A stretch of 64,000 nucleotides of DNA from Xanthobacteraceae bacterium (GTDB lineage: Bacteria; Pseudomonadota; Alphaproteobacteria; Rhizobiales; Xanthobacteraceae). Positions 1-64,000 of the stretch are shown here, one piece after another (within the stretch, counting starts at the first letter, position 1; each line of letters starts with the position of its first letter). The notes beneath the pieces were generated by a model. It was not told the DNA's origin and did no database searches. It saw nothing but the letters and a program-made list of their open reading frames with translations. The stretch lies in contig JAQSWY010000001.1 of NCBI GenBank assembly GCA_029266425.1, positions 248,001 through 312,000 of the forward strand, given 5' to 3'. The position numbers and the translations under genes were made by a program.

Positions 1-2
1 TG

Positions 3-1751
3 GTCGAGGCCGCCGCCCGGCAATGGGGCGTGGCAGTGGAGAGCTGCACCGCCGCCAACGGAACCGTCACTCATGCCGCGAGCGGGCGCACGCTGTCGTA
101 TGGCGCGCTCGCCACGGCTGCAGCGCAGCTTCCGGTGCCGCAATCGCCGGCATTGAAGAAGCCCGGCAGCTTCAAGGTGGTGGGCAAGCCGACGCCGCGC
201 GTCGACACGCCGGCCAAGGTCACCGGCGAAGCGAAGTTCGGCATAGACGCGCGCGTGCCCGGCATGCGCTACGCCTTCGTTTCCGCCTGCCCGGTGTTCG
301 GCGGCACGCTGGCGAGCATCGACGACAGCGCCGCGCTGAAGGTGCCCGGCGTGCAGCAGGTCGTGCGCATCGAGGATGCGCTCGCCGTCGTCGCCAGGAA
401 CAGTTGGGCCGCGCGCACGGGCCTGGCGGCGCTCCGCGTCACCTGGAATGACGGGCCGAACGCCAATCTCGACACGGCCGCGCTCATTGCCGAGCTCGAT
501 GCCGGGCTGGACCGGCAGGGGCTCATCGCCACCAACACCGGCGATACCGCCGCCGCCGAGGCCGGCGCTGCCAGCCGCTACCAGGCGGATTTCCGCCAGC
601 CCATCCTCGCGCACGCCGCGCTGGAGCCGCTGAGCTGCACCGTGCATGTGCGCGACGGCGGCTGCGAGATATGGCTCGGCAGTCAGGTGCTGGGCCGCGC
701 CCAGAAGGCGGCGGCCGATGCGCTCGGCGTGCCGCTCGACAAGGTGGTGGCGCACAATCATCTGCTCGGTGGCGGCTTCGGCCGGCGGCTGGAGACCGAC
801 TATGTCAGCCAGGCGGTGAAGCTGGCGAAGAACGTCGAAGGTCCAGTGAAGATCACCTGGACCCGCGAGGAGGACATGCGGCACGACTATTACCGCTACC
901 TCAACAACAGCCGCGTCACTGTCGGGCTCGACGCCAAGGGTCAGCCGGTGAGCTGGCGCCACCGCGTGGTGGGGCCGAACATCATGTCGCGCTTCCTTCC
1001 CATCTATCAGAAGGACGGCGTCGATCTCGACATCGTCGGCAGTGCTCACGGCCCCTACGACATCCCCAACGTGTTCATCGAATATGTGCGGCAGGAGGCG
1101 CCGAACGGGCTGAACACCGGCAATTGGCGCGGCGTCGGCGCGACGCGCAACGTCTACATCGTCGAGAGCGTGATGGACGAGCTCGCCGCCCGCGCCGGGC
1201 GCGATCCGGTCGAATATCGCCTCGGCCTGATGCAGGGGGCGCCGCGGGTACGTGCCGCGCTCGAGATCGCCGCGCGCATGGCGCAATGGGGCCGGAAGCT
1301 GCCGGAGCGCACCGCCATGGGGGTCGCCACCTTCACTGATTTCGGCAGCTATCTGGCGGTGATCGCCCAGGTGCGGGTGGCGAATTCGGGTCACGTCACG
1401 GTGGAGCACGTGTGGTGCGCGGTCGATACCGGCATCCCGATCAATCCGGACATCATCCGCGCCCAGATCGAAGGCGGCATCGTGTTTGGCCTCACCGCGG
1501 CGCTGCAGGGCAGGATCACGGTGGCGAAGGGGCGGGTGGTGGAGGGCAATTTCGACACCTATCCGGTGATGCGCATGCGCGAATCCCCGCCGATCGAGGT
1601 GCACATCATCGAGAGCGAGGCCGATCCCGGCGGGGTCGGCGAGCCCGGAACCTCCGGCGCCATCGCCGCGGTGGCGAATGCGGTCGCCGCCGCAACCGGC
1701 CGGCGCGCCTTCACGCTGCCGCTCGATCCTAACCAGCTCAGGCAGGCGTGA
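3..1751 (+). CDS. Molybdopterin hydroxylase large subunit (isoquinoline 1-oxidoreductase beta-type), 5' end missing
   Basis: The reading frame is already open at base 3 (VEAAARQWG...), so the gene starts outside the window. The protein is the Mo-cofactor-binding large subunit of a xanthine-oxidase-family hydroxylase of the IorB / aldehyde dehydrogenase type, which hydroxylates a heterocycle or aldehyde and passes electrons on. Visible hallmarks are GGGFGRRLETDYV (about 770-810), a WRGVGATRNVY stretch near 1125-1160, and the C-terminal EPGTSGAIAAVANAV, which carries the conserved glutamate of the Mo active site. The next gene is a c-type cytochrome, the usual third partner of periplasmic IorAB-like enzymes. 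The small [2Fe-2S] subunit should lie upstream, outside the window. The substrate cannot be read from the sequence. Confidence 0.9.
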   Translation, partial: VEAAARQWGVAVESCTAANGTVTHAASGRTLSYGALATAAAQLPVPQSPALKKPGSFKVVGKPTPRVDTPAKVTGEAKFGIDARVPGMRYAFVSACPVFGGTLASIDDSAALKVPGVQQVVRIEDALAVVARNSWAARTGLAALRVTWNDGPNANLDTAALIAELDAGLDRQGLIATNTGDTAAAEAGAASRYQADFRQPILAHAALEPLSCTVHVRDGGCEIWLGSQVLGRAQKAAADALGVPLDKVVAHNHLLGGGFGRRLETDYVSQAVKLAKNVEGPVKITWTREEDMRHDYYRYLNNSRVTVGLDAKGQPVSWRHRVVGPNIMSRFLPIYQKDGVDLDIVGSAHGPYDIPNVFIEYVRQEAPNGLNTGNWRGVGATRNVYIVESVMDELAARAGRDPVEYRLGLMQGAPRVRAALEIAARMAQWGRKLPERTAMGVATFTDFGSYLAVIAQVRVANSGHVTVEHVWCAVDTGIPINPDIIRAQIEGGIVFGLTAALQGRITVAKGRVVEGNFDTYPVMRMRESPPIEVHIIESEADPGGVGEPGTSGAIAAVANAVAAATGRRAFTLPLDPNQLRQA

Positions 1752-1762
1752 GAGGCGAAGCC

Positions 1763-2425
1763 ATGGAACATCTTCCGATCTCACGTCCCGGTGTCGCTCG
1801 GCTGGCCTGCGCCGCGCTCCTCGTCGGCGGGCTCGCCGCCGGGCTGATGGGGGCCTTTGCCGGCGCCGGCGTCTCGGCCGAGACCGCGACGCTGAAGCCG
1901 GTCTCGGCCTTTGCCGGCATCGCGGACCAGAGCGCCCGCTCGGCCGCCCTGTTCCAGGAGGCGGCGAAGGTGATCGAGAGCCCGCGCTGCATGAACTGCC
2001 ATCCGGCCAACCGCGTGCCGACGCAGGGCGAGAGCCGCCGCGAGCACATCCCCTTCATCGATGCGACGATGGAGGGCCACGGCCCGAAGGGGCTCACCTG
2101 CCACACCTGCCACCAGGCGCAGAATGTGAGCACCTATAGCGACGGCATCGGCTCCGTCCCCGGCAACGGGCATTGGGGCCTGGCGCCGGCCTCTATGGCC
2201 TGGCAGGACAAGACCACCGGCGGCATTTGCCGGCAGCTCAAGGACCTGTCGCGCAATGGCGGGCGCAGCCTCGCCAAGATCCACGAGCACATGATGAACG
2301 ACCCGCTGGTCGGCTGGGCCTGGGAGCCCGGCGAGGGCCGCCCGCCGGCGCCCGGCACGCAAGCGCAGTTCGGCGAACTGATCCAGGCCTGGATCGACAA
2401 CGGTGCGGCCTGTCCGCCGGAGTGA
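1763..2425 (+). CDS. Periplasmic diheme c-type cytochrome, electron acceptor of the upstream Mo hydroxylase
   Basis: The protein of about 220 residues has an N-terminal membrane segment or signal (LACAALLVGGLAAGLMGAF) and two CxxCH heme sites, CMNCH and CHTCH, about 37 residues apart. This indicates an exported cytochrome that takes electrons from the molybdenum hydroxylase. I chose the ATG at 1763 because GAGAGGCGAAG precedes it. A GTG at 1748 overlapping the upstream stop (GTGA) is the alternative and would indicate translational coupling. The C-terminal half (MNDPLVGWAWEPG...) has no further heme motif. The family is usually annotated as an isoquinoline 1-oxidoreductase cytochrome subunit. 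Confidence 0.85.
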   Translation: MEHLPISRPGVARLACAALLVGGLAAGLMGAFAGAGVSAETATLKPVSAFAGIADQSARSAALFQEAAKVIESPRCMNCHPANRVPTQGESRREHIPFIDATMEGHGPKGLTCHTCHQAQNVSTYSDGIGSVPGNGHWGLAPASMAWQDKTTGGICRQLKDLSRNGGRSLAKIHEHMMNDPLVGWAWEPGEGRPPAPGTQAQFGELIQAWIDNGAACPPE

Positions 2426-2427
2426 GG

Positions 2428-2515
2428 CGTCATGGCCGGCCTTGTGCCGGCCATCTCGACCTCTGATGTACACTCAGGAATCGAGATCCCCGGCACAAGG
2501 CCGGGGATGACGTCG
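2428..2515. repeat. Inverted repeat of the GTCATCCCCGG family between convergent genes
   Basis: The left arm reads GTCATGGCCGGCCTTGTGCC and the right arm GGCACAAGGCCGGGGATGAC, so the whole element can fold back on itself with an unpaired middle. It fills the gap between the cytochrome and the convergent AraC gene and could act as a bidirectional terminator. A second copy of the same family is at 5234-5318. Confidence 0.75.
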
Positions 2516-2534
2516 TTCTATTTGATTGTTGGCC

Positions 2535-3479
2535 TCACAACCGCCGCCGATACTCCCGCGGCGTCATCCCGACGATCTTCCGGAAGCTCGCGGCGAAGGC
2601 CGACGGCGTCGCATAACCGACTGCCAGCGCGATATCGCTGATGTGCACCTCGGGGTCCCCGAGCAGGCGCTTCGCACGCTCCATGCGCTGCTCGGTCAGC
2701 CAGAGGTGCGGCGTGCGCCCGGTGGCGAGGCGGAACGCGGTGCAGAAATGGAAGCGGCTCAGCCCCACCAGCGCGGCGAGTTCCTCCAGCCCGATCGCGC
2801 GGTCCAGATGCTCGCGCATGAAGCCGGTCACCCGCTTCACTTGCCATTCGGCGAGGCCACGCCGCGCCGCAGGCGCGCGCATGGCGAAGGCGCCATGGCG
2901 CCGCAGCAGCTGAGTGCACAAAAGCTCGACCGCCTGGTCGATCAGCAGCCGCGCGGACGGATCACCGAGCACGTCCTCGTCGCTGAGGATCTCCAGAATG
3001 CGCGCGGCCACCGGGTCCTCGAAGCCGAGACGATCCAGCATTTCGACCCGCGCCCCGCTGCCCATCAGCTCGGCGCAGGCCTGCAGGCGTTCATTGGTGA
3101 GATAGACGTGGGAGACCTCGATGGGCCCGGCGAGCGACCATTGCCCGTCATGGCCCTCGGCCACCACCGTCACCGTGCCAGGGCGCAGCCGGTCCTGGAG
3201 CTGCCGCCCCTCCAGCGACCAGGAACAGGCTTGCTCGCGGCCGTGATAGGTGGCGATGAGATGCCCGGCCATGCCCGGCGCATAGCCGTCGAATCCCGCG
3301 CGGGTCCAGCGCCGCGTCAGCTGCGTGCCGCAGGCGAGCGTGGTCAGCGGGAGCGGCAGCCGCATCGCCAGGAGCCGCGCCATGGCGTGCGAGGCGTTGC
3401 GCTCCGCTTGATCGGTAGCGACGGGGCTCCCGGCAGCGGTCCTGCTTCGGCCGCCGGATGGCTGCTGCGCCCGGATCAT
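2535..3479 (-). CDS. AraC-family transcriptional regulator
   Basis: The protein has 314 residues if it starts at the ATG at 3479 (MIRAQQPSG...). The C-terminal 100 residues form the double helix-turn-helix of AraC/XylS regulators, with LEELAALVGLSRFHFCTAFR as the first unit and ISDIALAVGYATPSAFAASF as the second, ending in MTPREYRR. The N-terminal half is an effector-type domain with no signature I recognise. A start at MARLL (near 3382) is possible and would shorten the protein by about 30 residues. The gene converges on the Mo-hydroxylase/cytochrome pair, but nothing in the sequence shows that it regulates them. Confidence 0.85.
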   Translation of the reverse strand: MIRAQQPSGGRSRTAAGSPVATDQAERNASHAMARLLAMRLPLPLTTLACGTQLTRRWTRAGFDGYAPGMAGHLIATYHGREQACSWSLEGRQLQDRLRPGTVTVVAEGHDGQWSLAGPIEVSHVYLTNERLQACAELMGSGARVEMLDRLGFEDPVAARILEILSDEDVLGDPSARLLIDQAVELLCTQLLRRHGAFAMRAPAARRGLAEWQVKRVTGFMREHLDRAIGLEELAALVGLSRFHFCTAFRLATGRTPHLWLTEQRMERAKRLLGDPEVHISDIALAVGYATPSAFAASFRKIVGMTPREYRRRL

Positions 3480-3595
3480 GTTCGATCGCACCAGCCTGCC
3501 CCTTCCCCCTGCGGCGCGTCGGTTGCCGTAACGTGCACCGCGCGAGGGGGTGAAGGCAAGAAGGCCTCCAGACGACGCCACCCTACGGGAGCTCT

Positions 3596-3620
3596 TCCCC
3601 TCCCTCTTGCGGGAGAGGGG
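3596..3620. repeat. Short GC hairpin repeat (CCCTCTTGCGGGAGAGGG type)
   Basis: The core CCCTCTTGCGGGAGAGGG forms a short hairpin just 3' of the ABM-domain gene and upstream of the AraC gene. Similar hairpins are common in GC-rich proteobacterial intergenic DNA. Here it may serve as a terminator for the leftward gene or simply be a dispersed repeat. Confidence 0.45.
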
Positions 3621-3625
3621 GCGGT

Positions 3626-4300
3626 TCATCCGCCCCGCTTCACCTCCGGGTAATATTGCGGAGCCTCGCGGCGGTCGAACATGCCGTAGTCGCGCACGAT
3701 GCGGACGCGGCGCAGCCGGCCGCCCTCCGGCAGCGCCACCAGGGCGTCGAAGGTCTCGGCGGCGGCACGGTCGCTCCAGCTCATCAGCAGCACGATGTCG
3801 CCGGGCGTCAGCACCGCCTCGAACACGTCCCACTCCACCAGCCCGGGCGCGTCCGGCACCAGTCCCAGCCAGCGCGCCACGGTGTCGGGCCCGGCCTCCC
3901 GCACCCATTCGGGCGGGCGGTGGGCGTCGATCAGGCTCACCGCGGTGGCCTCGCCCGCCTCGGTCTCGTCGAGCCGCTGTTCGGTCAGCGCATGGCCCGC
4001 AGGCGGGCGGGTGTCCTGCGTCAATTGGCCGACGCGCAGATGATAGTCCTCGAACACCTCGGAGCGGCCCTTCTCCTGTGCCCCGTGGTGCCGCGCCTGC
4101 GTGCGCCAGCGCACCAGCGCCTTCTCGTCGCGCCAGCTGGAGAGCGAGAGGATCCAGCGCTCGCGCGTCAGGCTGCGATAACGCACATTGTCGAAGAAGC
4201 CGTCGATCCGCTCGATCTCCGGCTTCAGCATGCGGGCATGGCCGAGATAGGCATCCCACTGGTCCGACTTCGGAAGGACCTCGAACAGCACGGCAAACAT
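3626..4300 (-). CDS. Antibiotic biosynthesis monooxygenase (ABM)-domain protein
   Basis: The 224-residue protein begins MFAVLFEVLPKSDQWDAYL and continues with ILSLSSWRDEKALVRWRTQ, the ferredoxin-like barrel pattern of small ABM/heme-monooxygenase-type proteins. A second, related half (FEAVLTPGDIVLLMSWSDRA) suggests two tandem dimeric alpha-beta barrel units in one chain. Members are often small-molecule monooxygenases or of unknown role. No signal peptide is visible. It is followed 3' on the same strand by the AraC regulator. Confidence 0.7.
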   Translation of the reverse strand: MFAVLFEVLPKSDQWDAYLGHARMLKPEIERIDGFFDNVRYRSLTRERWILSLSSWRDEKALVRWRTQARHHGAQEKGRSEVFEDYHLRVGQLTQDTRPPAGHALTEQRLDETEAGEATAVSLIDAHRPPEWVREAGPDTVARWLGLVPDAPGLVEWDVFEAVLTPGDIVLLMSWSDRAAAETFDALVALPEGGRLRRVRIVRDYGMFDRREAPQYYPEVKRGG

Positions 4301-4342
4301 GGCTCGCTCCCTTTGCGTGCTTCCGCAAGGCCCGCCCGCGGG

Positions 4343-4834
4343 TCAGCGTGCAGACGCGCCGCGCTCCATCCTCAGCAGATGTTGCTTCGCCGCAAGCCCG
4401 CCGGCAAATCCGGTCAGCGAGCCGTCGGATCCGACCAGGCGGTGACAGGGCGCGATGATGGAGATCGGGTTCCGTCCGTTCGCCGCCCCGACCGCTCGGG
4501 AGGCGTTCGGCTTTCCGATCTGCCGGGCGATCTCGCCATAGGAGCGGGTCTCGCCGAACGGGATGGCGAGCAGCGCCTGCCAGACGGTTATCTGAAACGC
4601 GGTGCCGTGGAAGTCGAGTGGCAGGGTGAAGCTTTGGCGCTCGCCGGCGAAATAGGCGCCGAGTTGGCGCTCGGTCTCGATCAGGATCGGATGATCCTGG
4701 TCCTCGACGAGCGGCCCGAGCGGCACCCGGCGCGGATCATGGTCCGGCCAAAGCACCGCGATCAGCCCGCGCTCCCCTGCAACGAGCCTCAAGCGGCCGA
4801 CGGGTGTGTCGGTCATCCTCATGGAGTAACTCAT
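4343..4834 (-). CDS. ogt: Methylated-DNA--protein-cysteine methyltransferase (Ogt-type)
   Basis: This suicide repair protein transfers alkyl groups from O6-alkylguanine or O4-alkylthymine to its own cysteine. The active-site motif is IAPCHRLVGSDGSLTGFAGG (cysteine in PCHR), and the N-terminal domain begins MSYSMRMTDTPVGRLRLVAG. The ATG at 4834 gives 163 residues, normal for single-domain Ogt. The longer open frame upstream (to 5020) is not homologous and overlaps the divergent gene. It lies within 2.5 kb of ada and of a 2OG-Fe(II) oxygenase, forming an alkylation-repair neighbourhood. Confidence 0.93.
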   Translation of the reverse strand: MSYSMRMTDTPVGRLRLVAGERGLIAVLWPDHDPRRVPLGPLVEDQDHPILIETERQLGAYFAGERQSFTLPLDFHGTAFQITVWQALLAIPFGETRSYGEIARQIGKPNASRAVGAANGRNPISIIAPCHRLVGSDGSLTGFAGGLAAKQHLLRMERGASAR

Positions 4835-4970
4835 GGAGGTCGCTCCTTCAGCCCTCAATGCGCTCGCGGTGAAATCCGATTGCACGGCAAGAAGCGGAGT
4901 GCCACCCGCGATCACCGTTTCCACAGTCCGACACAATCCATGGATTCGCAGACGCCGAGGAGAGGTGCCG

Positions 4971-5201
4971 ATGACGGGATCGCGGATCGTGCTGGCCTTG
5001 CTGATCACCGGCCTCGTCATGCCGGCGCACGCTCAGGAGACGCTGAAGGAGCGGCTCGGCAGCAAGGCCAGCGACGAGCAGCGGGCGGACAATTGCAAGG
5101 TGCCGCCGGAGCGGCGCGGCCCGAAGCCGAGGCCGACCGGCTGCGCCGCCGCACCGTCCGACCCTGGCGCGAACCCGCGCCCGGAAATTCGCCCGAAATA
5201 G
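4971..5201 (+). CDS. Small secreted hypothetical protein
   Basis: The 76-residue protein starts at an ATG preceded by GAGGAGAGGTG. It has a clear Sec signal (RIVLALLITGLVMPAHAQ) cleaved near AHA-QE, followed by a short Pro/Arg-rich mature part with two cysteines (NCKVPP and TGCAAAP). I do not recognise a family. It is divergent from ogt. Confidence 0.65.
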   Translation: MTGSRIVLALLITGLVMPAHAQETLKERLGSKASDEQRADNCKVPPERRGPKPRPTGCAAAPSDPGANPRPEIRPK

Positions 5202-5233
5202 CCACGTCATCCTGAGAGCCTGGCTCGTAGACG

Positions 5234-5318
5234 CCGTCATCCCCGGGCTTGTCCCGGGGACCCACGTCCGTGACGAGCGGACAACCGCGGATGGCCGGGA
5301 CAAGCCCGGCCATGACGG
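5234..5318. repeat. Inverted repeat of the GTCATCCCCGG family
   Basis: The arms GTCATCCCCGGGCTTGTCCC and GGGACAAGCCCGGCCATGAC flank a central segment. It is the same family as 2428-2515 and lies between the small secreted protein and the convergent oxygenase gene. Confidence 0.75.
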
Positions 5319-5367
5319 CGGAGATGGCCGGTTCTCACTCTCACCCGCCGAATTGCGGGCCAGACCC

Positions 5368-6102
5368 TCACGTCGCATCGTGGAAGATGATGCCGAGCGT
5401 GTGCCGCATCCCGCTGCGCACCCGGCTGACGCCGTGCCGCAGGTTCACCCGGTAAGAGCCCTTCGATCCCTGCACCGGCCGGTTATGCACTGCGAAGGCG
5501 ACCGCGTCGCCCTGGGTGAGCGGCACCACTTCGGCGCGGCTCTGCATGCGCGGGCGCTGCTCGGTCAGCACGAACTCGCCGCCGGTGAAATCGCGCCCCG
5601 GCTCGGAGAGCAGGATCGCCACCTGGATCGGGAAGGCGAGCTCGCCATAGAGGTCCTGGTGCAGGCAATTGAAGTCGCCCGGCACATATTGCAGCAGCAG
5701 CGGCGTCGGCCGCGACTGTCCGGCATCGTGGCACTGCTTCAGGAACGCGGTGTGCGTTGCCGGATAGCGCTCGTCGACGCCCATGCGCTCGTTCCACTGG
5801 TTGGCGACGAGCGCGAGGCGCGGATAGAGCGCGGTGCGCAGGCCAGCGACGAGCCCGGGCAGCGGATAGCTGAAGTAGCGATATTCGCCCTTGCCGAAAC
5901 CATGGCGCGCCATGTGGACATGGCTGCGGAAATGGCTCTCCTGCGGATAGAGCGCCGCGATCTGCCGGCATTCCTCCGGCGCGAGCAGCTTCTCCATGAC
6001 CGCGCAGCCATAGTTGTTCAGCTCTTCGGCGAGCTGCGGCCAGGCATGGTGGGCAATGCGCGCCTCGGCGTCGGCCGGGGCGATCGGTGCGATGATGTTC
6101 AT
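5368..6102 (-). CDS. 2OG-Fe(II) oxygenase (prolyl-4-hydroxylase-like)
   Basis: The 244-residue cytosolic protein has the facial triad of Fe(II)/2-oxoglutarate dioxygenases: HQD in FNCLHQDLYGE, and a distal histidine in NLRHGVSRV with the nearby arginine that binds 2-oxoglutarate. The ATG at 6102 (MNIIAPIAPADAEAR) was chosen because homology starts there; the longer frame to 6180 runs into the shared upstream repeat. The gene follows ada on the same strand after an 84-bp gap. The 27-bp element upstream of ada recurs in that gap, so the gene probably belongs to the adaptive response to alkylation. Its substrate is unknown. Confidence 0.8.
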   Translation of the reverse strand: MNIIAPIAPADAEARIAHHAWPQLAEELNNYGCAVMEKLLAPEECRQIAALYPQESHFRSHVHMARHGFGKGEYRYFSYPLPGLVAGLRTALYPRLALVANQWNERMGVDERYPATHTAFLKQCHDAGQSRPTPLLLQYVPGDFNCLHQDLYGELAFPIQVAILLSEPGRDFTGGEFVLTEQRPRMQSRAEVVPLTQGDAVAFAVHNRPVQGSKGSYRVNLRHGVSRVRSGMRHTLGIIFHDAT

Positions 6103-6156
6103 GAGCGTGGCTCCGGTCTTGATCGGGACGTCGAGGCTAGGGCCGCGAGCCGCCGG

Positions 6157-6183
6157 ACGAACTCCGGTCCTTGCCTTCAAATC
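6157..6183 (-). promoter_or_regulatory. Candidate Ada operator upstream of the oxygenase gene
   Basis: On the minus strand it reads TTGAAGGCAAGGACCGG followed by AGTTCGT. It differs by one base from the element at 7337-7363 and lies 55 bp upstream of the oxygenase ATG. The AAGGCAAG core resembles the A-rich AAAGC core of enterobacterial Ada boxes. Function is inferred from position and duplication only. Confidence 0.5.
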
Positions 6184-6186
6184 CGC

Positions 6187-7296
6187 TCAGCGCTCTTCTT
6201 GCGCCTCACGCTCCAGCAAGGCGCGCTTGCGCTCGACGCCCCAGGCATAGCCGGAGAGCGCGCCGTCGGTGCGCACCACCCGGTGGCAGGGGATCGCCAC
6301 CGCGAGATGGTTCGCCGCGCAGGCGCCGGCGACGGCCCGTACCGCCTTGGGCTCGCCGATGCGCCGGGCGATCTCGGCATAGGACGCGGTGTGCCCGACC
6401 GGGATCTGCTGCAACGCCTGCCACACCCGCTGCTGGAAGGCCGTGCCGCGCACATCGAGGGGCAGATCGAGGCCCAGCGCCGGGTTCTCCACAAGGCCCA
6501 CCACGTGCGCGACCAGCGCCTCATAATCCGGATCGGCGCCGATCAGCCGCGCCTTCGGAAAGCGGTCCTGAAGCTCGCGCACCAGCGCCTGCGGATCGGC
6601 GCCGAGCAGGATCGCCGCGACGCCCTTGGCGCTCGAGGCGACGAGGATGGCGCCGAGCGAGGTATCGCCGATGGCGAAGCGGACCTCCTCGTCCGTGCCG
6701 CCGGCTCGGTAGCGGCTCGGCGTCATGCCGAGCAGGTCGGTCGACTTCTCGTAGAACCGCCCGCTCGAATTGAAGCCGGCCCCATACATCGCGCCGGTCA
6801 CGCTGTCGCCGGCGGCGAGACCCTCGCGGACCCTGGCGGCGCGGTGGGCGCTCGCATAGGCCTTCGGCGTCAGCCCGGTGGCGGCCTTGAAGATGCGGTG
6901 GAAATAGCCGGTGCTGCGCCCGGCCGCCGCGGCGAGATCGGCGAGGGACGGCTCGTCCTCGCTCTCCTCGATCCGCCGGCAGGCCTGTGCGACGATGGCG
7001 GCGTTCTCCGCCTCGATCGAGGGGCCGTCCGGACGGCAGCGCTTGCACGGCCGGAACCCTGTCGCCTTCGCCGCATCCAGCGTGTCGTGGATCTGGACAT
7101 TCTTGGGATTGGCGCCGCGCGAGGGGCAGGACGGCCGGCAATAGACGCCGCTGGTGGCGACGGAATACCAGAACTCGCCGTCGGCGCTCCGGTCGCGCGC
7201 CACGATCCGCGCCCAGCGCGGATCTTCTGTGGTGGTGGGCTGCGGCCCCATCCGGGGCCTGGACTGAAGGGCTGCGCTCGTCATGTTCGGCCTCAT
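6187..7296 (-). CDS. ada: Ada: bifunctional alkylation-response activator and methyltransferase
   Basis: The 369-residue protein carries all Ada domains in order. The N-terminal zinc/phosphotriester domain has CRPSCPSR and CKRC, supplying four cysteines. Next is an AraC-like helix-turn-helix (LADLAAAAGRSTGYFHRIFK), and then the O6-methylguanine methyltransferase domain ending in AIPCHRVVRTDGALSGYAWG. Methyl transfer to the N-terminal cysteine is known to turn Ada into an activator. The start is at 7296 or 7284; GAGG six bases before the latter favours MTSAAL. A copy of a 27-bp element lies about 40 bp upstream and a second follows the stop codon, in front of the next gene. Confidence 0.94.
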   Translation of the reverse strand: MRPNMTSAALQSRPRMGPQPTTTEDPRWARIVARDRSADGEFWYSVATSGVYCRPSCPSRGANPKNVQIHDTLDAAKATGFRPCKRCRPDGPSIEAENAAIVAQACRRIEESEDEPSLADLAAAAGRSTGYFHRIFKAATGLTPKAYASAHRAARVREGLAAGDSVTGAMYGAGFNSSGRFYEKSTDLLGMTPSRYRAGGTDEEVRFAIGDTSLGAILVASSAKGVAAILLGADPQALVRELQDRFPKARLIGADPDYEALVAHVVGLVENPALGLDLPLDVRGTAFQQRVWQALQQIPVGHTASYAEIARRIGEPKAVRAVAGACAANHLAVAIPCHRVVRTDGALSGYAWGVERKRALLEREAQEER

Positions 7297-7336
7297 TTCC
7301 TTGATATAGGCCGATCATGCCGCCGTCGCCCGTGGC

Positions 7337-7363
7337 ACGAACTCCGGTCCTTGCTTTCAAATC
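7337..7363 (-). promoter_or_regulatory. Candidate Ada operator upstream of ada
   Basis: On the minus strand it reads TTGAAAGCAAGGACCGG followed by AGTTCGT, a near-identical copy of 6157-6183. It is 40 bp upstream of the 7296 start. It also contains the stop codon of the preceding VapB-like gene, which fits a join between that gene and the ada unit. Confidence 0.5.
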
Positions 7364-7587
7364 GGAATGGGGCGGCGAAAGGATGCCGGGTCAGTCCGCA
7401 TCGGGCAAGCCCGCCGCACGGGCTCAAGGCCCGGCTCAGAACCGCCGAGTTCCGCCAGCCTGCGGGTGCTCTTGCATTCGATCAAAGCCTTGAGCGCCTC
7501 TCGCAAGAGAGGTGCCCGCCTCTTCAATCCGCTCAGTGCTTCAGCGCGGGCCAGCAATGCATCGTCGAGCGTGACTGTCGTCCTCAT
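7357..7587 (-). CDS. Orphan VapB-family antitoxin, probably altered at its C-terminus
   Basis: The 76-residue protein begins MRTTVTLDDALLARAEALSG and contains LLREALKALIE and RLAELGGSEPGLEP, the typical ribbon-helix-helix VapB antitoxin of VapBC systems. Normally a PIN-domain vapC begins within a few bases. Here the last 20 residues are unusual, the stop lies inside the ada upstream element, and the next gene is ada. No PIN domain is visible, so the toxin has been lost and the C-terminus is probably read through the junction. Confidence 0.7.
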   Translation of the reverse strand: MRTTVTLDDALLARAEALSGLKRRAPLLREALKALIECKSTRRLAELGGSEPGLEPVRRACPMRTDPASFRRPIPI

Positions 7588-7715
7588 GACGCCACCTTCT
7601 TGAACGCATCGGATATCGCATCAAATGATGCTCGAACCTACCCGATATCTTCAACCATTTGACGCCCCGGCGCGCGCCCTCTAACGCTGCGCGCTTCCCG
7701 ATCCGGAAGGCACCC

Positions 7716-8414
7716 ATGTCCGTCATAGATTCCATCCGCAGCGGCCTCGCGCCGGTCCATCGCGAGGGCTATCCGTTCCTCCTGATCGGCGCCGGCGCCT
7801 CGGTACTGCTGCTCTGGCTCATCCCGCCGCTCGGCTGGATCGCGGTGCTGATCACCGCCTGGATCGCCTATTTCTTCCGCGATCCGGAGCGGGTCACTCC
7901 GTTGCGCGACGGGCTGATCGTGTCTCCGGCGGACGGAAGGGTCTGCCTCGTCGGCCCCGCCGTTCCGCCGCGCGAGCTCGATCTCGGCGATGCGCCGCTG
8001 CCGCGGGTGTGCATCTTCATGAACGTGTTCGACGTCCATGTGAACCGCGCGCCCATTGGCGGTCGCATCCTGCGCATCGCCTACAAGCCAGGCAAATTCC
8101 TCAGCGCCGATCTCGACAAGGCGAGCGAGGACAATGAGCGCAGCGGCATGGTGCTGGAGACGCCGATCGGCGTCGTCGGCGTGGTGCAGATCGCGGGCCT
8201 GGTGGCGCGGCGCATCGTCTCCTTCGTGCGCGAGGGCGAGGCCATCGGCACCGGGGAGCGCTACGGACTGATCCGCTTCGGCTCGCGGGTCGATGTCTAT
8301 CTTCCCGCCGGCACCCGCCCGGCGGTTGCCGAGGGGCAGCGCGCCATAGCCGGCGAGACCATCATTGCCGATCTCGCCGCGCCTGCGCGCGAGCTCGCCT
8401 TTCGTGTAAGCTGA
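7716..8414 (+). CDS. psd: Phosphatidylserine decarboxylase proenzyme
   Basis: The enzyme converts phosphatidylserine to phosphatidylethanolamine at the inner membrane. The 232-residue protein starts at the ATG at 7716, preceded by GGAAGG. Its N-terminal membrane segment (FLLIGAGASVLLLWLIPPL) is followed by FFRDPER, VSPADGRV and FMNVFDVHVNRAP. The C-terminal FGSRVDVYLP holds the Gly-Ser cleavage site where the pyruvoyl group forms. This is the short bacterial type. The next gene is pssA, the preceding step of the same pathway, 25 bp away. Confidence 0.95.
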   Translation: MSVIDSIRSGLAPVHREGYPFLLIGAGASVLLLWLIPPLGWIAVLITAWIAYFFRDPERVTPLRDGLIVSPADGRVCLVGPAVPPRELDLGDAPLPRVCIFMNVFDVHVNRAPIGGRILRIAYKPGKFLSADLDKASEDNERSGMVLETPIGVVGVVQIAGLVARRIVSFVREGEAIGTGERYGLIRFGSRVDVYLPAGTRPAVAEGQRAIAGETIIADLAAPARELAFRVS

Positions 8415-8439
8415 ACGTTCCAGCTTAAGGACTGCGCCC

Positions 8440-9333
8440 ATGACGAACCCGTTTCCGCCCTTCGACCCCGATCTCGGGGACGTGCCGGAGCCGAAGCGCC
8501 GCCGCTTCCAGGCGGTGCCGATCCGCGTGCTGGTGCCGAACCTCGTCACGCTGCTCGCGCTGTGCGCCGGCTTGACCGGCATCCGCATGGCGATCGAGGG
8601 GCGGCTGGAGCTGGCGCTCGCCTCCATCGTGCTCGCCGCGGTGCTGGACGGCATGGACGGGCGCCTCGCCCGGATGCTGCACGGAACCTCGCGCTTCGGC
8701 GCCGAGCTCGACAGCCTGTCGGACTTCGTCTGCTTCGGCGTCGCGCCGGGCCTCGTGCTTTACATGTGGGGCCTGGAGACGCTGGGCTCGGTCGGCTGGA
8801 TCGCGGCACTGGCCTTCGCCATCTGCGCCGCGCTGCGCCTCGCCCGCTTCAACGTGATGCTGGAAGACCCCAACAAGCCGCCCTTCGCCGGGGACTTCTT
8901 CACCGGCGTGCCGGCGCCGGCCGGCGCCATCTGCGTGCTGCTGCCGGTCTATCTGGAGCTGATCGGCCTGCCGCGCCTCATCGCCTCGCCGGCGGTGGCG
9001 GCTGCCTATTGCCTCGCCATCGCGCTGCTCATGGTCTCGCGCCTGCCGGCCTTCTCCGGCAAGCGGCTCGGCAGCCGGATTCCCCGCGACGCGGTGCTGC
9101 CGCTCTTCGTCTGCGTGGTGCTGTTCGTTGCGATCCTGGTCACCTGGCCCTGGCCGGTGCTGGCGGTGCTCGTCATCGGCTATCTCGCCACGCTGCCCCT
9201 CTCGGTGATGCGCTACGCCCAACTCGCCCGCGACTATGCCGCGACCCACCCGCAGGCGGCGGCGGGAGCGGTGGAGGAACTGGTGCTGACGGATGATGAC
9301 GGCGTCGAGGATCGGCCGGACCGGTTGAACTGA
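8440..9333 (+). CDS. pssA: CDP-diacylglycerol--serine O-phosphatidyltransferase
   Basis: The enzyme makes phosphatidylserine from CDP-diacylglycerol and serine. The 297-residue polytopic membrane protein has the CDP-alcohol phosphotransferase motif DGx2ARx8Gx3Dx3D, read as DGRLARMLHGTSRFGAELD followed by SLSD. About seven hydrophobic segments follow. Its product feeds psd just upstream, and the two genes form one operon. Confidence 0.95.
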   Translation: MTNPFPPFDPDLGDVPEPKRRRFQAVPIRVLVPNLVTLLALCAGLTGIRMAIEGRLELALASIVLAAVLDGMDGRLARMLHGTSRFGAELDSLSDFVCFGVAPGLVLYMWGLETLGSVGWIAALAFAICAALRLARFNVMLEDPNKPPFAGDFFTGVPAPAGAICVLLPVYLELIGLPRLIASPAVAAAYCLAIALLMVSRLPAFSGKRLGSRIPRDAVLPLFVCVVLFVAILVTWPWPVLAVLVIGYLATLPLSVMRYAQLARDYAATHPQAAAGAVEELVLTDDDGVEDRPDRLN

Positions 9334-9356
9334 GGGCCGGTCGCCATCGGCTTCAA

Positions 9357-9457
9357 CCTCCTTCGAGGCTCGCTTCGCTCGCACCTCAGGATGAGGTTCA
9401 TCCATAGAACGTCCTCATCCCGAGGTGCCCACGCAACGCGTGGGCCTCGAAGGATGT
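9357..9457. repeat. Paired hairpin repeat (CTTCGAGG...CCTCAGGATGAGG family)
   Basis: Two roughly 40-bp units face each other. Each reads CATCC[T/C]GAGGTGC, a short self-complementary variable stem, then CTCGAAGGATG. In the right unit the stem is CCCACGCAACGCGTGGG. It lies 3' of pssA. Confidence 0.8.
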
Positions 9458-9480
9458 TCACGCAGATCGCGGGTAAGAGG

Positions 9481-9699
9481 TCAGCGCGACCAGCCGGCCA
9501 TCGCGGCGACACGGGCGGCGAGCGGGGCGCCGGGGAAGGCCTGGCGCAACAGGCGCAGCGCTTCGGCATCCGAGCGCGGGCGGGCGGCGGCGAGATGCTT
9601 CGTCATCAGATGCGCAAGCGAGGCCGGCTCGGACGGACTGCGGCTGCCCGCCGGTACTGATCCGCCCGACGAGGACACGCCCGACACTTGCAGCATCAT
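9481..9699 (-). CDS. Small hypothetical protein
   Basis: The 72-residue frame begins MMLQVSGVSSSGG and has a Ser/Pro/Gly-rich N-terminus followed by a plausible alpha-helical part (SLAHLMTKHLAAARPRSDAE and ALRLLRQAFP). Codon use matches that of the neighbours. No family is recognised. It stands alone between a repeat and a 247-bp gap with no other coding signal. Confidence 0.5.
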   Translation of the reverse strand: MMLQVSGVSSSGGSVPAGSRSPSEPASLAHLMTKHLAAARPRSDAEALRLLRQAFPGAPLAARVAAMAGWSR

Positions 9700-9946
9700 G
9701 ACCTCCTCCGATGGCAGGGCCGAATCAATCGGTTCCGCTCATGGACAAGATGATTGGCTTCGCGCGTTAACGCATCCTTTATTTATCTCGCCCGGCGAAG
9801 TATCTCCCGCTCGCGCAGCGTAAATCGCTGCGAGGCAAAGAGTTTCCGGGCATTCACTATTTAATGAAGCTTGGCTCTGGCGCACTCCCTCACCCAGTCG
9901 GGCAAAGGAGGCCAATTTGTCGGGAAGCGCGCCGGCAGGCGGCGCC

Positions 9947-10549
9947 TTACAACCGCACCATGGTGATCTTGCCGCCATCGGCGGTGGCGACGCCGTCATA
10001 GCGTCCGCCGCCCGCGGGCTGCAGGCGCGCGGTGACCTTGCCGAGATGGTTCTGCAGGACCAGTTCATTGCCCCACATGTCCCAGCCCTTGGTCATGAAG
10101 ATGTCGTTCGGGCAGGAGAGGTCGGCGGCGGCGGCAAGGCCGGACATGCCCTGGCTGGTCGAGAGCGTCACCGGGCAGGTCTTCTGTCCGCCATCCCAGG
10201 AGAAGTTCCATTTGCCGGCGAGCTGTGAGCGCGCTGCGCCCGGCTCGGCATAGGCGACCCCGCCCGGCGCAGTGGCGGCCGGCGGCGGGTTGAGCGCGAC
10301 GCTGTTATTGGCGGTCGAGGGCTTCGGCGTCACCGCAGCACCGGCGGTGGCGGCGCCGGCGCCATAGGTGGGCCGCGCGGCGGGCACCGCCGAGCTTTCC
10401 ACCGAGCCGGTCGGCGCCGGGGTGATCTGCGCGTTTTCCATGGGCGAAGGCGAGGAATTGGAGGCCGAACCGAACCCGTCGAGAACTGTGCTGCAGCCTG
10501 CCAACAGCAGGGCGGCGGCGCTCGTTGCCGCAAGGGTGGTGGCGTTCAT
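9947..10549 (-). CDS. Outer-membrane lipoprotein, protease inhibitor Inh/Omp19-like
   Basis: The 200-residue precursor has a signal with lipobox LLAGC (cysteine about residue 19), a Ser/Pro/Ala-rich linker, and a C-terminal Inh-type beta-barrel domain starting GKWNFSWDGGQKTCPVTLS. It includes two cysteines (TCPV and LSCPND) spaced as in the family's disulfide. Brucella Omp19 and AprI-type inhibitors share this layout. It is likely anchored in the outer membrane and facing the periplasm. Confidence 0.8.
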   Translation of the reverse strand: MNATTLAATSAAALLLAGCSTVLDGFGSASNSSPSPMENAQITPAPTGSVESSAVPAARPTYGAGAATAGAAVTPKPSTANNSVALNPPPAATAPGGVAYAEPGAARSQLAGKWNFSWDGGQKTCPVTLSTSQGMSGLAAAADLSCPNDIFMTKGWDMWGNELVLQNHLGKVTARLQPAGGGRYDGVATADGGKITMVRL

Positions 10550-10855
10550 TCAGTCAACTCCTCGTCACGGCCCGCACCGTGCGCTGCCCCCGGGCGCGGC
10601 AAGTACGCAGCCGCGCCTCATCTCTTTCGCCCGCTTCCGTGCGTCGTCTTCTTCGTGTCGTCCTCGTGACCCTTGTCGGCGATGATCGTGGCGCCAGCAT
10701 GACCCCGCAATGGCCGATAGGGCAAGCCGGCAAATTCACTATTGATGTTCAACAAAGCCTTAAGGCGCCCGGGCCGCGCGAACGCATGCGCGTCGGCAAT
10801 GGACGCTGCGTCCCGTTGGCGCTATCTGGCGGTGCAACATCGATGAGGAGGCCGC
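10550..10855. other. Intergenic region, 306 bp, between divergent genes
   Basis: This is the shared upstream region of the Omp19-like gene (left) and the SDR gene (right). I see no open frame with coding character and no repeat. Promoters for both genes must lie here, but no convincing -35/-10 pair was identified. Confidence 0.6.
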
Positions 10856-11626
10856 ATGTACCAGATGCTCGATCCGTCCACGCTCAGGGTCCTCGTGACC
10901 GGCGCCACCTCCGGCATCGGCGCGTCGACCGCCCGTCGTTTCGCGCGCGCCGGCGCCCATGTGGTCGGCACCGGCCGACGCGCCGACCGGCTGATCGCGC
11001 TGCGTGACGAGCTCGGCCCGCGCTTCCATCCGCTCGAACTCGATGTGCGCGACAACTCCGCGGTGACGACGGCGCTGGCAGCACTTCCCGAAGCCTTCGC
11101 CGGCCTGAACGTGGTGTTCGCCAATGCCGGCCTCGCGCTCGGCCTCGAGCCCGCGCACCGCGCCCGGCTCGACGATTGGGAGGACATGGTCGACACCAAC
11201 ATCAAGGGCCTGCTCTATACGGTGCGCGCGACCCTGCCCGGCATGGTGGAGCGCGGCGAGGGCCATGTGGTGTTCACCGGCTCGGTGGCCGGCGACTATC
11301 CCTATCCCGGCGGTAACGCGTATGGCGGCACCAAGGCGTTCGTAAAGCAATACGCGCTGAACCTGATCGCCGATCTCGCCGGCACCGGCGTGCGCGTCAC
11401 CAATATAGAGCCGGGCATGGTGGAGACCGAGTTCTCGCTGGTGCGATTCCATGGCGATGCCGACCGTTCGGACACGGTCTATGCCAACACCCAACCGCTC
11501 TCCGGCGAGGACATCGCCGAGCAGATCTTCTTCTGCTGCACCACCCCGCGCCACGTGAACATCAATCGCCTGCAGGTCTTCCCGACCGCGCAGACCTTCT
11601 CGCCGTTTACGATCAAGCGGGGGTGA
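10856..11626 (+). CDS. SDR-family NADP-dependent 3-hydroxy acid dehydrogenase (YdfG-like)
   Basis: The 256-residue classical short-chain dehydrogenase has the Rossmann motif TGATSGIG near its N-terminus, NAG at FANAGLAL, the catalytic serine in FTGSVAGDYPYPG and the YGGTK catalytic pair. The sequence after the active site (IEPGMVETEFSLVRFHGDA) closely follows YdfG, which oxidises L-allo-threonine and 3-hydroxypropionate. TGAGGAGG precedes the ATG. It is cytosolic. Confidence 0.88.
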   Translation: MYQMLDPSTLRVLVTGATSGIGASTARRFARAGAHVVGTGRRADRLIALRDELGPRFHPLELDVRDNSAVTTALAALPEAFAGLNVVFANAGLALGLEPAHRARLDDWEDMVDTNIKGLLYTVRATLPGMVERGEGHVVFTGSVAGDYPYPGGNAYGGTKAFVKQYALNLIADLAGTGVRVTNIEPGMVETEFSLVRFHGDADRSDTVYANTQPLSGEDIAEQIFFCCTTPRHVNINRLQVFPTAQTFSPFTIKRG

Positions 11627-11640
11627 CGCTGTCACCAGGC

Positions 11641-11743
11641 CGTCATCCCGGCCGCAGGCGAAGCCGGAGAGCCGGGATCGCGTGAAGTCCCGCGCATAAT
11701 CTTCCTGTGATCCCGGATCGGCCTTCGGCTGTCCGGGATGACA
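11641..11743. repeat. Inverted repeat of the GTCATCCCGG...CCGGGATGAC family
   Basis: The outer arms CGTCATCCCGG and CCGGGATGACAGCG pair. Each half also contains an internal short hairpin (GGCCGCAGGCGAAGCC and CGGCCTTCGGCTG). It lies between the convergent SDR and chrA genes, five bases from the chrA stop. Confidence 0.75.
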
Positions 11744-11748
11744 GCGCG

Positions 11749-12966
11749 TCAAAGCACCACCGCCCCCATCACCGCAGCGCCGATCACCACTGCCCAGGGC
11801 GGCACGCGCCACAGCGCCAGCGCGAGATAGGCGAGGAGCGCCACCGCGAAGGCGCGCCCCGAGGTGACGCCCGCGCTCACCACCGGATCCCAGAACGCCG
11901 CGCCGAGCAGGCCGACCACGGCGGCATTGACGCCGCCCAGCATGTTCTGCGCCCGCTCGTCCGCCGCGATCCGCGCCCAGAACGGCAAGGCGCCATAGAC
12001 CAGCAGCGCCGAGGGCAGGAACATCGCGATCAGGGCGATGGTGGCGCCGAGCGCACCATTGGGCGGCGTCGGCATCATCGCCCCGACATAGGCGGCGAAG
12101 CTGAAAAGCGGGCCTGGCACCGCCTGCACCGCGCCATAGCCGGCAAGGAAGGCCTCGCGCGTCAGCCCGCCGGGGTGCACCAGCTCGGCCTCGATCAGCG
12201 GCAGCACCACATGGCCGCCGCCGAACACCAGCGAGCCGGCGCGGTAGAGCGCGTCCGTGAGCCTAAGCGCACCGTCGCCGCTCGCCTGGGCCAGCAGCGG
12301 AAGGCCGATCAGCAGCACGGCGAACAGCACGAGCGAGGCCAGCGCGGCGTGGCGCGGCACCGTGACCCGGAGCGGCTCGCCGGCCGGTCGCGGGGGCAGC
12401 CGCAGCAAGGCGAGCCCGGCGAGCGCCCCGGCGACCAGCACCGCGATCTGTCCGATCGCGCCGGGCAGCGTTGCCGCCGCGGCGGCGGCGATGAGCGCGA
12501 TGGTCTGGCGCGGGCGGTCGGGGCAGAGCGTGCTCGCCATGCCGAGCACGGCATGCGCCACCACGGCGGCGGCCGCGGCCTTCAGCCCGGCGAGCCAGCC
12601 GGCATCGCTCAGCGCGCCGAGGCTGTCCACGCCATAGGCGAAGCCGAGCATCAGCAATGCCGAAGGAATGGTGAAGCCGAGCCATGCCGCGGCCATCCCC
12701 GGCAGGCCGGCGCGCATCAGACCGAGCGCCATGCCGACCTGGCTGGAGGCAGGGCCGGGCAGGAACTGGCAGAGCGCGACGAGATCGGCATATGCGGCAT
12801 CCGTCAGCCACTGCCGCCGCACCACGAACGCCTCACGGAAATATCCGAGATGCGCCACCGGCCCGCCGAACGAAGTGAGGCCGAGCTTGAGGAAGGCGAA
12901 GAGCACCTCGCTGGCGGAACCGCGCGGCGATGTGGTGTCGGCGGGAAGGGAAGGGGCGTTGCTCAT
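11749..12966 (-). CDS. chrA: Chromate transporter ChrA (long chain)
   Basis: The 405-residue inner-membrane protein has the duplicated CHR domain of long-chain ChrA. The first copy shows FGGPVAHLGYF and QFLPGPASSQVGMALG. The second shows VFGGGHVVLPLIEAE and AVQAVPGPLFSFAAYVG. About ten hydrophobic helices are present. The family exports chromate; the natural substrate here is not certain. No chrB-like regulator is adjacent. Confidence 0.93.
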   Translation of the reverse strand: MSNAPSLPADTTSPRGSASEVLFAFLKLGLTSFGGPVAHLGYFREAFVVRRQWLTDAAYADLVALCQFLPGPASSQVGMALGLMRAGLPGMAAAWLGFTIPSALLMLGFAYGVDSLGALSDAGWLAGLKAAAAAVVAHAVLGMASTLCPDRPRQTIALIAAAAAATLPGAIGQIAVLVAGALAGLALLRLPPRPAGEPLRVTVPRHAALASLVLFAVLLIGLPLLAQASGDGALRLTDALYRAGSLVFGGGHVVLPLIEAELVHPGGLTREAFLAGYGAVQAVPGPLFSFAAYVGAMMPTPPNGALGATIALIAMFLPSALLVYGALPFWARIAADERAQNMLGGVNAAVVGLLGAAFWDPVVSAGVTSGRAFAVALLAYLALALWRVPPWAVVIGAAVMGAVVL

Positions 12967-13025
12967 GGGCGAGCGATAGCAAGCTTCGACGACGCCTGCA
13001 TCAAGGTAAGGGCATTCTGCGCGAA

Positions 13026-13122
13026 CATCCTTCGAGGCCGGCCGCTGGCCGGCACCTCATGATGAGGTTGATCTCAATAGCAACCTCATCCTGAGGTGCG
13101 AGCGCAGTGAGCCTCGAAGGAT
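13026..13122. repeat. Paired hairpin repeat (CTCGAAGGATG family)
   Basis: The left unit has the variable stem CCGGCCGCTGGCCGG and the right unit CGAGCGCAGTGAG. The conserved boundaries CATCCTTCGAGG and CCTCATCCTGAGGTGC are intact. It lies between the 5' end of chrA and the 3' end of the LysR gene. Confidence 0.8.
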
Positions 13123-13142
13123 CTTTAAGCCGAGCGACTCAC

Positions 13143-14015
13143 TTACGCCGCCTCCACCGCCAACGGGCCGGTGGAGAGCGCGGCGCGGAAGGTGTCGGCG
13201 AGGCGCCGCGCGGCGGCGGAGGCGGCGGGTGCCAGCAGCAGCCCGATCTCGATGTCCGGCAGCGGCGGCAAGCCCTCGGCGGCGCCGAGGCGGCGCCATT
13301 CGGGCGGCGCCGCGCATTCCGCCATGGCGGTGATGCACAGGCCCGTCTCCACCGCCGAATAGATGCCGCCATTCGAGGACGAGGTGCAGGCAACCCGCCA
13401 GGCGCGGCCGGAGGCATCGAGCGCGGCGGATATATGCGGGCGGGCGCGGCAGCCGGTCGGGAACAGTGCGAGCGGCAGGGGATCGCTGCGCTCCGGCCTG
13501 TGGCCACGGGCGGCAAGCCAGAGCAGCTTCTCACGCTTCAGAAGTTCGCCGGTCGGGCGCGCCTTGTCGCGGGTGATGAGCGCGATGTCGAGATGACCGC
13601 GTTCCACCTCCGGTTCCAGCGTCTTGGAGAGCTCGCAGCGGATCGAGATCTCGACGCGCGGATAAGCGGCGGCGAAGCGGGCGATGGTCGGGGTGAAATA
13701 GGCGTCGACATAGTCGTCCGGCATGCCGAGCCGAACGCTGCCCTCCGGCGTGCCGCCCTTGAGGTCGGCGAGCGCCTCGCTCTCGAAGGCGAGCAGGCGG
13801 CGCGCATGGGCGACCAGCCGCTCGCCGGTCTCGGTCAGCGAGATGCCGCGCCGCGAGCGCTCCAGCAAGCGAACGCCGAGGCTCTCCTCGAGCTGGGCGA
13901 TGCGCGCGGAGACCGCCGACTGGGTGCGCCCGACCCGTTCTGCCGCCGCGGTGAAGCCCCCGAAATCGACGATGGCGATCAGCATGCCGAGCGATTCCGT
14001 ATCGAGATGGCGCAT
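13143..14015 (-). CDS. LysR-family transcriptional regulator
   Basis: The 290-residue protein has an N-terminal winged helix (FTAAAERVGRTQSAVSARIA followed by QLEESLG) and a C-terminal LysR substrate-binding domain (GSVRLGMPDDYVDAYF onwards). The start at 14015 is supported by GGGAGA seven bases upstream. It is divergent from an EamA exporter gene, a standard arrangement in which the regulator controls its neighbour from the shared intergenic region. The inducer is unknown. Confidence 0.9.
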   Translation of the reverse strand: MRHLDTESLGMLIAIVDFGGFTAAAERVGRTQSAVSARIAQLEESLGVRLLERSRRGISLTETGERLVAHARRLLAFESEALADLKGGTPEGSVRLGMPDDYVDAYFTPTIARFAAAYPRVEISIRCELSKTLEPEVERGHLDIALITRDKARPTGELLKREKLLWLAARGHRPERSDPLPLALFPTGCRARPHISAALDASGRAWRVACTSSSNGGIYSAVETGLCITAMAECAAPPEWRRLGAAEGLPPLPDIEIGLLLAPAASAAARRLADTFRAALSTGPLAVEAA

Positions 14016-14081
14016 CGTCGTCTCCCTTGTCTTGGGCGTGATCCTTGGGCGTGACCGCCGCTCAGACACAGGGAAATTCAT

Positions 14082-14096
14082 ATCATCTTTTATGAT
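14082..14096. promoter_or_regulatory. Candidate LysR-type binding palindrome
   Basis: ATCATCTTTTATGAT is a perfect ATCAT-N5-ATGAT palindrome, and the surrounding bases fit the T-N11-A LysR box. It lies in an unusually AT-rich patch between the LysR gene (start 14015) and the EamA gene (start 14230), where an autoregulatory and activating site is expected. Confidence 0.55.
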
Positions 14097-14229
14097 GTAT
14101 CGACAAAATAAATTTGCTTTTACGATTTGAGCGCAAGGTATAGACAACAGCACGGACGATGCCCGCGTGCTGCGTCGTCTCCGGCCCCGACACTTCGGCC
14201 GATACTCGTGCGCTTTCAAGAGTTCCGCA

Positions 14230-15258
14230 ATGTCACCCCCGCCTCCCGCCTCCGTCGCGCTCTCGCCGCTCGATGAGCGCGCCCTCACGCCTGTCGTCAC
14301 GACCGAGGGTGGTGAGGAGGCGCGGCTGCGCCGTCAGGCGTTCATCGCGGTGCTGGTGGCGGCGGGTTGCATCGGCTTCTCCCCGATCTTCGTGCGCCTT
14401 GCCGACACCGGCCCAGCGGCGATCGGCTTCTGGCGCATGCTGTTCGCAATCGGCCCGACGGCGCTGTGGGCCTATGCGGAATGGCGGTCCGCGAAGGCGC
14501 GTCACCTTGCCGTCGCGAGCCCGAACACCCGGTTGCGCCCGTTCAGTCGCCGGCAGTTCGCCTTCGGCACCCTGGCCGGCCTGTTCTTCGCCGCCGACCT
14601 CGTCTTCTTCCATGCCGCGATCGCCAACACCAGCACCGCCAACAGCGTGCTGCTCGGCAACATGGCGCCGGTGTTCGTCCTGCTGTTCGCCTGGGCCTGC
14701 CTAGGCGAGCGCCCGACGCTCGGCCTGTTCATCGCGCTCATCCTGTCGATGGCCGGCTCGGCGGTCATCGTGCTCGACAGCGCCGGCAGCACCACCGGCA
14801 TGAACAGCCTCATCGGCGACGTGTTCGCGGCGGGCGCGGCCGCCTGTTATGCCGCCTATATGATCGTAGTGCGCGTCATGCGCCGCGGCGGCCGCCAGGC
14901 TGCGGGCAATACGAGCGCCGCGCTCGGCGGCGGCATGGTGGCGCTGATCTCGACCGCGACCGGCGCCGTGTTCTGCCTCGCTTATGCGCTTGCCGCGGGC
15001 GAGAAGATCATCCCCGCCAGCCTCACCGGCTTCCTCGCCGTGGCCGGCCTCGGCATCGTGGCCCATGCCTTCGGCCAGGGGCTGGCCACCTTCGCGCTAG
15101 GCCGGCTCTCTGCCGGCACCATCTCGGTCGTGCTGCTCCTGCAGATCGTGATCGGCATCTCGATGGCGGCGCTGATGTTCGGCGAAGTGCCCTCGCTCAC
15201 CGTGCTGTTCGGCGGCGGCCTCATCGTCGCCGGCGTGGTCGCGGTGCGCCCGCGCTGA
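14230..15258 (+). CDS. EamA-family (DMT superfamily) transporter
   Basis: The 342-residue protein has about ten transmembrane helices in two EamA repeats. The first begins AFIAVLVAAGCIGFSPIFV and the second LIGDVFAAGAAACYAAYMIV. The start at 14230 (MSPPPPASV) was chosen because the extra N-terminal residues of longer frames are not family-like. The family includes amino-acid and metabolite exporters. The divergent LysR gene is the probable regulator; the substrate is unknown. Confidence 0.85.
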   Translation: MSPPPPASVALSPLDERALTPVVTTEGGEEARLRRQAFIAVLVAAGCIGFSPIFVRLADTGPAAIGFWRMLFAIGPTALWAYAEWRSAKARHLAVASPNTRLRPFSRRQFAFGTLAGLFFAADLVFFHAAIANTSTANSVLLGNMAPVFVLLFAWACLGERPTLGLFIALILSMAGSAVIVLDSAGSTTGMNSLIGDVFAAGAAACYAAYMIVVRVMRRGGRQAAGNTSAALGGGMVALISTATGAVFCLAYALAAGEKIIPASLTGFLAVAGLGIVAHAFGQGLATFALGRLSAGTISVVLLLQIVIGISMAALMFGEVPSLTVLFGGGLIVAGVVAVRPR

Positions 15259-15318
15259 CACCCCCTTGCGGTCGTGCCCGCGCGGGTCTACCTGCGAGGG
15301 CAGCAAGGGAGCAGGACG

Positions 15319-15657
15319 ATGGAACAGAACCCGTTTGGCGGTGTGATCGAGCATCTCTCGGTCGAGGAGGTCAAGGCGGGACTGGAGGACGGCTCCATCC
15401 TGCTGGTCGATGTGCGAGAGCCGAACGAACTCGCCGCCGAGCGCATCCCCGGCGCGGTGGACTTCCCGCTTTCCGCGTTCGACGCCGAAGCCCTTCCGGA
15501 TCCGGGCGAGAAGACGCTGGTCTTCTCCTGCCGCTCCGGCCAGCGCTCGCAAAAGGCCGCCGCCGCGGCGCAGGCCGCCGGCCACGACCGGCACCACCAC
15601 ATGGCAGGCGGGCTATTGGCTTGGAAGGCGGCCGGGTTCGCGACCGACGTCGGGTGA
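15319..15657 (+). CDS. Rhodanese-like sulfurtransferase
   Basis: The single-domain 112-residue rhodanese has VDVREPNE early and the active-site loop CRSGQRS, in which the cysteine would carry the persulfide. AAGGGAGCAGGACG precedes the ATG. HHHMAGGLLAWKAAG at the C-terminus is typical of small cytosolic rhodaneses. The acceptor is unknown. Confidence 0.88.
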   Translation: MEQNPFGGVIEHLSVEEVKAGLEDGSILLVDVREPNELAAERIPGAVDFPLSAFDAEALPDPGEKTLVFSCRSGQRSQKAAAAAQAAGHDRHHHMAGGLLAWKAAGFATDVG

Positions 15658-15673
15658 CGTCGCACGGCTTGAG

Positions 15674-15808
15674 CATCCTTCGAGGCACGGCCTTGCCGTG
15701 CGCCTCGGGATGAGGCGCATTCACAAGAACAACCTCATCCTGAGGTGCGAGCGCACGGGTCTTGCCTTTGGCAAGCCCGAGGACAGGCTCCGCGAGCCTC
15801 GAAGGATG
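15674..15808. repeat. Paired hairpin repeat, long version
   Basis: It has the same conserved edges as the other copies, but the right unit is enlarged by an inner hairpin (GTCTTGCCTTTGGCAAG). The left variable stem is CACGGCCTTGCCGTG. It lies between convergent rhodanese and aminotransferase genes. Confidence 0.8.
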
Positions 15809-15827
15809 TTCATGCAGAACATCCCTC

Positions 15828-17249
15828 TCACCCCACCAGCCGCCCCGTCACCTCGCGCATCGCGCTGATGAGATGGTCGACCTGTTCCTCGCTGGTGGCG
15901 GGGGAAGCCAGCATCATGTCGTGGAATGGCGAGATCAGTACGCCGCGCACCAGCAGCGCGAGGTGGATCGCGGTCTCCACCGTCGGATAATGCGCGCGGC
16001 GCGCCTCCGCGCCGTTCCTCAGCGGGTGCGGCGCGCGCACGATCTCGACCCGAGCGCCGCAGCGCGCCACGTGCCACGGCAGGCCGGCCTCGCCGATGAT
16101 TGCCGCCAGCCCCGCCTCCATGCGGTCGGCGAGCGCCTCCATATGCGCATAGGCGTCATGGGTCGCCACCTGCTCCAGCGTCGCGCGTAGCGCGGCGAGC
16201 TGGAGCGGGCTGCCGGACAGCGTGGTGCCGATGCCGGAATGACCGGGCGCCAGGCTGGAGCGGGCGATCTTGAAGCGCGCGGCGGTCTCCTCGCTCATGC
16301 CCCACACCGCCGCCGGCACGCCGCCGGCGATCGCCTTGCCGACCACGAAGAGGTCCGGCGCGAGGCCATTGCGGCGGGTGTAGCCGCCCGGCCCGGTGGA
16401 GAGGGTGTGGGTCTCGTCGATCAGCAGCAGCGTGCCGTGGCGGCGGGTGATGTCGCGCAGCCCTTCATGGAAGCCCGGTTGCGGCAGCACCATGGCGCAA
16501 TTGGTCATGGCCGGCTCGGTGATGACGCAAGCCACCGTATGATCGGCGAGCGCGGCTTCCAGCTGATCGAGATCGTTGAATGGCACGACGCGGGTGAGCG
16601 CCGAGAGGTCGCGCGGCTCGCCGATCAGGCCCGGCCGATTGACGGTGCGCCCCGAGGGGCCGATCTCGACGAAGGTTTCGTCCACCGCGCCATGATAGGC
16701 GCCGTCAAACACCAGGATGCGCGGGCGTCCGGTCGCCGCGCGCGCGGCGCGGATGGCGAAGCGGTTGGCATCGCTGGCGGTCGCCGCGATCTGCCATTGC
16801 GGCAGGCGGAAGCGCTTGAACAGGAGGTCGCCGACCGCTCCGGCATCCGGGCTCGGCAGCATGGTGGCGAGGCCGCGCCCGGCCTGGCGGGAGATCGCCT
16901 CGGCCACGGGCGCCGGGCCGTGGCCGAACAGCGCCGCAGTGTCGCCGAGGCAGAAATCATCATAGGCGTGACCGTCGACATCGATGAGCCGAGCGCCGGT
17001 CGCCTTCTCGATGATGAGCGGCACCGGGGTCGACCAATCGGTCATCCAGTGCATCGGCACGCCCTCGAACAGATGGGCGGCAGCGCCGGCGGCGGCGCGG
17101 GTCTTCGGACGTGTGCCGAGATAGAGGGCCTCGGCTTCGGAACGCAGCGCCGCGACACGTGCGTGGGTTACACCCGCACCGTCCGGCGCTCGGCTTAGCG
17201 CATCCATATCACTGCCAATCGCGGGCCAGTCGTCGTCCCCCAACCGCAT
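15828..17249 (-). CDS. Class III PLP aminotransferase, glutamate-1-semialdehyde aminomutase-like
   Basis: The roughly 473-residue protein has fold-type I PLP enzyme features: FDGAYHGAVDE, LLLIDETHT (cofactor aspartate/glutamate) and VVGKAIAGGVPAA with the Schiff-base lysine. It resembles GSA aminomutase in the NRFAIRAARAATGR region but is longer than HemL and lies in a polyamine-type locus, so it is better called an aminotransferase of unknown substrate. The start is uncertain: ATG at 17249 or at 17207. It is 45 bp downstream of another aminotransferase gene on the same strand, probably in the same operon. Confidence 0.8.
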   Translation of the reverse strand: MRLGDDDWPAIGSDMDALSRAPDGAGVTHARVAALRSEAEALYLGTRPKTRAAAGAAAHLFEGVPMHWMTDWSTPVPLIIEKATGARLIDVDGHAYDDFCLGDTAALFGHGPAPVAEAISRQAGRGLATMLPSPDAGAVGDLLFKRFRLPQWQIAATASDANRFAIRAARAATGRPRILVFDGAYHGAVDETFVEIGPSGRTVNRPGLIGEPRDLSALTRVVPFNDLDQLEAALADHTVACVITEPAMTNCAMVLPQPGFHEGLRDITRRHGTLLLIDETHTLSTGPGGYTRRNGLAPDLFVVGKAIAGGVPAAVWGMSEETAARFKIARSSLAPGHSGIGTTLSGSPLQLAALRATLEQVATHDAYAHMEALADRMEAGLAAIIGEAGLPWHVARCGARVEIVRAPHPLRNGAEARRAHYPTVETAIHLALLVRGVLISPFHDMMLASPATSEEQVDHLISAMREVTGRLVG

Positions 17250-17294
17250 CAAAGCACGAATTGCGGTATCATGTCAGGGCTGCGTTCGTACAAT

Positions 17295-18677
17295 TCATGC
17301 CACCCAACCCTGCCGCCTTAGCGCGCCATACGTGTCGTCGAGCGTCTTGCGGGCGCGGGCGACGAGCTCGTCAATCTCGCCATGCGAGATGGTGAGCGGC
17401 GGCGCGATGATCAACCGGTCGCGCACGGCGCGCATCACCAGCCCGTTCTGGAACGAGAAGTCGCGCGCCATGGTGCCGACCTTGCCGACATCGGGGAATT
17501 TGGTGCGGCCGACCTTGTCGGGGGTGAGTTCCAGCGCGCCGACGAGCCCGATCATCGGCGCCTCGCCGACAAGCGGGTGCTCGGCAAGTGCCCGCCAGCG
17601 CGCGGCGAGGTATGGCCCGACATCCTCCGCCACCCGTTCGACGATCTTCTCATTGATCATGATGTCGAGATTGGCGATGGCCGCGGCGCAGGCCGCCGGA
17701 TGGCCGGAATAGGTGTAGCCGTGGTTGAAGTCGCCGCCCTCCAGCAGGGTCTCCGCCACCCGGTCCGCCACCATGACGGCGCCGAGCGGCATGTAGCCGG
17801 AGGTGATGCCCTTGGCCATCACGAGGATGTCCGGCTGGGTGTCGAAGGTCTCGCAGCCGAACCAGTTGCCGGTGCGCCCGAACCCGCAGATCACCTCGTC
17901 GGAGATAAAAAGGATGTCGCGCTCGCGGCAGATGCGGGCGATCTCCGGCCAATAGGTCGAAGGCGGGATGATGACCCCGCCGGCGCCCTGCACCGGCTCG
18001 GCGATAAAGGCGGCGATGCGGTCCTCGCCGAGCGCGTCGATGGTGGATTCCAGCGCCCGGGCGGTGCGCAGGCCGAACTCCTCCGGCGTCTCGCCCTGGC
18101 GCGCCTCGCCCCACCAATAGGGCTGGGCGATGTGGACGATGTCCGGGATCGGCAATCCGCCCTGCTCATGCATCGGCGCCATGCCGCCAAGGCTCGCGGC
18201 GCCGACGGTGGAGCCGTGATAGGCGTTGCGCCGCGAGATGATGACCTTCTTCTTCGGCTGTTGCTTGATGTCGAAATAGCGCCGCACCATGCGGATCACG
18301 GTGTCGTTGGATTCCGATCCCGAGCCCGTGAAGAACACCTTGCTGAACTGCGGCGGCGTCAGCTTCGCGAGCTTCGCGGCAAGCTGGATGGCCGGCTTGT
18401 GCGTGGTCTTGAAGAAGGTGTTATAATAGGGCAGCTCCATCATCTGGGCGCGCACCGCCTCGACGATCTCGACACGCCCATAGCCGACATTCACGCACCA
18501 CAAGCCGGACATGCCGTCGAGGATGCGGTTGCCGTTGGAATCGGTGAGCCACACCCCCTCGGCCTTCACGATCACCCGCGCGCCCTCGGCATTGAGCGAT
18601 TTCATGTCGCTGAACGGGTGAAGATGGTGCGCGGCATCGAGCGCGCGCAGCTCGGGCGTGGAGGTGGGGAGGGGCAT
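17295..18677 (-). CDS. Class III aminotransferase, putrescine/beta-alanine--pyruvate type (SpuC-like)
   Basis: The 460-residue PLP enzyme has FTGSGSESNDTVIRMVRRYF, NAYHGSTVGAASLGG, FISDEVICGFGRTG and VMAKGITSGYMPLG, where the lysine forms the Schiff base. This pattern matches omega-amino acid and polyamine aminotransferases using pyruvate. The start at 18677 has AGGA six bases upstream. The divergent neighbours are a PuuA-like glutamine synthetase and a PotF-like binding protein, which supports putrescine or a related diamine as substrate. Confidence 0.85.
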   Translation of the reverse strand: MPLPTSTPELRALDAAHHLHPFSDMKSLNAEGARVIVKAEGVWLTDSNGNRILDGMSGLWCVNVGYGRVEIVEAVRAQMMELPYYNTFFKTTHKPAIQLAAKLAKLTPPQFSKVFFTGSGSESNDTVIRMVRRYFDIKQQPKKKVIISRRNAYHGSTVGAASLGGMAPMHEQGGLPIPDIVHIAQPYWWGEARQGETPEEFGLRTARALESTIDALGEDRIAAFIAEPVQGAGGVIIPPSTYWPEIARICRERDILFISDEVICGFGRTGNWFGCETFDTQPDILVMAKGITSGYMPLGAVMVADRVAETLLEGGDFNHGYTYSGHPAACAAAIANLDIMINEKIVERVAEDVGPYLAARWRALAEHPLVGEAPMIGLVGALELTPDKVGRTKFPDVGKVGTMARDFSFQNGLVMRAVRDRLIIAPPLTISHGEIDELVARARKTLDDTYGALRRQGWVA

Positions 18678-18729
18678 GGCGATCCTGTTGAGTGTCAGAA
18701 TGAAATGCAAATCCCGGAAATCGAACCAC

Positions 18730-18879
18730 GTCATCCTGAGGTGCTCGGGCGTCGCCCGAGCCTCGAAGGATGCCCGCCCCCGATGGCCGTCTTCTGCTTG
18801 AGCATCCTTCGAGGCTCGCCATTCTTTCCTTGGGCTTGCCAAAGGCAAGACCCGGACGGGCTCGCACCTCAGGATGAGG
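18730..18879. repeat. Paired hairpin repeat, opposite order
   Basis: The units are arranged tail-to-tail here: CATCCTGAGGTGC comes first and CCTCAGGATGAGG last. The variable stems are CTCGGGCGTCGCCCGAG and a longer CTTGGGCTTGCCAAAGGCAAG. It lies in the divergent promoter region upstream of the aminotransferase operon rather than at a 3' end. Confidence 0.8.
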
Positions 18880-19024
18880 TGGTGTGTAGTGGAATGCAGA
18901 ATGTGATCACATTTCGCGTGCGTCAAGCCGGGGCGCATGGCATGAAGATGGCATGACAGGTGACGGCGCTTGACGCTTGCGCCGGCGCGGCCACAATCAG
19001 GCCGCGAGACAATCAGGGTCTATC

Positions 19025-20440
19025 ATGCCATTGCCGCACGCCGTGCCCCAGGACACGGCCGAAAGTCCCAAGCCCACTGCGGGCATCGGTTCCAGCGCCG
19101 CGACGGCCGACGAACTCGGCCAGTATCTCGCCCAGCATGGCGTGCCGGAGATCGTCGAGGTCCTGCTGCCCGACACCCATGGCGTGCTGCGCGGCAAATG
19201 GATCCCCGGCGGGGCGGCGGGCAAGATCTGGAGTGACGGCGTCGCGATACCAAGCTCGATCTTCGGCCTCGACGTCTGGGGCCGCGAAGTCGAGGAGACC
19301 GGCATCCATATCGAGACCGGCGACAAGGACGGCCTGTGCTGGCCGGTGCCGGGCACCTTGAAGCCGGTGCCCTGGGCGCTGCGACCCTCCGCGCAGGTGC
19401 TGCTTTCCATGAGCGAGCCGGACGGCACGCCCTGGGTGCTCGACCCACGCCATCGCCTCGCGGATCAGGTTGCCCGCTTTGCCGCGCTCGGCCTGACGCC
19501 CTGCGTCGCCTTCGAGCTCGAATTCTATCTGTTCCGGCAGGCGCCGGGCCCCGATGGCGTGCCGGAGCCGGTCTTCGCCTCGAAGAGCGGTCCGGCGCGG
19601 CAGAACATGTATTCCATGTCCGACCTCGATGCCTATGCGGCGCTGCTGCACGAGGTCCGGGAGGCGGCGCGCATCCAGGGGCTGCCGACGGATACGGTGA
19701 TCTCGGAAGCTGCGCCCGGCCAGTATGAGGTGAACCTCTATCATCGCGCCGATCCGCTGGCCGCGGCGGACGACGCCATATTGCTGCGTCGGCTGATCGA
19801 CGGCGTGGCCCGCAGGCACGGGCTGCGCGCCAGCTTCATGGCGAAGCCGTTCCTGGAATTCGCCGGCTCCGGCATGCATGTCCATGTCAGCCTGCTGAAC
19901 CGCGCCGGCTCCAATGCCTTCGGCGCGCCGGACACGGGCGACGTGCTGCTGGGCCAGGCGGCGGCCGGCCTGCTCGCCACCATGGCCGAGACCGCGCTGT
20001 TCTATGTGCCGAGCTATAACGGCTTCCGCCGCCTGGTGCCGGGCAGCTACGCGCCGACCGGGATCAACTGGGGCTACGACAATCGCTCGGTCGCGGTCAG
20101 GGTGCCGAACGGGCCGCCCAAGGCGCGGCGGCTCGAGCACCGCATCGCCGGTGCGGACGCCCATCCGCATCTCGTGCTCGCCGCCATCCTCGCCGGCATG
20201 CTGGAGGGCATCGAGAAGCAGCTGGTGCCGCCCGCGCCGCTCACCGGCAACGCCTATGAGGCCGAGGTGGAGCACCTCACCTATTCGATGCGCGAGGCGA
20301 CGGCCGACTTCGCGAAATCCGACTTCGTCGAGCGTGCCTTCGGTTCGGAATTCCGTCGTGTCTATGCGGTAATGAAAGAAGCGGAAGCCGCCGCCTTCGA
20401 GCGCCGGATCAATCCGCTCGAATACGAGACGTATTTGTAA
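19025..20440 (+). CDS. puuA: Glutamine synthetase-family ligase, probable gamma-glutamylputrescine synthetase
   Basis: The 471-residue protein is a type III/PuuA-like glutamine synthetase. It has FELEFYLF, SEAAPGQYEVNLYH, the ATP/metal-site FLEFAGSGMHVHVS and the NRSVAVRVP loop. Such enzymes ligate glutamate to putrescine or other amines rather than ammonia. The adjacent polyamine binding protein and aminotransferases support that role, though a true gamma-glutamyl pathway would also need PuuB/C/D, which are not visible here. MPLPHAVPQ (ATG 19025) is the likely start; only weak CAGGGT precedes it. Confidence 0.8.
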   Translation: MPLPHAVPQDTAESPKPTAGIGSSAATADELGQYLAQHGVPEIVEVLLPDTHGVLRGKWIPGGAAGKIWSDGVAIPSSIFGLDVWGREVEETGIHIETGDKDGLCWPVPGTLKPVPWALRPSAQVLLSMSEPDGTPWVLDPRHRLADQVARFAALGLTPCVAFELEFYLFRQAPGPDGVPEPVFASKSGPARQNMYSMSDLDAYAALLHEVREAARIQGLPTDTVISEAAPGQYEVNLYHRADPLAAADDAILLRRLIDGVARRHGLRASFMAKPFLEFAGSGMHVHVSLLNRAGSNAFGAPDTGDVLLGQAAAGLLATMAETALFYVPSYNGFRRLVPGSYAPTGINWGYDNRSVAVRVPNGPPKARRLEHRIAGADAHPHLVLAAILAGMLEGIEKQLVPPAPLTGNAYEAEVEHLTYSMREATADFAKSDFVERAFGSEFRRVYAVMKEAEAAAFERRINPLEYETYL

Positions 20441-20549
20441 CCATGCTTAAGGCTTGAGCAGGCGCGCGGCGAAGACTAGCCTGCGAACTGGAACGGAAGC
20501 GGGGGCGGAGTGTTCCGGATGCAAAAGCAATCTTCCTTAGGAGAACAAG

Positions 20550-21659
20550 ATGGCTCGGCTTCTCGCGGCATTGGCGGCCGGTGTCCTCAGCGTGCTGGCG
20601 GTCGCACCCGCCTCCGCGCAGGACAAGGTCGTGAATGTCTATAACTGGTCCGACTACATCGACGAGTCGGTGCTGGAGGACTTCACCAAGGAAACCGGGA
20701 TCAAGGTCCGCTACGACGTCTTCGACAGCAACGAAGTGCTGGAGACCAAGCTGCTCGGCGGCAAGACCGGCTATGATGTCGTGGTGCCTACCGGCTCGTT
20801 CCTGCAGCGCCAGATCCAGGCCGGCGTGTTCCTGCCGCTCGACAAGTCGAAGCTGCCGAACCTGCAGTATCAGTGGCCGATGATCTCCGAGCGGCTCGGC
20901 GTCTATGATCCCGGCAACAAGTACGCCGTGAACTATATGTGGGGCACCACCGGCATCGGCATGAACAGCGACAAGGTGAAGGAGCGCCTCGGCGAGATCC
21001 CGCTCAACACCTGGGACATCGTGTTCAAGCCGGAACTGCTCGGCAAGCTCAAGGACTGCGGCGTCTACATGCTGGACGGGCCGGAGGAGATCATCCCCAC
21101 CGCGTTCCGCTATCTCGGCATCGACCCGAACTCGAAGAACCCGGAAGACGTCGAGAAGGCGCTCGCCTTGCTGATGCCGGTCCGGCCCTTCATCAAGAAG
21201 TTCGACAGTTCCGGCTACATCAACGCTCTGGCCCGCGGCGACATCTGTCTCGCCACCGGCTGGTCCGGCGACGTGTTCCAGGCCAAGACCCGCGCCGAGG
21301 AAGCTGCCAAAAAGACCAAGAAGAAGCCGGTCAACATCGAGTACGTCATCCCCAAGGAGGGCGCGCTGATGTGGTTCGACAATTTCGCCATCCCCAAGGA
21401 TGCGAAGAATGTCGACAACGCGCTGGCCTTCATCAACTACATGATGAAGCCCGAAGTGGCGGCGAAGAACTCGAACTACATCTCGTACGCCAACGGAAAC
21501 TTGGAATCGCAGAAGTACATCGACAAGGCGATCCTGGACAATCCGTCGATCTATCCGGACGCGGAGACGCAGTCCAAGCTGTTCACCGTGACCACCAACC
21601 CGCAGGACCTGCAGCGCGTGGTCACCCGCGCCTGGAACAAGTTCAAGCGCGGCAAGTGA
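20550..21659 (+). CDS. potF: Polyamine ABC transporter periplasmic binding protein (PotF/PotD-like)
   Basis: The 369-residue precursor has a signal peptide (LLAALAAGVLSVLAVAPASA) and the family start VVNVYNWSDYIDESVLEDF, seen in putrescine and spermidine binding proteins. YDVVVPTGSFLQRQ and YMWGTTGIGMN are also typical. TTAGGAGAACAAG precedes the ATG. The permease and ATPase genes (potGHI) are not next to it: a terminator and repeat follow, so they must be elsewhere. Confidence 0.9.
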   Translation: MARLLAALAAGVLSVLAVAPASAQDKVVNVYNWSDYIDESVLEDFTKETGIKVRYDVFDSNEVLETKLLGGKTGYDVVVPTGSFLQRQIQAGVFLPLDKSKLPNLQYQWPMISERLGVYDPGNKYAVNYMWGTTGIGMNSDKVKERLGEIPLNTWDIVFKPELLGKLKDCGVYMLDGPEEIIPTAFRYLGIDPNSKNPEDVEKALALLMPVRPFIKKFDSSGYINALARGDICLATGWSGDVFQAKTRAEEAAKKTKKKPVNIEYVIPKEGALMWFDNFAIPKDAKNVDNALAFINYMMKPEVAAKNSNYISYANGNLESQKYIDKAILDNPSIYPDAETQSKLFTVTTNPQDLQRVVTRAWNKFKRGK

Positions 21660-21680
21660 TTTTTCGAGATTGAACGAGGC

Positions 21681-21710
21681 GGCGCTCTCCGTGAGGAGGG
21701 CGCCGTTTTG
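21681..21710 (+). terminator. Rho-independent terminator after potF
   Basis: GGCGCTCTCC-GTGA-GGAGGGCGCC forms a 10-bp stem with one wobble pair, followed by GTTTTG, 21 bp after the potF stop codon. Confidence 0.75.
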
Positions 21711-21730
21711 TCTGGGGCGCTCTGCTTCAC

Positions 21731-21831
21731 CATCCTTCGAGGCTCGCCATCGCTCGCACCTCAGGATGAGGTCGCCTCTATAAGAACAACCTCATCCTGA
21801 GGTGCCGGCCAATGGCCGGCCTCGAAGGATG
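21731..21831. repeat. Paired hairpin repeat
   Basis: The right unit's variable stem is CCGGCCAATGGCCGG and the left CGAGGCTCGCCATCGCTCG. The conserved edges are intact. It lies between convergent potF and lpxXL. Confidence 0.8.
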
Positions 21832-21854
21832 CTCACGCAGAGCGACCCTCAATC

Positions 21855-22796
21855 CTAACCCTTCTTCTTGGTCCCCCAGCGCCAGCGCCGGTAGAACCAC
21901 GTCCATTGCTCCGGATGCTCGCGGATCCAGCCCTCGACGATCGAGGTGATCGCCTGCATCGAGGCGTCGACGTCGATCTTGCCCTTGGCGTCGCGCGGCA
22001 GCTCGATCGCCGGCGTGCAGGTGATGCGGAATCGCCCGTCCGGCAGGCGGATCACCCGCACCCCGTGCACCGGGCACTCATAGAGCCGGGCGAGGCGGGC
22101 AATGGTCGGGTTGGTGGTGGCGGGGCGGCCGAAGAACTGGACGATCGGCCCGCCGCGCCGGGCCTGGTCGACCAATATGCCGAGGTGCTTGCCCTGATCG
22201 AGCACGCTCGCCAGCTCGAACACCGCGACGTGCGAGGCGGCGACGAGATTGCCCATCACCTTCGAGCGGGCGCTGAACAGCATCTCGGCGAAGAAATCAT
22301 TGTCCGGCGCGCGGAACAGCACGGCGCTGTCCAGCCCCTGCGCGGCCGCCGCGATCGCCGGCAGTTCCCAATTGGCGAGGTGCGCGGTGAACACCAGCGC
22401 CGGCTTGCCGTCGACCCGCATGGCGACGAAATTGGAGACGCCGGTGGTCTCGATCCGGCTCTTGGCCGGCTCCCACATATTGTACTGCCAGATGCGGTCG
22501 AGATGGACGAACTCGCCGGCGACGCGGCCGAGATTGTCCCACATGCCGCGGGCTATGGCGGCGCGTTCCGCCTCGCCCTTCTCCGGAAAGGAGAGCGCGA
22601 GGTTGTTGAGCGCAGTCTTGTGGATCGGCGTCCACGGCCCGATGGTGCGGGCCCAGAAGCTGCCGACCCAGGAGGCGAAGCGCGGCCCCGGCGCCCGCAG
22701 CATGCGCACCAGCACCCAGACGATCGCCGAGAGCACGTTATTGCGCAGCCGCGTCGGCCAGGGCAGGGCAGGGGTGGGAGAAGCGGGGGTGGTCAT
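21855..22796 (-). CDS. lpxXL: Lipid A acyltransferase LpxXL (C28 very-long-chain acyl transfer)
   Basis: The 313-residue LpxL/HtrB-family protein is membrane-associated through an N-terminal helix (VLSAIVWVLVRML). It carries the acyltransferase motif HLANWE (H-x4-E) and DQARRGGPIVQFFGRPA. As the last gene of the acpXL cluster it should transfer the 27-hydroxyoctacosanoyl-type chain from AcpXL to lipid A, as established for LpxXL in Rhizobium. Confidence 0.88.
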   Translation of the reverse strand: MTTPASPTPALPWPTRLRNNVLSAIVWVLVRMLRAPGPRFASWVGSFWARTIGPWTPIHKTALNNLALSFPEKGEAERAAIARGMWDNLGRVAGEFVHLDRIWQYNMWEPAKSRIETTGVSNFVAMRVDGKPALVFTAHLANWELPAIAAAAQGLDSAVLFRAPDNDFFAEMLFSARSKVMGNLVAASHVAVFELASVLDQGKHLGILVDQARRGGPIVQFFGRPATTNPTIARLARLYECPVHGVRVIRLPDGRFRITCTPAIELPRDAKGKIDVDASMQAITSIVEGWIREHPEQWTWFYRRWRWGTKKKG

Positions 22797-22828
22797 GGCT
22801 CTCCCTGGTCTCTCGCTAATGTCACCAC

Positions 22829-22943
22829 GTCATCCTGAGGTGCTCGGGCGCAGTCCGAGCCTCGAAGGATGCCCGCCCCCGATGAACGCCCACTGCTTCA
22901 ACATCCTTCGAGGCTCGCTACACTCGCACCTCAGGATGACGTC
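22829..22943. repeat. Paired hairpin repeat inside the lipid A operon
   Basis: The order is CATCCTGAGGTGC first and CCTCAGGATGACG last, with stems CTCGGGCGCAGTCCGAG and CGAGGCTCGCTACACTCG. It separates adh from lpxXL, which are co-directional. It is the only copy sitting within the operon, so it may modulate lpxXL expression. Confidence 0.8.
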
Positions 22944-22956
22944 GCTTGCTTGACGC

Positions 22957-23979
22957 TTAGAACCGGATGACCACCTTGCCGAACACGCGGCGGGTTTCCA
23001 GCCGCTCGAGGCCGGCGCCGAAATCCTCCAGCGCATGTTCGGAATCGATCACCGGCATGACGCCTCGCGCCATGCGCCTGAGGCCGTCCGAGATCGCCCG
23101 GATCGGCGCGCCGAACGAGCCGATGATGCGGTACTGGCGCTGGAACAGCTGCATCAGGTTCATGTTCACCGAGACGCCCGAGGTCGAGCCGCAGGTGACG
23201 AGCCGCGCGCCCGGCTTCATCGACAGCAGCGAGCCGTTCCAGGTCTCGGCGCCGACATGCTCGAACACCACGTCGACGCCCTTCTTCTTGGTGATCTTGC
23301 GCACCTCGTGCTCGAAGCGGTCGGTACGGTAGTTGATGGCGTGGTCGGCACCCAGCGCCAGCGCCTTGGCGCACTTCTCGTCATCGCCCGCAGTGGTGAG
23401 GACGGTGCAGCCGATCTCCTTCGCCATGCGGATCGCCACCGTGCCGATACCCGAACCCGCCGCATGCACCAGCACGGTTTCGCCGGGCTCGAGCTTGGCA
23501 TTGTCGAACAGCATGTGCTCGACGGTGGAGAAGGTGACGGGGGCGCAGGCCGCATCGGTCCAGGAGATGCCGTCGGGGATCTCGACGCAGAGCCGGTCCT
23601 TGATGTTGAGCAGGTCCCGGGCGAAGCCGTCGACATGGAAGCCCATGACGCCGGCCACCTCCTCGCAGAGATTGTCACGGCCGGCGCGGCAGTTGCGGCA
23701 CTGGCCGCAGGTCAGCGCGCCATACATGGCGACCTTGGAACCAGGCTTGAAGCGGGTGACGCCCTCTCCGGTCGCCACCACCTCGCCGACCGCCTCGGCG
23801 CCGACCACGAGCGGCATCTTGCGCTTGGCGAAGGCCATGCCGCGCCAGCCCCAGACGTCAATATGGTTGAGCGCGAGCGCCTTGATGCGCACCTGCACCT
23901 CGCCGGCCGCGGGCGCTTCGGGCTCGGGCAGCTCGGTGAGCGTCAGGTTTCGGTCGGAGATGAGTTGCAGCGCGCGCAT
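22957..23979 (-). CDS. Zinc-binding alcohol dehydrogenase of the lipid A VLCFA cluster
   Basis: The 340-residue MDR protein has the four-cysteine structural zinc lobe CGQCRNCRAGRDNLC and the Rossmann motif VHAAGSGIGTVAIRMA. It corresponds in place to adh2XL of the rhizobial acpXL cluster, whose exact step in very-long-chain fatty acid synthesis is not settled; enoyl reduction is a common proposal. It is downstream of fabG by an 87-bp gap. Confidence 0.85.
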   Translation of the reverse strand: MRALQLISDRNLTLTELPEPEAPAAGEVQVRIKALALNHIDVWGWRGMAFAKRKMPLVVGAEAVGEVVATGEGVTRFKPGSKVAMYGALTCGQCRNCRAGRDNLCEEVAGVMGFHVDGFARDLLNIKDRLCVEIPDGISWTDAACAPVTFSTVEHMLFDNAKLEPGETVLVHAAGSGIGTVAIRMAKEIGCTVLTTAGDDEKCAKALALGADHAINYRTDRFEHEVRKITKKKGVDVVFEHVGAETWNGSLLSMKPGARLVTCGSTSGVSVNMNLMQLFQRQYRIIGSFGAPIRAISDGLRRMARGVMPVIDSEHALEDFGAGLERLETRRVFGKVVIRF

Positions 23980-24066
23980 GGAAGGCTCCGGCGGGAAGAG
24001 TGACCCTCATGGCCGGATGGTGCGGAAACGAGGGCGCGGAAGATGTGACGCGGCTGGATATCGAAA

Positions 24067-24815
24067 TCAGCGCTGAATGGCTAGTGCGGCGGTGAGGCCG
24101 CCATCCACCGGTATGGTCGCGCCGGTCACATAGGCCGCGCCGGGGGAGAGCAGGAAGCCGACCACGGCGCCGACATCCTCCGGCTTGGCGAAGCGCGCTG
24201 CCGGTATCTGCTTCTCGACATTGGCCCGATAGGCCGCATAGGGCTCCAGCATGGCGGTGTCGACGAAGCCGGGCGCCACAACGTTCACGGTGATGCCGCG
24301 CCGCGCGCTCTCGATGGCGAGCGTGCGGCAATAGCCGGCGAGCGCGGCCTTGGAGCCGGCGTAAATGCTGTTGCCGGCATTCGCCACATCCGCGGCGATC
24401 GAGCCGATGGCGACGATGCGGCCGGTGCGAGCCCGCGTCATCGGCCGGATCAGTGCCCCGGCGAGCTTCACGAAGGACCAGTAATTGACCTGCATGAGCC
24501 GCTCGGCCTTGTCCTGGTCGACCATGGCGGCGAGCGTGTCGTAGCTCATGCCGGCATTATGGACCAGGCCGTAATAGGTCGGCTCCTCCGCCACATGCGC
24601 GGCGAAGGCATCGACTGCCGCCTTGTCGGCGAGATCGAGCGAGCGGGCTTCCAGCCGGGCCTCCGGCTGCTCGGCCCTGATCGCGGCGATCAGCGCCTCC
24701 GCCTCGGAGGTCGCTGTGCGCACGGTGAAGACGACTTCGAGCCCGGCAAGCGAAAGCGCCCGAACGATCGCCGCCCCGACGCCGCGCCCGCCGCCAGTGA
24801 CAAGTACGCGCTGGG

Positions 24816-24819
<4 letters not shown>
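24067..24819 (-). CDS. fabG: 3-oxoacyl-ACP reductase (SDR) of the lipid A VLCFA cluster
   Basis: The 250-residue SDR has TGGGRGVGAA, HNAGMS, the catalytic serine in IGSIAADVANAG, the YAGSK pair and a glycine-rich end, PVDGGLTA. It starts with GTG at 24819, overlapping the stop of fabF1XL by four bases (GTGA), so it is translationally coupled. It should reduce the beta-keto group in each elongation round of the C28 acyl chain carried by AcpXL. Confidence 0.88.
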
Positions 24820-26093
<1,274 letters not shown>

Positions 26094-26165
26094 AGCTTCG
26101 CCTCCTGATGCCCCCCGGCATGGACTTTAGGCACTGTTGGACCCCGGCGTGGCCGGGCAGGGAGA

Positions 26166-27344
26166 TCAGTCGACCGTCTCCACCAGAGCGACTCCCTCGC
26201 CGCGCCAGTGGCCCACGCCGGTGACGATGGCACGGGAAAGCGCGCCGTCGAAAGGCTTTTCCAGCGTTTCGCCGTCGAGGGGTGCGATCAATTTCCCCTT
26301 CGAGACGGCGAGCGCGGCGAGGGCGAGCGCCACCGGCATCTGCGCCTCCAGGCCATGGCCGACACGGTCGGTCACCGAGCGCACCGGAAGTCCCGCCTTC
26401 GCCAGCACATTGGCCTCGGCGCGGGTCGGCTCCGGCGCGCCGGAGGCGGCGGAGAACACTGCCGTGCCCTCGTTCGCACCGGCCGCTTCGATCAGCTTCT
26501 CCAGCACCGCCTCGATGGCGCCCGGCTCATTGCGCTTGGCGCGCTCGGACCAGACGCCGGACAGCTTGGCGATCGGCGTCGCACCACGGGCCTTGGCGTG
26601 CTCCGGCGATTCCAGCACCAGGAAGGCGCCGGCCGAGCCGGTCGGCACGCCCTTGGGGTCCGCCAGCACCGGCGCCCAGGGCGCCATCATTGCGAGCTTC
26701 TTCAGGGCGTAGAGCAGCAGCATGTCGCGCCGCTCGGCATTATAGGCGCCGCCCACGAGGGCGATCTCGCTGGTGCCGCCGGCAATGCGCGCCCAGCCGA
26801 TTCGCACCGCGTCGGTGCCCGAGCTCTCCTCGCCCATGAAGGTGCGCGAAGAGCCGGTGACGCCATGCACGATGGAGATATTGCCGGCGAGCAGGTTCGA
26901 CAGCTGGGCGAGGAACAAAGTGGGGCGCAGGTCCGCCTGCAGCCGCTCGTTCAGATAGACGTCCGGATTCGCCTGCTTCTCGATCTCGGTGAGGATCGAG
27001 CCGTCGACCGTCTGGTCGCGCTCGCCGCCGCCCGCCGCCACCACCATGTCGGTGGTGCCGAGGATCTCCTTGTTGCCGGCAATGCCGGCCGAGGCGAGCG
27101 CGAGGCCGGCCGCATAGGTGCCGATGCGCTGCCAAGGCTCCATCTGCCGCTGGTCGCCCTTTTTGGGGATCTGCAGGTCGAAATTGATCTTGGCAAGCGG
27201 GTGCACGACATAGGGCGCGAAACCTGCCTCGTCGAGCACCGGCTCGGCGGCCGCTTCGAGCGCCGCCCAGTGCGCGTCGAGCCCTTCACCCAGCGACGAG
27301 ACGAGCCCGATGCCGGTGATCCATACGTCGCGGCGATCAGGCAT
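26166..27344 (-). CDS. fabF2XL: Beta-ketoacyl-ACP synthase-like protein lacking the active-site cysteine (FabF2XL)
   Basis: The 392-residue protein has the KAS fold start DVWITGIGLVSSLGEGLDAH, but the nucleophile region reads VTGSSRTFMGEESSG: a serine stands where cysteine is expected. The first catalytic histidine region (SGAPEPTRAEAN) is also lost, while VGHGLEAQMPVA keeps the last one. This resembles chain-length-factor (KS-beta) proteins. The ATG at 27342-27344 overlaps the fabZ stop by eight bases (ATGCCTGA), indicating coupling. Confidence 0.87.
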   Translation of the reverse strand: MPDRRDVWITGIGLVSSLGEGLDAHWAALEAAAEPVLDEAGFAPYVVHPLAKINFDLQIPKKGDQRQMEPWQRIGTYAAGLALASAGIAGNKEILGTTDMVVAAGGGERDQTVDGSILTEIEKQANPDVYLNERLQADLRPTLFLAQLSNLLAGNISIVHGVTGSSRTFMGEESSGTDAVRIGWARIAGGTSEIALVGGAYNAERRDMLLLYALKKLAMMAPWAPVLADPKGVPTGSAGAFLVLESPEHAKARGATPIAKLSGVWSERAKRNEPGAIEAVLEKLIEAAGANEGTAVFSAASGAPEPTRAEANVLAKAGLPVRSVTDRVGHGLEAQMPVALALAALAVSKGKLIAPLDGETLEKPFDGALSRAIVTGVGHWRGEGVALVETVD

Positions 27345-27855
27345 GCGTGAGTTTTCCCGAAATGTCGGTGACGTCGACGGCACAGGGCGCGCCGTCGCAG
27401 CCCATCGGCATGCCGATACGCTCGGCGGTGGTAAGCAGATATCCGCGCAGCTCAGGGGCGGGGAAGGCCATGGTCTTCAGCGTCAACTCGGCGTCGCACA
27501 CCGGCTTGCCGTCGATCCGGCCCTTGGCGGAGAGCTTGGCGTAGCCCGAGCCGTCGTGCAGCAGTACGGCGTCGACCTCGATGGTCTGGCCCGGGGTCAC
27601 GAAGGTGCGCAGCCTGCCCTTGTCGACCGAGGCGAGGAACGCCATGCGGTCGAAATTGTGGGTGCGAAGCAGGAGCATGCCGCAGCTCTGCGCCATGATC
27701 TCGAACAGCAGCACTCCCGGCAGCAGCGGGTGACCGGGAAAGTGGCCCTCGAAGATCGGGCTTTCAAGCGGGACAAGATTGGCGGTCTTCATGGTGCGCG
27801 CCTCGAGGTCGAGGTGAAGCACCTTGTCGATCATCTGGAAATATTCGAGCCGCAT
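27337..27855 (-). CDS. fabZXL: 3-hydroxyacyl-ACP dehydratase of the lipid A VLCFA cluster
   Basis: The 172-residue hotdog-fold protein has the FabZ motif HFPGHPLLPGVL with catalytic histidine and IMAQSCGMLLL on the active-site helix. It is 35 bp downstream of acpXL and overlaps fabF2XL. Known rhizobial clusters have this dehydratase in the same position. Confidence 0.9.
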   Translation of the reverse strand: MRLEYFQMIDKVLHLDLEARTMKTANLVPLESPIFEGHFPGHPLLPGVLLFEIMAQSCGMLLLRTHNFDRMAFLASVDKGRLRTFVTPGQTIEVDAVLLHDGSGYAKLSAKGRIDGKPVCDAELTLKTMAFPAPELRGYLLTTAERIGMPMGCDGAPCAVDVTDISGKLTHA

Positions 27856-27890
27856 TCCCCGTCCTGCCCTGCCATGCCGCTATACCGCCA

Positions 27891-28172
27891 TCAGGCGGTC
27901 TTGGCGGCAATCAGCTCATCGATGCGGGCGCAAAGATTCTTGAGCACGAAATACTGCTCGGTCGTCGCCTTGCCCTCATTGACTTCCTGGGTCCACTGCT
28001 CGAGCGGCAGCTTGATGCCGAAAGCCTTGTCGATGGCGAAGGCGATGTCGAGGAAGTCCAGGCTGTCAATGCCGAGATCATCGATGGCGTGGCTGTCCGG
28101 CGTGATGTTCTCGCGCGGGATATCGCACGTCTCGGCGATGATGTTGGCGACGGTGTCGAACGTGGAAGACAT
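27891..28172 (-). CDS. acpXL: Specialised acyl carrier protein AcpXL
   Basis: The 93-residue acidic protein carries the phosphopantetheine attachment serine in [12 protein letters not shown]. It starts [19 protein letters not shown], a pattern characteristic of AcpXL, which carries the C28 acyl chain for lipid A. AGAGGAAGTCC precedes the ATG at 28172. It is the first gene of a seven-gene leftward operon. Confidence 0.95.
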
Positions 28173-28270
28173 GGACTTCCTCTGGTCTCGGCTGGCCGGG
28201 GCCGGCATGGTGGGCAGGGCACCGCGGACGCAGCTGTCGCTACGTCGGGCCCCCGAAAGGGATGTCGGCC

Positions 28271-28299
28271 CGTATACATAAGCGCGCTAGGCTATTCAA
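28271..28299 (-). promoter_or_regulatory. Sigma-70-like promoter of the acpXL operon
   Basis: On the minus strand, TTGAAT (28294-28299) is followed by a 17-bp spacer and TATACG (28271-28276). Transcription would start about 90 bp before the acpXL ATG. It is one of the clearest promoter matches in the window. Confidence 0.65.
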
Positions 28300-28331
28300 T
28301 GGCACGTGAACGGCAATGCACGGTGTGTGGC

Positions 28332-28517
28332 TTATGGGTCGGGATAAGGCCGGACCAGCGGAAGGTAGGCGGCGACGAATTGCTCGACGGTGCGCTCGCC
28401 GACAATGAAGGCAATAATATCGAGTGCAAGCGCTTCCGTATTGTCAATCTCGATGGCGAGACCGTTGAGCGTCAGAAAGCCGGTCGGCACGATTCTGCTC
28501 CGCGACAAGCTCGGCGC
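28332..28517 (-). pseudogene. Remnant resembling the C-terminus of a Doc/Fic-family toxin
   Basis: An open stretch of 61 codons ends FVAAYLPLVRPYPDP-stop and contains FLTLNGLAIEIDNTEALALD, which resembles the FLxLNG segment near the C-terminus of death-on-curing toxins. There is no ATG start, no HPFxxGN motif and a stop codon immediately upstream. It follows another remnant by 27 bp on the same strand. The assignment is tentative. Confidence 0.4.
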
Positions 28518-28544
28518 TTAGGCAGATCGGCTCAATCACGCCGG

Positions 28545-28793
28545 CTATTCCGCGAGCTTGGCCATGGTTTTCGGGAAGCGCATGGAGATGGCTTTGGCAT
28601 AGGCCCGCACGTCCACCTTCTCACCCTCGACCTGATAGTCGATCCCCGAGGCGCGCAAAGCTGCGTTCATCCGCGCAATGTCGGGCGTGCGGGCCGCAGG
28701 AGGGATAGGGGTGGAGTTCTTGGCGGTGCGGATGACCTTATTATCGTGCCTCGCCGCGCCGAACTCAATGTACCTGCCTGGAAAAGGGGGTCG
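28545..28793 (-). pseudogene. 5'-truncated reading frame cut by a hairpin repeat
   Basis: The frame ends MRFPKTMAKLAE-stop and contains GRYIEFGAARHDNKVIRTAK and MNAALRASGIDYQVEGEKVD, with normal coding composition. No start codon precedes the homologous-looking part, and upstream the frame runs straight into the repeat at 28805-28904. Its place just before a toxin-like remnant suggests it was an antitoxin or other small partner, but I do not recognise the family. Confidence 0.45.
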
Positions 28794-28804
28794 CTCGGCT
28801 TCAG

Positions 28805-28904
28805 CATCCTTCGAGGCCCGGCTTCGCCGGTCACCTCAGGATGAGGTTGCTTGTAAAAGTACGACCTCATCCTGAGGTGCGAGCTCAGCGAGTCTCGAAG
28901 GATG
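28805..28904. repeat. Paired hairpin repeat
   Basis: The conserved edges CATCCTTCGAGG and CTCGAAGGATG are present, with stems CCCGGCTTCGCCGG and CGAGCTCAGCGAG. It truncates the reading frame at 28545-28793. Confidence 0.8.
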
Positions 28905-29071
28905 CTGAAGCAGAGCGACCCAACGGTATCTCATTCATCGCCCGTTCAAGCCGCACCGCCTAGAGCAAACTCGTCGTCTCGTCATCCGCGGCTGACACCG
29001 CTCTGCCACAGTCGGGGCGTGAACTGACGTTCCGTTATCGGCGACCGGTCGGCGAATTCCCGGGGGCTCCC

Positions 29072-32000
29072 ATGATCCATGTTCTCTCGCGCACGGCACT
29101 AGGTGCCGCGCTTTCGTTCGCCCTCATGAGCGGCGCGACCGCGCAGACGCCGCCGAAACCCCCGGCCGCGTCCACGCCACAGGCGGCCGCACCGGTGGTC
29201 GCGCAGGCGCCGCTGCCCAAGACCTATTCGCGCTCCGACCTCGTGACGGCCGCCCGCAAGCTGGAGGCCGAGCTGAAGCGCGGACAGAAGCCGTTGGCAA
29301 AGCCCGCCCCGCAATTGCGCAAGGATGCCGAGGCCGCGCTCGCCAAGGGCGATGCCCGTACCGCAGCCGACCTCTATTCCAGCCTCGCCATCAATGTTGG
29401 CAACGATGCCGGGCTGTGGCTGCGCCTCGCCCGCGCCATCACCCTCATCAAGCCCAAGGATGACGAGAGCCAATACACCTTCCTCGATCGGGCGTCTGGG
29501 GCCGGCTATCTCGCCTATCGCCGCGCCGGCACCCGCAATGACGAGGCCGACGCGCTGTTCTTTCTCGCGCACCTCTATTCGAACCGCTCGGAATGGCGCG
29601 CCGCGCTCGATACCCAGCTGCTGGCGCTCTCCTACCGCGACGTCCCGGGAGAGCGCACCTGGTACGATCAGTTGCGCGCCGAGAAGGGCTTCCGCCTTTA
29701 TGATTATTCGGTCGATTCGGACGCCGCCAATCCGCGCGTCTGCGTCCAGTTCTCGGAGAATCTGGCCTCGGGGCGGATCGACTACGCCTCCTTCATCACC
29801 GTTTCGGGTCAGGACAAGCCGGCGGTGACCGTCGACGAGCAGCAGCTCTGCGTTGAGGGCCTGAAGCACGGCGAGCGCTACACCGTGCAGGTGCGCGCCG
29901 GCATCCCCTCGGCGATCCCGGCCGAGAAGCTGCTGAAGGCGTCCGAGCTTTCCATCTATGTGCGCGATCGCAAGCCCGCCGCCCGTTTCACCGGCCGCAA
30001 CTACGTGCTGCCGCGATCGGGCCCGCGCGGCATTCCGGTGGTGTCGATCAATACCAGCGCGGTGGCGGTGGAGCTCTACCGCATCGGCGACCGCAGCCTG
30101 CTCACCTCGGCGATCGACGGTGATTTCCTGCGCAATCTCGAAGGATATGACCGGCAGAAGCTGAAGGAAGGCCGCGCCGAGCTGGTCTATTCCGGCCAGC
30201 TGGAGACCGCGAACAAGCTGAACGAGGACGTCGTCACCTCCTTCCCTGTGGACGAGGCGGTCGGCACGCTGGCGCCCGGGGTCTATGCCCTCGCCGCAGC
30301 CCCGACCGGGGACTCGGCGAGCGCGGATGACGATTATTCCGAGCGCGCCACCCAATGGTTCGTGGTGTCCGATCTCGGCCTCACCGCGCTCTCCGGCAAT
30401 GACGGGCTGACCGCGATCGTCCGTTCGCTCGGCACCGCGAAGCCCGCCGCCGATGTCGAGCTGCGCCTCGTCGCCCGCTCCAACGAGGTGCTGGCGACGG
30501 TGAAGACCGATGCGACCGGCACCGCGCATTTCGATGCCGGCCTCGTCAAGGGCAAGGACGGCTACGCCCCGGCCGTGCTGATCGCCCGTGTCGGCGATGG
30601 CGACTATGCGTTCCTGTCGCTCAAGGACCAGGCCTTCGACCTGACCGACCGCGGCGTCGGCGGCCGGCCTTCGCCGGCCGGGCTCGACGCTTTCATCACT
30701 CCGGAGCGCGGCGTCTACCGCACCGGGGAGACGGTCCATGTGACCGGTTTGGTACGCGATCCGCAGGCCAAGGCTGTCGCCGGCGTGCCGCTGACCCTGG
30801 TGCTGAAGCGCCCCGACGGCGTCGAGGATCGCCGCCTTCTGGCGACCGATGCCGGCGCCGGCGGGCGCGCCGCGGATCTCCCGGTGATGAATGGCGCCAT
30901 GTCCGGCACCTGGCGCATCGAGGCTTATTCCGATCCCAAGGGCGCGCCGATTGGCGAGGCCACTTTCCTGGTCGAGGATTATGTCCCCGAGCGGCTCGAC
31001 CTCACCTTGAGCGCTGCCAGCCCGACCATCGCCCCGGACAAGCCGGCCGAGATCACGGCGGCCGGCCGCTGGCTGTTCGGCCCGCCGGCTTCCGGCCTCG
31101 ACATCGAGGCCGAGGTGGCGGTGAGCATCGCTTCGATGCGGCCCGGCCTTCCCGGCTGGCGCTTCGGCCGCGCCGATGACGGCTTCGAGACCATGCGCAC
31201 CCCGCTGGCCGAGACGCCGCGCACCGACGCCGCCGGCAAGGCGGCGCTGAAGGTCACGCTGCCGCAATTGCCGCCCACCGAGCGCCCGCTCGAGGCGGAG
31301 GTGATCGTGCGTCTCGCCGAGGGCGGCGGGCGTGCGATCGAACGCTCGATCAAGCTGCCGGTGGCGCCCGCGGCCGGCGGCCTCGGCGTGCGCCCGCTCT
31401 TCAAGGGCGACGACCTTGCCCAGAATTCGCAGGCGGGTTTCGACGTGATGGCGGCGGACGCCGTCGGCAAGCAGGTGGCGCGCCCGGGCGTGAAGTGGGA
31501 GCTGTTCCGGATCGAGAGCCGCTATCAATGGTACCGCACCGACGGCTCATGGAACTATGAGCCGGTGAAGACCACGAGCAAGGTGGCCGACGGCACGCTG
31601 GACCTAACTGCTGACGGCACCCAACGCATCTCGGTGCCGGTGGAATGGGGCCAGTACCGGTTGGAGGTCTCGCAGGGTGAGAACTCGACCGCGGTGCCCT
31701 TCGCCGCCGGCTGGGGAGGCGACGCGACAGCCGAGACGCCGGACCGGCTCGATGTCGCGCTCGACAAGGCGGAATACGCCCCGGGCGAAACCTTGAGCGT
31801 GAATCTCGCGAGCCGTCATGCCGGCTCCGCCACGGTGCTGATCGTCGGCAACGGCGTGCTCGCCACCAAGACCGTTGACGTCGCCGCCGGCGATACCAAG
31901 GTGGCCTTTCCGGTCGACGCCAAATGGGGCGTGGGGGCCTATGCGCTCGCCTTCCTGCATCGTCCGCTCGACGTCTCCGCCGGCCGCAATCCCGGCCGTG

Positions 32001-34360
32001 CCATCGGCCTCGCCTGGTTCGGCGTCGACCATGCGGCCAAGACGCTCCAGGTGAAGCTGGAGGCGCCCGAGAAGGTTCGTCCCGAGACCACGCTCTCGGT
32101 CCCGCTGACGCTCGCCGGCCTGAAGTCGGGCGAAGAGGCATACGTCACGCTCGCCCTTGTCGATGTTGGCATCCTCAATCTCACCGGCTTCGAGACGCCC
32201 GACCCCGACGGCCATTATCTCGGCCAGCGCGCGCTCTCGACCGAGGTGCGCGACCTCTATGGCCAGCTGATCGACGGCATGATGGGCACCCGCGGCCGGC
32301 TGCGCTCCGGCGGCGACGCGATGGATGGCGGCATGAAGGCCGATCCGCCGACGCAGCCTCCGCTCGCCCTGTTCTCGGGCGTGGTCAAGGTCGGCGCGGA
32401 CGGCAAGGCCAATGTCGAGTTCGCCGTGCCGCCCTTCGATGGCACCGGCCGGCTGATGGCGGTGGCGTGGAGCGCTGACAAGGTCGGCCACGCGCAGCAG
32501 GACGTGACGATCCGCGATGCGATCGTCATCACCGCGACCCTGCCGCGCTTCCTCGCCAGCAATGACAAGTCGACGCTCAGGCTCGACTTGAGCAATGTCG
32601 AAGCCGAGCCTGGCGACTATGCGCTCGACATCGTGACCGACGGTCCAGTCGCGGTTGCCAATGCGCCGAAGAGCGTGCGGCTGGAGAAGGAGGGCAAGCA
32701 GGCCCTCGTGCTGCCGGTCGCAGGCATCGGCATCGGCCCGACGAAGCTCTCGGTGCGGGTCAGCGGCCCCGGCGGCCTCGCGATCGCCCGCGACTACACC
32801 ATGCGGGTACGGCCGGCCTATCCGGAGATCGCGCGACGCACCGTGCGCTCGCTCAAGCCCGGCGAGAGCATCACCGTCAGCGAGGACTTGCTGGCCGATC
32901 TGGTGCCCGGAACCGGCTCGTTGGTGGTCTCCGCCGGCCCCGATCCGGCGCTCGACGTGCCGGCGCTCATCACTGCGCTCGACCGCTACCAGTTCACCTG
33001 TTCCGAGCAGCTCACCTCGCGCGCCATGCCGATGCTCTATCTGAGCGAGCTGACGAAAGGCTCGCCGGTGAAGCTGACCAATGATCCGGAACAGCGCATC
33101 CGCGAATCCATCGAGCGCGTCAGCGCCCGGCAGGGTTCGGACGGCTCATTCGGACTGTGGAACGCGGGCGGCAACGATCTCTTCCTCGATGCCTATGTGA
33201 CCGACTTCCTGACCCGCGCCCGCGAACGCGGCTACAAGGTGCCGGAACTCACCTTCACATTGGCGCTCGACCGGCTGAAGAACGGCGTCGCCATTTCGGG
33301 GAGCGACGACGGCCCGACCGGGGAGGGCCCGGCCTATGCCATCTATGTGCTGGCTCGCAACGGCAAGGCGCCGCTCGGCGATTTACGCTATGTCGCGGAC
33401 GCCAAGCTCGATGAGGTGAAGAGCCCGTTCGCCCGCGGCCAGATCGCCGCGGCGCTCGCCATGCTCGGCGACAAGGGCCGGGCCGAGAAGGTGTTCAACG
33501 CCGCCCTCGAAGGCTTGCCCACGGCGGCGCCGGCAGAGACGCTGGGCCGCGCCGATTTCGGCTCGGTGCTGCGCGATGCCGCCGGCGTCGCGACGCTCGC
33601 CGCCGAAGCGGGCTTTGCGGATGCCGCCCGCACCGCCCGGGTGCGCCTCGCCAGCGCCGCGGCGAGCGCAGGGCACACCTCGACGCAGGAGGATGCCTGG
33701 CTGCTGCTCGCCGCCCGTGCCGCCCGCACCGGCGATGGCATCGTGCTCGACATCGACGGCACGCAGCAGACCGGCATCTATGAGCGCAGCTACACGCCCG
33801 AAGCACTCGCCGGCCATCCGGTGACGCTGACCAATCGTGGCACAGCGGCGCTCGATGTCGCGGTCTCGATCAATGGCTCGCCGGCCGCGCCCGAGCCAGC
33901 CGCCGACAAGGGCTTCAAGCTGAAGCGCTCCTACTACACGCTCGACGGCAAGCCGGCGGACGCCTCCAAGGTGCAGCAGAACCAGCGCCTCGTCGTGGTG
34001 CTGGAGGCCGAGGAGGAAGAGGCGGCGCCGACCCAGGTGCTGATGGTCGATTATCTGCCCGCGGGCTTCGAGATCGACAATCCGAACCTCGCGGTCGGCG
34101 GCGACACCGGCACCCTGACCTGGCTCGGGGAGACCACCGAGGCCGACCACACCGAGTTCCGCGACGACCGCTTCGTCGCCGCCTTCGACCTGACCGAGGA
34201 CGCCGAGGAGCCCGGCACGCTGCGCGTCGCCTATATCGTGCGCGCGGTCTCGCCCGGAACCTATGCGCACCCGCCGGCGACGGTAGAGGACATGTACCGG
34301 CCCGGCCGCTTCGCGCGGACCGCGGCGGGCAGCATGGAGGTGACGGGAGGGAACAAGTGA
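29072..34360 (+). CDS. Alpha-2-macroglobulin family protein (YfhM-like)
   Basis: The 1762-residue exported protein has a Sec signal (LGAALSFALMSGATAQ) without a lipobox, followed by an Ala/Pro linker and MG-type beta domains. The thioester motif is TCSEQLTSRAM (near residue 1311), so the Cys-x-Glu-Gln core is intact. An alpha-toroid and a receptor-binding-like C-terminus follow. Bacterial A2Ms trap proteases in the periplasm and are typically encoded with pbpC. Here pbpC overlaps the stop by four bases (GTGA), supporting a joint role in envelope defence and repair. Confidence 0.93.
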   Translation: MIHVLSRTALGAALSFALMSGATAQTPPKPPAASTPQAAAPVVAQAPLPKTYSRSDLVTAARKLEAELKRGQKPLAKPAPQLRKDAEAALAKGDARTAADLYSSLAINVGNDAGLWLRLARAITLIKPKDDESQYTFLDRASGAGYLAYRRAGTRNDEADALFFLAHLYSNRSEWRAALDTQLLALSYRDVPGERTWYDQLRAEKGFRLYDYSVDSDAANPRVCVQFSENLASGRIDYASFITVSGQDKPAVTVDEQQLCVEGLKHGERYTVQVRAGIPSAIPAEKLLKASELSIYVRDRKPAARFTGRNYVLPRSGPRGIPVVSINTSAVAVELYRIGDRSLLTSAIDGDFLRNLEGYDRQKLKEGRAELVYSGQLETANKLNEDVVTSFPVDEAVGTLAPGVYALAAAPTGDSASADDDYSERATQWFVVSDLGLTALSGNDGLTAIVRSLGTAKPAADVELRLVARSNEVLATVKTDATGTAHFDAGLVKGKDGYAPAVLIARVGDGDYAFLSLKDQAFDLTDRGVGGRPSPAGLDAFITPERGVYRTGETVHVTGLVRDPQAKAVAGVPLTLVLKRPDGVEDRRLLATDAGAGGRAADLPVMNGAMSGTWRIEAYSDPKGAPIGEATFLVEDYVPERLDLTLSAASPTIAPDKPAEITAAGRWLFGPPASGLDIEAEVAVSIASMRPGLPGWRFGRADDGFETMRTPLAETPRTDAAGKAALKVTLPQLPPTERPLEAEVIVRLAEGGGRAIERSIKLPVAPAAGGLGVRPLFKGDDLAQNSQAGFDVMAADAVGKQVARPGVKWELFRIESRYQWYRTDGSWNYEPVKTTSKVADGTLDLTADGTQRISVPVEWGQYRLEVSQGENSTAVPFAAGWGGDATAETPDRLDVALDKAEYAPGETLSVNLASRHAGSATVLIVGNGVLATKTVDVAAGDTKVAFPVDAKWGVGAYALAFLHRPLDVSAGRNPGRAIGLAWFGVDHAAKTLQVKLEAPEKVRPETTLSVPLTLAGLKSGEEAYVTLALVDVGILNLTGFETPDPDGHYLGQRALSTEVRDLYGQLIDGMMGTRGRLRSGGDAMDGGMKADPPTQPPLALFSGVVKVGADGKANVEFAVPPFDGTGRLMAVAWSADKVGHAQQDVTIRDAIVITATLPRFLASNDKSTLRLDLSNVEAEPGDYALDIVTDGPVAVANAPKSVRLEKEGKQALVLPVAGIGIGPTKLSVRVSGPGGLAIARDYTMRVRPAYPEIARRTVRSLKPGESITVSEDLLADLVPGTGSLVVSAGPDPALDVPALITALDRYQFTCSEQLTSRAMPMLYLSELTKGSPVKLTNDPEQRIRESIERVSARQGSDGSFGLWNAGGNDLFLDAYVTDFLTRARERGYKVPELTFTLALDRLKNGVAISGSDDGPTGEGPAYAIYVLARNGKAPLGDLRYVADAKLDEVKSPFARGQIAAALAMLGDKGRAEKVFNAALEGLPTAAPAETLGRADFGSVLRDAAGVATLAAEAGFADAARTARVRLASAAASAGHTSTQEDAWLLLAARAARTGDGIVLDIDGTQQTGIYERSYTPEALAGHPVTLTNRGTAALDVAVSINGSPAAPEPAADKGFKLKRSYYTLDGKPADASKVQQNQRLVVVLEAEEEEAAPTQVLMVDYLPAGFEIDNPNLAVGGDTGTLTWLGETTEADHTEFRDDRFVAAFDLTEDAEEPGTLRVAYIVRAVSPGTYAHPPATVEDMYRPGRFARTAAGSMEVTGGNK

Positions 34361-36414
34361 AGAGGGTGTTGGCCCGCTTCGCCGCCGGCCTGCTGCTGAC
34401 TGGCGCGGTCGTAGCAGGGGGCACCTATGCCTGGCTCTCGGGGGTGCGCCACGACGCGCCTCCGGCACCCGTCATTGTCTTTTCGCCGGAGGTGCAGGAC
34501 CGCAACGGCCTGCTGCTGCGGTCCTTCCCGCTGGCCGACGGGCGCTGGCGGCTCAAGGCCGAGGCGGCCAAGGTGGACCGGCGTTTCCTCGACATGCTGA
34601 TCGCCTATGAGGACAAGCGCTTCTACGCGCATGGCGGCGTCGATCCGCTCGCGGTGGTGCGCGCGGCCTTCCAGCTCGTCACGGAGGGCCGCATCGTCTC
34701 CGGCGCCTCGACGCTCACCATGCAGGTGGCGCGGCTGCTGGAGCCGAGGGAAGAACGCAGCCTCGCCGCCAAACTGCGCGAGATGCGCCGCGCCATTGAG
34801 TTGGAGGCGCGGCTCTCGAAGGAGCAGATCCTCACCCTCTATCTGGCGCTGGCGCCTTATGGCGGCAATCTCGAGGGGGTGCGGGCCGCGAGCCTCGCTT
34901 ATTTCGGCAAGGAGCCGAAGCGCCTGACGCTGGCCGAGGCAGCGCTGCTGGTCGCCTTGCCGCAATCGCCCGAGCAGCGCCGCCCGGACCGTGCTCCCGA
35001 CGCGGCACGCAAGGCACGCGACGGCGTGATTGCCCGGCTCAACGAGGACGGCCTGTTCGGCACGCCGGAAGCCGAGCTCGCGCGCAATGCCGCGCTGATC
35101 GATCGGCGCCTGCCCATGCCGATGTTCGCCGCCCACGCGACCGAGGTCGCTCTGCGCGAGCGCCCGGCGGCGGGCGTGCAGCGCCTCGCCATCGACCGCG
35201 GCACGCAGGACCGGCTGGAGGACCTCGCCCGCGAGCGCGCCCGCACGCTGGGCGAAGGTGTCTCGCTGGCGATGATGGTGGTGGATAACGGGTCGGGCGA
35301 CATCCTCGCCCGCGTCAGCGGCGCCGATCCCGCCGACAAGGACCGCGCGGGCGCGGTGGACCTGACGAGAGCGGTGCGCTCGCCGGGCTCGACCCTGAAG
35401 CCCTTCATCTATGGGCTCGCCTTCGAGGACGGCATCGCCCATCCGGAGACGTTGATCGACGATCGGCCGACCCGCTTCGGCAGCTACCGGCCGGAGAATT
35501 TCGATCTCGGCTTCCAGGGCACCATCCCGGTGAAGCAGGCGCTGCAACTCTCGCTGAATGTCCCGGCGGTGGCCTTGCTGCAGGGTGTGGGCGCCCAGCG
35601 CCTCGCCGCGCGGCTCTCGGAGGCCGGCACACGCCTCATCCTGCCGCCCGGCGAGGTGCCGGGGCTGGCGGTGGGGCTGGGCGGCGTTGGCGTGCGGCTC
35701 GAAGATCTCGCCTCGCTCTATGCCGCCATCGCGCGTGGCGGCGAGGCGAAGGCATTGCGCGCGCGCGCCGATGATGTGGCGACGGCGCCCGCGAACGCCC
35801 ATCGGCTTCTGGGCGAGGTGGCGGCCTGGTACCTAGCGCAGACGCTGGCCGGCACGCCGCCGCCGCACAATGCGCTGGGCGGACGGATCGCCTTCAAGAC
35901 CGGAACGTCCTTCGGCTATCGCGACGCCTGGGCGGTGGGCTTCGACGGGCGGCGGACGATTGCGGTGTGGGTGGGGCGGCCGGACGGCCAGCCGGTGCCG
36001 GGCATGATCGGGCGCACCGCGGCGGCGCCGCTGCTGTTCGATGCCTTCGCCCGGCTCACCACGCGCCCGGCACCGCTCGGCCAGCCACCGCGCGATGCGC
36101 TGGTGGCGCGCAATCCGGAGCTGCCGCCGCCGCTGCGTTATTTCGGGCGGGCAGGGGGCGTGAGTGTGGGGACGGGGCCGCGGATCGCGTTTCCGCCGGA
36201 GGGCGCCAGCCTCGATCAGGACGGCGACGGGCCGCTGGCGCTCAAGGTGAGCGGCGGCCGGGGCGGATTGACGATGCTGGTGAACGGCGTGCCGGCGGGC
36301 GGAAGCGTCCGCGGCGCGACACTGTTCTGGCAGCCGCCGGGCAAGGGCTTCGTGCGGCTGACCATCATGGACGCGGATGGCGCGAGCGACAGCGTCACCG
36401 TCCGCGTGAGATAG
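34357..36414 (+). CDS. pbpC: Penicillin-binding protein 1C (glycosyltransferase/transpeptidase)
   Basis: The 685-residue protein starts with GTG overlapping the A2M stop codon. It has an N-terminal anchor (AAGLLLTGAVVAGGTYAWL) and a GT51 glycosyltransferase domain (AYEDKRFYAHGGVDPLAV, GASTLTMQVARLL). The transpeptidase domain has SPGSTLKPF (S-x-x-K) and FKTGTSFGYRD (KTG). A C-terminal beta domain follows. The order A2M-pbpC is conserved in many proteobacteria. Confidence 0.93.
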   Translation: MKRVLARFAAGLLLTGAVVAGGTYAWLSGVRHDAPPAPVIVFSPEVQDRNGLLLRSFPLADGRWRLKAEAAKVDRRFLDMLIAYEDKRFYAHGGVDPLAVVRAAFQLVTEGRIVSGASTLTMQVARLLEPREERSLAAKLREMRRAIELEARLSKEQILTLYLALAPYGGNLEGVRAASLAYFGKEPKRLTLAEAALLVALPQSPEQRRPDRAPDAARKARDGVIARLNEDGLFGTPEAELARNAALIDRRLPMPMFAAHATEVALRERPAAGVQRLAIDRGTQDRLEDLARERARTLGEGVSLAMMVVDNGSGDILARVSGADPADKDRAGAVDLTRAVRSPGSTLKPFIYGLAFEDGIAHPETLIDDRPTRFGSYRPENFDLGFQGTIPVKQALQLSLNVPAVALLQGVGAQRLAARLSEAGTRLILPPGEVPGLAVGLGGVGVRLEDLASLYAAIARGGEAKALRARADDVATAPANAHRLLGEVAAWYLAQTLAGTPPPHNALGGRIAFKTGTSFGYRDAWAVGFDGRRTIAVWVGRPDGQPVPGMIGRTAAAPLLFDAFARLTTRPAPLGQPPRDALVARNPELPPPLRYFGRAGGVSVGTGPRIAFPPEGASLDQDGDGPLALKVSGGRGGLTMLVNGVPAGGSVRGATLFWQPPGKGFVRLTIMDADGASDSVTVRVR

Positions 36415-36441
36415 AGACCGGGAATCCGCCACCTGAAGCGA

Positions 36442-36583
36442 CGTCATCCCTGGCAGTTGGCAACAGCCAACCGCGGGGGGTGCCCGGCGACGCCGGGCCT
36501 CGAAGGATGCTTGCCTCCGGTGATCGTCTTCTACTTCATCATCCGTCAAAGCTCGCTTGCGCTCGCACCTCAGGATGAGGTCG
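36442..36583. repeat. Paired hairpin repeat, degenerate left unit
   Basis: The right unit ends with the normal CCTCAGGATGAGG, but in the left unit the usual CATCCTGAGGTGC is replaced by CATCCCTGGCAGTTGGCAAC with an extra stretch before GGTGCCCGGCGACGCCGGGC. It is the last copy before the prophage. Confidence 0.7.
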
Positions 36584-36640
36584 TGAAGGTATCAGGCGCG
36601 GCGCCTTCAACAGCGCCGCGTCGGACTTATATGGAGTGTC

Positions 36641-36847
36641 TCAGCGGCCGGCGACGGCGACGCGAGCAATGTCCCCGCGGGTGAGACCGCGGCGGGCAAG
36701 GGCGGCGTCCGAGAGGCGCGAGAGCTGCTCGTAGCGGGCGGCGATACGCCGGCCTTCAGCGACAGCGTCGAAGAAGGCGGCGATGCCGTCGACCACGCGC
36801 GTGAACAGATCGGGGGAAGCGCGACGGCTCAGCGGCAGGGTGGTCAT
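36641..36847 (-). CDS. DUF1127-family small protein
   Basis: The 68-residue protein starts MTTLPLSRRASPDLF at 36847, with CAGGAG upstream. It ends in the basic YEQLSRLSDAALARRGLTRG core of DUF1127/YjiS proteins. Some small members bind RNA and influence phosphate or carbon metabolism in alphaproteobacteria. The longer frame to 36958 extends into promoter-like DNA and is rejected. Confidence 0.85.
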   Translation of the reverse strand: MTTLPLSRRASPDLFTRVVDGIAAFFDAVAEGRRIAARYEQLSRLSDAALARRGLTRGDIARVAVAGR

Positions 36848-36875
36848 GGCTAATCTCCTGTATTCGGTATGCCAC

Positions 36876-36903
36876 GATATATAGCTGAGTTTGTGCGTCG
36901 CAA
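36876..36903 (-). promoter_or_regulatory. Candidate promoter of the DUF1127 gene
   Basis: On the minus strand, TTGCGA (36898-36903), a 16-bp spacer and TATATC (36876-36881) lie about 30 bp before the ATG, in an AT-rich patch. Confidence 0.4.
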
Positions 36904-37192
36904 CAGTCGTATTGCTGCATGACAGCACTGTAGTGGACGCATGGGAAACCAGGTCCACAAACGTGCGGATCTTTACCGTTCCGCAACCACGGAGCGGCGA
37001 ATGATGCTGCTTCAGGTATTATATAACCATAAAGCAGACTCTTGCCCACAAAACGCATGCAAAAGTCACGACCTAGTCATGCGGTAGGCGCGGGACACTT
37101 ATGGCATCGGCCGACTTCGGCGCGACAGACGTGGTGCCCAAAGGGAAGCCACGCGCGCGGCAAAGAGAGTGATAACCACTTCGATAATCAGC

Positions 37193-37535
37193 TACTTCCC
37201 ACCGCCAGGGTTCGGGCATGCCCCCTCCCGCTTCGTCCGTGCGGTGGCGTTCACCCAGTCCGTACTGAAGCCTCGTGCGGGTAGAGACGCGGTGATCGAA
37301 GCCTTCCACGTCCTCAACCAGTTCGACATACCAAAGGGCGCGGCTCGCGACAGCGAGAAGGATCCGACTATACGGTCTGGACGCCCGCTTCGCTCAAGGC
37401 CAAGCGCTATTATTTCCGCGCCTACGAGAACTGCCGATCAGGATGATCGATCTGATGTCGATGGACGTCGGCGGAAAGGACATCGTCAAGATGTCGACCA
37501 AGGACGACGAAGTCATCGTGCAGCTGAACAAGTAG
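37193..37535 (+). pseudogene. Choloylglycine hydrolase/penicillin V acylase C-terminal remnant, frameshifted
   Basis: Three pieces in different frames join into the C-terminal third of a linear amide C-N hydrolase. They are PSRFVRAVAFTQSVL with AFHVLNQFDIPKGAAR (frame of 37193), then SDYTVWTPASLKAKRYYFRA, and then IRMIDLMSMDVGGKDIVKMS ending VQLNK-stop. At least two frameshifts separate them, and the N-terminal catalytic cysteine domain is absent. The upstream sequence (36960-37190) shows no coding signal. Decay next to a prophage end suggests a disrupted host or acquired gene. Confidence 0.75.
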
Positions 37536-37944
37536 CGCATTGCGGGACCGCCCGCGACGCGCATTGGTCATCGGCGGCGGCACGCCCCATCTGCGCTGTG
37601 CGTGCTCCGACCTGAACGTGAGAAGGGGGTAGACCGCGCCCGGATCAGGCGCTATATGCCCAGCGTTCGCCGCCGGTCCTCGGGCCCGGCCGCCAGCGCG
37701 CCTGCGCCGCGGCACGTTCCGCGATGCTCAAAGCGCCCCGGTGGGGGATAGTTTAACGGTAGATTATCGTTCACCCGGCCTAAGCTTATGAAAAATCAGC
37801 AGAACTGTTTTACAATCCGGCAAAACACGCCCTAGCGATATCAATGGCTTAGGACGGCTTTGTAAAACGTTGAGCGCGCGAACCTGATTGATTGAAGCAA
37901 CCTTAGGTAAGGCGTAAGCTCTGTGTCCAGCTATGGAGGCTGGG
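37536..37944. other. Intergenic region probably near the left attachment site
   Basis: There is no coding frame of good character. Base composition drops to AT-rich between about 37750 and 37930, unlike the host DNA to the left. The prophage junction (attL) probably falls in this stretch or next to the integrase stop at 38764-38770, but no tRNA 3' end is recognisable and the right junction is outside the window. Confidence 0.4.
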
Positions 37945-38763
37945 ATGGCTGGATTGCGTGCTGCCGTGGTTGTGGCGCTGCTTGGCTTTGGAGCCTCGCT
38001 TCCCGCTCACAGCCAATATTCTCCGATGCCGAACCCCAATCCGCCGGTGGTTCTACCGTATCGTAATGCGCCCGCGGTGCTTCCCTACGGCGGCCAGCCT
38101 CCAGCGGCTGGAGGCGGCCGGGTTCAATACGATCCTCCCGATCCGGCTGAAGGAAACCCGCCACGCCAGCCGAACCCCTCACTGGGCACCGCGAAGGTCT
38201 ATGACGCTTCATGCTTCAACATTCGGACCAATGGGGGATTCCTGTCAAAGACTATCAAAGAGCTCGTGGTCTCTCAGGAGGCACAACTGCTAGGGGCTGC
38301 TATTTGTACCTATTATGCAGGCGACTGGCAGACGTGCCGTCAGACGACTAAGTATGGTGCTGATGTCGGCAACGCCTTGATCAGACATCAGGGCAGCGAT
38401 TACTGGGGCATGATCAAGCCGCGCCCCGGTTACGATGTCTGTCGTATTGCTTGGGACGAAAAAGACTGGTCCGTCACGAGCGATGCGACTTTCACGGCGC
38501 GAATAGCATTCGACGCCAATCTGCGAGCCTACGTCCTGCACTATTATGTCTCGATGAAAACGGGAGATCGGCGAGGCCACTTTGTCGACACGAAAGTAAT
38601 ACTCGAGCAAGTCCCGATCGGAACTCGCCGCATGCATGGTTGCTGGCCTCACATGTATGTCGGGTGGTCATGCAAGGGGACCAATTGCTCGCAGGTAGCA
38701 CCGAAAGCCAGAGCTTCGATAGGGAACTACAACGGCGCGCCCCTCTGCATAAGCCACCGATGA
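37945..38763 (+). CDS. Secreted cysteine-containing protein of unknown function at the prophage edge
   Basis: The 272-residue precursor starts at the ATG at 37945 behind GGAGGCTGGG. The signal peptide is VVVALLGFGASLPAHSQ. A Pro-rich linker (NPNPPVVLPYRNAPAVLPYG) and a mature domain with about nine cysteines (for example SCFNIR, AICTYY, TCRQTT, GCWPHM, SCKGTNC) follow, which suggests disulfides in the periplasm or outside the cell. Codon use is less GC-biased than in the host genes. It converges on the integrase with six bases between stops, so it may be a lysogenic-conversion gene or the last host gene. I recognise no family. Confidence 0.75.
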   Translation: MAGLRAAVVVALLGFGASLPAHSQYSPMPNPNPPVVLPYRNAPAVLPYGGQPPAAGGGRVQYDPPDPAEGNPPRQPNPSLGTAKVYDASCFNIRTNGGFLSKTIKELVVSQEAQLLGAAICTYYAGDWQTCRQTTKYGADVGNALIRHQGSDYWGMIKPRPGYDVCRIAWDEKDWSVTSDATFTARIAFDANLRAYVLHYYVSMKTGDRRGHFVDTKVILEQVPIGTRRMHGCWPHMYVGWSCKGTNCSQVAPKARASIGNYNGAPLCISHR

Positions 38764-38769
38764 GGTGCG

Positions 38770-39999
38770 CTAGCGAATAGGAATTACCGTGCCGACCTTG
38801 GCGCGGCCCTGTTCCGACACCTCCACCTGGTCGCGGAAGCGCATGTAGTGCTCGACCATGTTCGGGTGCATGCCGATGTCGTTCGCGATCTGCGCGGGCT
38901 CGTAGCCGGCGCGGCGGCGGATGAGGATTCCGGTGCCCCGCAGGCCGTGGATGGTCGGCCCCTTCACATCCTCCGGATCGATCTCCCAATCATAGCGCTC
39001 CACCTGGCCGGCGAGCCATTCGCGCCAGCGGGCGCACAACTGCTCGCCTGCCTTACCGGCGAGCCAGCGGTGCCAGCGGGAGCGCAGGCCTTCCGTGGTG
39101 TAGGCCGAGCCGCGCGGGGAATAGAGATAGAGATCCTCGCGGTGCTGCTCGGCCGGCGCCTTGAAGCGCGGATTGACGAAGCGCATGGGGCGCTCGGCCC
39201 AGCGATCGAGCTCCAGCGCGTCGGCTGTCGCCAGTGGAATCCGGAAGGCGCGGCGCTTGCGCCTGGTCTTCACCGGCCGGCACCAGATGCCGGCGTCTTC
39301 CCGGTGCTGCGGGCCGAGGCGGATCAGATCGCTCTCGCGCATGCATGTCATGGTGCCGAGCCGCGCCATGCGGGCGAGATCCTCCGGCGCGTGCTCGAGC
39401 ACATAGGCAAGCACCCAGCCCGGCCATGGTACGTGGCCGCGATCTTCCACGCGCAGCGGCTTCACATGTTCGAAGGGGTCTATCTCGGCCAGGCCGAGAG
39501 GGATCGCCCAGCCCCACAGCGTGCCGCCGAAGCTGAGCATATGGTTCGCCATCACCGGCGTTTCCGCCATGGCGTCGCGCGCGGCCATGACGCCGGCGGG
39601 CTTCAGATCCTTCACACGCAGATCGCCCCAGGCCGCCTTGTTGGCGAAGCGATCGAGGTGCACGGCGTATGTGGTGCGGGTACTCTCGGCGAGGCCGAGG
39701 AAATCCTGGCTGATGCGGTAGCGCTCGACCAGATCGCCGACCGTGCCCTTGGCGTAGCGCGAGGCCTCGGCGCCGTGGGCGCGCAGCGCCTGCCAGAATT
39801 CGGGGGAGTGGGGATCATCGGGGAGGCGGAGGCGGGCGCCGGCGGCCTTGGTGCCGCGGCCAGGCTGCCAATAGTAATAGACCTTGCCGCGCGCACGGAC
39901 GGCGTGGACGCCCTCAGGCAGATCTATGGTGCCGCTGGCCTGCCCGCTTCGCCGTCTTCCCATGGGTTTTGAACGCTGCCGCCCGTTTGACGAATTCAT
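38770..39999 (-). CDS. int: Phage tyrosine recombinase (integrase)
   Basis: The roughly 409-residue site-specific recombinase has a C-terminal catalytic domain with the first arginine in TMTCMRESDLIRL, HxxR in TIHGLRGTG, and the nucleophilic tyrosine in MVEHYMRF. The core-binding domain is around YRISQDFLGLAESTRTTYAV. The start at 39999 (MNSSNGRQR) has GAGGA upstream; MGRRRSGQ at 39963 is the alternative. The gene overlaps the excisionase-like gene. It marks the left end of the prophage. Confidence 0.93.
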   Translation of the reverse strand: MNSSNGRQRSKPMGRRRSGQASGTIDLPEGVHAVRARGKVYYYWQPGRGTKAAGARLRLPDDPHSPEFWQALRAHGAEASRYAKGTVGDLVERYRISQDFLGLAESTRTTYAVHLDRFANKAAWGDLRVKDLKPAGVMAARDAMAETPVMANHMLSFGGTLWGWAIPLGLAEIDPFEHVKPLRVEDRGHVPWPGWVLAYVLEHAPEDLARMARLGTMTCMRESDLIRLGPQHREDAGIWCRPVKTRRKRRAFRIPLATADALELDRWAERPMRFVNPRFKAPAEQHREDLYLYSPRGSAYTTEGLRSRWHRWLAGKAGEQLCARWREWLAGQVERYDWEIDPEDVKGPTIHGLRGTGILIRRRAGYEPAQIANDIGMHPNMVEHYMRFRDQVEVSEQGRAKVGTVIPIR

Positions 40000-40261
40000 C
40001 TTCCTCGTCCTCGGCCCCCGCCGCAACTTCATCGACGATCACCGCCGCTGGCCTGGTGCCGGAGAGGCGGCGATCGACATCGGCCCAACGCCAGCGCGGC
40101 GTGCCATCGGGGAAGCCGGGCGCCGCCGGCGGCAGGCGGCCGTCGCGCACCCAATTGTCCCAGGTGGCGGGCGACACGCCGATCTCGGCCGCGCCGACTT
40201 CCCGGCTGACATAGGCCGGGGTGCGGGAGGGAAGACGGAGATCTTGCTTGCGGGGGTTCAT
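39914..40261 (-). CDS. Excisionase-like helix-turn-helix protein
   Basis: The 115-residue protein has a MerR/AlpA-type winged helix (YVSREVGAAEIGVSPATWDN followed by WVRDGRLPPAA and RWRWADVD), the arrangement of excisionases. The ATG at 40261 overlaps the nuclease stop (ATGA), and its 3' end overlaps the integrase start. It probably controls directionality of integrase. Confidence 0.75.
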   Translation of the reverse strand: MNPRKQDLRLPSRTPAYVSREVGAAEIGVSPATWDNWVRDGRLPPAAPGFPDGTPRWRWADVDRRLSGTRPAAVIVDEVAAGAEDEEDEFVKRAAAFKTHGKTAKRAGQRHHRSA

Positions 40262-40737
40262 GGGCGTCCTGCCGCGCACCACGGAGCTCGACGAGGGCAG
40301 TGTCCTCGCGGGCAGTCATAGGGCCTAGCATGGCCGCCCCCGATCAACTGTGCGGCCAAATCCATGCCCCCAATCGAGACTCGTGCCAGCGTGCGGCCGT
40401 AGCGATCGGGGTGGGGCTGACGGGCTATGTCGAGGCAGCTCGCCAAGGCCTTCGCGAGCGGGCCGCACGCATCCACGATCATCTCCAGCAGGCGCGCTTT
40501 GGCCTCCAGGCCGCGCGAGAGCTCGGCGTCGCACTTGGCGTGGCGGATCTCCGGTGCATCGACGCCGACCAGACGGATATGCTCGCGGTCAACAACAATC
40601 GTGTCGCCGTCAATGACATAGATGTCGGCGTTGGCCGGCCCCGCTAGGCAAAACAATGCGATGGTGCCGATCCATGCGTGGCGACGTTGCCGGGCGATGA
40701 GAGCAATCGCATTCCGGGCCGCTTGGCGGCATTCCAT
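40258..40737 (-). CDS. Secreted thermonuclease-family (SNase-like) protein
   Basis: The 159-residue precursor starts MECRQAARN and has a signal segment (HAWIGTIALFCLAGPANA). Its SNase domain has VIDGDTIVV, HIRLVGVDAPEIR and HPDRYGRTLARV, which hold the usual Asp/Arg/Glu active-site positions. Such nucleases in phages may degrade host or competitor DNA outside the cytoplasm. The gene is coupled to the excisionase gene by an ATGA overlap. Confidence 0.8.
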   Translation of the reverse strand: MECRQAARNAIALIARQRRHAWIGTIALFCLAGPANADIYVIDGDTIVVDREHIRLVGVDAPEIRHAKCDAELSRGLEAKARLLEMIVDACGPLAKALASCLDIARQPHPDRYGRTLARVSIGGMDLAAQLIGGGHARPYDCPRGHCPRRAPWCAAGRP

Positions 40738-40792
40738 CGCAAATGTTATCCTGCGCCACCACACGGAAGGCGCGCCGGGCGACAGAGATTTC

Positions 40793-41269
40793 ATGCTTCG
40801 AGATTTGTTTCTAGATAGAGCCACAGGCCGGCTTCCTCGACTTAAGTATTTGATATATATAGTTGTCTTGGTTTCATCTGTTTACGCTGTGTCGAGAATT
40901 CTGCATGCTATGTTCGATAGCCCCGCGCGCGTCGACGAAGAAGTGGCGGGCGCCCCCAGCTTCGGCTGGTACGTAGCATTTGCTCTATTTCTCTTTCCGT
41001 CTGTAATCGCCATGATCACGGCGATCGGGAAGCGGGCGAATGATATTGGATGGCCTCGTTCGCTTGTGCTGCTCGTGCTCTTTATGCCGGTCATCTCCGG
41101 TTACTTGATCTTGGTTACCGGTCGCGCGGCCGAGGTGACGCCAGTTATCTATTTGACCTTTGCGTGGATGTTCTACCTGGCGCTCGTGCCCTCAATGCAG
41201 GGCGAAGAAGACGCGGAGTTGGGTTTGCCGGCTGTTGGCGGATCAGAGGCCGGCGATCCGCCATCATAG
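40793..41269 (+). CDS. DUF805-like membrane protein
   Basis: The 158-residue protein has four hydrophobic helices (for example [19 protein letters not shown] and [20 protein letters not shown]) and the family signature RLPRLKYL with [12 protein letters not shown]. Function is unknown. It is on the plus strand, against the neighbouring leftward phage operon, and its 3' end overlaps that of the DUF2312 gene by six bases. The base composition is AT-richer than the surroundings. Confidence 0.75.
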
Positions 41270-41650
41270 TCCTTCCCGATACCTCGCGGCCTGGCCGAGC
41301 GGGGTGTCGGCGAGCATGCCGAGCGCTTCGAGATAGAGATCGACGATCGCCTGATGCTCGGCGAGCTGGTCGGCATCCTGCTTGCGGATGCGCAGGATGG
41401 CGCGCAGCGCCTTGGTGTCGAATCCGTTGCCCTTCGCCTCGGCGAAGACATCCTTGATGTCGTCGGCAATGGTCTTCTTCTCCTCCTCTAGGCGCTCGAT
41501 GCGCTCGATGAAGGATTTCAGCTGTTCCTTGGCGAAGCCGGCGGCGGCATCGGAAAGCGGCTGATCGTTCGGAACATCCTCCGGCGGCGGCATGCCGCGC
41601 GGGCCGACATCGCCCCAGCGTTCGGTTGCCGATTTCTTCGTGCGCGCCAT
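41264..41650 (-). CDS. DUF2312/GapR-like DNA-binding protein
   Basis: The 128-residue protein's C-terminal 75 residues ([20 protein letters not shown], then [20 protein letters not shown]) match DUF2312. The family includes Caulobacter GapR, a chromosome-structuring protein that grips overtwisted DNA. The N-terminal 40 residues are a Pro/Asp-rich extension. It is the distal gene of the leftward early phage operon. A phage copy could act on replication-induced supercoiling or substitute for host GapR. Confidence 0.88.
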
Positions 41651-41661
41651 GCCTGCCCCCC

Positions 41662-41934
41662 TCAAATGCGCCGGCGCGGCAGCGGGCGGCCGACGCGGCA
41701 GAGCATGAGGCCACCGACGCAGCCGATGAAGGCGGCGCCGGTGATGACGGCGAGCGCCATCGGCTGGCCGACCGGCGCGCCGGCGGGAGCGATGAGATCG
41801 AGCGCGCCTGCCGCCGCGGCGGGGCGCATGGTCGCGGCCAGGATGATGGCGCCGGCGGCGATGAGCACCACAAGCCAGAGGATGGCTGCGGTGCGGGCAT
41901 TGTCGGACATATGCGGAAAGAGCAGGCGACGCAT
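41662..41934 (-). CDS. Small two-helix membrane protein
   Basis: The 90-residue protein has two transmembrane segments ([19 protein letters not shown] and [19 protein letters not shown]) and a basic tail ([12 protein letters not shown]). AGGAGG precedes the ATG. It is 11 bp upstream of the DUF2312 gene in the same operon. No family is recognised. Confidence 0.7.
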
Positions 41935-41961
41935 GGAAGCCTCCTGACGGGGTGAAATGAG

Positions 41962-42492
41962 CTAGTCGCAGCCGGGGCCGACGGCGCCGGGATCGTCCTT
42001 CGCGACGAAATCCTTCCAGTGCCGCCAGCCGCCTGCGGCCGAGGATTTCGGGCACCAGAAGCCCCACTTGCGGACACGGGGGCCGACAAAGAACAGCGTG
42101 ACGGCCTGCTTCGGCTGGCCTTCGAAATCGCGCAGCAGTGCGAGCCGGTGTGCAAAGCGCGGACCGCGCCAGATGATGGAGCCGCGGCGCAGGGTGCGGG
42201 TGACCTGGTGGCCGGGATCCGCCGCAAGCTCCGGCACCGGGGCATAGGTCTCGATCAGCTCGCCGGAGAGCAGGATGGAGAGCGACTGCCAGGGGTGATC
42301 GTGCAGGGCGCGATCGTCATCGTCCCGCAGGAAGACGTGCAGATAGAGCCCGAACCAGTTGGAGCGCGGCATCCACCAGCGGAGCATGTAAGGCCGCTCG
42401 GTGCCGCCGATGAACATATCGGGCCGGCGGCGGGCCATGACATCTTCGCAGCGGCGGAGCAGGAAGCGGCGGAGGAAACCGGGGCAGCGCAT
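41962..42492 (-). CDS. Cupin-like phage protein of unknown function
   Basis: The 176-residue protein contains [20 protein letters not shown] and a later [10 protein letters not shown], a histidine-rich pattern compatible with a metal-binding cupin-type barrel, and ends [20 protein letters not shown]. Similar proteins occur in phages of this order, with no known role. Its ATG lies one base after the upstream stop codon. Confidence 0.7.
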
Positions 42493-42493
42493 C

Positions 42494-42760
42494 TCAGCGG
42501 CCCTCCGCCTTGGCGACAAGATATGCGGCGTCGCGGATGCGCTGCTTCTCGTGCCCCTTGGCAAAGACGGGATCCCTGCGAGCGACCTCCCGCACGAAAT
42601 CCAGCAATTCGGGGAGAGCGGCGATGGCCGCAGCGCGCTCCTTGTCTTGCGGTGCCGCCTTGTCGAAAGGATCGCCGACGACGCAGACACAGTGGCCTTC
42701 GTCGTCGAGGATAGTGAAATCTTCCGTGACGGTCCAAGGACCGCTTAGTTGCTTGGACAT
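42494..42760 (-). CDS. Small phage protein of unknown function
   Basis: The 88-residue protein begins MSKQLSGPWTVTEDFTILDD, with a short beta-rich start and a helical C-terminus (ELLDFVREVARRDPVFAKGH). It is directly upstream of the cupin-like gene in the leftward operon. No recognised family. Confidence 0.65.
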   Translation of the reverse strand: MSKQLSGPWTVTEDFTILDDEGHCVCVVGDPFDKAAPQDKERAAAIAALPELLDFVREVARRDPVFAKGHEKQRIRDAAYLVAKAEGR

Positions 42761-42783
42761 GCCAGCACCGTGACTTTGAGAAA

Positions 42784-42839
42784 ACCGCCGGAGCGCGTAG
42801 GGGGCTGCGCGGGAGGAGTGCGCAACGCGCTCCGGCGGT
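42784..42839. repeat. Perfect 15-bp inverted repeat in an intergenic gap
   Basis: ACCGCCGGAGCGCGT at 42784-42798 and ACGCGCTCCGGCGGT at 42825-42839 are exact reverse complements separated by 26 bp. The gap lies between two leftward genes. It could attenuate or process the early operon transcript; there is no T-tract typical of an intrinsic terminator. Confidence 0.7.
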
Positions 42840-42865
42840 GGTCCGACCGGGCCGAAGCTCGGGTC

Positions 42866-43144
42866 TCAGGAAATGCGGCGCTCGGCCCGCTCGCGGACGA
42901 TGGCGAGCGCCTCGTCCTGCAGCTCGTTGAGGGTCGGGAGGGACCAGCCGAGGGTGAGGAGATCCTCATCTTTCACGCTGCCCTGTCGGGCCACGATGTC
43001 CTCAATGTCCTGCGCGAGGTGGCTGACCTTCTCCTCGTGCTCGCGCAGCTGGCGGGCGACGAACTCGCTCACGCTCTCGCGGGGCGCCGCGATCGGCTGG
43101 CCGGGGATGAGGATGCGGCAGTTCGGTTCGGTGTGCGGCTGCAT
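42866..43144 (-). CDS. Small phage protein of unknown function
   Basis: The 92-residue protein starts MQPHTEPNCRILIPG (ATG 43144, GGGAG upstream; 43159 is an alternative). It has a long helical stretch, SVSEFVARQLREHEEKVSHL followed by AQDIEDIVARQG, likely a coiled coil. It is the first gene after a repressor-type operator at 43181-43199. Confidence 0.65.
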   Translation of the reverse strand: MQPHTEPNCRILIPGQPIAAPRESVSEFVARQLREHEEKVSHLAQDIEDIVARQGSVKDEDLLTLGWSLPTLNELQDEALAIVRERAERRIS

Positions 43145-43180
43145 GGCCGGGGCTCCCATCTGGGTCGTGCGATGGGAGAA

Positions 43181-43199
43181 ATGTAGGCATCACTTACAT
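43181..43199. promoter_or_regulatory. Palindromic operator, distal copy
   Basis: ATGTAGGCATCACTTACAT is an imperfect palindrome sharing the half-site ATGTAGGCA with the operator at 44830-44852. It is followed by overlapping GTAGG repeats (AATAGGTAGGTAGGC at 43209). It lies between a leftward gene and a rightward gene, where the phage repressor could control either. Confidence 0.6.
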
Positions 43200-43320
43200 T
43201 GAGTGTCAATAGGTAGGTAGGCAAAGGTCGGTAAGTGCATTGTCCCCAGTCGTGCGGATTTGTTCTTGAATTGTTCTCATTTCCTAAGTCTGATTGCTAC
43301 AGAAACGAGAGGAGCAGACC

Positions 43321-43617
43321 ATGCCAACGGTCACATATCACGTCGCGATGCCATATCTGCGGAGCGCCCGCGGGCGACTGAAGGAAGGGGAGCCGCAGCA
43401 GGCCGCTAGCCCAAGCCACGCGCGGCGGATGGCGGAGGCAATGGCGAAGCGCGTAGGGCCGACCGGCGGAGCTGTTGCCTTCTCGCGCCGCGGGGATCCC
43501 GACATGGGCGAATGGACGGACGCGGTGATCCTAGCGACCTATGGCGAGGTGCCGCTCGCTATCGAGGACGCGACGTCTGGTGGGCGGAGGGAATGGCCGG
43601 AGGCGATACCGGCCTGA
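43321..43617 (+). CDS. Small protein of unknown function, opposed to the leftward operon
   Basis: The 98-residue protein starts MPTVTYHVAMPYLRSARGRL at 43321 behind a strong GAGAGGAGCAG. It contains a helical SHARRMAEAMAKRVG and an acidic C-terminus. It stands alone on the plus strand within the lysogeny region and would be expressed from the operator region at 43181-43320. No family is recognised. Confidence 0.65.
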   Translation: MPTVTYHVAMPYLRSARGRLKEGEPQQAASPSHARRMAEAMAKRVGPTGGAVAFSRRGDPDMGEWTDAVILATYGEVPLAIEDATSGGRREWPEAIPA

Positions 43618-43653
43618 CTGTACAAGCGTTCACGCGCGCACATGGCTACGAGG

Positions 43654-44103
43654 CTATGTGCAACTCGATCCATCGAAGCGCACTTCGGTGAACTGGACGT
43701 TCCACCTGTCGGAGTAGGAAAGGACCACTCTTCCGCCTGTAGATAGAATGGTCTTAAAGCCGGCATTGGCGCAAATATTCTTCTTTGCCAGCCTACGCAG
43801 TTCCTCCTGTAGCTCGGTGTGCTTGTTGCTGGGGATGTCGAATGTGAGCATGTAGCTGATCGACAGTTGATCGTTATTGGCGGTCGCTCCAGTCAGCGTC
43901 GTGGAGCCATCGATCGCAAGTGGGGCCTTGCTCTGTAGCGTTGCGGCCGACTGAGAGATGGCATCGACGACGAGCTTCTGCGTATCGCGCTCCTCAAGCC
44001 AGTACGCGACGACCTGAGATCCTGCCACTGCGGCGACAATGACGAGGATAAACCTGAGCCACTTTGCTTTCGACCATGCAGACAAGGGCTCAGCGGGCAT
44101 CAT
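43654..44103 (-). CDS. Membrane-anchored phage protein with a periplasmic domain
   Basis: The 149-residue protein has one N-terminal transmembrane helix (WLRFILVIVAAVAGSQVVAYWL) and a soluble domain with two cysteines (NICANAG and SSCT). The start overlaps the end of the repressor gene (stop 44090), so the two are co-transcribed in a lysogen. A lysogen-expressed membrane protein is a good candidate for superinfection exclusion, but no homology supports that. Confidence 0.7.
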   Translation of the reverse strand: MMPAEPLSAWSKAKWLRFILVIVAAVAGSQVVAYWLEERDTQKLVVDAISQSAATLQSKAPLAIDGSTTLTGATANNDQLSISYMLTFDIPSNKHTELQEELRRLAKKNICANAGFKTILSTGGRVVLSYSDRWNVQFTEVRFDGSSCT

Positions 44104-44776
44104 ACCTTCCAACTACTCTGTGTGCTGTCGGCCAATCTATCCGATCTACATCGAACAGCTTGGCCGGATTGTACTGCTCCAGCTTCCACTTATCGTTGGT
44201 CCAGCCGACCAGGCTCTTGATCATCGCCTCCGCCTCGCCGGCCTCGCCGAAGGGCGGATGATCATAGAAGATGTGCACCTTGTCCCTCGCGACGGGCAGG
44301 CCGGGGTGCACCAAGGCCATGTCGCCGTGATTGAACGCGGGGCGCATGGAATCGCCGCTGATCAGCAGCGCATAGGCATTGCGCACACCCTCGAGGATGG
44401 AGGGGCGCTTCACAGTCTCGATCTGCTCGAAGTTCACGATGAGATGGCCTTCGCCGCCCATGGCCGCCGCATACACGGGAAAATCCCGGGCGCCGACGAG
44501 ATCATCACCGGGTATCATCTCGACCTTCGGCGTCTCCGGTCGCGGCGGCTTCGGCGGGCGCGAAGCGGCGGGCGTCTTGCCGCCCTTGAGAATGTCCTGC
44601 TCCGAAATGCCGAGTAGCTCCGCCAGTTCGGCAATGCGGGCCAGCGCGGGCTTGGTGGTATCGCTCTCCCATTGCGTGACCGACACGCGCTTGATCCCGA
44701 AATGACGCGCCACGTCATCCTGGGTGAGGCCTCTCGCCTCTCGCGCCGCGCGAATGCGTGATCCAAGGGTGCTCAT
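44090..44776 (-). CDS. CI/LexA-like phage repressor with S24 autoprotease domain
   Basis: The 228-residue protein has an N-terminal XRE helix-turn-helix (LTQDDVARHFGIKRVSVTQW) and a C-terminal S24 peptidase fold. The catalytic serine is in LISGDSMRPAF, and the lysine is probably in EAMIKSLVGW. The Ala-Ala/Met-Gly cleavage region lies around YAAAMGGEG. It should hold lysogeny by binding the palindromes beside its own gene and be inactivated during the SOS response. It is divergent from the cro-like gene. Confidence 0.9.
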   Translation of the reverse strand: MSTLGSRIRAAREARGLTQDDVARHFGIKRVSVTQWESDTTKPALARIAELAELLGISEQDILKGGKTPAASRPPKPPRPETPKVEMIPGDDLVGARDFPVYAAAMGGEGHLIVNFEQIETVKRPSILEGVRNAYALLISGDSMRPAFNHGDMALVHPGLPVARDKVHIFYDHPPFGEAGEAEAMIKSLVGWTNDKWKLEQYNPAKLFDVDRIDWPTAHRVVGRYDAR

Positions 44777-44823
44777 CCCCTCAAAGTAGCCATCGCTTAC
44801 CACGTGCGCACCAACGGTAGGCG

Positions 44824-44853
44824 TTGACGATGTAGGTAGGTTATGCCTACATA
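44824..44853 (+). promoter_or_regulatory. Rightward early promoter overlapping a repressor operator
   Basis: TTGACG (44824-44829) and TACATA (44848-44853), 18 bp apart, resemble a -35/-10 pair. The palindrome ATGTAGGTA...TGCCTACAT (44830-44852) fills the spacer. Repressor bound here would block polymerase. Predicted transcription start coincides with the ATG at 44859, and there is no Shine-Dalgarno, suggesting a leaderless message. Confidence 0.6.
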
Positions 44854-44858
44854 CTCGC

Positions 44859-45101
44859 ATGATTGCCTCAATCCAGCATGCTGCCGAGAACGTAGGGGGC
44901 ATCACACGGCTCGCTCGCGAGATCGGGGTGAAGCACCAGACCTTCTATTCATGGAAGCGCGTCCCAGCCGAGCGCGTGCTCGACATTGAGCGCGTAAGCG
45001 GAGTGCCGCGTCACGAGCTGCGGCCGGACCTCTATCCGGCGCCGAGCATGCCCACGGCGACTCCGGCCAGCAATTCCAACCTCACCGAGGCGTTGCCATG
45101 A
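44859..45101 (+). CDS. Cro/YdaS-like DNA-binding protein
   Basis: The 80-residue protein (AAENVGGITRLAREIGVKHQ then TFYSWKRVPAERVLDIERVS) matches the YdaS/Cro-like single helix-turn-helix family found opposite phage repressors. It should compete with the repressor at the shared operator. Translation probably begins without a ribosome binding site. Its stop overlaps the next start (ATGA). Confidence 0.85.
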   Translation: MIASIQHAAENVGGITRLAREIGVKHQTFYSWKRVPAERVLDIERVSGVPRHELRPDLYPAPSMPTATPASNSNLTEALP

Positions 45102-45616
45102 CGATGAAACGGGCGAACCCCGGTTCGGCGCACGATGCGCTCGTGCATTTGTTCGAAGCGATCGGCCGCGAGCACGGCGCCAACAGCGCGCCGGCCGAGG
45201 GCATTCCGCTTGCCGCCGATTTCCTTGGTGTGACGCACTGGACGCTGCGCAAGCAGCTGGACCCCGACCAGCCGAGTGATCTCGGCTTCGGCCGCGTCTC
45301 GCAGCTGACGCGCCACTTCGGCTGCGCCGACGCGGCGCAGCACCTGGCGCTCGCCGCCGGCGGCGTGTTCGTGCCGATGCCGAATGCGGACGGCAAGGTG
45401 GCCGGGCTATCTGCCGAGGTGATGCGCGAGACCGGCGAGGCCATCGCCCTGCTGCTGGCCGATATCGCGCCCGGCTCCGAAGGCGGGGCGGAGCTGACGC
45501 CGGCGGAGGCGGGCGACGCGCTGCCGGCGATCAGCGAGGCGCTCGCCCGGATGGCCGACCTCTATGCGCTGGTGAGCGAGACCGCGGCCCGCAAGACCCG
45601 CACCATGAAGCGGTGA
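45098..45616 (+). CDS. CII-like phage regulatory protein
   Basis: The 172-residue protein contains a CII-type helix-turn-helix region (IPLAADFLGVTHWTLRKQLD and FGRVSQLTRHFGCADAAQHL) and a C-terminal helical part. It is translationally coupled to the cro-like gene by ATGA. In lambdoid phages such proteins activate repressor establishment; here that role is inferred. Confidence 0.75.
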   Translation: MTMKRANPGSAHDALVHLFEAIGREHGANSAPAEGIPLAADFLGVTHWTLRKQLDPDQPSDLGFGRVSQLTRHFGCADAAQHLALAAGGVFVPMPNADGKVAGLSAEVMRETGEAIALLLADIAPGSEGGAELTPAEAGDALPAISEALARMADLYALVSETAARKTRTMKR

Positions 45617-45626
45617 GGGGGCGGCG

Positions 45627-46334
45627 ATGGGCGAGAACAGTAAGACCTTGAACAAACAGGGGGGAACCATGCTTGACCGCGTGGAAGCCGGAACGATCGA
45701 GACATTCTCGACGCGCAAGCTGCTCTCGCATTACGCCCATGTGCGCAAGCGCCTGATGCAGGGGCCGAGGACGCCGACGCTCACGCTGGTTCCACCAGCC
45801 GAGCCAGAGGAGCGGCCGACACCCGACGAGGTGCCGGCAGCGCAGTGCGACGAACCCGGCGAAACGTTGCCGGCCGAAGTGCTGGCGCATGTGGTGCACG
45901 TCTGCGCGGACAATGAGGGCCTGCTCGACCACGCGATGAAGTGGCTGCTGGTGTTCAACAAGCTGAACCCCGGCGCACTCACCATCGAGGTGGTGGAAGC
46001 GGAAATCGGCCGCGCGCAGGAAGCGCTGAAGAACCCGCGTCGGATCAGCATCGACGCTGTGGTGAAGGCGACGGCCGAACGCTTCGGGGTTTCGCGCGCC
46101 GATATCCTCTCGCAGCGGCGCACGGCAGACGTGGTCCGACCGCGCCAGGTGGCGATGTATCTGGCGAAGACGCTCACGCTGCGCTCGTTTCCCGAGATCG
46201 GCCGCCGGATGGGCGGGCGCGACCACACCACCGTGCTGCACGGTGTGAGGAAGATCGAGCAGCTGGCAGCGCAAAGCCCGACGCTTGCCGACGAGATCGC
46301 GGCCATTCGCGCGGGGCTGGAGGCGGGACGGTGA
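45627..46334 (+). CDS. Phage protein with a DnaA domain IV (DnaA-box binding)
   Basis: The 235-residue protein's last 80 residues (DVVRPRQVAMYLAKTLTLRS, then FPEIGRRMGGRDHTTVLHGV) are the C-terminal DNA-binding domain of DnaA, including the RDHTTV signature that contacts DnaA boxes. The AAA+ domain is absent; the N-terminal 130 residues show no nucleotide-binding motif. It may recruit or block initiation at DnaA boxes. Two starts have good ribosome sites: 45627 (AGGGGG) and 45669 (GGGGGGA). Confidence 0.85.
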   Translation: MGENSKTLNKQGGTMLDRVEAGTIETFSTRKLLSHYAHVRKRLMQGPRTPTLTLVPPAEPEERPTPDEVPAAQCDEPGETLPAEVLAHVVHVCADNEGLLDHAMKWLLVFNKLNPGALTIEVVEAEIGRAQEALKNPRRISIDAVVKATAERFGVSRADILSQRRTADVVRPRQVAMYLAKTLTLRSFPEIGRRMGGRDHTTVLHGVRKIEQLAAQSPTLADEIAAIRAGLEAGR

Positions 46335-46345
46335 AGTTGCTCGGC

Positions 46346-46762
46346 TCAGAAGGCGGGCATCTTGCCGGTGACAATAAAGGACGCCGTCGTATCGCTGCCC
46401 ATGCTTGTCAGGCGAACGTCGATCGCCTCGCCGGTTTGCTGAACAAGCACGGCGGCACCTTCCAGGCGCGCCACCGCGAGCGCCCAGCCTTCCGCGGCGA
46501 TCACACCGTGCGTGACCAGACGGCCGTGTTCGGGGCCGCCGGTGTGGCGATAGATTTCGATGCGGTACGTCGCGGCGGCGGAGCCTGTCTCGCGAGTACG
46601 CAGCCAGCCGTCGCCCGACAGCGTCGCAACATGCTGCATTCTACGTTCCGCGCCTCTCTTGGCGACGAGCTCACGCCTCGCAACTGCCGCTGCGGCGGTG
46701 CGCGCCGTTCTCGCCGTTGTGCGAGCTATCGCTCGCGCGCGACGATCAACCAGAGTTGCCAT
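46346..46762 (-). CDS. Hypothetical phage protein on the opposite strand
   Basis: The 138-residue frame starts MATLVDRRARAIARTTARTA, with a basic, Ala/Arg-rich N-terminus, then a beta-rich part (ATYRIEIYRHTGGPEHGRLV). It is preceded by no clear ribosome site. It opposes the rightward early genes. Coding is plausible from codon bias, but the call is weaker than for its neighbours. Confidence 0.5.
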   Translation of the reverse strand: MATLVDRRARAIARTTARTARTAAAAVARRELVAKRGAERRMQHVATLSGDGWLRTRETGSAAATYRIEIYRHTGGPEHGRLVTHGVIAAEGWALAVARLEGAAVLVQQTGEAIDVRLTSMGSDTTASFIVTGKMPAF

Positions 46763-46816
46763 GAAAGGGGAAGCATTGAGCCGGAGAAAGAGTTCCCCGC
46801 TAAAGTGGACGCTCGA

Positions 46817-47029
46817 TCAGTTTGGAACTTTGCTAAGCCAGCGGAATTCCTGAGCCCGCAGTTCGAAGTCGGCCGGCATTTCGAATCCGGTATTGCCGCC
46901 AGCAATCTCTGTGGCCACAACAATCCAGTACCGATCAATAGCGCCCTGACGATCCTGAACAGGAGGCTCGGCCGAATCTATATCTGCGGCGCACAAGGCG
47001 CGGGCGCGCATTTCCAAGTTCTCATCCAT
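46817..47029 (-). CDS. Small hypothetical phage protein on the opposite strand
   Basis: The 70-residue frame starts MDENLEMRARALCAADIDSA behind GTGGGGGA and ends EFRWLSKVPN. The middle (DRQGAIDRYWIVVATEIAGG) has normal coding composition. It is 54 bp upstream of the other minus-strand gene, and they may form a small leftward unit. Confidence 0.5.
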   Translation of the reverse strand: MDENLEMRARALCAADIDSAEPPVQDRQGAIDRYWIVVATEIAGGNTGFEMPADFELRAQEFRWLSKVPN

Positions 47030-47122
47030 TCCCCCACGATACCACCAGCGACCGAAGTCGGAAGCACCCTTTTTTGCACGTTCCCGCGAACCGCATCGGA
47101 TGAGCATCTCGCGCGCCCCGCG

Positions 47123-47161
47123 GAAAAAGAATGGCGCCGCTCCGGGGGACAGAGCGGCGCC
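47123..47161 (-). terminator. Intrinsic terminator on the minus strand
   Basis: GGCGCCGCTC and GAGCGGCGCC (47133-47142 and 47152-47161) form a perfect 10-bp stem. On the minus strand they are followed by ATTCTTTTTC. A second, smaller minus-strand hairpin with a T-tract lies at 47238-47255. They would end leftward transcripts, for example from hicAB. Confidence 0.65.
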
Positions 47162-47307
47162 GTGGTTCGGGCGGCTGGGGTGCTGGGGCTAGGGGTCGAT
47201 TGCCGCCCTCACTACTGGGTATTGCATGCGTTCGACAGAAAAACGCCGAAGCCGGCAGACGGTTCCACTCGCTCAATCGATAGGATGAAGCGGGAGGCGG
47301 GGCTGTA

Positions 47308-47655
47308 ATGGCGCGCGCTCCTTTCACCCTCGATGATCTCCCGGCGCGGCTGCGCGCACTCGTGCAGCTATGCCCCGCGAAGGGGTGCTGGCTGTGGATC
47401 GGTTCCACCAGTGGCACCGGGCGCGGCGGCGGCTATGGCCGCGTGAAGTGGCAGGGCGTGACCCAGGCCGCGCACAAGGTGGTGTGGCTGGTCTCCGGCG
47501 GGCGACTGCTGCGGGCGGGCGAACAGCTCGACCACACCTGCACGGTGCGCCGCTGCTGCAACCCGGCGCACCTCTCGCCTCTGTTCCAGAAGCGGAACAT
47601 GAAGCTGGCCTATTCCCGCCGCCGCGCGGCCTTCACGGCGGAGGCGGCGGAATGA
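47308..47655 (+). CDS. Phage HNH endonuclease
   Basis: The 115-residue protein has CPAKGCWLWIGSTSGTGRGG near the N-terminus and the HNH core LDHTCTVRRCCNPAHLSPL, with D-H and N-x2-H arranged as in small phage HNH nucleases. It may nick or cut DNA during replication or packaging, or be a free-standing homing-type enzyme. Confidence 0.82.
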   Translation: MARAPFTLDDLPARLRALVQLCPAKGCWLWIGSTSGTGRGGGYGRVKWQGVTQAAHKVVWLVSGGRLLRAGEQLDHTCTVRRCCNPAHLSPLFQKRNMKLAYSRRRAAFTAEAAE

Positions 47656-47672
47656 TCGCGCCGCCTCCCATC

Positions 47673-48104
47673 TCAGGCCGCATCCTCGAAGCTGATGGAC
47701 AGTCGCCCGCCGAGCGCACGGGCGGCCTCTTCCATCTGCTCCAGCTTGGTGCCGTGGCGCGGATCGAGGATGCGCCGCACCTCGACCTCGCTCCGGCCCA
47801 TGCGCGCGGCGAGGGCCGACTTGCTGATGCCGGCCGCGCGCCATGCCCGATAGACCGCAAGCTTCGCCGACACCTGCGCCGGCGGGAACACCGGAACCTC
47901 GCCGCGCTTCAGGGGCGACGGCTCGGCGACATCCGCGCCTTCCTGCATCAGGCCGACGATCGCCACCTCCAGCGCATCGGCCGCTTCCTCCTCCGCCTTC
48001 TCACGCGTCGGCGCCCAGGTGATGACCTCGGGCAGATCGCGCGAGCGCGCGACGAAGCCGAGTTCATCGTCCTGGGTGATCGTAAAGCCATAGGCCTTGT
48101 TCAC
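47673..48104 (-). CDS. hicB: HicB-family antitoxin
   Basis: The 143-residue protein has the HicB partial RNase-H fold start YGFTITQDDELGFVARSRDL and AEEEAADALEVAIVGLMQ, followed by a C-terminal helix-turn-helix (ISKSALAARMGRSEVEVRRI). It neutralises HicA and represses the operon through the C-terminal domain. It follows hicA with a 66-bp gap. Confidence 0.88.
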   Translation of the reverse strand: MNKAYGFTITQDDELGFVARSRDLPEVITWAPTREKAEEEAADALEVAIVGLMQEGADVAEPSPLKRGEVPVFPPAQVSAKLAVYRAWRAAGISKSALAARMGRSEVEVRRILDPRHGTKLEQMEEAARALGGRLSISFEDAA

Positions 48105-48170
48105 CGCTCTCTCTCCATTCGTTCAAGGCGTTTCCGAGACGTCCGCCCCAACATGGGTACTCGACCCCGC

Positions 48171-48383
48171 CTAGAAGGCGGCGGGGTCGAGGCCGAGTTG
48201 CTTGCAGATGTAGTTCCGGGCTGCACCTCGCGGGGAGTAGTCGCCATTCGGAAGGGTTGTTTTCTTGTCTTCAACCGCTATCCGGTAGTGGCTTCCCTTC
48301 CCGAGCTTGGTCTCGACTTCGAACCTCATGCCGTTCTTGCGGCAGTACTTTCGAAGTGCCCGGATAAAGTCGTCTCGGTTCAT
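48171..48383 (-). CDS. hicA: HicA-family mRNA interferase toxin
   Basis: The 70-residue double-stranded RNA-binding-fold toxin has the catalytic histidine in GKGSHYRIAV and the C-terminal ARNYICKQLGLD. GGGGAGGC precedes the ATG at 48383. The toxin is the first gene, as in most hicAB pairs. A palindromic operator lies 65-80 bp upstream. Confidence 0.88.
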   Translation of the reverse strand: MNRDDFIRALRKYCRKNGMRFEVETKLGKGSHYRIAVEDKKTTLPNGDYSPRGAARNYICKQLGLDPAAF

Positions 48384-48426
48384 GCCTCCCCTCTCCAATT
48401 TCGATGGAGAGATATTCGCACAAAAA

Positions 48427-48464
48427 TGTACGAGGCACAAGGGAAATCGTACAGAAATGTACGA
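48427..48464. promoter_or_regulatory. Probable HicB operator
   Basis: TCGTACAGAAATGTACGA (48447-48464) is a perfect 7-bp palindrome with a four-base centre. An extra half-site TGTACGA at 48427-48433 lies 31 bp from its counterpart. It is between hicA and the divergent TSCPD gene, the expected position for HicB autorepression. Confidence 0.65.
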
Positions 48465-48478
48465 ATGGGAGCGACGGC

Positions 48479-48802
48479 ATGACACGCAAAAACCTGCCCC
48501 AGAGGCGGGCGAACGAGACCTTCGATTTCGTGCACCCGCCCGGCACGGCCACGCGCTACTCGGCGACGCTCGGCTTCTATCCCGACGGGAGTATCGGCGA
48601 GATTTTCATCGACGGCGCCAAGGTCGGCTCGGATGCCGAGATCAACACCTCGGATGCCGCGGTGGTGCTCTCGATCGCGCTCCAGCACGGCGCGCATCTC
48701 GACGAGCTACGCCACGCCATATCGCGCAATTCTCACGGCGCCCCGCTCGGCCCCATCGGCACGCTGCTCGACGCTCTGGCGGCGGGGGAGGGCACCGCGT
48801 GA
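48479..48802 (+). CDS. TSCPD-domain protein (ribonucleotide reductase-like C-terminal domain)
   Basis: The 107-residue protein contains SATLGFYPDGSIGEIFIDGA and LSIALQHGAHLDELRHAISR, a pattern of the TSCPD domain found at the C-terminus of class II ribonucleotide reductases and as stand-alone phage proteins. The reductase catalytic domain itself is missing. Its role may be regulatory or structural. Confidence 0.75.
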   Translation: MTRKNLPQRRANETFDFVHPPGTATRYSATLGFYPDGSIGEIFIDGAKVGSDAEINTSDAAVVLSIALQHGAHLDELRHAISRNSHGAPLGPIGTLLDALAAGEGTA

Positions 48803-48985
48803 TTACCGTGGCCTCGCCTGCAACTGTCGGACGAGCGCTTCGAGATTGGCGATGCGGCCCTCCTGTTCGTCGACGTGCCTCGCCATTTCGGCGATTTCTC
48901 TCGCGAGAGCCTGGCAGCTCTGCGGCGTCTGGTTGTTTCCCCAAGTCCGCGCGGCACCCAAGACTCGCTGAAGCTGAAATGGCAT
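48803..48985 (-). CDS. Small coiled-coil protein
   Basis: The 60-residue frame starts MPFQLQRVLGAARTWGNNQT at 48985 behind GGAGG. The C-terminal half (AREIAEMARHVDEQEGRIAN, then LEALVRQLQ) has strong heptad character. It opposes its neighbours and lies exactly between them, ending next to the TSCPD stop. Confidence 0.55.
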   Translation of the reverse strand: MPFQLQRVLGAARTWGNNQTPQSCQALAREIAEMARHVDEQEGRIANLEALVRQLQARPR

Positions 48986-49058
48986 TTGCGGTTCCTCCCT
49001 CTCCAATTGAGGCAGGTACAATCTTCCGGTCAGCTGGTCCTGTCGAGAGGGGGCTGGC

Positions 49059-50849
49059 ATGACCGGAATCATCATCGACAGTTTTGCCGGCGGCGGCGGC
49101 GCTTCCACCGGCATCGAATGGGCGCTTGGCCGCTCGCCTGACATCGCGATCAATCACGATGCCGAGGCGCTCTCGATGCACGCGGTGAACCATCCTGCGA
49201 CGCGGCACCTGAATTCCAACATCTGGCAGGTGGACCCGGACGATGTGTGCGCCGGACGCCCGGTCGATCTTCTGTGGGCGTCGCCGGACTGCAAGCACCA
49301 CAGCAAGGCCAAGGGCGGGCGCCCGCTGAAGCGCTCGATCCGCGATCTCGCTTGGGTGGTGGTGCTGTGGGCGAAGCGCGCGCGGCCCAAGGTGATCCTG
49401 CTGGAGAACGTCGAGGAGTTCCGCGACTGGGGGCCGCTGGTGCAGAAGACCGGCGCGGACGGAAGCCCAGTGCTCGACGACGCCGGCAACCCGTTCATGG
49501 TGCCGTGTCCGAACCGCCGCGGTGAGACCTTCAATCGCTGGGTCGGCGAGCTGCGGCGGCTCGGCTACAAGGTGGAATGGCGGGAGCTACGCGCCTGCGA
49601 CTTCGGCGCGCCGACGGTGCGCAAGCGGCTGTTCCTGATCGCCCGGCGGGATGGCCGAAAGATCGTGTGGCCGAAGCCGACGCATGGAGCACCGACCGAT
49701 CCCGACGTGATCGCCGGTCGCAAGCAGCCCTGGCGGACGGCGGCCGAGATCATCGACTGGTCGCTGCCGTGCCCCTCGATCTTTGCCACGTCGGCGGAGA
49801 TCAAGCGCGACTTCGGCGTCGCGGCCAGGCGGCCGCTCGCCGAGGCCACGCTCACCCGCATCGCCAAGGGGGTGAAGCGCTACGTGCTCGATGCTGCGGC
49901 GCCCTTCATCATCCGCACCGACATGGCGAGCGCGGCGAAGCGCAACGGGGTGCACGACACCGGCGAACCGATCCGCACGATGACGACGTCGGGCTCTTTC
50001 GCCCTGGTCGACCCGGTTCTGATGCCCTTCTCCAGCTATGGGCAGCAGGGCGGCGCATCGCGGACGCTCGACGGGCCGCTGCACACGATCACTGCCAGCC
50101 GGAAGGACACCGATCAGATCGTCGCGCCGTTCTTCGTGCCGCGCTATGGCGAGCGGAAAGGGCAGGAGCCTCGGTGCCAGCCGGCCCATGTGCCGCTCGC
50201 AACCGTCGTGCCGACGGGCAACGGGGCCTCGCTCGTCTCCGCCTTCCTCGCCCAGCACAACACCGACATGGTCGGCCACGATGCGCGCGAGCCGGTCTCG
50301 ACCATCGTGGGCAAGGGCTGCACGCAGGCTGTCGTTTCGGCCGGCCTCTTGAACCTCAAAGGTAGCGACCGGCGCGACGCGGATGCGAAGGCGCCGGCAC
50401 CGACCATCTGCGCCGGCGGCGGGCATGTCGCCGAGGTGCGCGCCTTCCTGATGAAATACTACGGGACCGATCAGGATCCGCGCCTCGACGAACCCTGCCA
50501 CACGGTGACGACGCGCGATCGCTTCGGCGTCGTCACCGTCTCGATCGGCGGCGAGCCTTATGTGCTGGTCGACATCGGCATGCGCATGCTCACCTCGCGC
50601 GAGCTGTTCCGCGCGCAGGGCTTTCCCGACAGCTACATCATCGAGCACGGCTATGACGGCCAGCCGTTCACCGGCGAGGCGCAGAAGCGCATGGTCGGCA
50701 ACAGCGTGTCTCCGTACATGGCCGAGGCCCTGGTGCGGGCGAACTGCCTTAGCCTTGAGGAAACGGCGCCCAAGGGCAGGCCGGTCCCCCGCGCCACGTC
50801 CGCGCCGATGATGTCGGCACCCCTCTTCGCCGAGGAGGCCGTGCCGTGA
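49059..50849 (+). CDS. Orphan DNA (cytosine-5) methyltransferase
   Basis: The 596-residue protein has C5-methyltransferase motif I (DSFAGGGGASTGIEWAL), motif IV as ASPDCKHHSKAKGG with the catalytic cysteine, ENVEEFRDWG (motif VI), RKRLFLIARRDG (motif VIII) and the final GNSVSPYMAEAL (motif X). Motif IV reads PDC rather than the usual PPC. A long variable insert (about residues 230-500) should hold the target-recognition domain. No restriction enzyme is adjacent, so it likely protects phage DNA or changes host methylation. Confidence 0.93.
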   Translation: MTGIIIDSFAGGGGASTGIEWALGRSPDIAINHDAEALSMHAVNHPATRHLNSNIWQVDPDDVCAGRPVDLLWASPDCKHHSKAKGGRPLKRSIRDLAWVVVLWAKRARPKVILLENVEEFRDWGPLVQKTGADGSPVLDDAGNPFMVPCPNRRGETFNRWVGELRRLGYKVEWRELRACDFGAPTVRKRLFLIARRDGRKIVWPKPTHGAPTDPDVIAGRKQPWRTAAEIIDWSLPCPSIFATSAEIKRDFGVAARRPLAEATLTRIAKGVKRYVLDAAAPFIIRTDMASAAKRNGVHDTGEPIRTMTTSGSFALVDPVLMPFSSYGQQGGASRTLDGPLHTITASRKDTDQIVAPFFVPRYGERKGQEPRCQPAHVPLATVVPTGNGASLVSAFLAQHNTDMVGHDAREPVSTIVGKGCTQAVVSAGLLNLKGSDRRDADAKAPAPTICAGGGHVAEVRAFLMKYYGTDQDPRLDEPCHTVTTRDRFGVVTVSIGGEPYVLVDIGMRMLTSRELFRAQGFPDSYIIEHGYDGQPFTGEAQKRMVGNSVSPYMAEALVRANCLSLEETAPKGRPVPRATSAPMMSAPLFAEEAVP

Positions 50850-51892
50850 GTGTCGATGCATCCTATTGGGCGTGGCGGATCACGTCTCTCGCGCCGGGCG
50901 CCAAGCTGGTGCTGATGGCGCTCGCCGACTATGCCGACGAGGAGCATTGCTGCTGGCCGAGCCGCCGCATGCTGGCCGAGCGCAGCGTGCAGAGCCCGGA
51001 AACCGTCTCGCGCCGGCTGGCCGACCTCGAGGCGGCCGGGCTGATCGAGCGGACGCCGCGCGTCGGCCCGAATGGCGGGCGCACGAGCGACATGATCCGC
51101 CTTCTGATCACGGTGCAGAAGGGCACCCCCCCTTGTCAGATTGACAAGGCCCCCCCTCGTCAATCTGACGAGGCCCCCCTTGTCAGCGGTGACAAGGCCC
51201 CCTTGTCAACTGTGACAACACAGGAACCGTCAATTGAACCGTCAATAGAAGAACCCCCCATAGCCCCCGAGGGGGACGGAGCGGGCGAAGCCGAACATGG
51301 GGATGGGGAAGGGGAGAGCAGGCCGGACACGCAGTTCGCCGTCTTCATCGAGACATTCCAGCCGGATCCGGCCTATTCCGAGCGCAAGGCGATGCGGGCA
51401 TGGGCTCGGCTCTCCACCGTCGAGCGGGCCGAGGCCCTGGCTGGCCTGCCGCGCTACCTCGCCCATTGCCGAGCCATCAAGCGGCGTGTCTGCGATCCCG
51501 CGTCGTTCCTGAACGAACGGCGCTGGAAGAACTTTCCTGCCATCCACACCAAGGCTGAGCCGGCTCCGCGACCGATCGAGGATGACCCGATCAAGCGGGC
51601 CGTGCTGTGGGCGATGTCCGGTGCGGCCGATCGCTCGCAATGGGTGTTCGTCGAGGAAGGAACCGACGCCTGGGCGGCATGGCATGCAGCCTATCGGCAA
51701 GCTGGCTTCGCCAATCGCTTCACCATGGGGCGGCACGAGCTGGTGCGCGGCAGCGACGGCGGCTGGGTGCAGAGCGAGCACAAGGGCCGAACCTTCCCGC
51801 AGCGCTATCCGCCCAAGGGCGACGGCGGCAAGACCGGCCCGCCGGGCGGGATGACGGAAGCGGATCGGGATGTGTTGCGGCAAGGGATTTGA
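50846..51892 (+). CDS. Lambda-O-like replication initiator with an embedded origin
   Basis: The 348-residue protein starts with GTG overlapping the methylase stop (GTGA). The N-terminal winged helix (YWAWRITSLAPGAKLVLMAL, AERSVQSPETVSRRLADLEA) is typical of phage replication proteins. A repetitive Pro/Lys/Asp linker (about residues 92-125) is encoded by the palindromic repeats described separately. The C-terminal half (QFAVFIETFQPDPAYSERKA onwards) has no motif I can name. In lambda the O gene likewise contains ori. Confidence 0.8.
   Translation: MSVDASYWAWRITSLAPGAKLVLMALADYADEEHCCWPSRRMLAERSVQSPETVSRRLADLEAAGLIERTPRVGPNGGRTSDMIRLLITVQKGTPPCQIDKAPPRQSDEAPLVSGDKAPLSTVTTQEPSIEPSIEEPPIAPEGDGAGEAEHGDGEGESRPDTQFAVFIETFQPDPAYSERKAMRAWARLSTVERAEALAGLPRYLAHCRAIKRRVCDPASFLNERRWKNFPAIHTKAEPAPRPIEDDPIKRAVLWAMSGAADRSQWVFVEEGTDAWAAWHAAYRQAGFANRFTMGRHELVRGSDGGWVQSEHKGRTFPQRYPPKGDGGKTGPPGGMTEADRDVLRQGI
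51133..51218. repeat. Four hyphenated palindromes (iterons), candidate phage replication origin
   Basis: Units at 51133-51147 (TTGTCAGATTGACAA), 51157-51171 (TCGTCAATCTGACGA), 51180-51195 (TTGTCAGCGGTGACAA) and 51203-51218 (TTGTCAACTGTGACAA) are spaced 24, 23 and 23 bp apart and separated by GGCCCCC tracts. A lower-GC stretch with the direct repeat ACCGTCAAT-N-GA follows at 51227-51250. The pattern parallels lambda ori inside gene O. Confidence 0.75.
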
Positions 51893-51902
51893 GGAGGCGA
51901 GT

Positions 51903-52559
51903 ATGGCAAGGCGCGGAAGGCCGAGGAAGCAGGGCAAGCGGTTCCCTTCGGGGAAGCTTTCCCAAAAGCCGCGAGATGTGCGGGATGTGGTGTGCGCGCA
52001 GCCGCACCGGCGTGGCCTCGCCGAGGATCTGCGCAAGGATCAGCGGGCGGCGACGGAGATCGGCCGCATGTTCCTGAGCGGTGTGATCTCCGAGGCGAAG
52101 TATTGGGCCGCCGAGCGCTGGCGCGGTGTGGTGCGGGAGTTCCATGTCGTGCTCGCCACGCCCATGCAGACGAGCTCGGCGCTCGCCGGCATGGTGGCGC
52201 CCGGTATGGAACAGCCGATGGAGGCCGATCATCTCGCAGCGGAGTGCCCCGAGTCGGAGGTGCAGAAGCGCGCTCGTGTGCTGAAGGCGCACGGCGCTGC
52301 GATGCGGGCGATCCGGGCTTTGCCCGAGGCCAGCAACGTGTTCGCCGTTCTGGAAGCGGTGGTGATCAAAGACGAGCCTTGTCGTGACGATGATTTGCGG
52401 TTGCTCCGATCGGGGCTTTTGGCCTTCTGCCGGCTCTGGCGCATGGAGGATCGAGCACCGGGCGAGGAACCCGACGTCAGGGTGTCTGGCGTGCGTGCTG
52501 AGCGGCCTTCATGGGGACATGATGAAAAAGAAGTCCGGATTGTCTATTCCAATCCTTGA
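51903..52559 (+). CDS. AT-hook-bearing phage protein of unknown function
   Basis: The 218-residue protein begins MARRGRPRKQGKRF, an AT-hook-like basic GRP motif. A helical middle follows, with IGRMFLSGVISEAKYWAAER and VQKRARVLKAHGAAMRAIRA. GAGGAGGCG precedes the ATG. It is the last gene of the early rightward block before a terminator-like hairpin. I recognise no family; DNA binding is inferred from the N-terminus. Confidence 0.65.
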   Translation: MARRGRPRKQGKRFPSGKLSQKPRDVRDVVCAQPHRRGLAEDLRKDQRAATEIGRMFLSGVISEAKYWAAERWRGVVREFHVVLATPMQTSSALAGMVAPGMEQPMEADHLAAECPESEVQKRARVLKAHGAAMRAIRALPEASNVFAVLEAVVIKDEPCRDDDLRLLRSGLLAFCRLWRMEDRAPGEEPDVRVSGVRAERPSWGHDEKEVRIVYSNP

Positions 52560-52609
52560 CGCTTTTTGCCAAATCAGATTACGACTACCTAAATTGATAA
52601 TGAGGATGG

Positions 52610-52640
52610 TATGCCCGGAGCGGAGACGCGGCCGGGCATA
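52610..52640 (+). terminator. Hairpin at the end of the early rightward operon
   Basis: TATGCCCGG and CCGGGCATA form a perfect 9-bp stem with a 13-bp loop, followed by GTTGTTTC. It lies 51 bp after the preceding stop and likely ends or attenuates the early transcript. Confidence 0.55.
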
Positions 52641-52680
52641 GTTGTTTCTGGAGGGCGGCATGGTCCGGTATCACCCCTCC

Positions 52681-52711
52681 TTGACTTGCCGCCGTCTTCA
52701 GCGATCCTAAT
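52681..52711 (+). promoter_or_regulatory. Candidate promoter of the small leader-peptide gene
   Basis: TTGACT (52681-52686) is followed after 17-19 bp by ATCCTAAT, a weak -10 (CCTAAT matches four of six bases). It lies between a terminator-like hairpin and the 39-codon gene, about 40 bp upstream of its ATG. Confidence 0.4.
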
Positions 52712-52750
52712 GGCGCTCAACCCATGGTGAGCGTTACTTAGGGGGACGAT

Positions 52751-52870
52751 ATGCGGAAGATCTATACGGCACCTGTCCTTGCAAAGGCCGGCACGCTTTC
52801 GGCGGTGACGGCAGGCGCGGCCTTCTCCGGAAAGAAGGGCAAGCCAGGGCCGGTCCAGAACGGCACCTGA
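52751..52870 (+). CDS. Lasso/RiPP-like leader peptide gene (39 residues), orphan
   Basis: The ATG at 52751 is preceded by a strong GGGGGA ribosome site. The N-terminus contains YTAPVLAKAGTLSAVT, which fits the lasso precursor leader pattern Y-x2-P-x-L-x3-G-x5-T exactly; that pattern is bound by the B1/RRE protein in lasso systems. The predicted core after the Thr-Ala would be GAAFSGKKGKPGPVQNGT. It starts with glycine but has Lys-Lys-Gly where Asp or Glu is needed at ring position 7-9, so a normal macrolactam is not possible. No B, C or transporter gene is nearby. An intrinsic terminator follows 27 bp later, making it an independent unit between phage early and late genes. Confidence 0.7.
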   Translation: MRKIYTAPVLAKAGTLSAVTAGAAFSGKKGKPGPVQNGT

Positions 52871-52896
52871 CCGCTTCCTCATCCGGGAGCATTCTC

Positions 52897-52930
52897 AAAG
52901 GCCCGAGCGGAAACGCTTCGGGCCTTTTCT
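52897..52930 (+). terminator. Intrinsic terminator after the small peptide gene
   Basis: AAGGCCCGA and TCGGGCCTT pair around a GAAA-type loop region with one bulged base, followed by TTCT. It isolates the peptide gene from the late packaging genes. Confidence 0.75.
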
Positions 52931-52949
52931 ATTCTGAGGTGTTCCCTCC

Positions 52950-53309
52950 ATGCCACGCCTCAAGGCGCTGCCCTCTCGCATCTCACCTGCGCTATCGCGC
53001 ATTGCAATCCAAACCAGCGACGAACGGCAGCGCACACAGTTGCGTCGCACGTCCGCACCGTGGCGTGCCTGGTACGACACCGAGCGCTGGCGGAAGAAGC
53101 GCATCGCCATCTTCACCCGCGATCTGTTCACCTGCCGTATGCGCGGCTGCGGTCGCATTGAAGGCAACACCTCTCAACTCGTGTGCGATCACATCGTGCC
53201 GCACCGAGGCGATGAGCGCCTGTTCTGGGATGACGCGAACCTGCAGACCCTCTGCAAGCCCTGCCACGATCGGCTGAAGCAGATCGAGGAGCGCCGGGCC
53301 GTCCGGTGA
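52950..53309 (+). CDS. Phage HNH endonuclease of the packaging module
   Basis: The 119-residue protein has two CxxC-like knuckles (CRMRGCGR and LCKPCHD) flanking the HNH core LVCDHIVPHRGDERLFWDDA with NLQTLC. HNH proteins at this position assist terminase in HK97-type phages, where they are needed for specific cleavage. GAGG precedes the ATG. Confidence 0.9.
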   Translation: MPRLKALPSRISPALSRIAIQTSDERQRTQLRRTSAPWRAWYDTERWRKKRIAIFTRDLFTCRMRGCGRIEGNTSQLVCDHIVPHRGDERLFWDDANLQTLCKPCHDRLKQIEERRAVR

Positions 53310-53394
53310 CGCCAAGCACGGGGAGGGGGGTGCAAAAGTCTGGAAGCCTCTTCTCGTCCCGACCCGCGCCCTTACCGTTCGGAGTTTTTTTCCT

Positions 53395-53886
53395 GTGGCT
53401 GACGAGAATTCCGAACCCCGCCCCGATGTCGATCTGTTCGGCGCGCCGATCGCGCCGATACGAGATCGCCGCGGCCGGCCGTCTTTCAAGAAAGACAAGG
53501 AAAATCAAGAGTTTGTTGCGATACGCGCGGCGGCCGGCTGGTCGCAGAGGCGGATCGCCGAGAACATGGGCGTCGATGAGAAGACGCTCCGGAAGTATTT
53601 TTCCCGCGAGCTCGAATACGGCGCGGTGCTTACCGAGGGCGTCATGCTCGACGTGCTCATGAAGCTGGTGCGCGAAGGCAAGGTCCAGGCGATCAAGCAG
53701 CTCTACGCTATGATCAAAACCGCCGCGCCGGCTGCGCCCCGCAACCATGCCGACGCGGAGGACGACGAGCCGGAGGCCGAGGATAAGCCGAAGGCGCTCG
53801 GCAAGAAGGAGCAGGCGCTGCAGGACGCGCAGATGATCCCTGATGACTACGGGGACATCTTCGCGAAGATGGGCCGGCGGCACTGA
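53395..53886 (+). CDS. Terminase small subunit
   Basis: The 163-residue protein begins with GTG at 53395. It has a helix-turn-helix (IRAAAGWSQRRIAENMGVDE KTLRK split over two helices), a central oligomerisation helix (LDVLMKLVREGKVQAIKQLY) and an acidic C-terminus. It recognises phage DNA for packaging. Its stop overlaps the TerL start (TGATG). Confidence 0.85.
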   Translation: MADENSEPRPDVDLFGAPIAPIRDRRGRPSFKKDKENQEFVAIRAAAGWSQRRIAENMGVDEKTLRKYFSRELEYGAVLTEGVMLDVLMKLVREGKVQAIKQLYAMIKTAAPAAPRNHADAEDDEPEAEDKPKALGKKEQALQDAQMIPDDYGDIFAKMGRRH

Positions 53887-55604
53887 TGCCCGAGGGCATT
53901 TCGTTCGCTTGCCCCGACTGGTTCGACAAGCTGAAGGCCGGGCAGACGCCTATTCCGGTGCTGCCGCTCGACGAGGTGCTCGCCGAGTGCGCGGTGGCCC
54001 TGTTCAACAAGCTGCGTATTCCGGACATCCCCGGCATGCCGACCATGGGCGAGGCGGCCGGGGAGTGGATGCGCGACATCGTGCGCGCGGCCTTCGGATC
54101 GATCGATCCGAGGTCTGGCGAGCGCTTCGTTGGCGAGTTGTTCAACCTGGTGCCGAAGAAGAACGGCAAGACGACGAACGCGGCGGCGCTCGGCCTCATC
54201 GCGCTGATGATGAACCGCCGGCCGAACATCGACGGCGTCATCATTGGGCCGACGCAGGAGGTGGCCGACAAGTGCTTCATGCAGGCATGCGCCATGATCG
54301 AGGCGGATGCCTATCTGTCGCGGCGGTTCAAGGTCATCGACCACAAGAAGACGATCGTCGATCTACATGTCGACGAGCGCACGGGTGTTCGCATGAATGC
54401 CCGGCTCAAGATCAAGAGCTTCGATCCGAAGGTGGTCACCGGCTCGATCCCGGCCTTCGCGATCCTTGATGAGCTGCACGTCATGGCGGAATCGCCCTCC
54501 GCCAGGCGCGTGCTCGGCCAGATCCGCGGCGGCATGATCACCAATCCGGAAAGCCTGCTGATCATCATCACCACGCAGTCTGAGGTGCCGCCGTTCGGCA
54601 TCTTCAAGGAGGAGCTGCAGTACGCCCGCGCGGTGCGCGACGGTAAGATCACCGAGGGCGTCAGGATGCTGCCGGTGCTCTACGAATTCCCAGAGGCGAT
54701 GCAGCTCGATCCGACGCTGCCGTGGAAAGACACGAAGAACTGGAGTTTGGTGCTGCCTAACCTCGGCCGCTCGCTGAGCGTCGACCGCCTCAATGGCGAG
54801 TGGCAGACCGAGTGGAAGAAGGGCGAGGAGGCGGCGCGCCGCTGGGCCAGCCAGCATCTCAATATCGAGATCGGCATGGCGATGCACGATGATCGCTGGA
54901 TCGGCGCCGACTTCTGGACCGAGGCGACCGACCGGCGCGTCACGCTCGACTACATCAAGGCGAATGCCGACGTCTGCGTGGTCGGCGGCGATGTCGGCGG
55001 CCTCGACGATCTGTGGGGCCTCGCCGTCATCGGGCGGCACAAGGTCACCCGGCACTGGATGCTGTGGGCAAAAGCCTGGGCGCAGAAGAAGGTGCTGGAG
55101 CGGCATAAGGAGATCGTCAGCAAGCTCGCCGATTTCGAGGCGGAGCGCACGCTGGTCATATGCGAGCGCGTCACGCAAGACGCCGAGGAGGCCGCGCAGA
55201 TCATCGTTGATCTCTGGCAGGAAGGGCTCTTGCCGGATGCGAACGCGATCGGCCTGGACCCGGCCGGCGTTCCCGCGCTCCTCGAGGAGCTCGCCTCCTA
55301 CGGCATCGGCGAGCCGATGGTGGCGGCGGTGACGCAGGGTTACCGGCTTTCCTCGGCGATATTCGGCACAGAGCGAAAGCTCGCCGACGGTACGATGAAG
55401 CACGGCGGCTCGGCACTGCTGCGCTGGTGCGTCGAGAATGCCCGATGTGAGCAACGCGGCAGCAATGTCTACATCGAGAAGCGGACCGGCAGCTCGAAGA
55501 TCGACCCGCTGATGGCGAGCTTCAACGCTGTCGAAATGATGAGCCGCAACCCGGTTGCCAAGAGCCGTATCGATGACTTCCTCGCGAACCCGGTGCACTC
55601 ATGA
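53886..55604 (+). CDS. Terminase large subunit
   Basis: The 572-residue packaging motor has an ATPase domain with Walker A VPKKNGKTTN and Walker B FAILDELHVM, then a nuclease domain with VVGGDVGGLDDL (metal-binding aspartates), ICERVTQDAEEA and GLDPAG near the end. This matches the HK97/P27-like terminase class. It is coupled to TerS upstream and to the portal gene downstream (ATGATG overlapping the stop). Confidence 0.93.
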   Translation: MPEGISFACPDWFDKLKAGQTPIPVLPLDEVLAECAVALFNKLRIPDIPGMPTMGEAAGEWMRDIVRAAFGSIDPRSGERFVGELFNLVPKKNGKTTNAAALGLIALMMNRRPNIDGVIIGPTQEVADKCFMQACAMIEADAYLSRRFKVIDHKKTIVDLHVDERTGVRMNARLKIKSFDPKVVTGSIPAFAILDELHVMAESPSARRVLGQIRGGMITNPESLLIIITTQSEVPPFGIFKEELQYARAVRDGKITEGVRMLPVLYEFPEAMQLDPTLPWKDTKNWSLVLPNLGRSLSVDRLNGEWQTEWKKGEEAARRWASQHLNIEIGMAMHDDRWIGADFWTEATDRRVTLDYIKANADVCVVGGDVGGLDDLWGLAVIGRHKVTRHWMLWAKAWAQKKVLERHKEIVSKLADFEAERTLVICERVTQDAEEAAQIIVDLWQEGLLPDANAIGLDPAGVPALLEELASYGIGEPMVAAVTQGYRLSSAIFGTERKLADGTMKHGGSALLRWCVENARCEQRGSNVYIEKRTGSSKIDPLMASFNAVEMMSRNPVAKSRIDDFLANPVHS

Positions 55605-56839
55605 TGCGAAGCACGAAGCTCACCCTTGCTTCGCGTCTGAAGCAGGTGATCCGGGCCGGGTTCGGATTGCGAGACGCTGAATCTTGGCGAGTTGCCTTCC
55701 CGGCCATGACGGCTTCCGGAAAGGCCGTCACACCAGAAGGCTCGATGCGGATCGCTGCTGCTTGGGCGTGCATGCGATTGCTGTCAGAGACTGTGGCGAC
55801 CCTTCCGTTCATGCTTTATCGCACGGCGGCGGACGGTAGCCGCACGATCGCTGCCGATGACCCGCTCTATGCTTTGATCCATGACTCACCCAGTGCCGAC
55901 TACACTGCCGTCGAGTTTTGGGAAGGTGTGGTTCTTTCCTTGTGCTTGGGAGGCAACTCTTATTCAAAGAAAGAGATGATCGGCAATCGTCTCGTCGCTT
56001 TGACGCCGCTGTCTACTGATCTCATGCAGGTTTCGCGCAACGAGCGCGGCGCGCGCGTCTATCGCTACTCGGACCCGAAGGGCTTCCGAACCTATGGCGA
56101 GGACGAGATCTTCCACGTGCGCGGCTTCGGCGGCGCTGGCGATGTCGGCCTCTCGCCGATCGCCTTCGCCCGGCAGTCCATGGGCACGGCGCTCGCGGCC
56201 GACGAGATGGCCGGATCGATGTTCGCGAACGGCATCCGGCCGACCGGCTTCCTTACAGTCAACGAGGTATTGAAACCCGAGCAGCGGAAGCAGCTCCGCG
56301 AGAACATTGTCGAGCCTTATGTCGGCAGCTCAAACGCTGGTGGCGTCATGGTGCTTGAGGCCGGTGTTACGTTCCAGCCCGTTACCATGACGCCGGAGGA
56401 CAGCCAGTTTCTTGAAACCAGGCAGTTCCATGTCGAGGAGATTTGTCGCTGGTTCCGTGTGCCGCCCTTCATGGTCGGCCATACGCAGAATTCGACCAGC
56501 TGGGGTTCGGGCCTTGAGCAGCAGCTGATCGGCTTCCTTACCTTCTCGCTACGCCCATACCTCTCCCGCATCGAGCAGGCGGTGCAGCGCTCGCTCATCC
56601 CGGCGACGCTGCGCGCGACGCTGAAACCGGAATTCAAGGTCGAAGGCCTGCTCCGCACCGACAGCGCCGCTCGCGCCGCCTTCTACACCGTGATGGTGCA
56701 GAACGGGATCATGACGCGCAACGAGGTGCGCCGGCTGGAAAACCTGCCGCCGCTCCCCGGCGGCGATGTTCTCACCGTGCAGTCACAGAACGTGCCGCTC
56801 GGACACAATGGCGGGCCGCCGCTCGACGACGAGGACTGA
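55601..56839 (+). CDS. Portal protein (HK97 family)
   Basis: The 412-residue protein has the family landmarks AAAWACMRLLSETVATLPFM, LSLCLGGNSYSK and RWFRVPPFMVGHTQNSTSW. It forms the dodecameric DNA entry vertex of the capsid. It begins in the overlap with the TerL stop. The C-terminus (LPGGDVLTVQSQNVPLGHNG) is typical of HK97-type portals. Confidence 0.93.
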   Translation: MMRSTKLTLASRLKQVIRAGFGLRDAESWRVAFPAMTASGKAVTPEGSMRIAAAWACMRLLSETVATLPFMLYRTAADGSRTIAADDPLYALIHDSPSADYTAVEFWEGVVLSLCLGGNSYSKKEMIGNRLVALTPLSTDLMQVSRNERGARVYRYSDPKGFRTYGEDEIFHVRGFGGAGDVGLSPIAFARQSMGTALAADEMAGSMFANGIRPTGFLTVNEVLKPEQRKQLRENIVEPYVGSSNAGGVMVLEAGVTFQPVTMTPEDSQFLETRQFHVEEICRWFRVPPFMVGHTQNSTSWGSGLEQQLIGFLTFSLRPYLSRIEQAVQRSLIPATLRATLKPEFKVEGLLRTDSAARAAFYTVMVQNGIMTRNEVRRLENLPPLPGGDVLTVQSQNVPLGHNGGPPLDDED

Positions 56840-56844
56840 CACCC

Positions 56845-57519
56845 ATGAAGACCAAGGCATTCGCCCTGCAGGTCAAAGACCTGTCGGAAGACGGCACCTT
56901 TGAGGGCTACGGCTCGGTGTTCGGTGTCCGCGACAGCTACAATGAGAGCGTCGAGGCCGGCGCTTTCACCAACAGCCTGGCGAAGCACAAGCGCGCCGGC
57001 ACCATGCCGCTGATGCTTTGGCAGCACGATCCGTGGACGCCGATCGGCGTCTGGGAGGATCTCGCCGAGGATCGCAAGGGGCTATGGGGCAAGGGCCACC
57101 TTCTCGCCGGCGTGCAGAAGGCGGACGAGGCCAAGATCCTCTTGAAGGCCGGTGCCATCCGCGGCCTGTCGATCGGCTATCGCGAGGTGGACACCCAGCC
57201 CGCCGAGGGCAGCGGCCCCCGCAAGCTGATGGAAGTCGACCTCCTCGAGGTGTCGATCGTCAGCTTCCCGGCCAATCCGAAGGCGACCGTCAAGTCCGAA
57301 CGCATGGAGGAGTTCGCCCGCCGGCTGCGCGATGGCGATCCCATGCCGGTGAAAGAATTCGAGGATCTCCTGCGCGAGGCAGGGATCCCGAAGGCCATGG
57401 CCGTACAGATCGCCTCTGTCGGCTATGCGAAGGCCATTCGGAGCGAGTCCGAGGGCAAGGCGAATAACCCGGCCATCGGCGAGCTGCGCGCCGCCGTCTC
57501 GGCCTTCCTTCCCCGCTAA
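56845..57519 (+). CDS. Prohead protease (HK97 family)
   Basis: The 224-residue serine protease of the HK97 U35 family has FEGYGSVFGVRDSYNESVEA, the catalytic histidine in LMLWQHD and the serine in IRGLSIGYRE. It cleaves capsid scaffold segments during maturation. It lies between portal and capsid as usual. Confidence 0.93.
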   Translation: MKTKAFALQVKDLSEDGTFEGYGSVFGVRDSYNESVEAGAFTNSLAKHKRAGTMPLMLWQHDPWTPIGVWEDLAEDRKGLWGKGHLLAGVQKADEAKILLKAGAIRGLSIGYREVDTQPAEGSGPRKLMEVDLLEVSIVSFPANPKATVKSERMEEFARRLRDGDPMPVKEFEDLLREAGIPKAMAVQIASVGYAKAIRSESEGKANNPAIGELRAAVSAFLPR

Positions 57520-57530
57520 GGAACACTCCC

Positions 57531-58853
57531 ATGAAAATCAACTATCGAGCCCTTGGGCTCCTCGCCTTCGTGTGCCTGGCACTCGTCGGCCTCTACCTGC
57601 TCGCGCCGGACGCACACGCCATGGGCATCGTTGCCGCCACGGCTGCGGCCGGCGCCAGCGAAGCGGATCTCGCCCAGCTTGCCGTCGAGCTGAAGAAGGC
57701 GGCCGACGAGGTGAAGAAGCAGGCCGAGACCACGAACACCGAGATCAAGAACCTCGGTGTGGTCACCGCTGAGACCAAGAGGGCGGCCGATGAAGCTCTG
57801 ATCAAGCACAACGAACTGTCCGCCCGCCTCACCGAGATCGAGCAGAAGATGGTTCGCGGTGCCGCCGGGCCGGAGCGTCGCAAGACCCTCGGGGAGATGG
57901 TCACCGGCCATGACGATCTGAAGGCCTTCATCAAGGCCGGTGGCCGTGGCCGCGTGGCGATCCCGGTGAAGGCGATCATCTCGGCGCTCACCACCGATGC
58001 CGATGGCTCGGCCGGCGATCTGATCGTGCCGCAGCGTGTCGGCCTGCTCGCCACGCCGCAGCGTCGCATGACTATCCGCGATCTGCTGATGCCGGGTCGC
58101 ACCACCTCGAACGCGATCCAGTATCCGAAGGAGACCGGCTTCACCAACAGTGCGGCGACCGTCTCGGAAACCTCCGGTGCGGCCAAGCCGCAGTCTGAGA
58201 TCAAGTTCGATCTGGTGACCACGGCCGTCACCACGATCGCGCATTGGGTGCTCGCCACGAAGCAGATCCTCGACGATGTGCCCATGCTGCAGTCCTACAT
58301 CGACGGGCGCCTGCGCTATGGCCTCGCCTATGTCGAGGAGAACCAGCTTCTCAACGGCTCTGGCGCCGGCACCGATCTCAACGGCATCTATACGCAGGCC
58401 TCGGCCTACGCCGCGCCGATCGTTCCGACCGCCGCCGGCAACCTGACCAAGATCGATGTCATTCGCCTTGCCATCCTGCAGGCGTTCCTGGCTGAGTATC
58501 CGTCGAACGGCATCGTGATGCACCCGGCGGATTGGGCCGACATCGAGCTGACCAAGACCGATGACGGCGCGTATCTGTTCGCCAATCCGCAGGGCGGCAC
58601 CGAGCCGCGGCTGTGGCGCCTGCCTGTGGTCGAAACCCAGGCGATGACGATCGACAAGTTCCTGACCGGCGCCTTCAACATGGGCGCCCAGATCTTCGAT
58701 CGCGAAGATGCCACGGTCGAGATCTCGACCGAGGACAGCGACAACTTCCGCAAGAACCTCGTGACGATCCGCGCCGAGGAGCGTCTGGCGCTCGCGGTCT
58801 ATCGCCCCGAATCCTTCGTCAAGGGCGACTTCAGCGACGCGCTCGCCGCCTGA
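57531..58853 (+). CDS. Major capsid protein (HK97 fold) with an N-terminal hydrophobic extension
   Basis: The 440-residue protein has a coiled-coil delta/scaffold region (LAQLAVELKKAADEVKKQAE onwards) and then the HK97 core from about residue 140 (SAGDLIVPQRVGLLATPQRR, ending ERLALAVYRPESFVKGDF). Unusually, the first 30 residues are signal-like: LGLLAFVCLALVGLYLLAP then DAHA. AAGGAA precedes this ATG, and the internal ATG at 57621 has no ribosome site, so the extension is probably made. It would be removed with the delta domain by the protease. Confidence 0.92.
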   Translation: MKINYRALGLLAFVCLALVGLYLLAPDAHAMGIVAATAAAGASEADLAQLAVELKKAADEVKKQAETTNTEIKNLGVVTAETKRAADEALIKHNELSARLTEIEQKMVRGAAGPERRKTLGEMVTGHDDLKAFIKAGGRGRVAIPVKAIISALTTDADGSAGDLIVPQRVGLLATPQRRMTIRDLLMPGRTTSNAIQYPKETGFTNSAATVSETSGAAKPQSEIKFDLVTTAVTTIAHWVLATKQILDDVPMLQSYIDGRLRYGLAYVEENQLLNGSGAGTDLNGIYTQASAYAAPIVPTAAGNLTKIDVIRLAILQAFLAEYPSNGIVMHPADWADIELTKTDDGAYLFANPQGGTEPRLWRLPVVETQAMTIDKFLTGAFNMGAQIFDREDATVEISTEDSDNFRKNLVTIRAEERLALAVYRPESFVKGDFSDALAA

Positions 58854-58869
58854 TCGCCTTCCTGCAGCC

Positions 58870-58899
58870 AGCCTCCGGCTTCACCGCCGGAGGCTTTTT
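58870..58899 (+). terminator. Intrinsic terminator after the capsid gene
   Basis: AGCCTCCGGC-TTCACC-GCCGGAGGCT forms a perfect 10-bp stem followed by TTTTC, 17 bp past the stop. It may reduce transcription into the connector genes relative to capsid. Confidence 0.85.
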
Positions 58900-58916
58900 C
58901 ATGAAGGGACTGCACC

Positions 58917-59150
58917 ATGCGTCTCAAGGCTCTCGACCAGATGCACGTCAGTGCCGTGAAGTCCGACAGCCTGCGGCCCGGCGAGGAATTCGAGGTGTCC
59001 GACAGTATCGGCGCCGATCTCCTCAAGAGGCATCCCGGCAAGTTCGTCGAGCTTGGCCGCCGCGCCAAGGCCGAGGCAAAGCCCCGCAACAAGGCCGAGC
59101 CCGCTCCGTCCAACAAGTCCCCCACCAGGCGGAAGCCCTCCGCCGATTGA
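58917..59150 (+). CDS. Small phage structural-region protein
   Basis: The 77-residue protein begins MRLKALDQMHVSAVKSDSLR and ends with a Lys/Pro-rich tail (KAEPAPSNKSPTRRKPSAD). Small proteins here in HK97-like phages are often head fibres or connectors, but no family match is evident. Confidence 0.7.
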   Translation: MRLKALDQMHVSAVKSDSLRPGEEFEVSDSIGADLLKRHPGKFVELGRRAKAEAKPRNKAEPAPSNKSPTRRKPSAD

Positions 59151-59180
59151 GGCGCGTTCGCGCCGTGAAAGGAGCCTCCC

Positions 59181-59558
59181 GTGCGCCGCTTCAAGGTCAC
59201 CGTCACCACGGCTGCCGATGGCACCGCGACCGCCTATACCCCTCGCATCTCCGGCAAGATCCATCAGATCGAATACGTCAAGGATGGCGTGAACGGCTAC
59301 GCCAATGGCGTCGATTTCACCATCACCGGCGAGGCCACCGGCATCAACCTGTGGACCCAGGCGGACGTCAACGTCTCGGCCGTGGTCGCGCCGCGGTTGC
59401 CGACGCATTCGCAGGCCGGCGTCGCTTCGCTCTATGCCGCCGGCGGCACTGCCGTGCAGGACAAGATCGCGCTTGCCGGCGACCGGGTGAAGATCGTTCT
59501 CGCCCAGGGTGGCGCCGCCAAGGTCGGCGCCTTCCACGTCGTCTATGACGACGCCTGA
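59181..59558 (+). CDS. Phage structural protein of unknown function
   Basis: The 125-residue beta-rich protein starts with GTG at 59181 behind GAAAGGAG. RRFKVTVTTAADGTATAYTP and KIVLAQGGAAKVGAFHVVYD are seen in similarly placed proteins of GTA-like and siphovirus elements. It may be a virion decoration protein. Confidence 0.65.
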   Translation: MRRFKVTVTTAADGTATAYTPRISGKIHQIEYVKDGVNGYANGVDFTITGEATGINLWTQADVNVSAVVAPRLPTHSQAGVASLYAAGGTAVQDKIALAGDRVKIVLAQGGAAKVGAFHVVYDDA

Positions 59559-59572
59559 TCGGAGCTTGCGCG

Positions 59573-59842
59573 ATGGCCGTAAAGAGCACGCTCGATGCCT
59601 TGCGGGCGACAATGCCCGCAAGCCGGCTGCGGGTGGTAGCGCCTCACGCCGCGAACAATCTGCCGGATGGCGTGTGCGATGCGCTGTGGATCGGCGGGGC
59701 AGGGGACATCACTATCATCGCCGAGGATGACGTTGACGCGGTGACGCTGGTCGCTGTCGCGGCCGGCACCACCCTGCCGGTGCGCGCCAAGGCGGTTCGC
59801 GTCGCGGGCACCACGGCGACCAACATCGTGGCGCTCTACTGA
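59573..59842 (+). CDS. Spike-base-like phage protein
   Basis: The 89-residue protein has GAGDITIIAEDDVDAVTLVA and the end LPVRAKAVRVAGTTATNIVA, a pattern of the spike base family known from the Rhodobacter gene transfer agent. It probably contributes to head spikes. It abuts the connector gene at a shared base (TGATG). Confidence 0.65.
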   Translation: MAVKSTLDALRATMPASRLRVVAPHAANNLPDGVCDALWIGGAGDITIIAEDDVDAVTLVAVAAGTTLPVRAKAVRVAGTTATNIVALY

Positions 59843-60423
59843 TGATCAGCATCGTCGCCGCGGCTGCGGATCCTGTCGTCACGCTCGACGAAGCGAAGGC
59901 ACGCCTGCATATCGATCATGTGCATGATGATCTGCGGATACGCGGCTTGATCGAGGAGGCGACTGCCTTCGTGGCGGACCAGGCCAGCGTAGTGCTGGGC
60001 TCGTCAACGCTGGAACTCGGCCTAGCGGGATGGTCGCCTGAGGTGGCCATCCCGGCAAAGCCTGTGCGTACCATCGTCAATGTCCGCTATATCGATGCCG
60101 CCGGTATCGAGCAGACTGTGAATCCGGCGAACTATTATAGCCTGCCGACGGATCAGGGGGCGACACTCTACCTGCTCTCGACTTTCACCCGACCGACCTT
60201 GCGTTCGGAGCGCAAGGATGCGGTCAGGATCCGGTTCCAGTGCGGCTATGCCGCCGACGATGAAAACCCTAATTTCGCGCTGCCTCCTCAGGCACGCACC
60301 GCAATCCTTCTTCTGGTCGGCTCATGGTATCTCACGGCTGAGGACCACATCACCGGAACGATCGTTTCGGAACTGCCGATCGGAGTGGCCCGGCTACTCG
60401 CGCAACTGCGGGTGTACAGATGA
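59842..60423 (+). CDS. Head-tail connector protein (gp6-like)
   Basis: The 193-residue helical adaptor has VTLDEAKARLHIDHVHDDLR and IRGLIEEATAFVADQASVVL, the signature of HK97 gp6/SPP1 gp15-type connectors, and ends in PIGVARLLAQLRVYR. It docks on the portal. It overlaps the next gene by four bases. Confidence 0.87.
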   Translation: MISIVAAAADPVVTLDEAKARLHIDHVHDDLRIRGLIEEATAFVADQASVVLGSSTLELGLAGWSPEVAIPAKPVRTIVNVRYIDAAGIEQTVNPANYYSLPTDQGATLYLLSTFTRPTLRSERKDAVRIRFQCGYAADDENPNFALPPQARTAILLLVGSWYLTAEDHITGTIVSELPIGVARLLAQLRVYR

Positions 60424-60758
60424 TCGAGGGTGGCAAGCTCGATCGCCGTATCACGCTGTTGTCGACCAACTGCCAGGACTTCGGCCGTGACGAGTTCAAT
60501 GCGCCGATCAAGGGCGCGCCGGTCGCGCGGACGGTGTGGGCGGAGTATGCGCCGGTGTCGGATCGTGAGCGCTTCGCATCGGCCGAGGTGACGGCGAACC
60601 TGTCGGCGCGCTTCCGGATCCGCTGGAGCCCGGATGTCGCCGGCGTCTCGCCGACCTGGTGGCTGGAGTTCGAAGGGCGCACCTTCGACATCGTCGGCGC
60701 CAAGGAGATCGGGCGGCGAGAGGGCATCGAGATCACCGCGGCGGCGAGGGCCGAGTGA
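60420..60758 (+). CDS. Head closure (head-tail adaptor) protein
   Basis: The 112-residue beta-barrel protein has GKLDRRITLL at the N-terminus and FEGRTFDIVGAKEIGRREGI near the end, matching the SPP1 gp16/HK97 gp7-type stopper family. It starts within the overlap with the connector gene. Confidence 0.87.
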   Translation: MIEGGKLDRRITLLSTNCQDFGRDEFNAPIKGAPVARTVWAEYAPVSDRERFASAEVTANLSARFRIRWSPDVAGVSPTWWLEFEGRTFDIVGAKEIGRREGIEITAAARAE

Positions 60759-61306
60759 TGGTCGGCAAGCTGAGATATTCGGTCTCCGGCCTCAAGGAGC
60801 TGAGCGCCGGCCTTTCCGATCTGAGCAAGGCGGTGCAGAAGGGCGTTCTCAAGCGCACGCTGCTGAAGACCGGGAAACCGATGGCGGCCAAGGCCGCGCA
60901 GCTCGCGCCGAAGGACACGCACGATCTGGAAAACAGCATCATCCTCGCCGCGAAGACGATTGCGGAAATGGATGAGGGGCTGAAGGCCTATGGCGCCGTG
61001 CTGCGCTCGGGCGGATCCAAGGCCGCGGCAACTTCGGCGCTGCGGGCGGCGCGTCGGGCCGGCGGCACGAGCGACACCTTTGCAGAGGTCTATGTCGGCC
61101 CGGCGCGCGGCAGCAAGCGGCGGGCGATCAAGGCCATCGTGCAGGAGTTAGGCTCGGCGACGCAGGCGCCGCAGCCCTATCTGCGGCCCGCCCTCGCACA
61201 GACGCAAGGCGCCGTGCTCGATGGCATCGGCCGCGAGCTGGGCACCGAGATCGAGAAGGCGGCGCGGCGCGCGGCCAAGCGCAAGGCCAAGAAGGGGGGC
61301 GCGTGA
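60758..61306 (+). CDS. HK97 gp10-like tail completion protein
   Basis: The 182-residue protein has the family layout GLKELSAGLSDLSKAVQKGV, AKAAQLAPKDTHDLENSI and the C-terminal QPYLRPALAQTQGAVLDGIG, followed by a basic tail. The ATG at 60758 overlaps the preceding stop. It sits at the head-tail interface. Confidence 0.85.
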   Translation: MVGKLRYSVSGLKELSAGLSDLSKAVQKGVLKRTLLKTGKPMAAKAAQLAPKDTHDLENSIILAAKTIAEMDEGLKAYGAVLRSGGSKAAATSALRAARRAGGTSDTFAEVYVGPARGSKRRAIKAIVQELGSATQAPQPYLRPALAQTQGAVLDGIGRELGTEIEKAARRAAKRKAKKGGA

Positions 61307-61725
61307 TGGAAGAGGCGCTCGTCTCCCTCATGCTCGCCGACGCCGGCATTGGCGCCAGGCTCGGCGACCGGCTGCACTGGAACATCTATCCGCAGGGCAT
61401 CGGCTCACCGGCGGCGCGGCTCTCGCGCATCGGCGGAGCTGTCGGCTATCACATGGCCGGCTCTGACGGGCTCGATGGAGCCCAAGTGCAGATCGACGTT
61501 CGCGCCCGCGCGCCGAACGGCAATGACGCCGCGGGCTACAAGCTCGCCTCGGATGCCGCCAAGGCGGTCATTGCTCGTCTCTCCGGCTATCGCGGCGAGC
61601 ACGGCGGGGTGCGCTTCGGGGGCATCTTCCTCACCGCCGAGCGCTCCTACGCGGACAAGCCGGAAAGCCAGCTGTTCCACGTCGTCTCGCTCGATTTCGA
61701 CATCTGGTCGCGCACGGCCAGCTAA
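61306..61725 (+). CDS. DUF3168 tail terminator/completion protein
   Basis: The 139-residue protein starts MEEALVSLMLADAGIGARLG and contains RLHWNIYPQGIGSPAARLSR and LFHVVSLDFDIWSR, as in DUF3168 proteins. It caps the tail tube in siphoviruses and overlaps the gp10-like stop by one base. Confidence 0.85.
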   Translation: MEEALVSLMLADAGIGARLGDRLHWNIYPQGIGSPAARLSRIGGAVGYHMAGSDGLDGAQVQIDVRARAPNGNDAAGYKLASDAAKAVIARLSGYRGEHGGVRFGGIFLTAERSYADKPESQLFHVVSLDFDIWSRTAS

Positions 61726-61777
61726 GCGCCCGTCATCGCGCCGTGGGCAGGCGCTTCCATCAGCACCGGAGATCTCC

Positions 61778-62458
61778 ATGACCGACGCTTCGATCGGCTA
61801 TGGCAGCCTGTTTGAAATCTCGACCAATGGCGGCGGAGCGTGGACGGCAATAGCCGAAGTCACGAACATCACGCCTCCGACGTTCGCGATCGATGCGGTC
61901 GATGCCACACACATGCAGTCGCCGAACCGCGACCGCGAGTTCATCCCCGGCCTCAATGATCCCGGCGAGGCCTCGCTTGAGATGAACTTCCTGCCCGGCT
62001 CCGCAAGTGAGGCGCTGCTCCTCGGCGTGAAGGGCACCAAGGTGAAGTGCCGAATCACCTGGCCGAACGGCGTCAAGTTCGGCTTCGACGGCATTCTCAC
62101 CGGCTATGCGCCGGCGGCCCCCTTCGACGACAAGATGACCGCGACCGCCACCTTCAAGGTGACGGGCTCGGTGGTTGTCACCGCCGCTGCAGCGCCTGCG
62201 AACGTCATCAAGCCGGCCATTTCCGGCCTCGCCAAGGTCGGCCAGCCGTTGACCGCCTTGCCTGGTGAATGGAGCGGTGCGCCAACCTTCGCCTATCAGT
62301 GGAAGAAGGCGGGCGCGAATATTGCCGGCGCCAATGCCTCGACCTACACGCCGGTCGGCGGCGACGTGGGCGCCGCCATCACGGTGCTCGTCACAGCGTC
62401 GAATTCGGTCGGCCCCACGCCGGCCGAAAGCGCTGCGACCGCCAACGTCATCGCGTGA
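61778..62458 (+). CDS. Tail tube protein with a C-terminal Ig-like domain
   Basis: The 226-residue protein has an N-terminal tube domain of about 135 residues (GYGSLFEISTNGGGAWTAIA, EVTNITPPTFAIDAVDATHM). The C-terminal Ig-like domain has KPAISGLAKVGQPLTALPGE and YQWKKAGANIAGANASTYTP. Ig domains on tail tubes bind surface carbohydrate weakly and are dispensable in several phages. Confidence 0.88.
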   Translation: MTDASIGYGSLFEISTNGGGAWTAIAEVTNITPPTFAIDAVDATHMQSPNRDREFIPGLNDPGEASLEMNFLPGSASEALLLGVKGTKVKCRITWPNGVKFGFDGILTGYAPAAPFDDKMTATATFKVTGSVVVTAAAAPANVIKPAISGLAKVGQPLTALPGEWSGAPTFAYQWKKAGANIAGANASTYTPVGGDVGAAITVLVTASNSVGPTPAESAATANVIA

Positions 62459-62466
62459 GCACCGGC

Positions 62467-62844
62467 ATGATGGCGAACCCTCACCGGGGGCAGACGCCCC
62501 TGACGGTCGGCGAGAACACCTATCTGCTCTCGCTGAGCATGAACGCGATGTGCTCCCTTGAGGCACACCTCAACCTGCCCATCTTCAAGATCCTCCTGGA
62601 ACTCGATGTCATCGAGAAAAACCCGCTTAACATGCGCCTGAGCCTGCTGCGCTCGGTGCTGTGGGCGATGCTGCAGGATCACCAGCCTGCGGCAGGTATC
62701 AGGGATGCGGGCGACATCCTTGAAGTAGCTGGGCTCGAGGAGGCGTCGAAAGCCATCATGGTGGCCTCCACGATCGCGATGCCGATGCTCTCTCCCACGG
62801 CGGCGCGGAGCAGGGCTGCCCGCCCTCCGGAGGCGGGGGGCTGA
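62467..62844 (+). CDS. Tail assembly chaperone, short (zero-frame) form
   Basis: The 125-residue protein has VGENTYLLSLSMNAMCSLEA and FKILLELDVIEKNPLNMRLS, ending RPPEAGG-stop. Its position between tail tube and tape measure and the slippery sequence at its end identify it as the gpG-equivalent chaperone. ATG 62467 is preferred; GTG 62455 overlapping the tube stop is possible. Confidence 0.82.
   Translation: MMANPHRGQTPLTVGENTYLLSLSMNAMCSLEAHLNLPIFKILLELDVIEKNPLNMRLSLLRSVLWAMLQDHQPAAGIRDAGDILEVAGLEEASKAIMVASTIAMPMLSPTAARSRAARPPEAGG
62835..62841 (+). other. Programmed -1 frameshift site GGGGGGC
   Basis: In the zero frame the codons are gcG GGG GGC TGA. The heptamer fits X-XXY-YYZ and lies directly before the stop codon. 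Slipping back one base gives GGG GGG CTG and opens a frame of 103 codons to 63149. Confidence 0.75.
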
Positions 62845-63149
62845 CGGATCCTGCTCCGCTGCTCTCCGCCTGGGTTGCCGCCCGGCAGGATCCTGAGGTT
62901 TTCTGGCGGCTGACGCTACGCCAGATCCTCACTGTGCTCGACGGTGCGACAGAGCGGGACCGTCGCGACCACAATGACCGCGCTTGGCTGGCTTTCCAGA
63001 CAGCCGCGCTCACCCGCGCGAAGAAGATGACGCCCTTGAAGGATCTGCAGATCCGGCGGCGAGGCCCGCGGGCGCAGCAGACCATGGATGAGCAGATCGC
63101 TATCGCCCTCCAGTGGATGGCGGTTTCGAACGGTGTGCAGCGAAGATAG
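62841..63149 (+). CDS. Tail assembly chaperone, frameshift extension (T-equivalent)
   Basis: After the -1 slip the frame continues LTDPAPLLSAWVAARQDPEV, FWRLTLRQILTVLDGATERD and ends AVSNGVQRR-stop. It has no start codon of its own near the beginning, and FWRLTLRQI is typical of tail chaperone C-terminal parts. The fusion would be about 227 residues, corresponding to lambda gpGT, and would bind the tape measure protein. Confidence 0.75.
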   Translation: MTDPAPLLSAWVAARQDPEVFWRLTLRQILTVLDGATERDRRDHNDRAWLAFQTAALTRAKKMTPLKDLQIRRRGPRAQQTMDEQIAIALQWMAVSNGVQRR

Positions 63150-63396
63150 ACGACGCCGAGAGTAGCGCGGCCATGTAGACGATGGCGGCGAGGATTTCGT
63201 GCGTCACGGCCTTGCCAATGAAGACAATACCCGCAGCGACCGTCAGTAGAACGATCGATGTCACGATTGATATGCCGCTCTCCGCCGCGATCGACATCCA
63301 GAGCGGCGCGAAGAACCCAAAGGCGATAACCGCCGCAAGCACTAGACCGGACCAATTCCCAAGGCCCGGCAAAAACAAGTCCGTCGTCGGCGGCAT
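63100..63396 (-). CDS. Small membrane protein inserted antisense in the tail module (moron candidate)
   Basis: The 98-residue protein starts MPPTTDLFLPGLGNWSG at 63396 behind a strong GGGAGGGAC. It has three to four hydrophobic helices (GLVLAAVIAFGFFAPLWM, SIVTSIVLLTVAAGIVFIG, AAIVYMAALLSASSIFAA). Its 3' end overlaps the chaperone extension by 50 bp. Being opposite to the late operon, it needs its own promoter and could be expressed in the lysogen. Confidence 0.65.
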   Translation of the reverse strand: MPPTTDLFLPGLGNWSGLVLAAVIAFGFFAPLWMSIAAESGISIVTSIVLLTVAAGIVFIGKAVTHEILAAIVYMAALLSASSIFAAHRSKPPSTGGR

Positions 63397-63460
63397 GTGT
63401 CCCTCCCGCATCCCCTCGCAAGCCTAGCCATCCATCTCCCAAATCAAAAGTGGTGTCCGC

Positions 63461-64000
63461 ATGGCGAAGGGAACCGTAGTCGGCAGTCTGCTCGCCAAGC
63501 TCGGCATCGACGCTGCCGAGTATGAGGCGGGGCTCGACAAGGCCGATAGGGACGCGCAGGCGTGGAGCAAGAAGTTCAAATCCACGATGTCGACGACGGC
63601 AAGCTACGTCTCGGCAGCCGCGGCCGGCATCAAGGGTGCGATCCTCGGCATCGGCTTTGCCGGCGCCACGCAGGCGATCCGCGAGACGGTGGCCGCCATT
63701 GCCTCGCTCGGCGACGAGGCCAAGCGCTCCGGCCTCTCGCTCAAGGCATTTCAGGAATGGAAGTTCGTCGCCGAGCAGAACCGCATTGGCATCGACGCCA
63801 TGGTCGACGGCTTCAAGGAATTGAATCTGCGGGCCGACGAGTTCATCGCTACAGGTGGCGGCAGCGCCGCCGATGCGTTCCAGCGGCTCGGCTACAGCGC
63901 CGACGATCTGAAAGAGCGGCTGAAGGATCCCAGCGCACTGATGCTCGACATCATCGAGCGCCTGCGCCAACTCGACAGTGCGGCGCAGATCCGCATCTTC
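63461..64000 (+). CDS. Tail tape measure protein, 3' end cut by the window
   Basis: The first 180 residues are visible: MAKGTVVGSLLAKLGIDAAE, a hydrophobic stretch (YVSAAAAGIKGAILGIGFAG) and GLSLKAFQEWKFVAEQNRIG, typical of lambda-family tape measures. It sets tail length and is ejected into the host envelope. It continues beyond base 64000. Confidence 0.87.
   Translation, partial: MAKGTVVGSLLAKLGIDAAEYEAGLDKADRDAQAWSKKFKSTMSTTASYVSAAAAGIKGAILGIGFAGATQAIRETVAAIASLGDEAKRSGLSLKAFQEWKFVAEQNRIGIDAMVDGFKELNLRADEFIATGGGSAADAFQRLGYSADDLKERLKDPSALMLDIIERLRQLDSAAQIRIF

Follow-up and report, generated by a model that had tools for sequence, protein, structure and literature searches.

The 39-codon ORF at positions 52751 to 52870 of the window (the whole 64,000-nucleotide stretch analyzed here) resembles a lasso peptide precursor gene and lies between the early and late modules of a prophage, which raises the question of what such a gene encodes there and which enzymes act on its product. 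It is probably a phage moron encoding a stand-alone substrate for a cyclase-less, lasso-like RiPP pathway of the host.

The gene was assigned by its sequence, a match to NCBIfam NF033521 (lasso_leader_L3; 19.3 bits, a narrow pass of the cutoff of 19), and a search for paralogues. The coordinates, the 39-residue product (MRKIYTAPVLAKAGTLSAVTAGAAFSGKKGKPGPVQNGT), and the lasso-leader spacing given in a preliminary description were all correct, and the pattern Y-x2-P-x-L-x3-G-x5-T near a start codon occurred once in the window and in 0 of 60 simulated windows. The leader (M1 to A21; 52751 to 52813, + strand, as for all genes and signals below) contains the lasso-type RRE-binding motif YxxPxL and Thr at −2, as judged from NF033521 and a 24-row alignment of family members (A1). 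The predicted core (GAAFSGKKGKPGPVQNGT; 52814 to 52867), also delimited with A1, starts with GAAFSGKKG; the cleavage point between leader and core was placed by lasso rules. The G at −8 of the earlier leader motif varied in A1 and was rejected as a family feature. The ribosome site reported earlier was recovered as a Shine-Dalgarno sequence, AGGGGG (52740 to 52745), and GGGGG also occurred 5′ of several host solo precursor genes. A −35-like TTGAC (52681 to 52685) lies 70 nt 5′ of the ATG, and an intrinsic terminator hairpin of the cassette (52897 to 52927) is followed by a T-rich tract. Folding of this hairpin (−23.1 kcal/mol, z = −3.8) upheld the claim that the gene has its own terminator, although a consensus promoter and terminator scan left it unlisted. 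The claim of its own promoter-like sequence held in part: TTGAC is at the spacing typical of the family, but no sigma-70 promoter in a suitable position for the gene came up in the same scan.

Genes on both sides of the precursor gene are of phage type. Upstream are a replication initiator (50846 to 51892; phrog_270, E = 1.4e-23) and a phage protein of unknown function (51903 to 52559; phrog_15385, E = 6e-8), and downstream are an HNH endonuclease (52950 to 53309; phrog_589, E = 1.4e-29), a small-terminase-like HTH protein (53395 to 53886; assigned by position and weak matches, the best being phrog_12540, of unknown function), and the terminase large subunit (TerL; 53886 to 55604; phrog_9, E = 2.8e-97). 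A 596-amino-acid frame at 49059 to 50849 looked by eye like a phage cytosine-5 DNA methyltransferase. At E ≤ 1e-50, TerL had matches in 29 of the 299 genomes searched, counting the window's own. The three closest same-genus prophages (TerL 74 to 76% identical) could be aligned on both sides of the precursor gene, from a hairpin close to where the early region ends (52610 to 52640), whose sequence they conserve, to the start of the HNH gene at the right edge of the insertion. At the place of the 298-nt stretch carrying the cassette (52652 to 52949; no strand assigned), these relatives have 8 to 9 nt. The GC-rich hairpin itself, between the early and late modules, is possibly a terminator or a late-operon leader element. 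Phage morons, in the lambdoid sense, are autonomous promoter-gene-terminator units that lie between phage genes and are missing from relatives. As read from sequence, the approximately 290-bp cassette is such a unit, with a putative promoter, and is missing from syntenic relatives; it would differ from classic morons in that its product would need host posttranslational enzymes. Among 30 TerL loci searched for the motif (approximately 1.5 kb upstream), a leader-bearing short frame was found only in the window's own.

When 200 related genomes were searched with the window precursor, matches below an E value of 1e-3 were confined to its own genome (G000) and the genome of another species in the same genus (G022); some match at E ≤ 1 was found in 73 genomes, nearly all of these matches being weak. 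Ten paralogues (63 to 81% identical; E = 1.3e-7 to 3.5e-9) are on contig C9 of the same assembly, nine of them in a tandem array (C9:95976-97443) and the tenth (102790-102888) adjoining genes for B1 and B2. The assembly thus contains paralogues as well as B1, B2, kinase-like (K), and nucleotidyltransferase (N) genes, and the term "orphan" used in the preliminary description does not apply. A host solo precursor (C84:146515-146610; as L037, C84:146464-146610) with a long proline-rich tail, GGGVEDDVAPPPPAAPPAQ, is on the same contig as the window and the prophage. In G022, a homologous array is accompanied by one copy adjoining B1, by five solos at scattered sites, and by three precursors with a second type of core; an array member was 82% identical to the window precursor over 33 residues (E = 5.6e-12). 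Four G022 solos (L039 to L042) have similar upstream regions (GCAACAC box, TTGAC, and GGGGGCC ribosome site), and in two of them a longer precursor of a second type (TAAPVSRSG or TPAPVSRSS core) lies approximately 280 to 550 bp upstream.

When 391 genomes of the family were searched with the A1 profile, five matched at E ≤ 0.01: G000 at 12 places, G022 at 17, G011 at three and G001 at one (in the leader only for both), and G017 at one doubtful place. A pattern scan of genome contigs returned at least 114 stretches; the pattern was too degenerate, and on rechecking, none had the family leader and core, one (L109) showing a weak leader match with no start codon. A plasmid search gave two Mesorhizobium matches, in the leader only, including a solo gene on NZ_CP080533.1 annotated as "putative RiPP precursor." This plasmid gene belongs to the leader class and is a solo, and its record assigns no core or machinery; the NCBI entry "lasso RiPP family leader peptide-containing protein" (NF033521) likewise covers the same leader class as annotation only, with no core or machinery assigned.

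All 24 cores in A1 have F-S-G-K-K; the window core shares FSGKK with the other 23 rows. A1 leaves out the second core type and two array members of G022, of which one has a degenerate leader and the other had been assigned too late a start. Cores adjacent to modules in G000, G022, G011, G001, and G711 vary (NFSGKK, VTSGY, and PDSGDE) and all contain Ser-Gly, as would suit a kinase directed at Ser. Elsewhere, several solos, including some host solos of other genera, are without Ser-Gly. On contig C8 of G711 (L295:8100-8640), three precursors with unusually long N termini before YxRPAL and acidic Ser-Gly cores adjoin a B1-B2-K-N set.

A leader pattern scan of 2.9 million IMG/VR contigs returned five contigs, the window's own and four other phage-classified contigs from three lineages. 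These four copies are solo genes for precursors of 28 to 34 amino acids with a good leader and cores unlike that of the window; Ser is present in all four and Ser-Gly in one. On two related contigs (89 to 94% identical blocks), the gene is approximately 0.9 kb past the Rz spanin that follows the endolysin, and TerL is on the contig; the PHROGs matches for spanin and endolysin were read on one contig, and the same frames are in the other. On the remaining two contigs, genes for tail, head, and lysis functions are present, the precursor gene is close to a contig end, and TerL gave no match. Copies in G770 and G772 are approximately 1.5 and 0.5 kb from the contig end, with a lipoprotein-like gene intervening in G770, and we are unsure whether these copies are inside the phage; G771 had few PHROGs matches in the 9 kb beyond its precursor gene. 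In a first viral scan, 1 of 23 stretches was real (L167; IMGVR_UViG_3300042922_001480), with 13,995 bases 100% identical to 40258 to 54252 of the window. Because of this identity, L167 is of the same source as the window and is not independent of it; the window's genome was probably binned from the same metagenome. Further viral pattern scans (0, 3, 1, and 8 matches) yielded no new copy: the three matches were known already, the single one was the window's copy, and the eight comprised three already known and five with in-frame stops. Searches of phage records gave no match. No report of phage-borne precursors of this kind was found in open-access full texts; RiPP families have been tied to phages by coexpression (PMC11118758).

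TTGAC was present 61 to 70 nt before the ATG in all five phage copies and 59 to 71 nt before the start in 10 of the 12 host copies that come first in their unit (the exceptions being G011 and G001), compared with 0 of 14 array-internal copies and a shuffled expectation of 2.4%; the TTGAC-bearing copies are not all independent, since several are close relatives. Genome-wide, six of the eight GCAACAC-N33-42-TTGAC matches in G022 were precursor promoters (reversed control, 0), as was one of five in G000 (control, 4). The phage copies have no GCAACAC box.

Substitution patterns point to strong constraint on the precursor family (window versus 24 paralogues, pN = 0.20 and pS = 0.66; core, all pairs, pN = 0.021 and pS = 0.544). 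The window core compared with the others gave a pN of 0.114 and a pS of 0.522. Its third position is Ala, in contrast to Asn in 22 of the 24 aligned sequences and Ser in one, and this change suggests weaker constraint on the window copy alone. The preliminary description held that a frame not conserved in related prophages would indicate a chance match; the cassette as a whole was absent from the three aligned prophages, not drifted, and the frame was conserved in host paralogues. In one phage pair (L301/L302), five nonsynonymous and no synonymous changes separate intact frames, which is compatible with neutrality or diversification and counts against purifying selection. This pair, together with the three relatives lacking the cassette, favors an alternative in which a host precursor gene was captured by recombination and is carried unused, and capture would be easy because solo precursors are scattered over the sister genome. 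Passive carriage is nevertheless unlikely, given that the frame, leader, ribosome site, TTGAC spacing, and terminator are all intact and that solo copies recur in four phage lineages, including that of the window.

Because Ala replaces a nearly invariant Asn, the window core might be processed poorly or even act as an antagonist. With its intact leader, the phage copy might then act as a decoy that titrates or poisons host RiPP enzymes or competes for the receptor of the host peptide, and it could blunt a host RiPP harmful to phages or lysogens; PMC12360287 reviews a lanthipeptide whose anti-phage action falls on late transcription. This alternative is slightly more doubtful still, as the core retains FSGKK, the cores of the other phage copies are quite different, and an anti-phage role of the host peptide is assumed.

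The cluster beside the array in G000 (L036) encodes an AMP-ligase, a GNAT protein, N (NTP_transf_5; 100.2 bits, cutoff of 31.2), K, the lasso-type protease B2 (lasso_biosyn_B2; 50.9 bits, cutoff of 33), and B1, a PqqD-type, lasso-type RRE (34.1 bits, cutoff of 23.4). The whole-genome search proposed earlier for RRE, protease, and cyclase genes located B1 and B2 on C9 and found no cyclase. The sole B2 match of the assembly was on C9, which bears out, for the protease, the earlier statement that the prophage contains no RRE, protease, or cyclase gene. Lasso cyclase NF033535 had no matches in the G000 draft, and PF00733 had only two partial matches. Full-length Asn_synthase was not found in G000, G011, or G017; in G022, one occurs at 3.12 Mb, approximately 0.66 Mb from the cluster, and G001 has one approximately 1.04 Mb from the cluster on the same contig. 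Searches (tblastn) for a cyclase near the module in six loci (L036, L038, L225, L226, L295, and L321) found none, and as a positive control, they recovered the Asn-synthetase-like gene of a separate lasso cluster in G523. That lasso-type cluster, which has an acidic residue at core position 9, is approximately 9 kb from a cyclase-less B1-B2-K-N module (G523:C1:5586800-5602000; L320 and L321). An MsbA-like gene near the G000 array scored below the NCBIfam cutoff, and an exporter of this type was set aside as a cluster component after tblastn found none over the 20-kb cluster stretch of G022. The placement of cluster and prophage in one cell is taken from binning and sister-genome synteny, since the assembly is a draft of 222 contigs (91.65% complete, 7.5% contamination); C9 and C84 each have long stretches 82 to 88% identical to G022.

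For K, the four best PDB sequence matches were HPr kinases (E = 0.003 to 0.013), and its score against Pfam HPr kinase was 18 bits, below the cutoff of 33.3. An AlphaFold model (pLDDT, 91.2) matched PEPCK in Foldseek (best E = 4.4e-11), with no HPr kinase among the 50 matches listed; we take PEPCK and HPr kinase to belong to one superfamily. Across the K family (12 sequences; A2), a Walker A motif is present and H136, D176, and D177 are invariant; residue spacing was compared with that of the catalytic residues of HprK. By its modeled fold, K is an HprK/PEPCK-fold kinase-like protein and a putative kinase.

Leader matches were found in 15 of 397 genomes of the order. B2 was present in all 11 leader-positive genomes checked (of 14 besides G000) and in one of four genomes included because they carry related terminases. 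Of 15 further B2 loci, each read over approximately 3.4 kb, 11 had homologues of B1, B2, and K grouped together, and N was also in view in 10 of these 11. Three of the remaining loci had none of these homologues, the G002 locus showed no more than a weak B2 match, and for another two B2 places there was no locus. The predicted cyclase-less B1-B2-K-N pathway is, on gene content, widespread in the order. Three genomes with related terminases (G010, G012, and G248) had no B2 match, and G002 had B2 with no B1, K, or N homologue within the 3.4 kb or the 16 kb read; these cases were too few to claim that the cassette is linked to pathway-bearing hosts.

A classical lasso peptide precursor would account for the NF033521 match, for the leader motif with Thr at −2, and for B1 and B2, which are found in the host assembly and not in the prophage. 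Lasso peptides also have Asp or Glu at core positions 7 to 9 and an Asn-synthetase-like cyclase. As the preliminary description had concluded, the window core (K-K-G at 7 to 9) excludes the classical ring; none of the 24 aligned cores has an acid there, and no cyclase was found in the genome, so that this identity is highly improbable and was rejected. A chance open frame, to which the short length and marginal HMM score would be suited, was rejected as next to impossible because of the paralogues, above all the G022 array member.

Most probably, the product is not a lasso peptide but a linear one carrying a modified Ser, with the linear polyphosphorylated peptides (LPP) of Bacillota as its closest counterpart. 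LPP clusters (Popov et al. 2026; PMC13381572) have, as here, a discrete RRE, an HprK-like kinase, an NTP transferase, a lasso-like YxxP leader, no macrolactam cyclase, and a product predicted to be linear. An MsbA-like exporter is also part of the LPP clusters; the MsbA-like gene near the G000 array, below the NCBIfam cutoff, is described above. Colocalization of lasso and LPP clusters is reported for Bacillota as well, and the G523 arrangement parallels this lasso/LPP/paeninodin colocalization (PMC13381572). The systems differ in the protease, which is the transglutaminase-like B2 here and a SipW-like SpI peptidase in those LPP clusters; no SipW-like SpI peptidase was present among nine frames scanned in the C9 cluster region, where B2 is present. 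The LPP leader is given in that paper as YxxPxVLxHQxIxFETxxS, and the HQ/FET motif is missing from the leader here. Further differences from LPP are the occurrence in Alphaproteobacteria, the short cores, the large tandem and scattered precursor sets, the phage-borne copies, and the additional AMP-ligase and GNAT genes in G000 and G022. Paeninodin/pseudomycoidin-type lasso clusters share B1, B2, an HPr-kinase homologue, and a nucleotidyltransferase, with Ser phosphorylation followed by glycosylation of the phosphate, according to PMC8498205; unlike them, the present system has no cyclase found, no ring acid, and a Ser that is not C-terminal.

Maturation of a phage substrate by the host is the simplest reading, since the precursor retains its leader, the assembly encodes the machinery, the prophage has no B2, and the cassette has its own signals; among the roles first proposed, which also took in a decoy and a lysis-lysogeny signal, that of a substrate for host RiPP enzymes is the one supported. 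We infer that the gene is expressed and its product matured in trans as follows. From a one-gene cassette of promoter, precursor, and terminator that was inserted at the boundary of the early region with the late operon (HNH-TerS-TerL), a precursor would be made whose YxxPxL motif is bound by host B1 as a discrete RRE. The HprK-like K would phosphorylate the core Ser in SGKK; N, together with the adjacent AMP-ligase and GNAT protein in this host, may decorate the phosphate or the lysines; and host B2 would cleave after Thr-Ala to give a linear 18-residue peptide made by lysogens. What the phage gains is a guess, most likely a lysogenic-conversion trait.

Extended to the group, it is quite possible, if short of probable, that temperate phages of Hyphomicrobiales-type Alphaproteobacteria repeatedly carry single-gene RiPP substrates with no maturation genes and that the cyclase-less B1-B2-K-N pathway of the host, used as a common factory, gives lysogens their own phosphorylated linear peptide serving as an identity tag, immunity factor, or signal. 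The results suggest that lasso-leader HMM matches with no nearby cyclase should not be annotated as lasso peptides. They join two questions, namely, what cyclase-less lasso-like pathways produce and why "orphan" lasso-leader genes are scattered. If the proposed reading is true, a cassette of approximately 290 bp would buy the phage a posttranslationally modified peptide, a route to lysogenic conversion.
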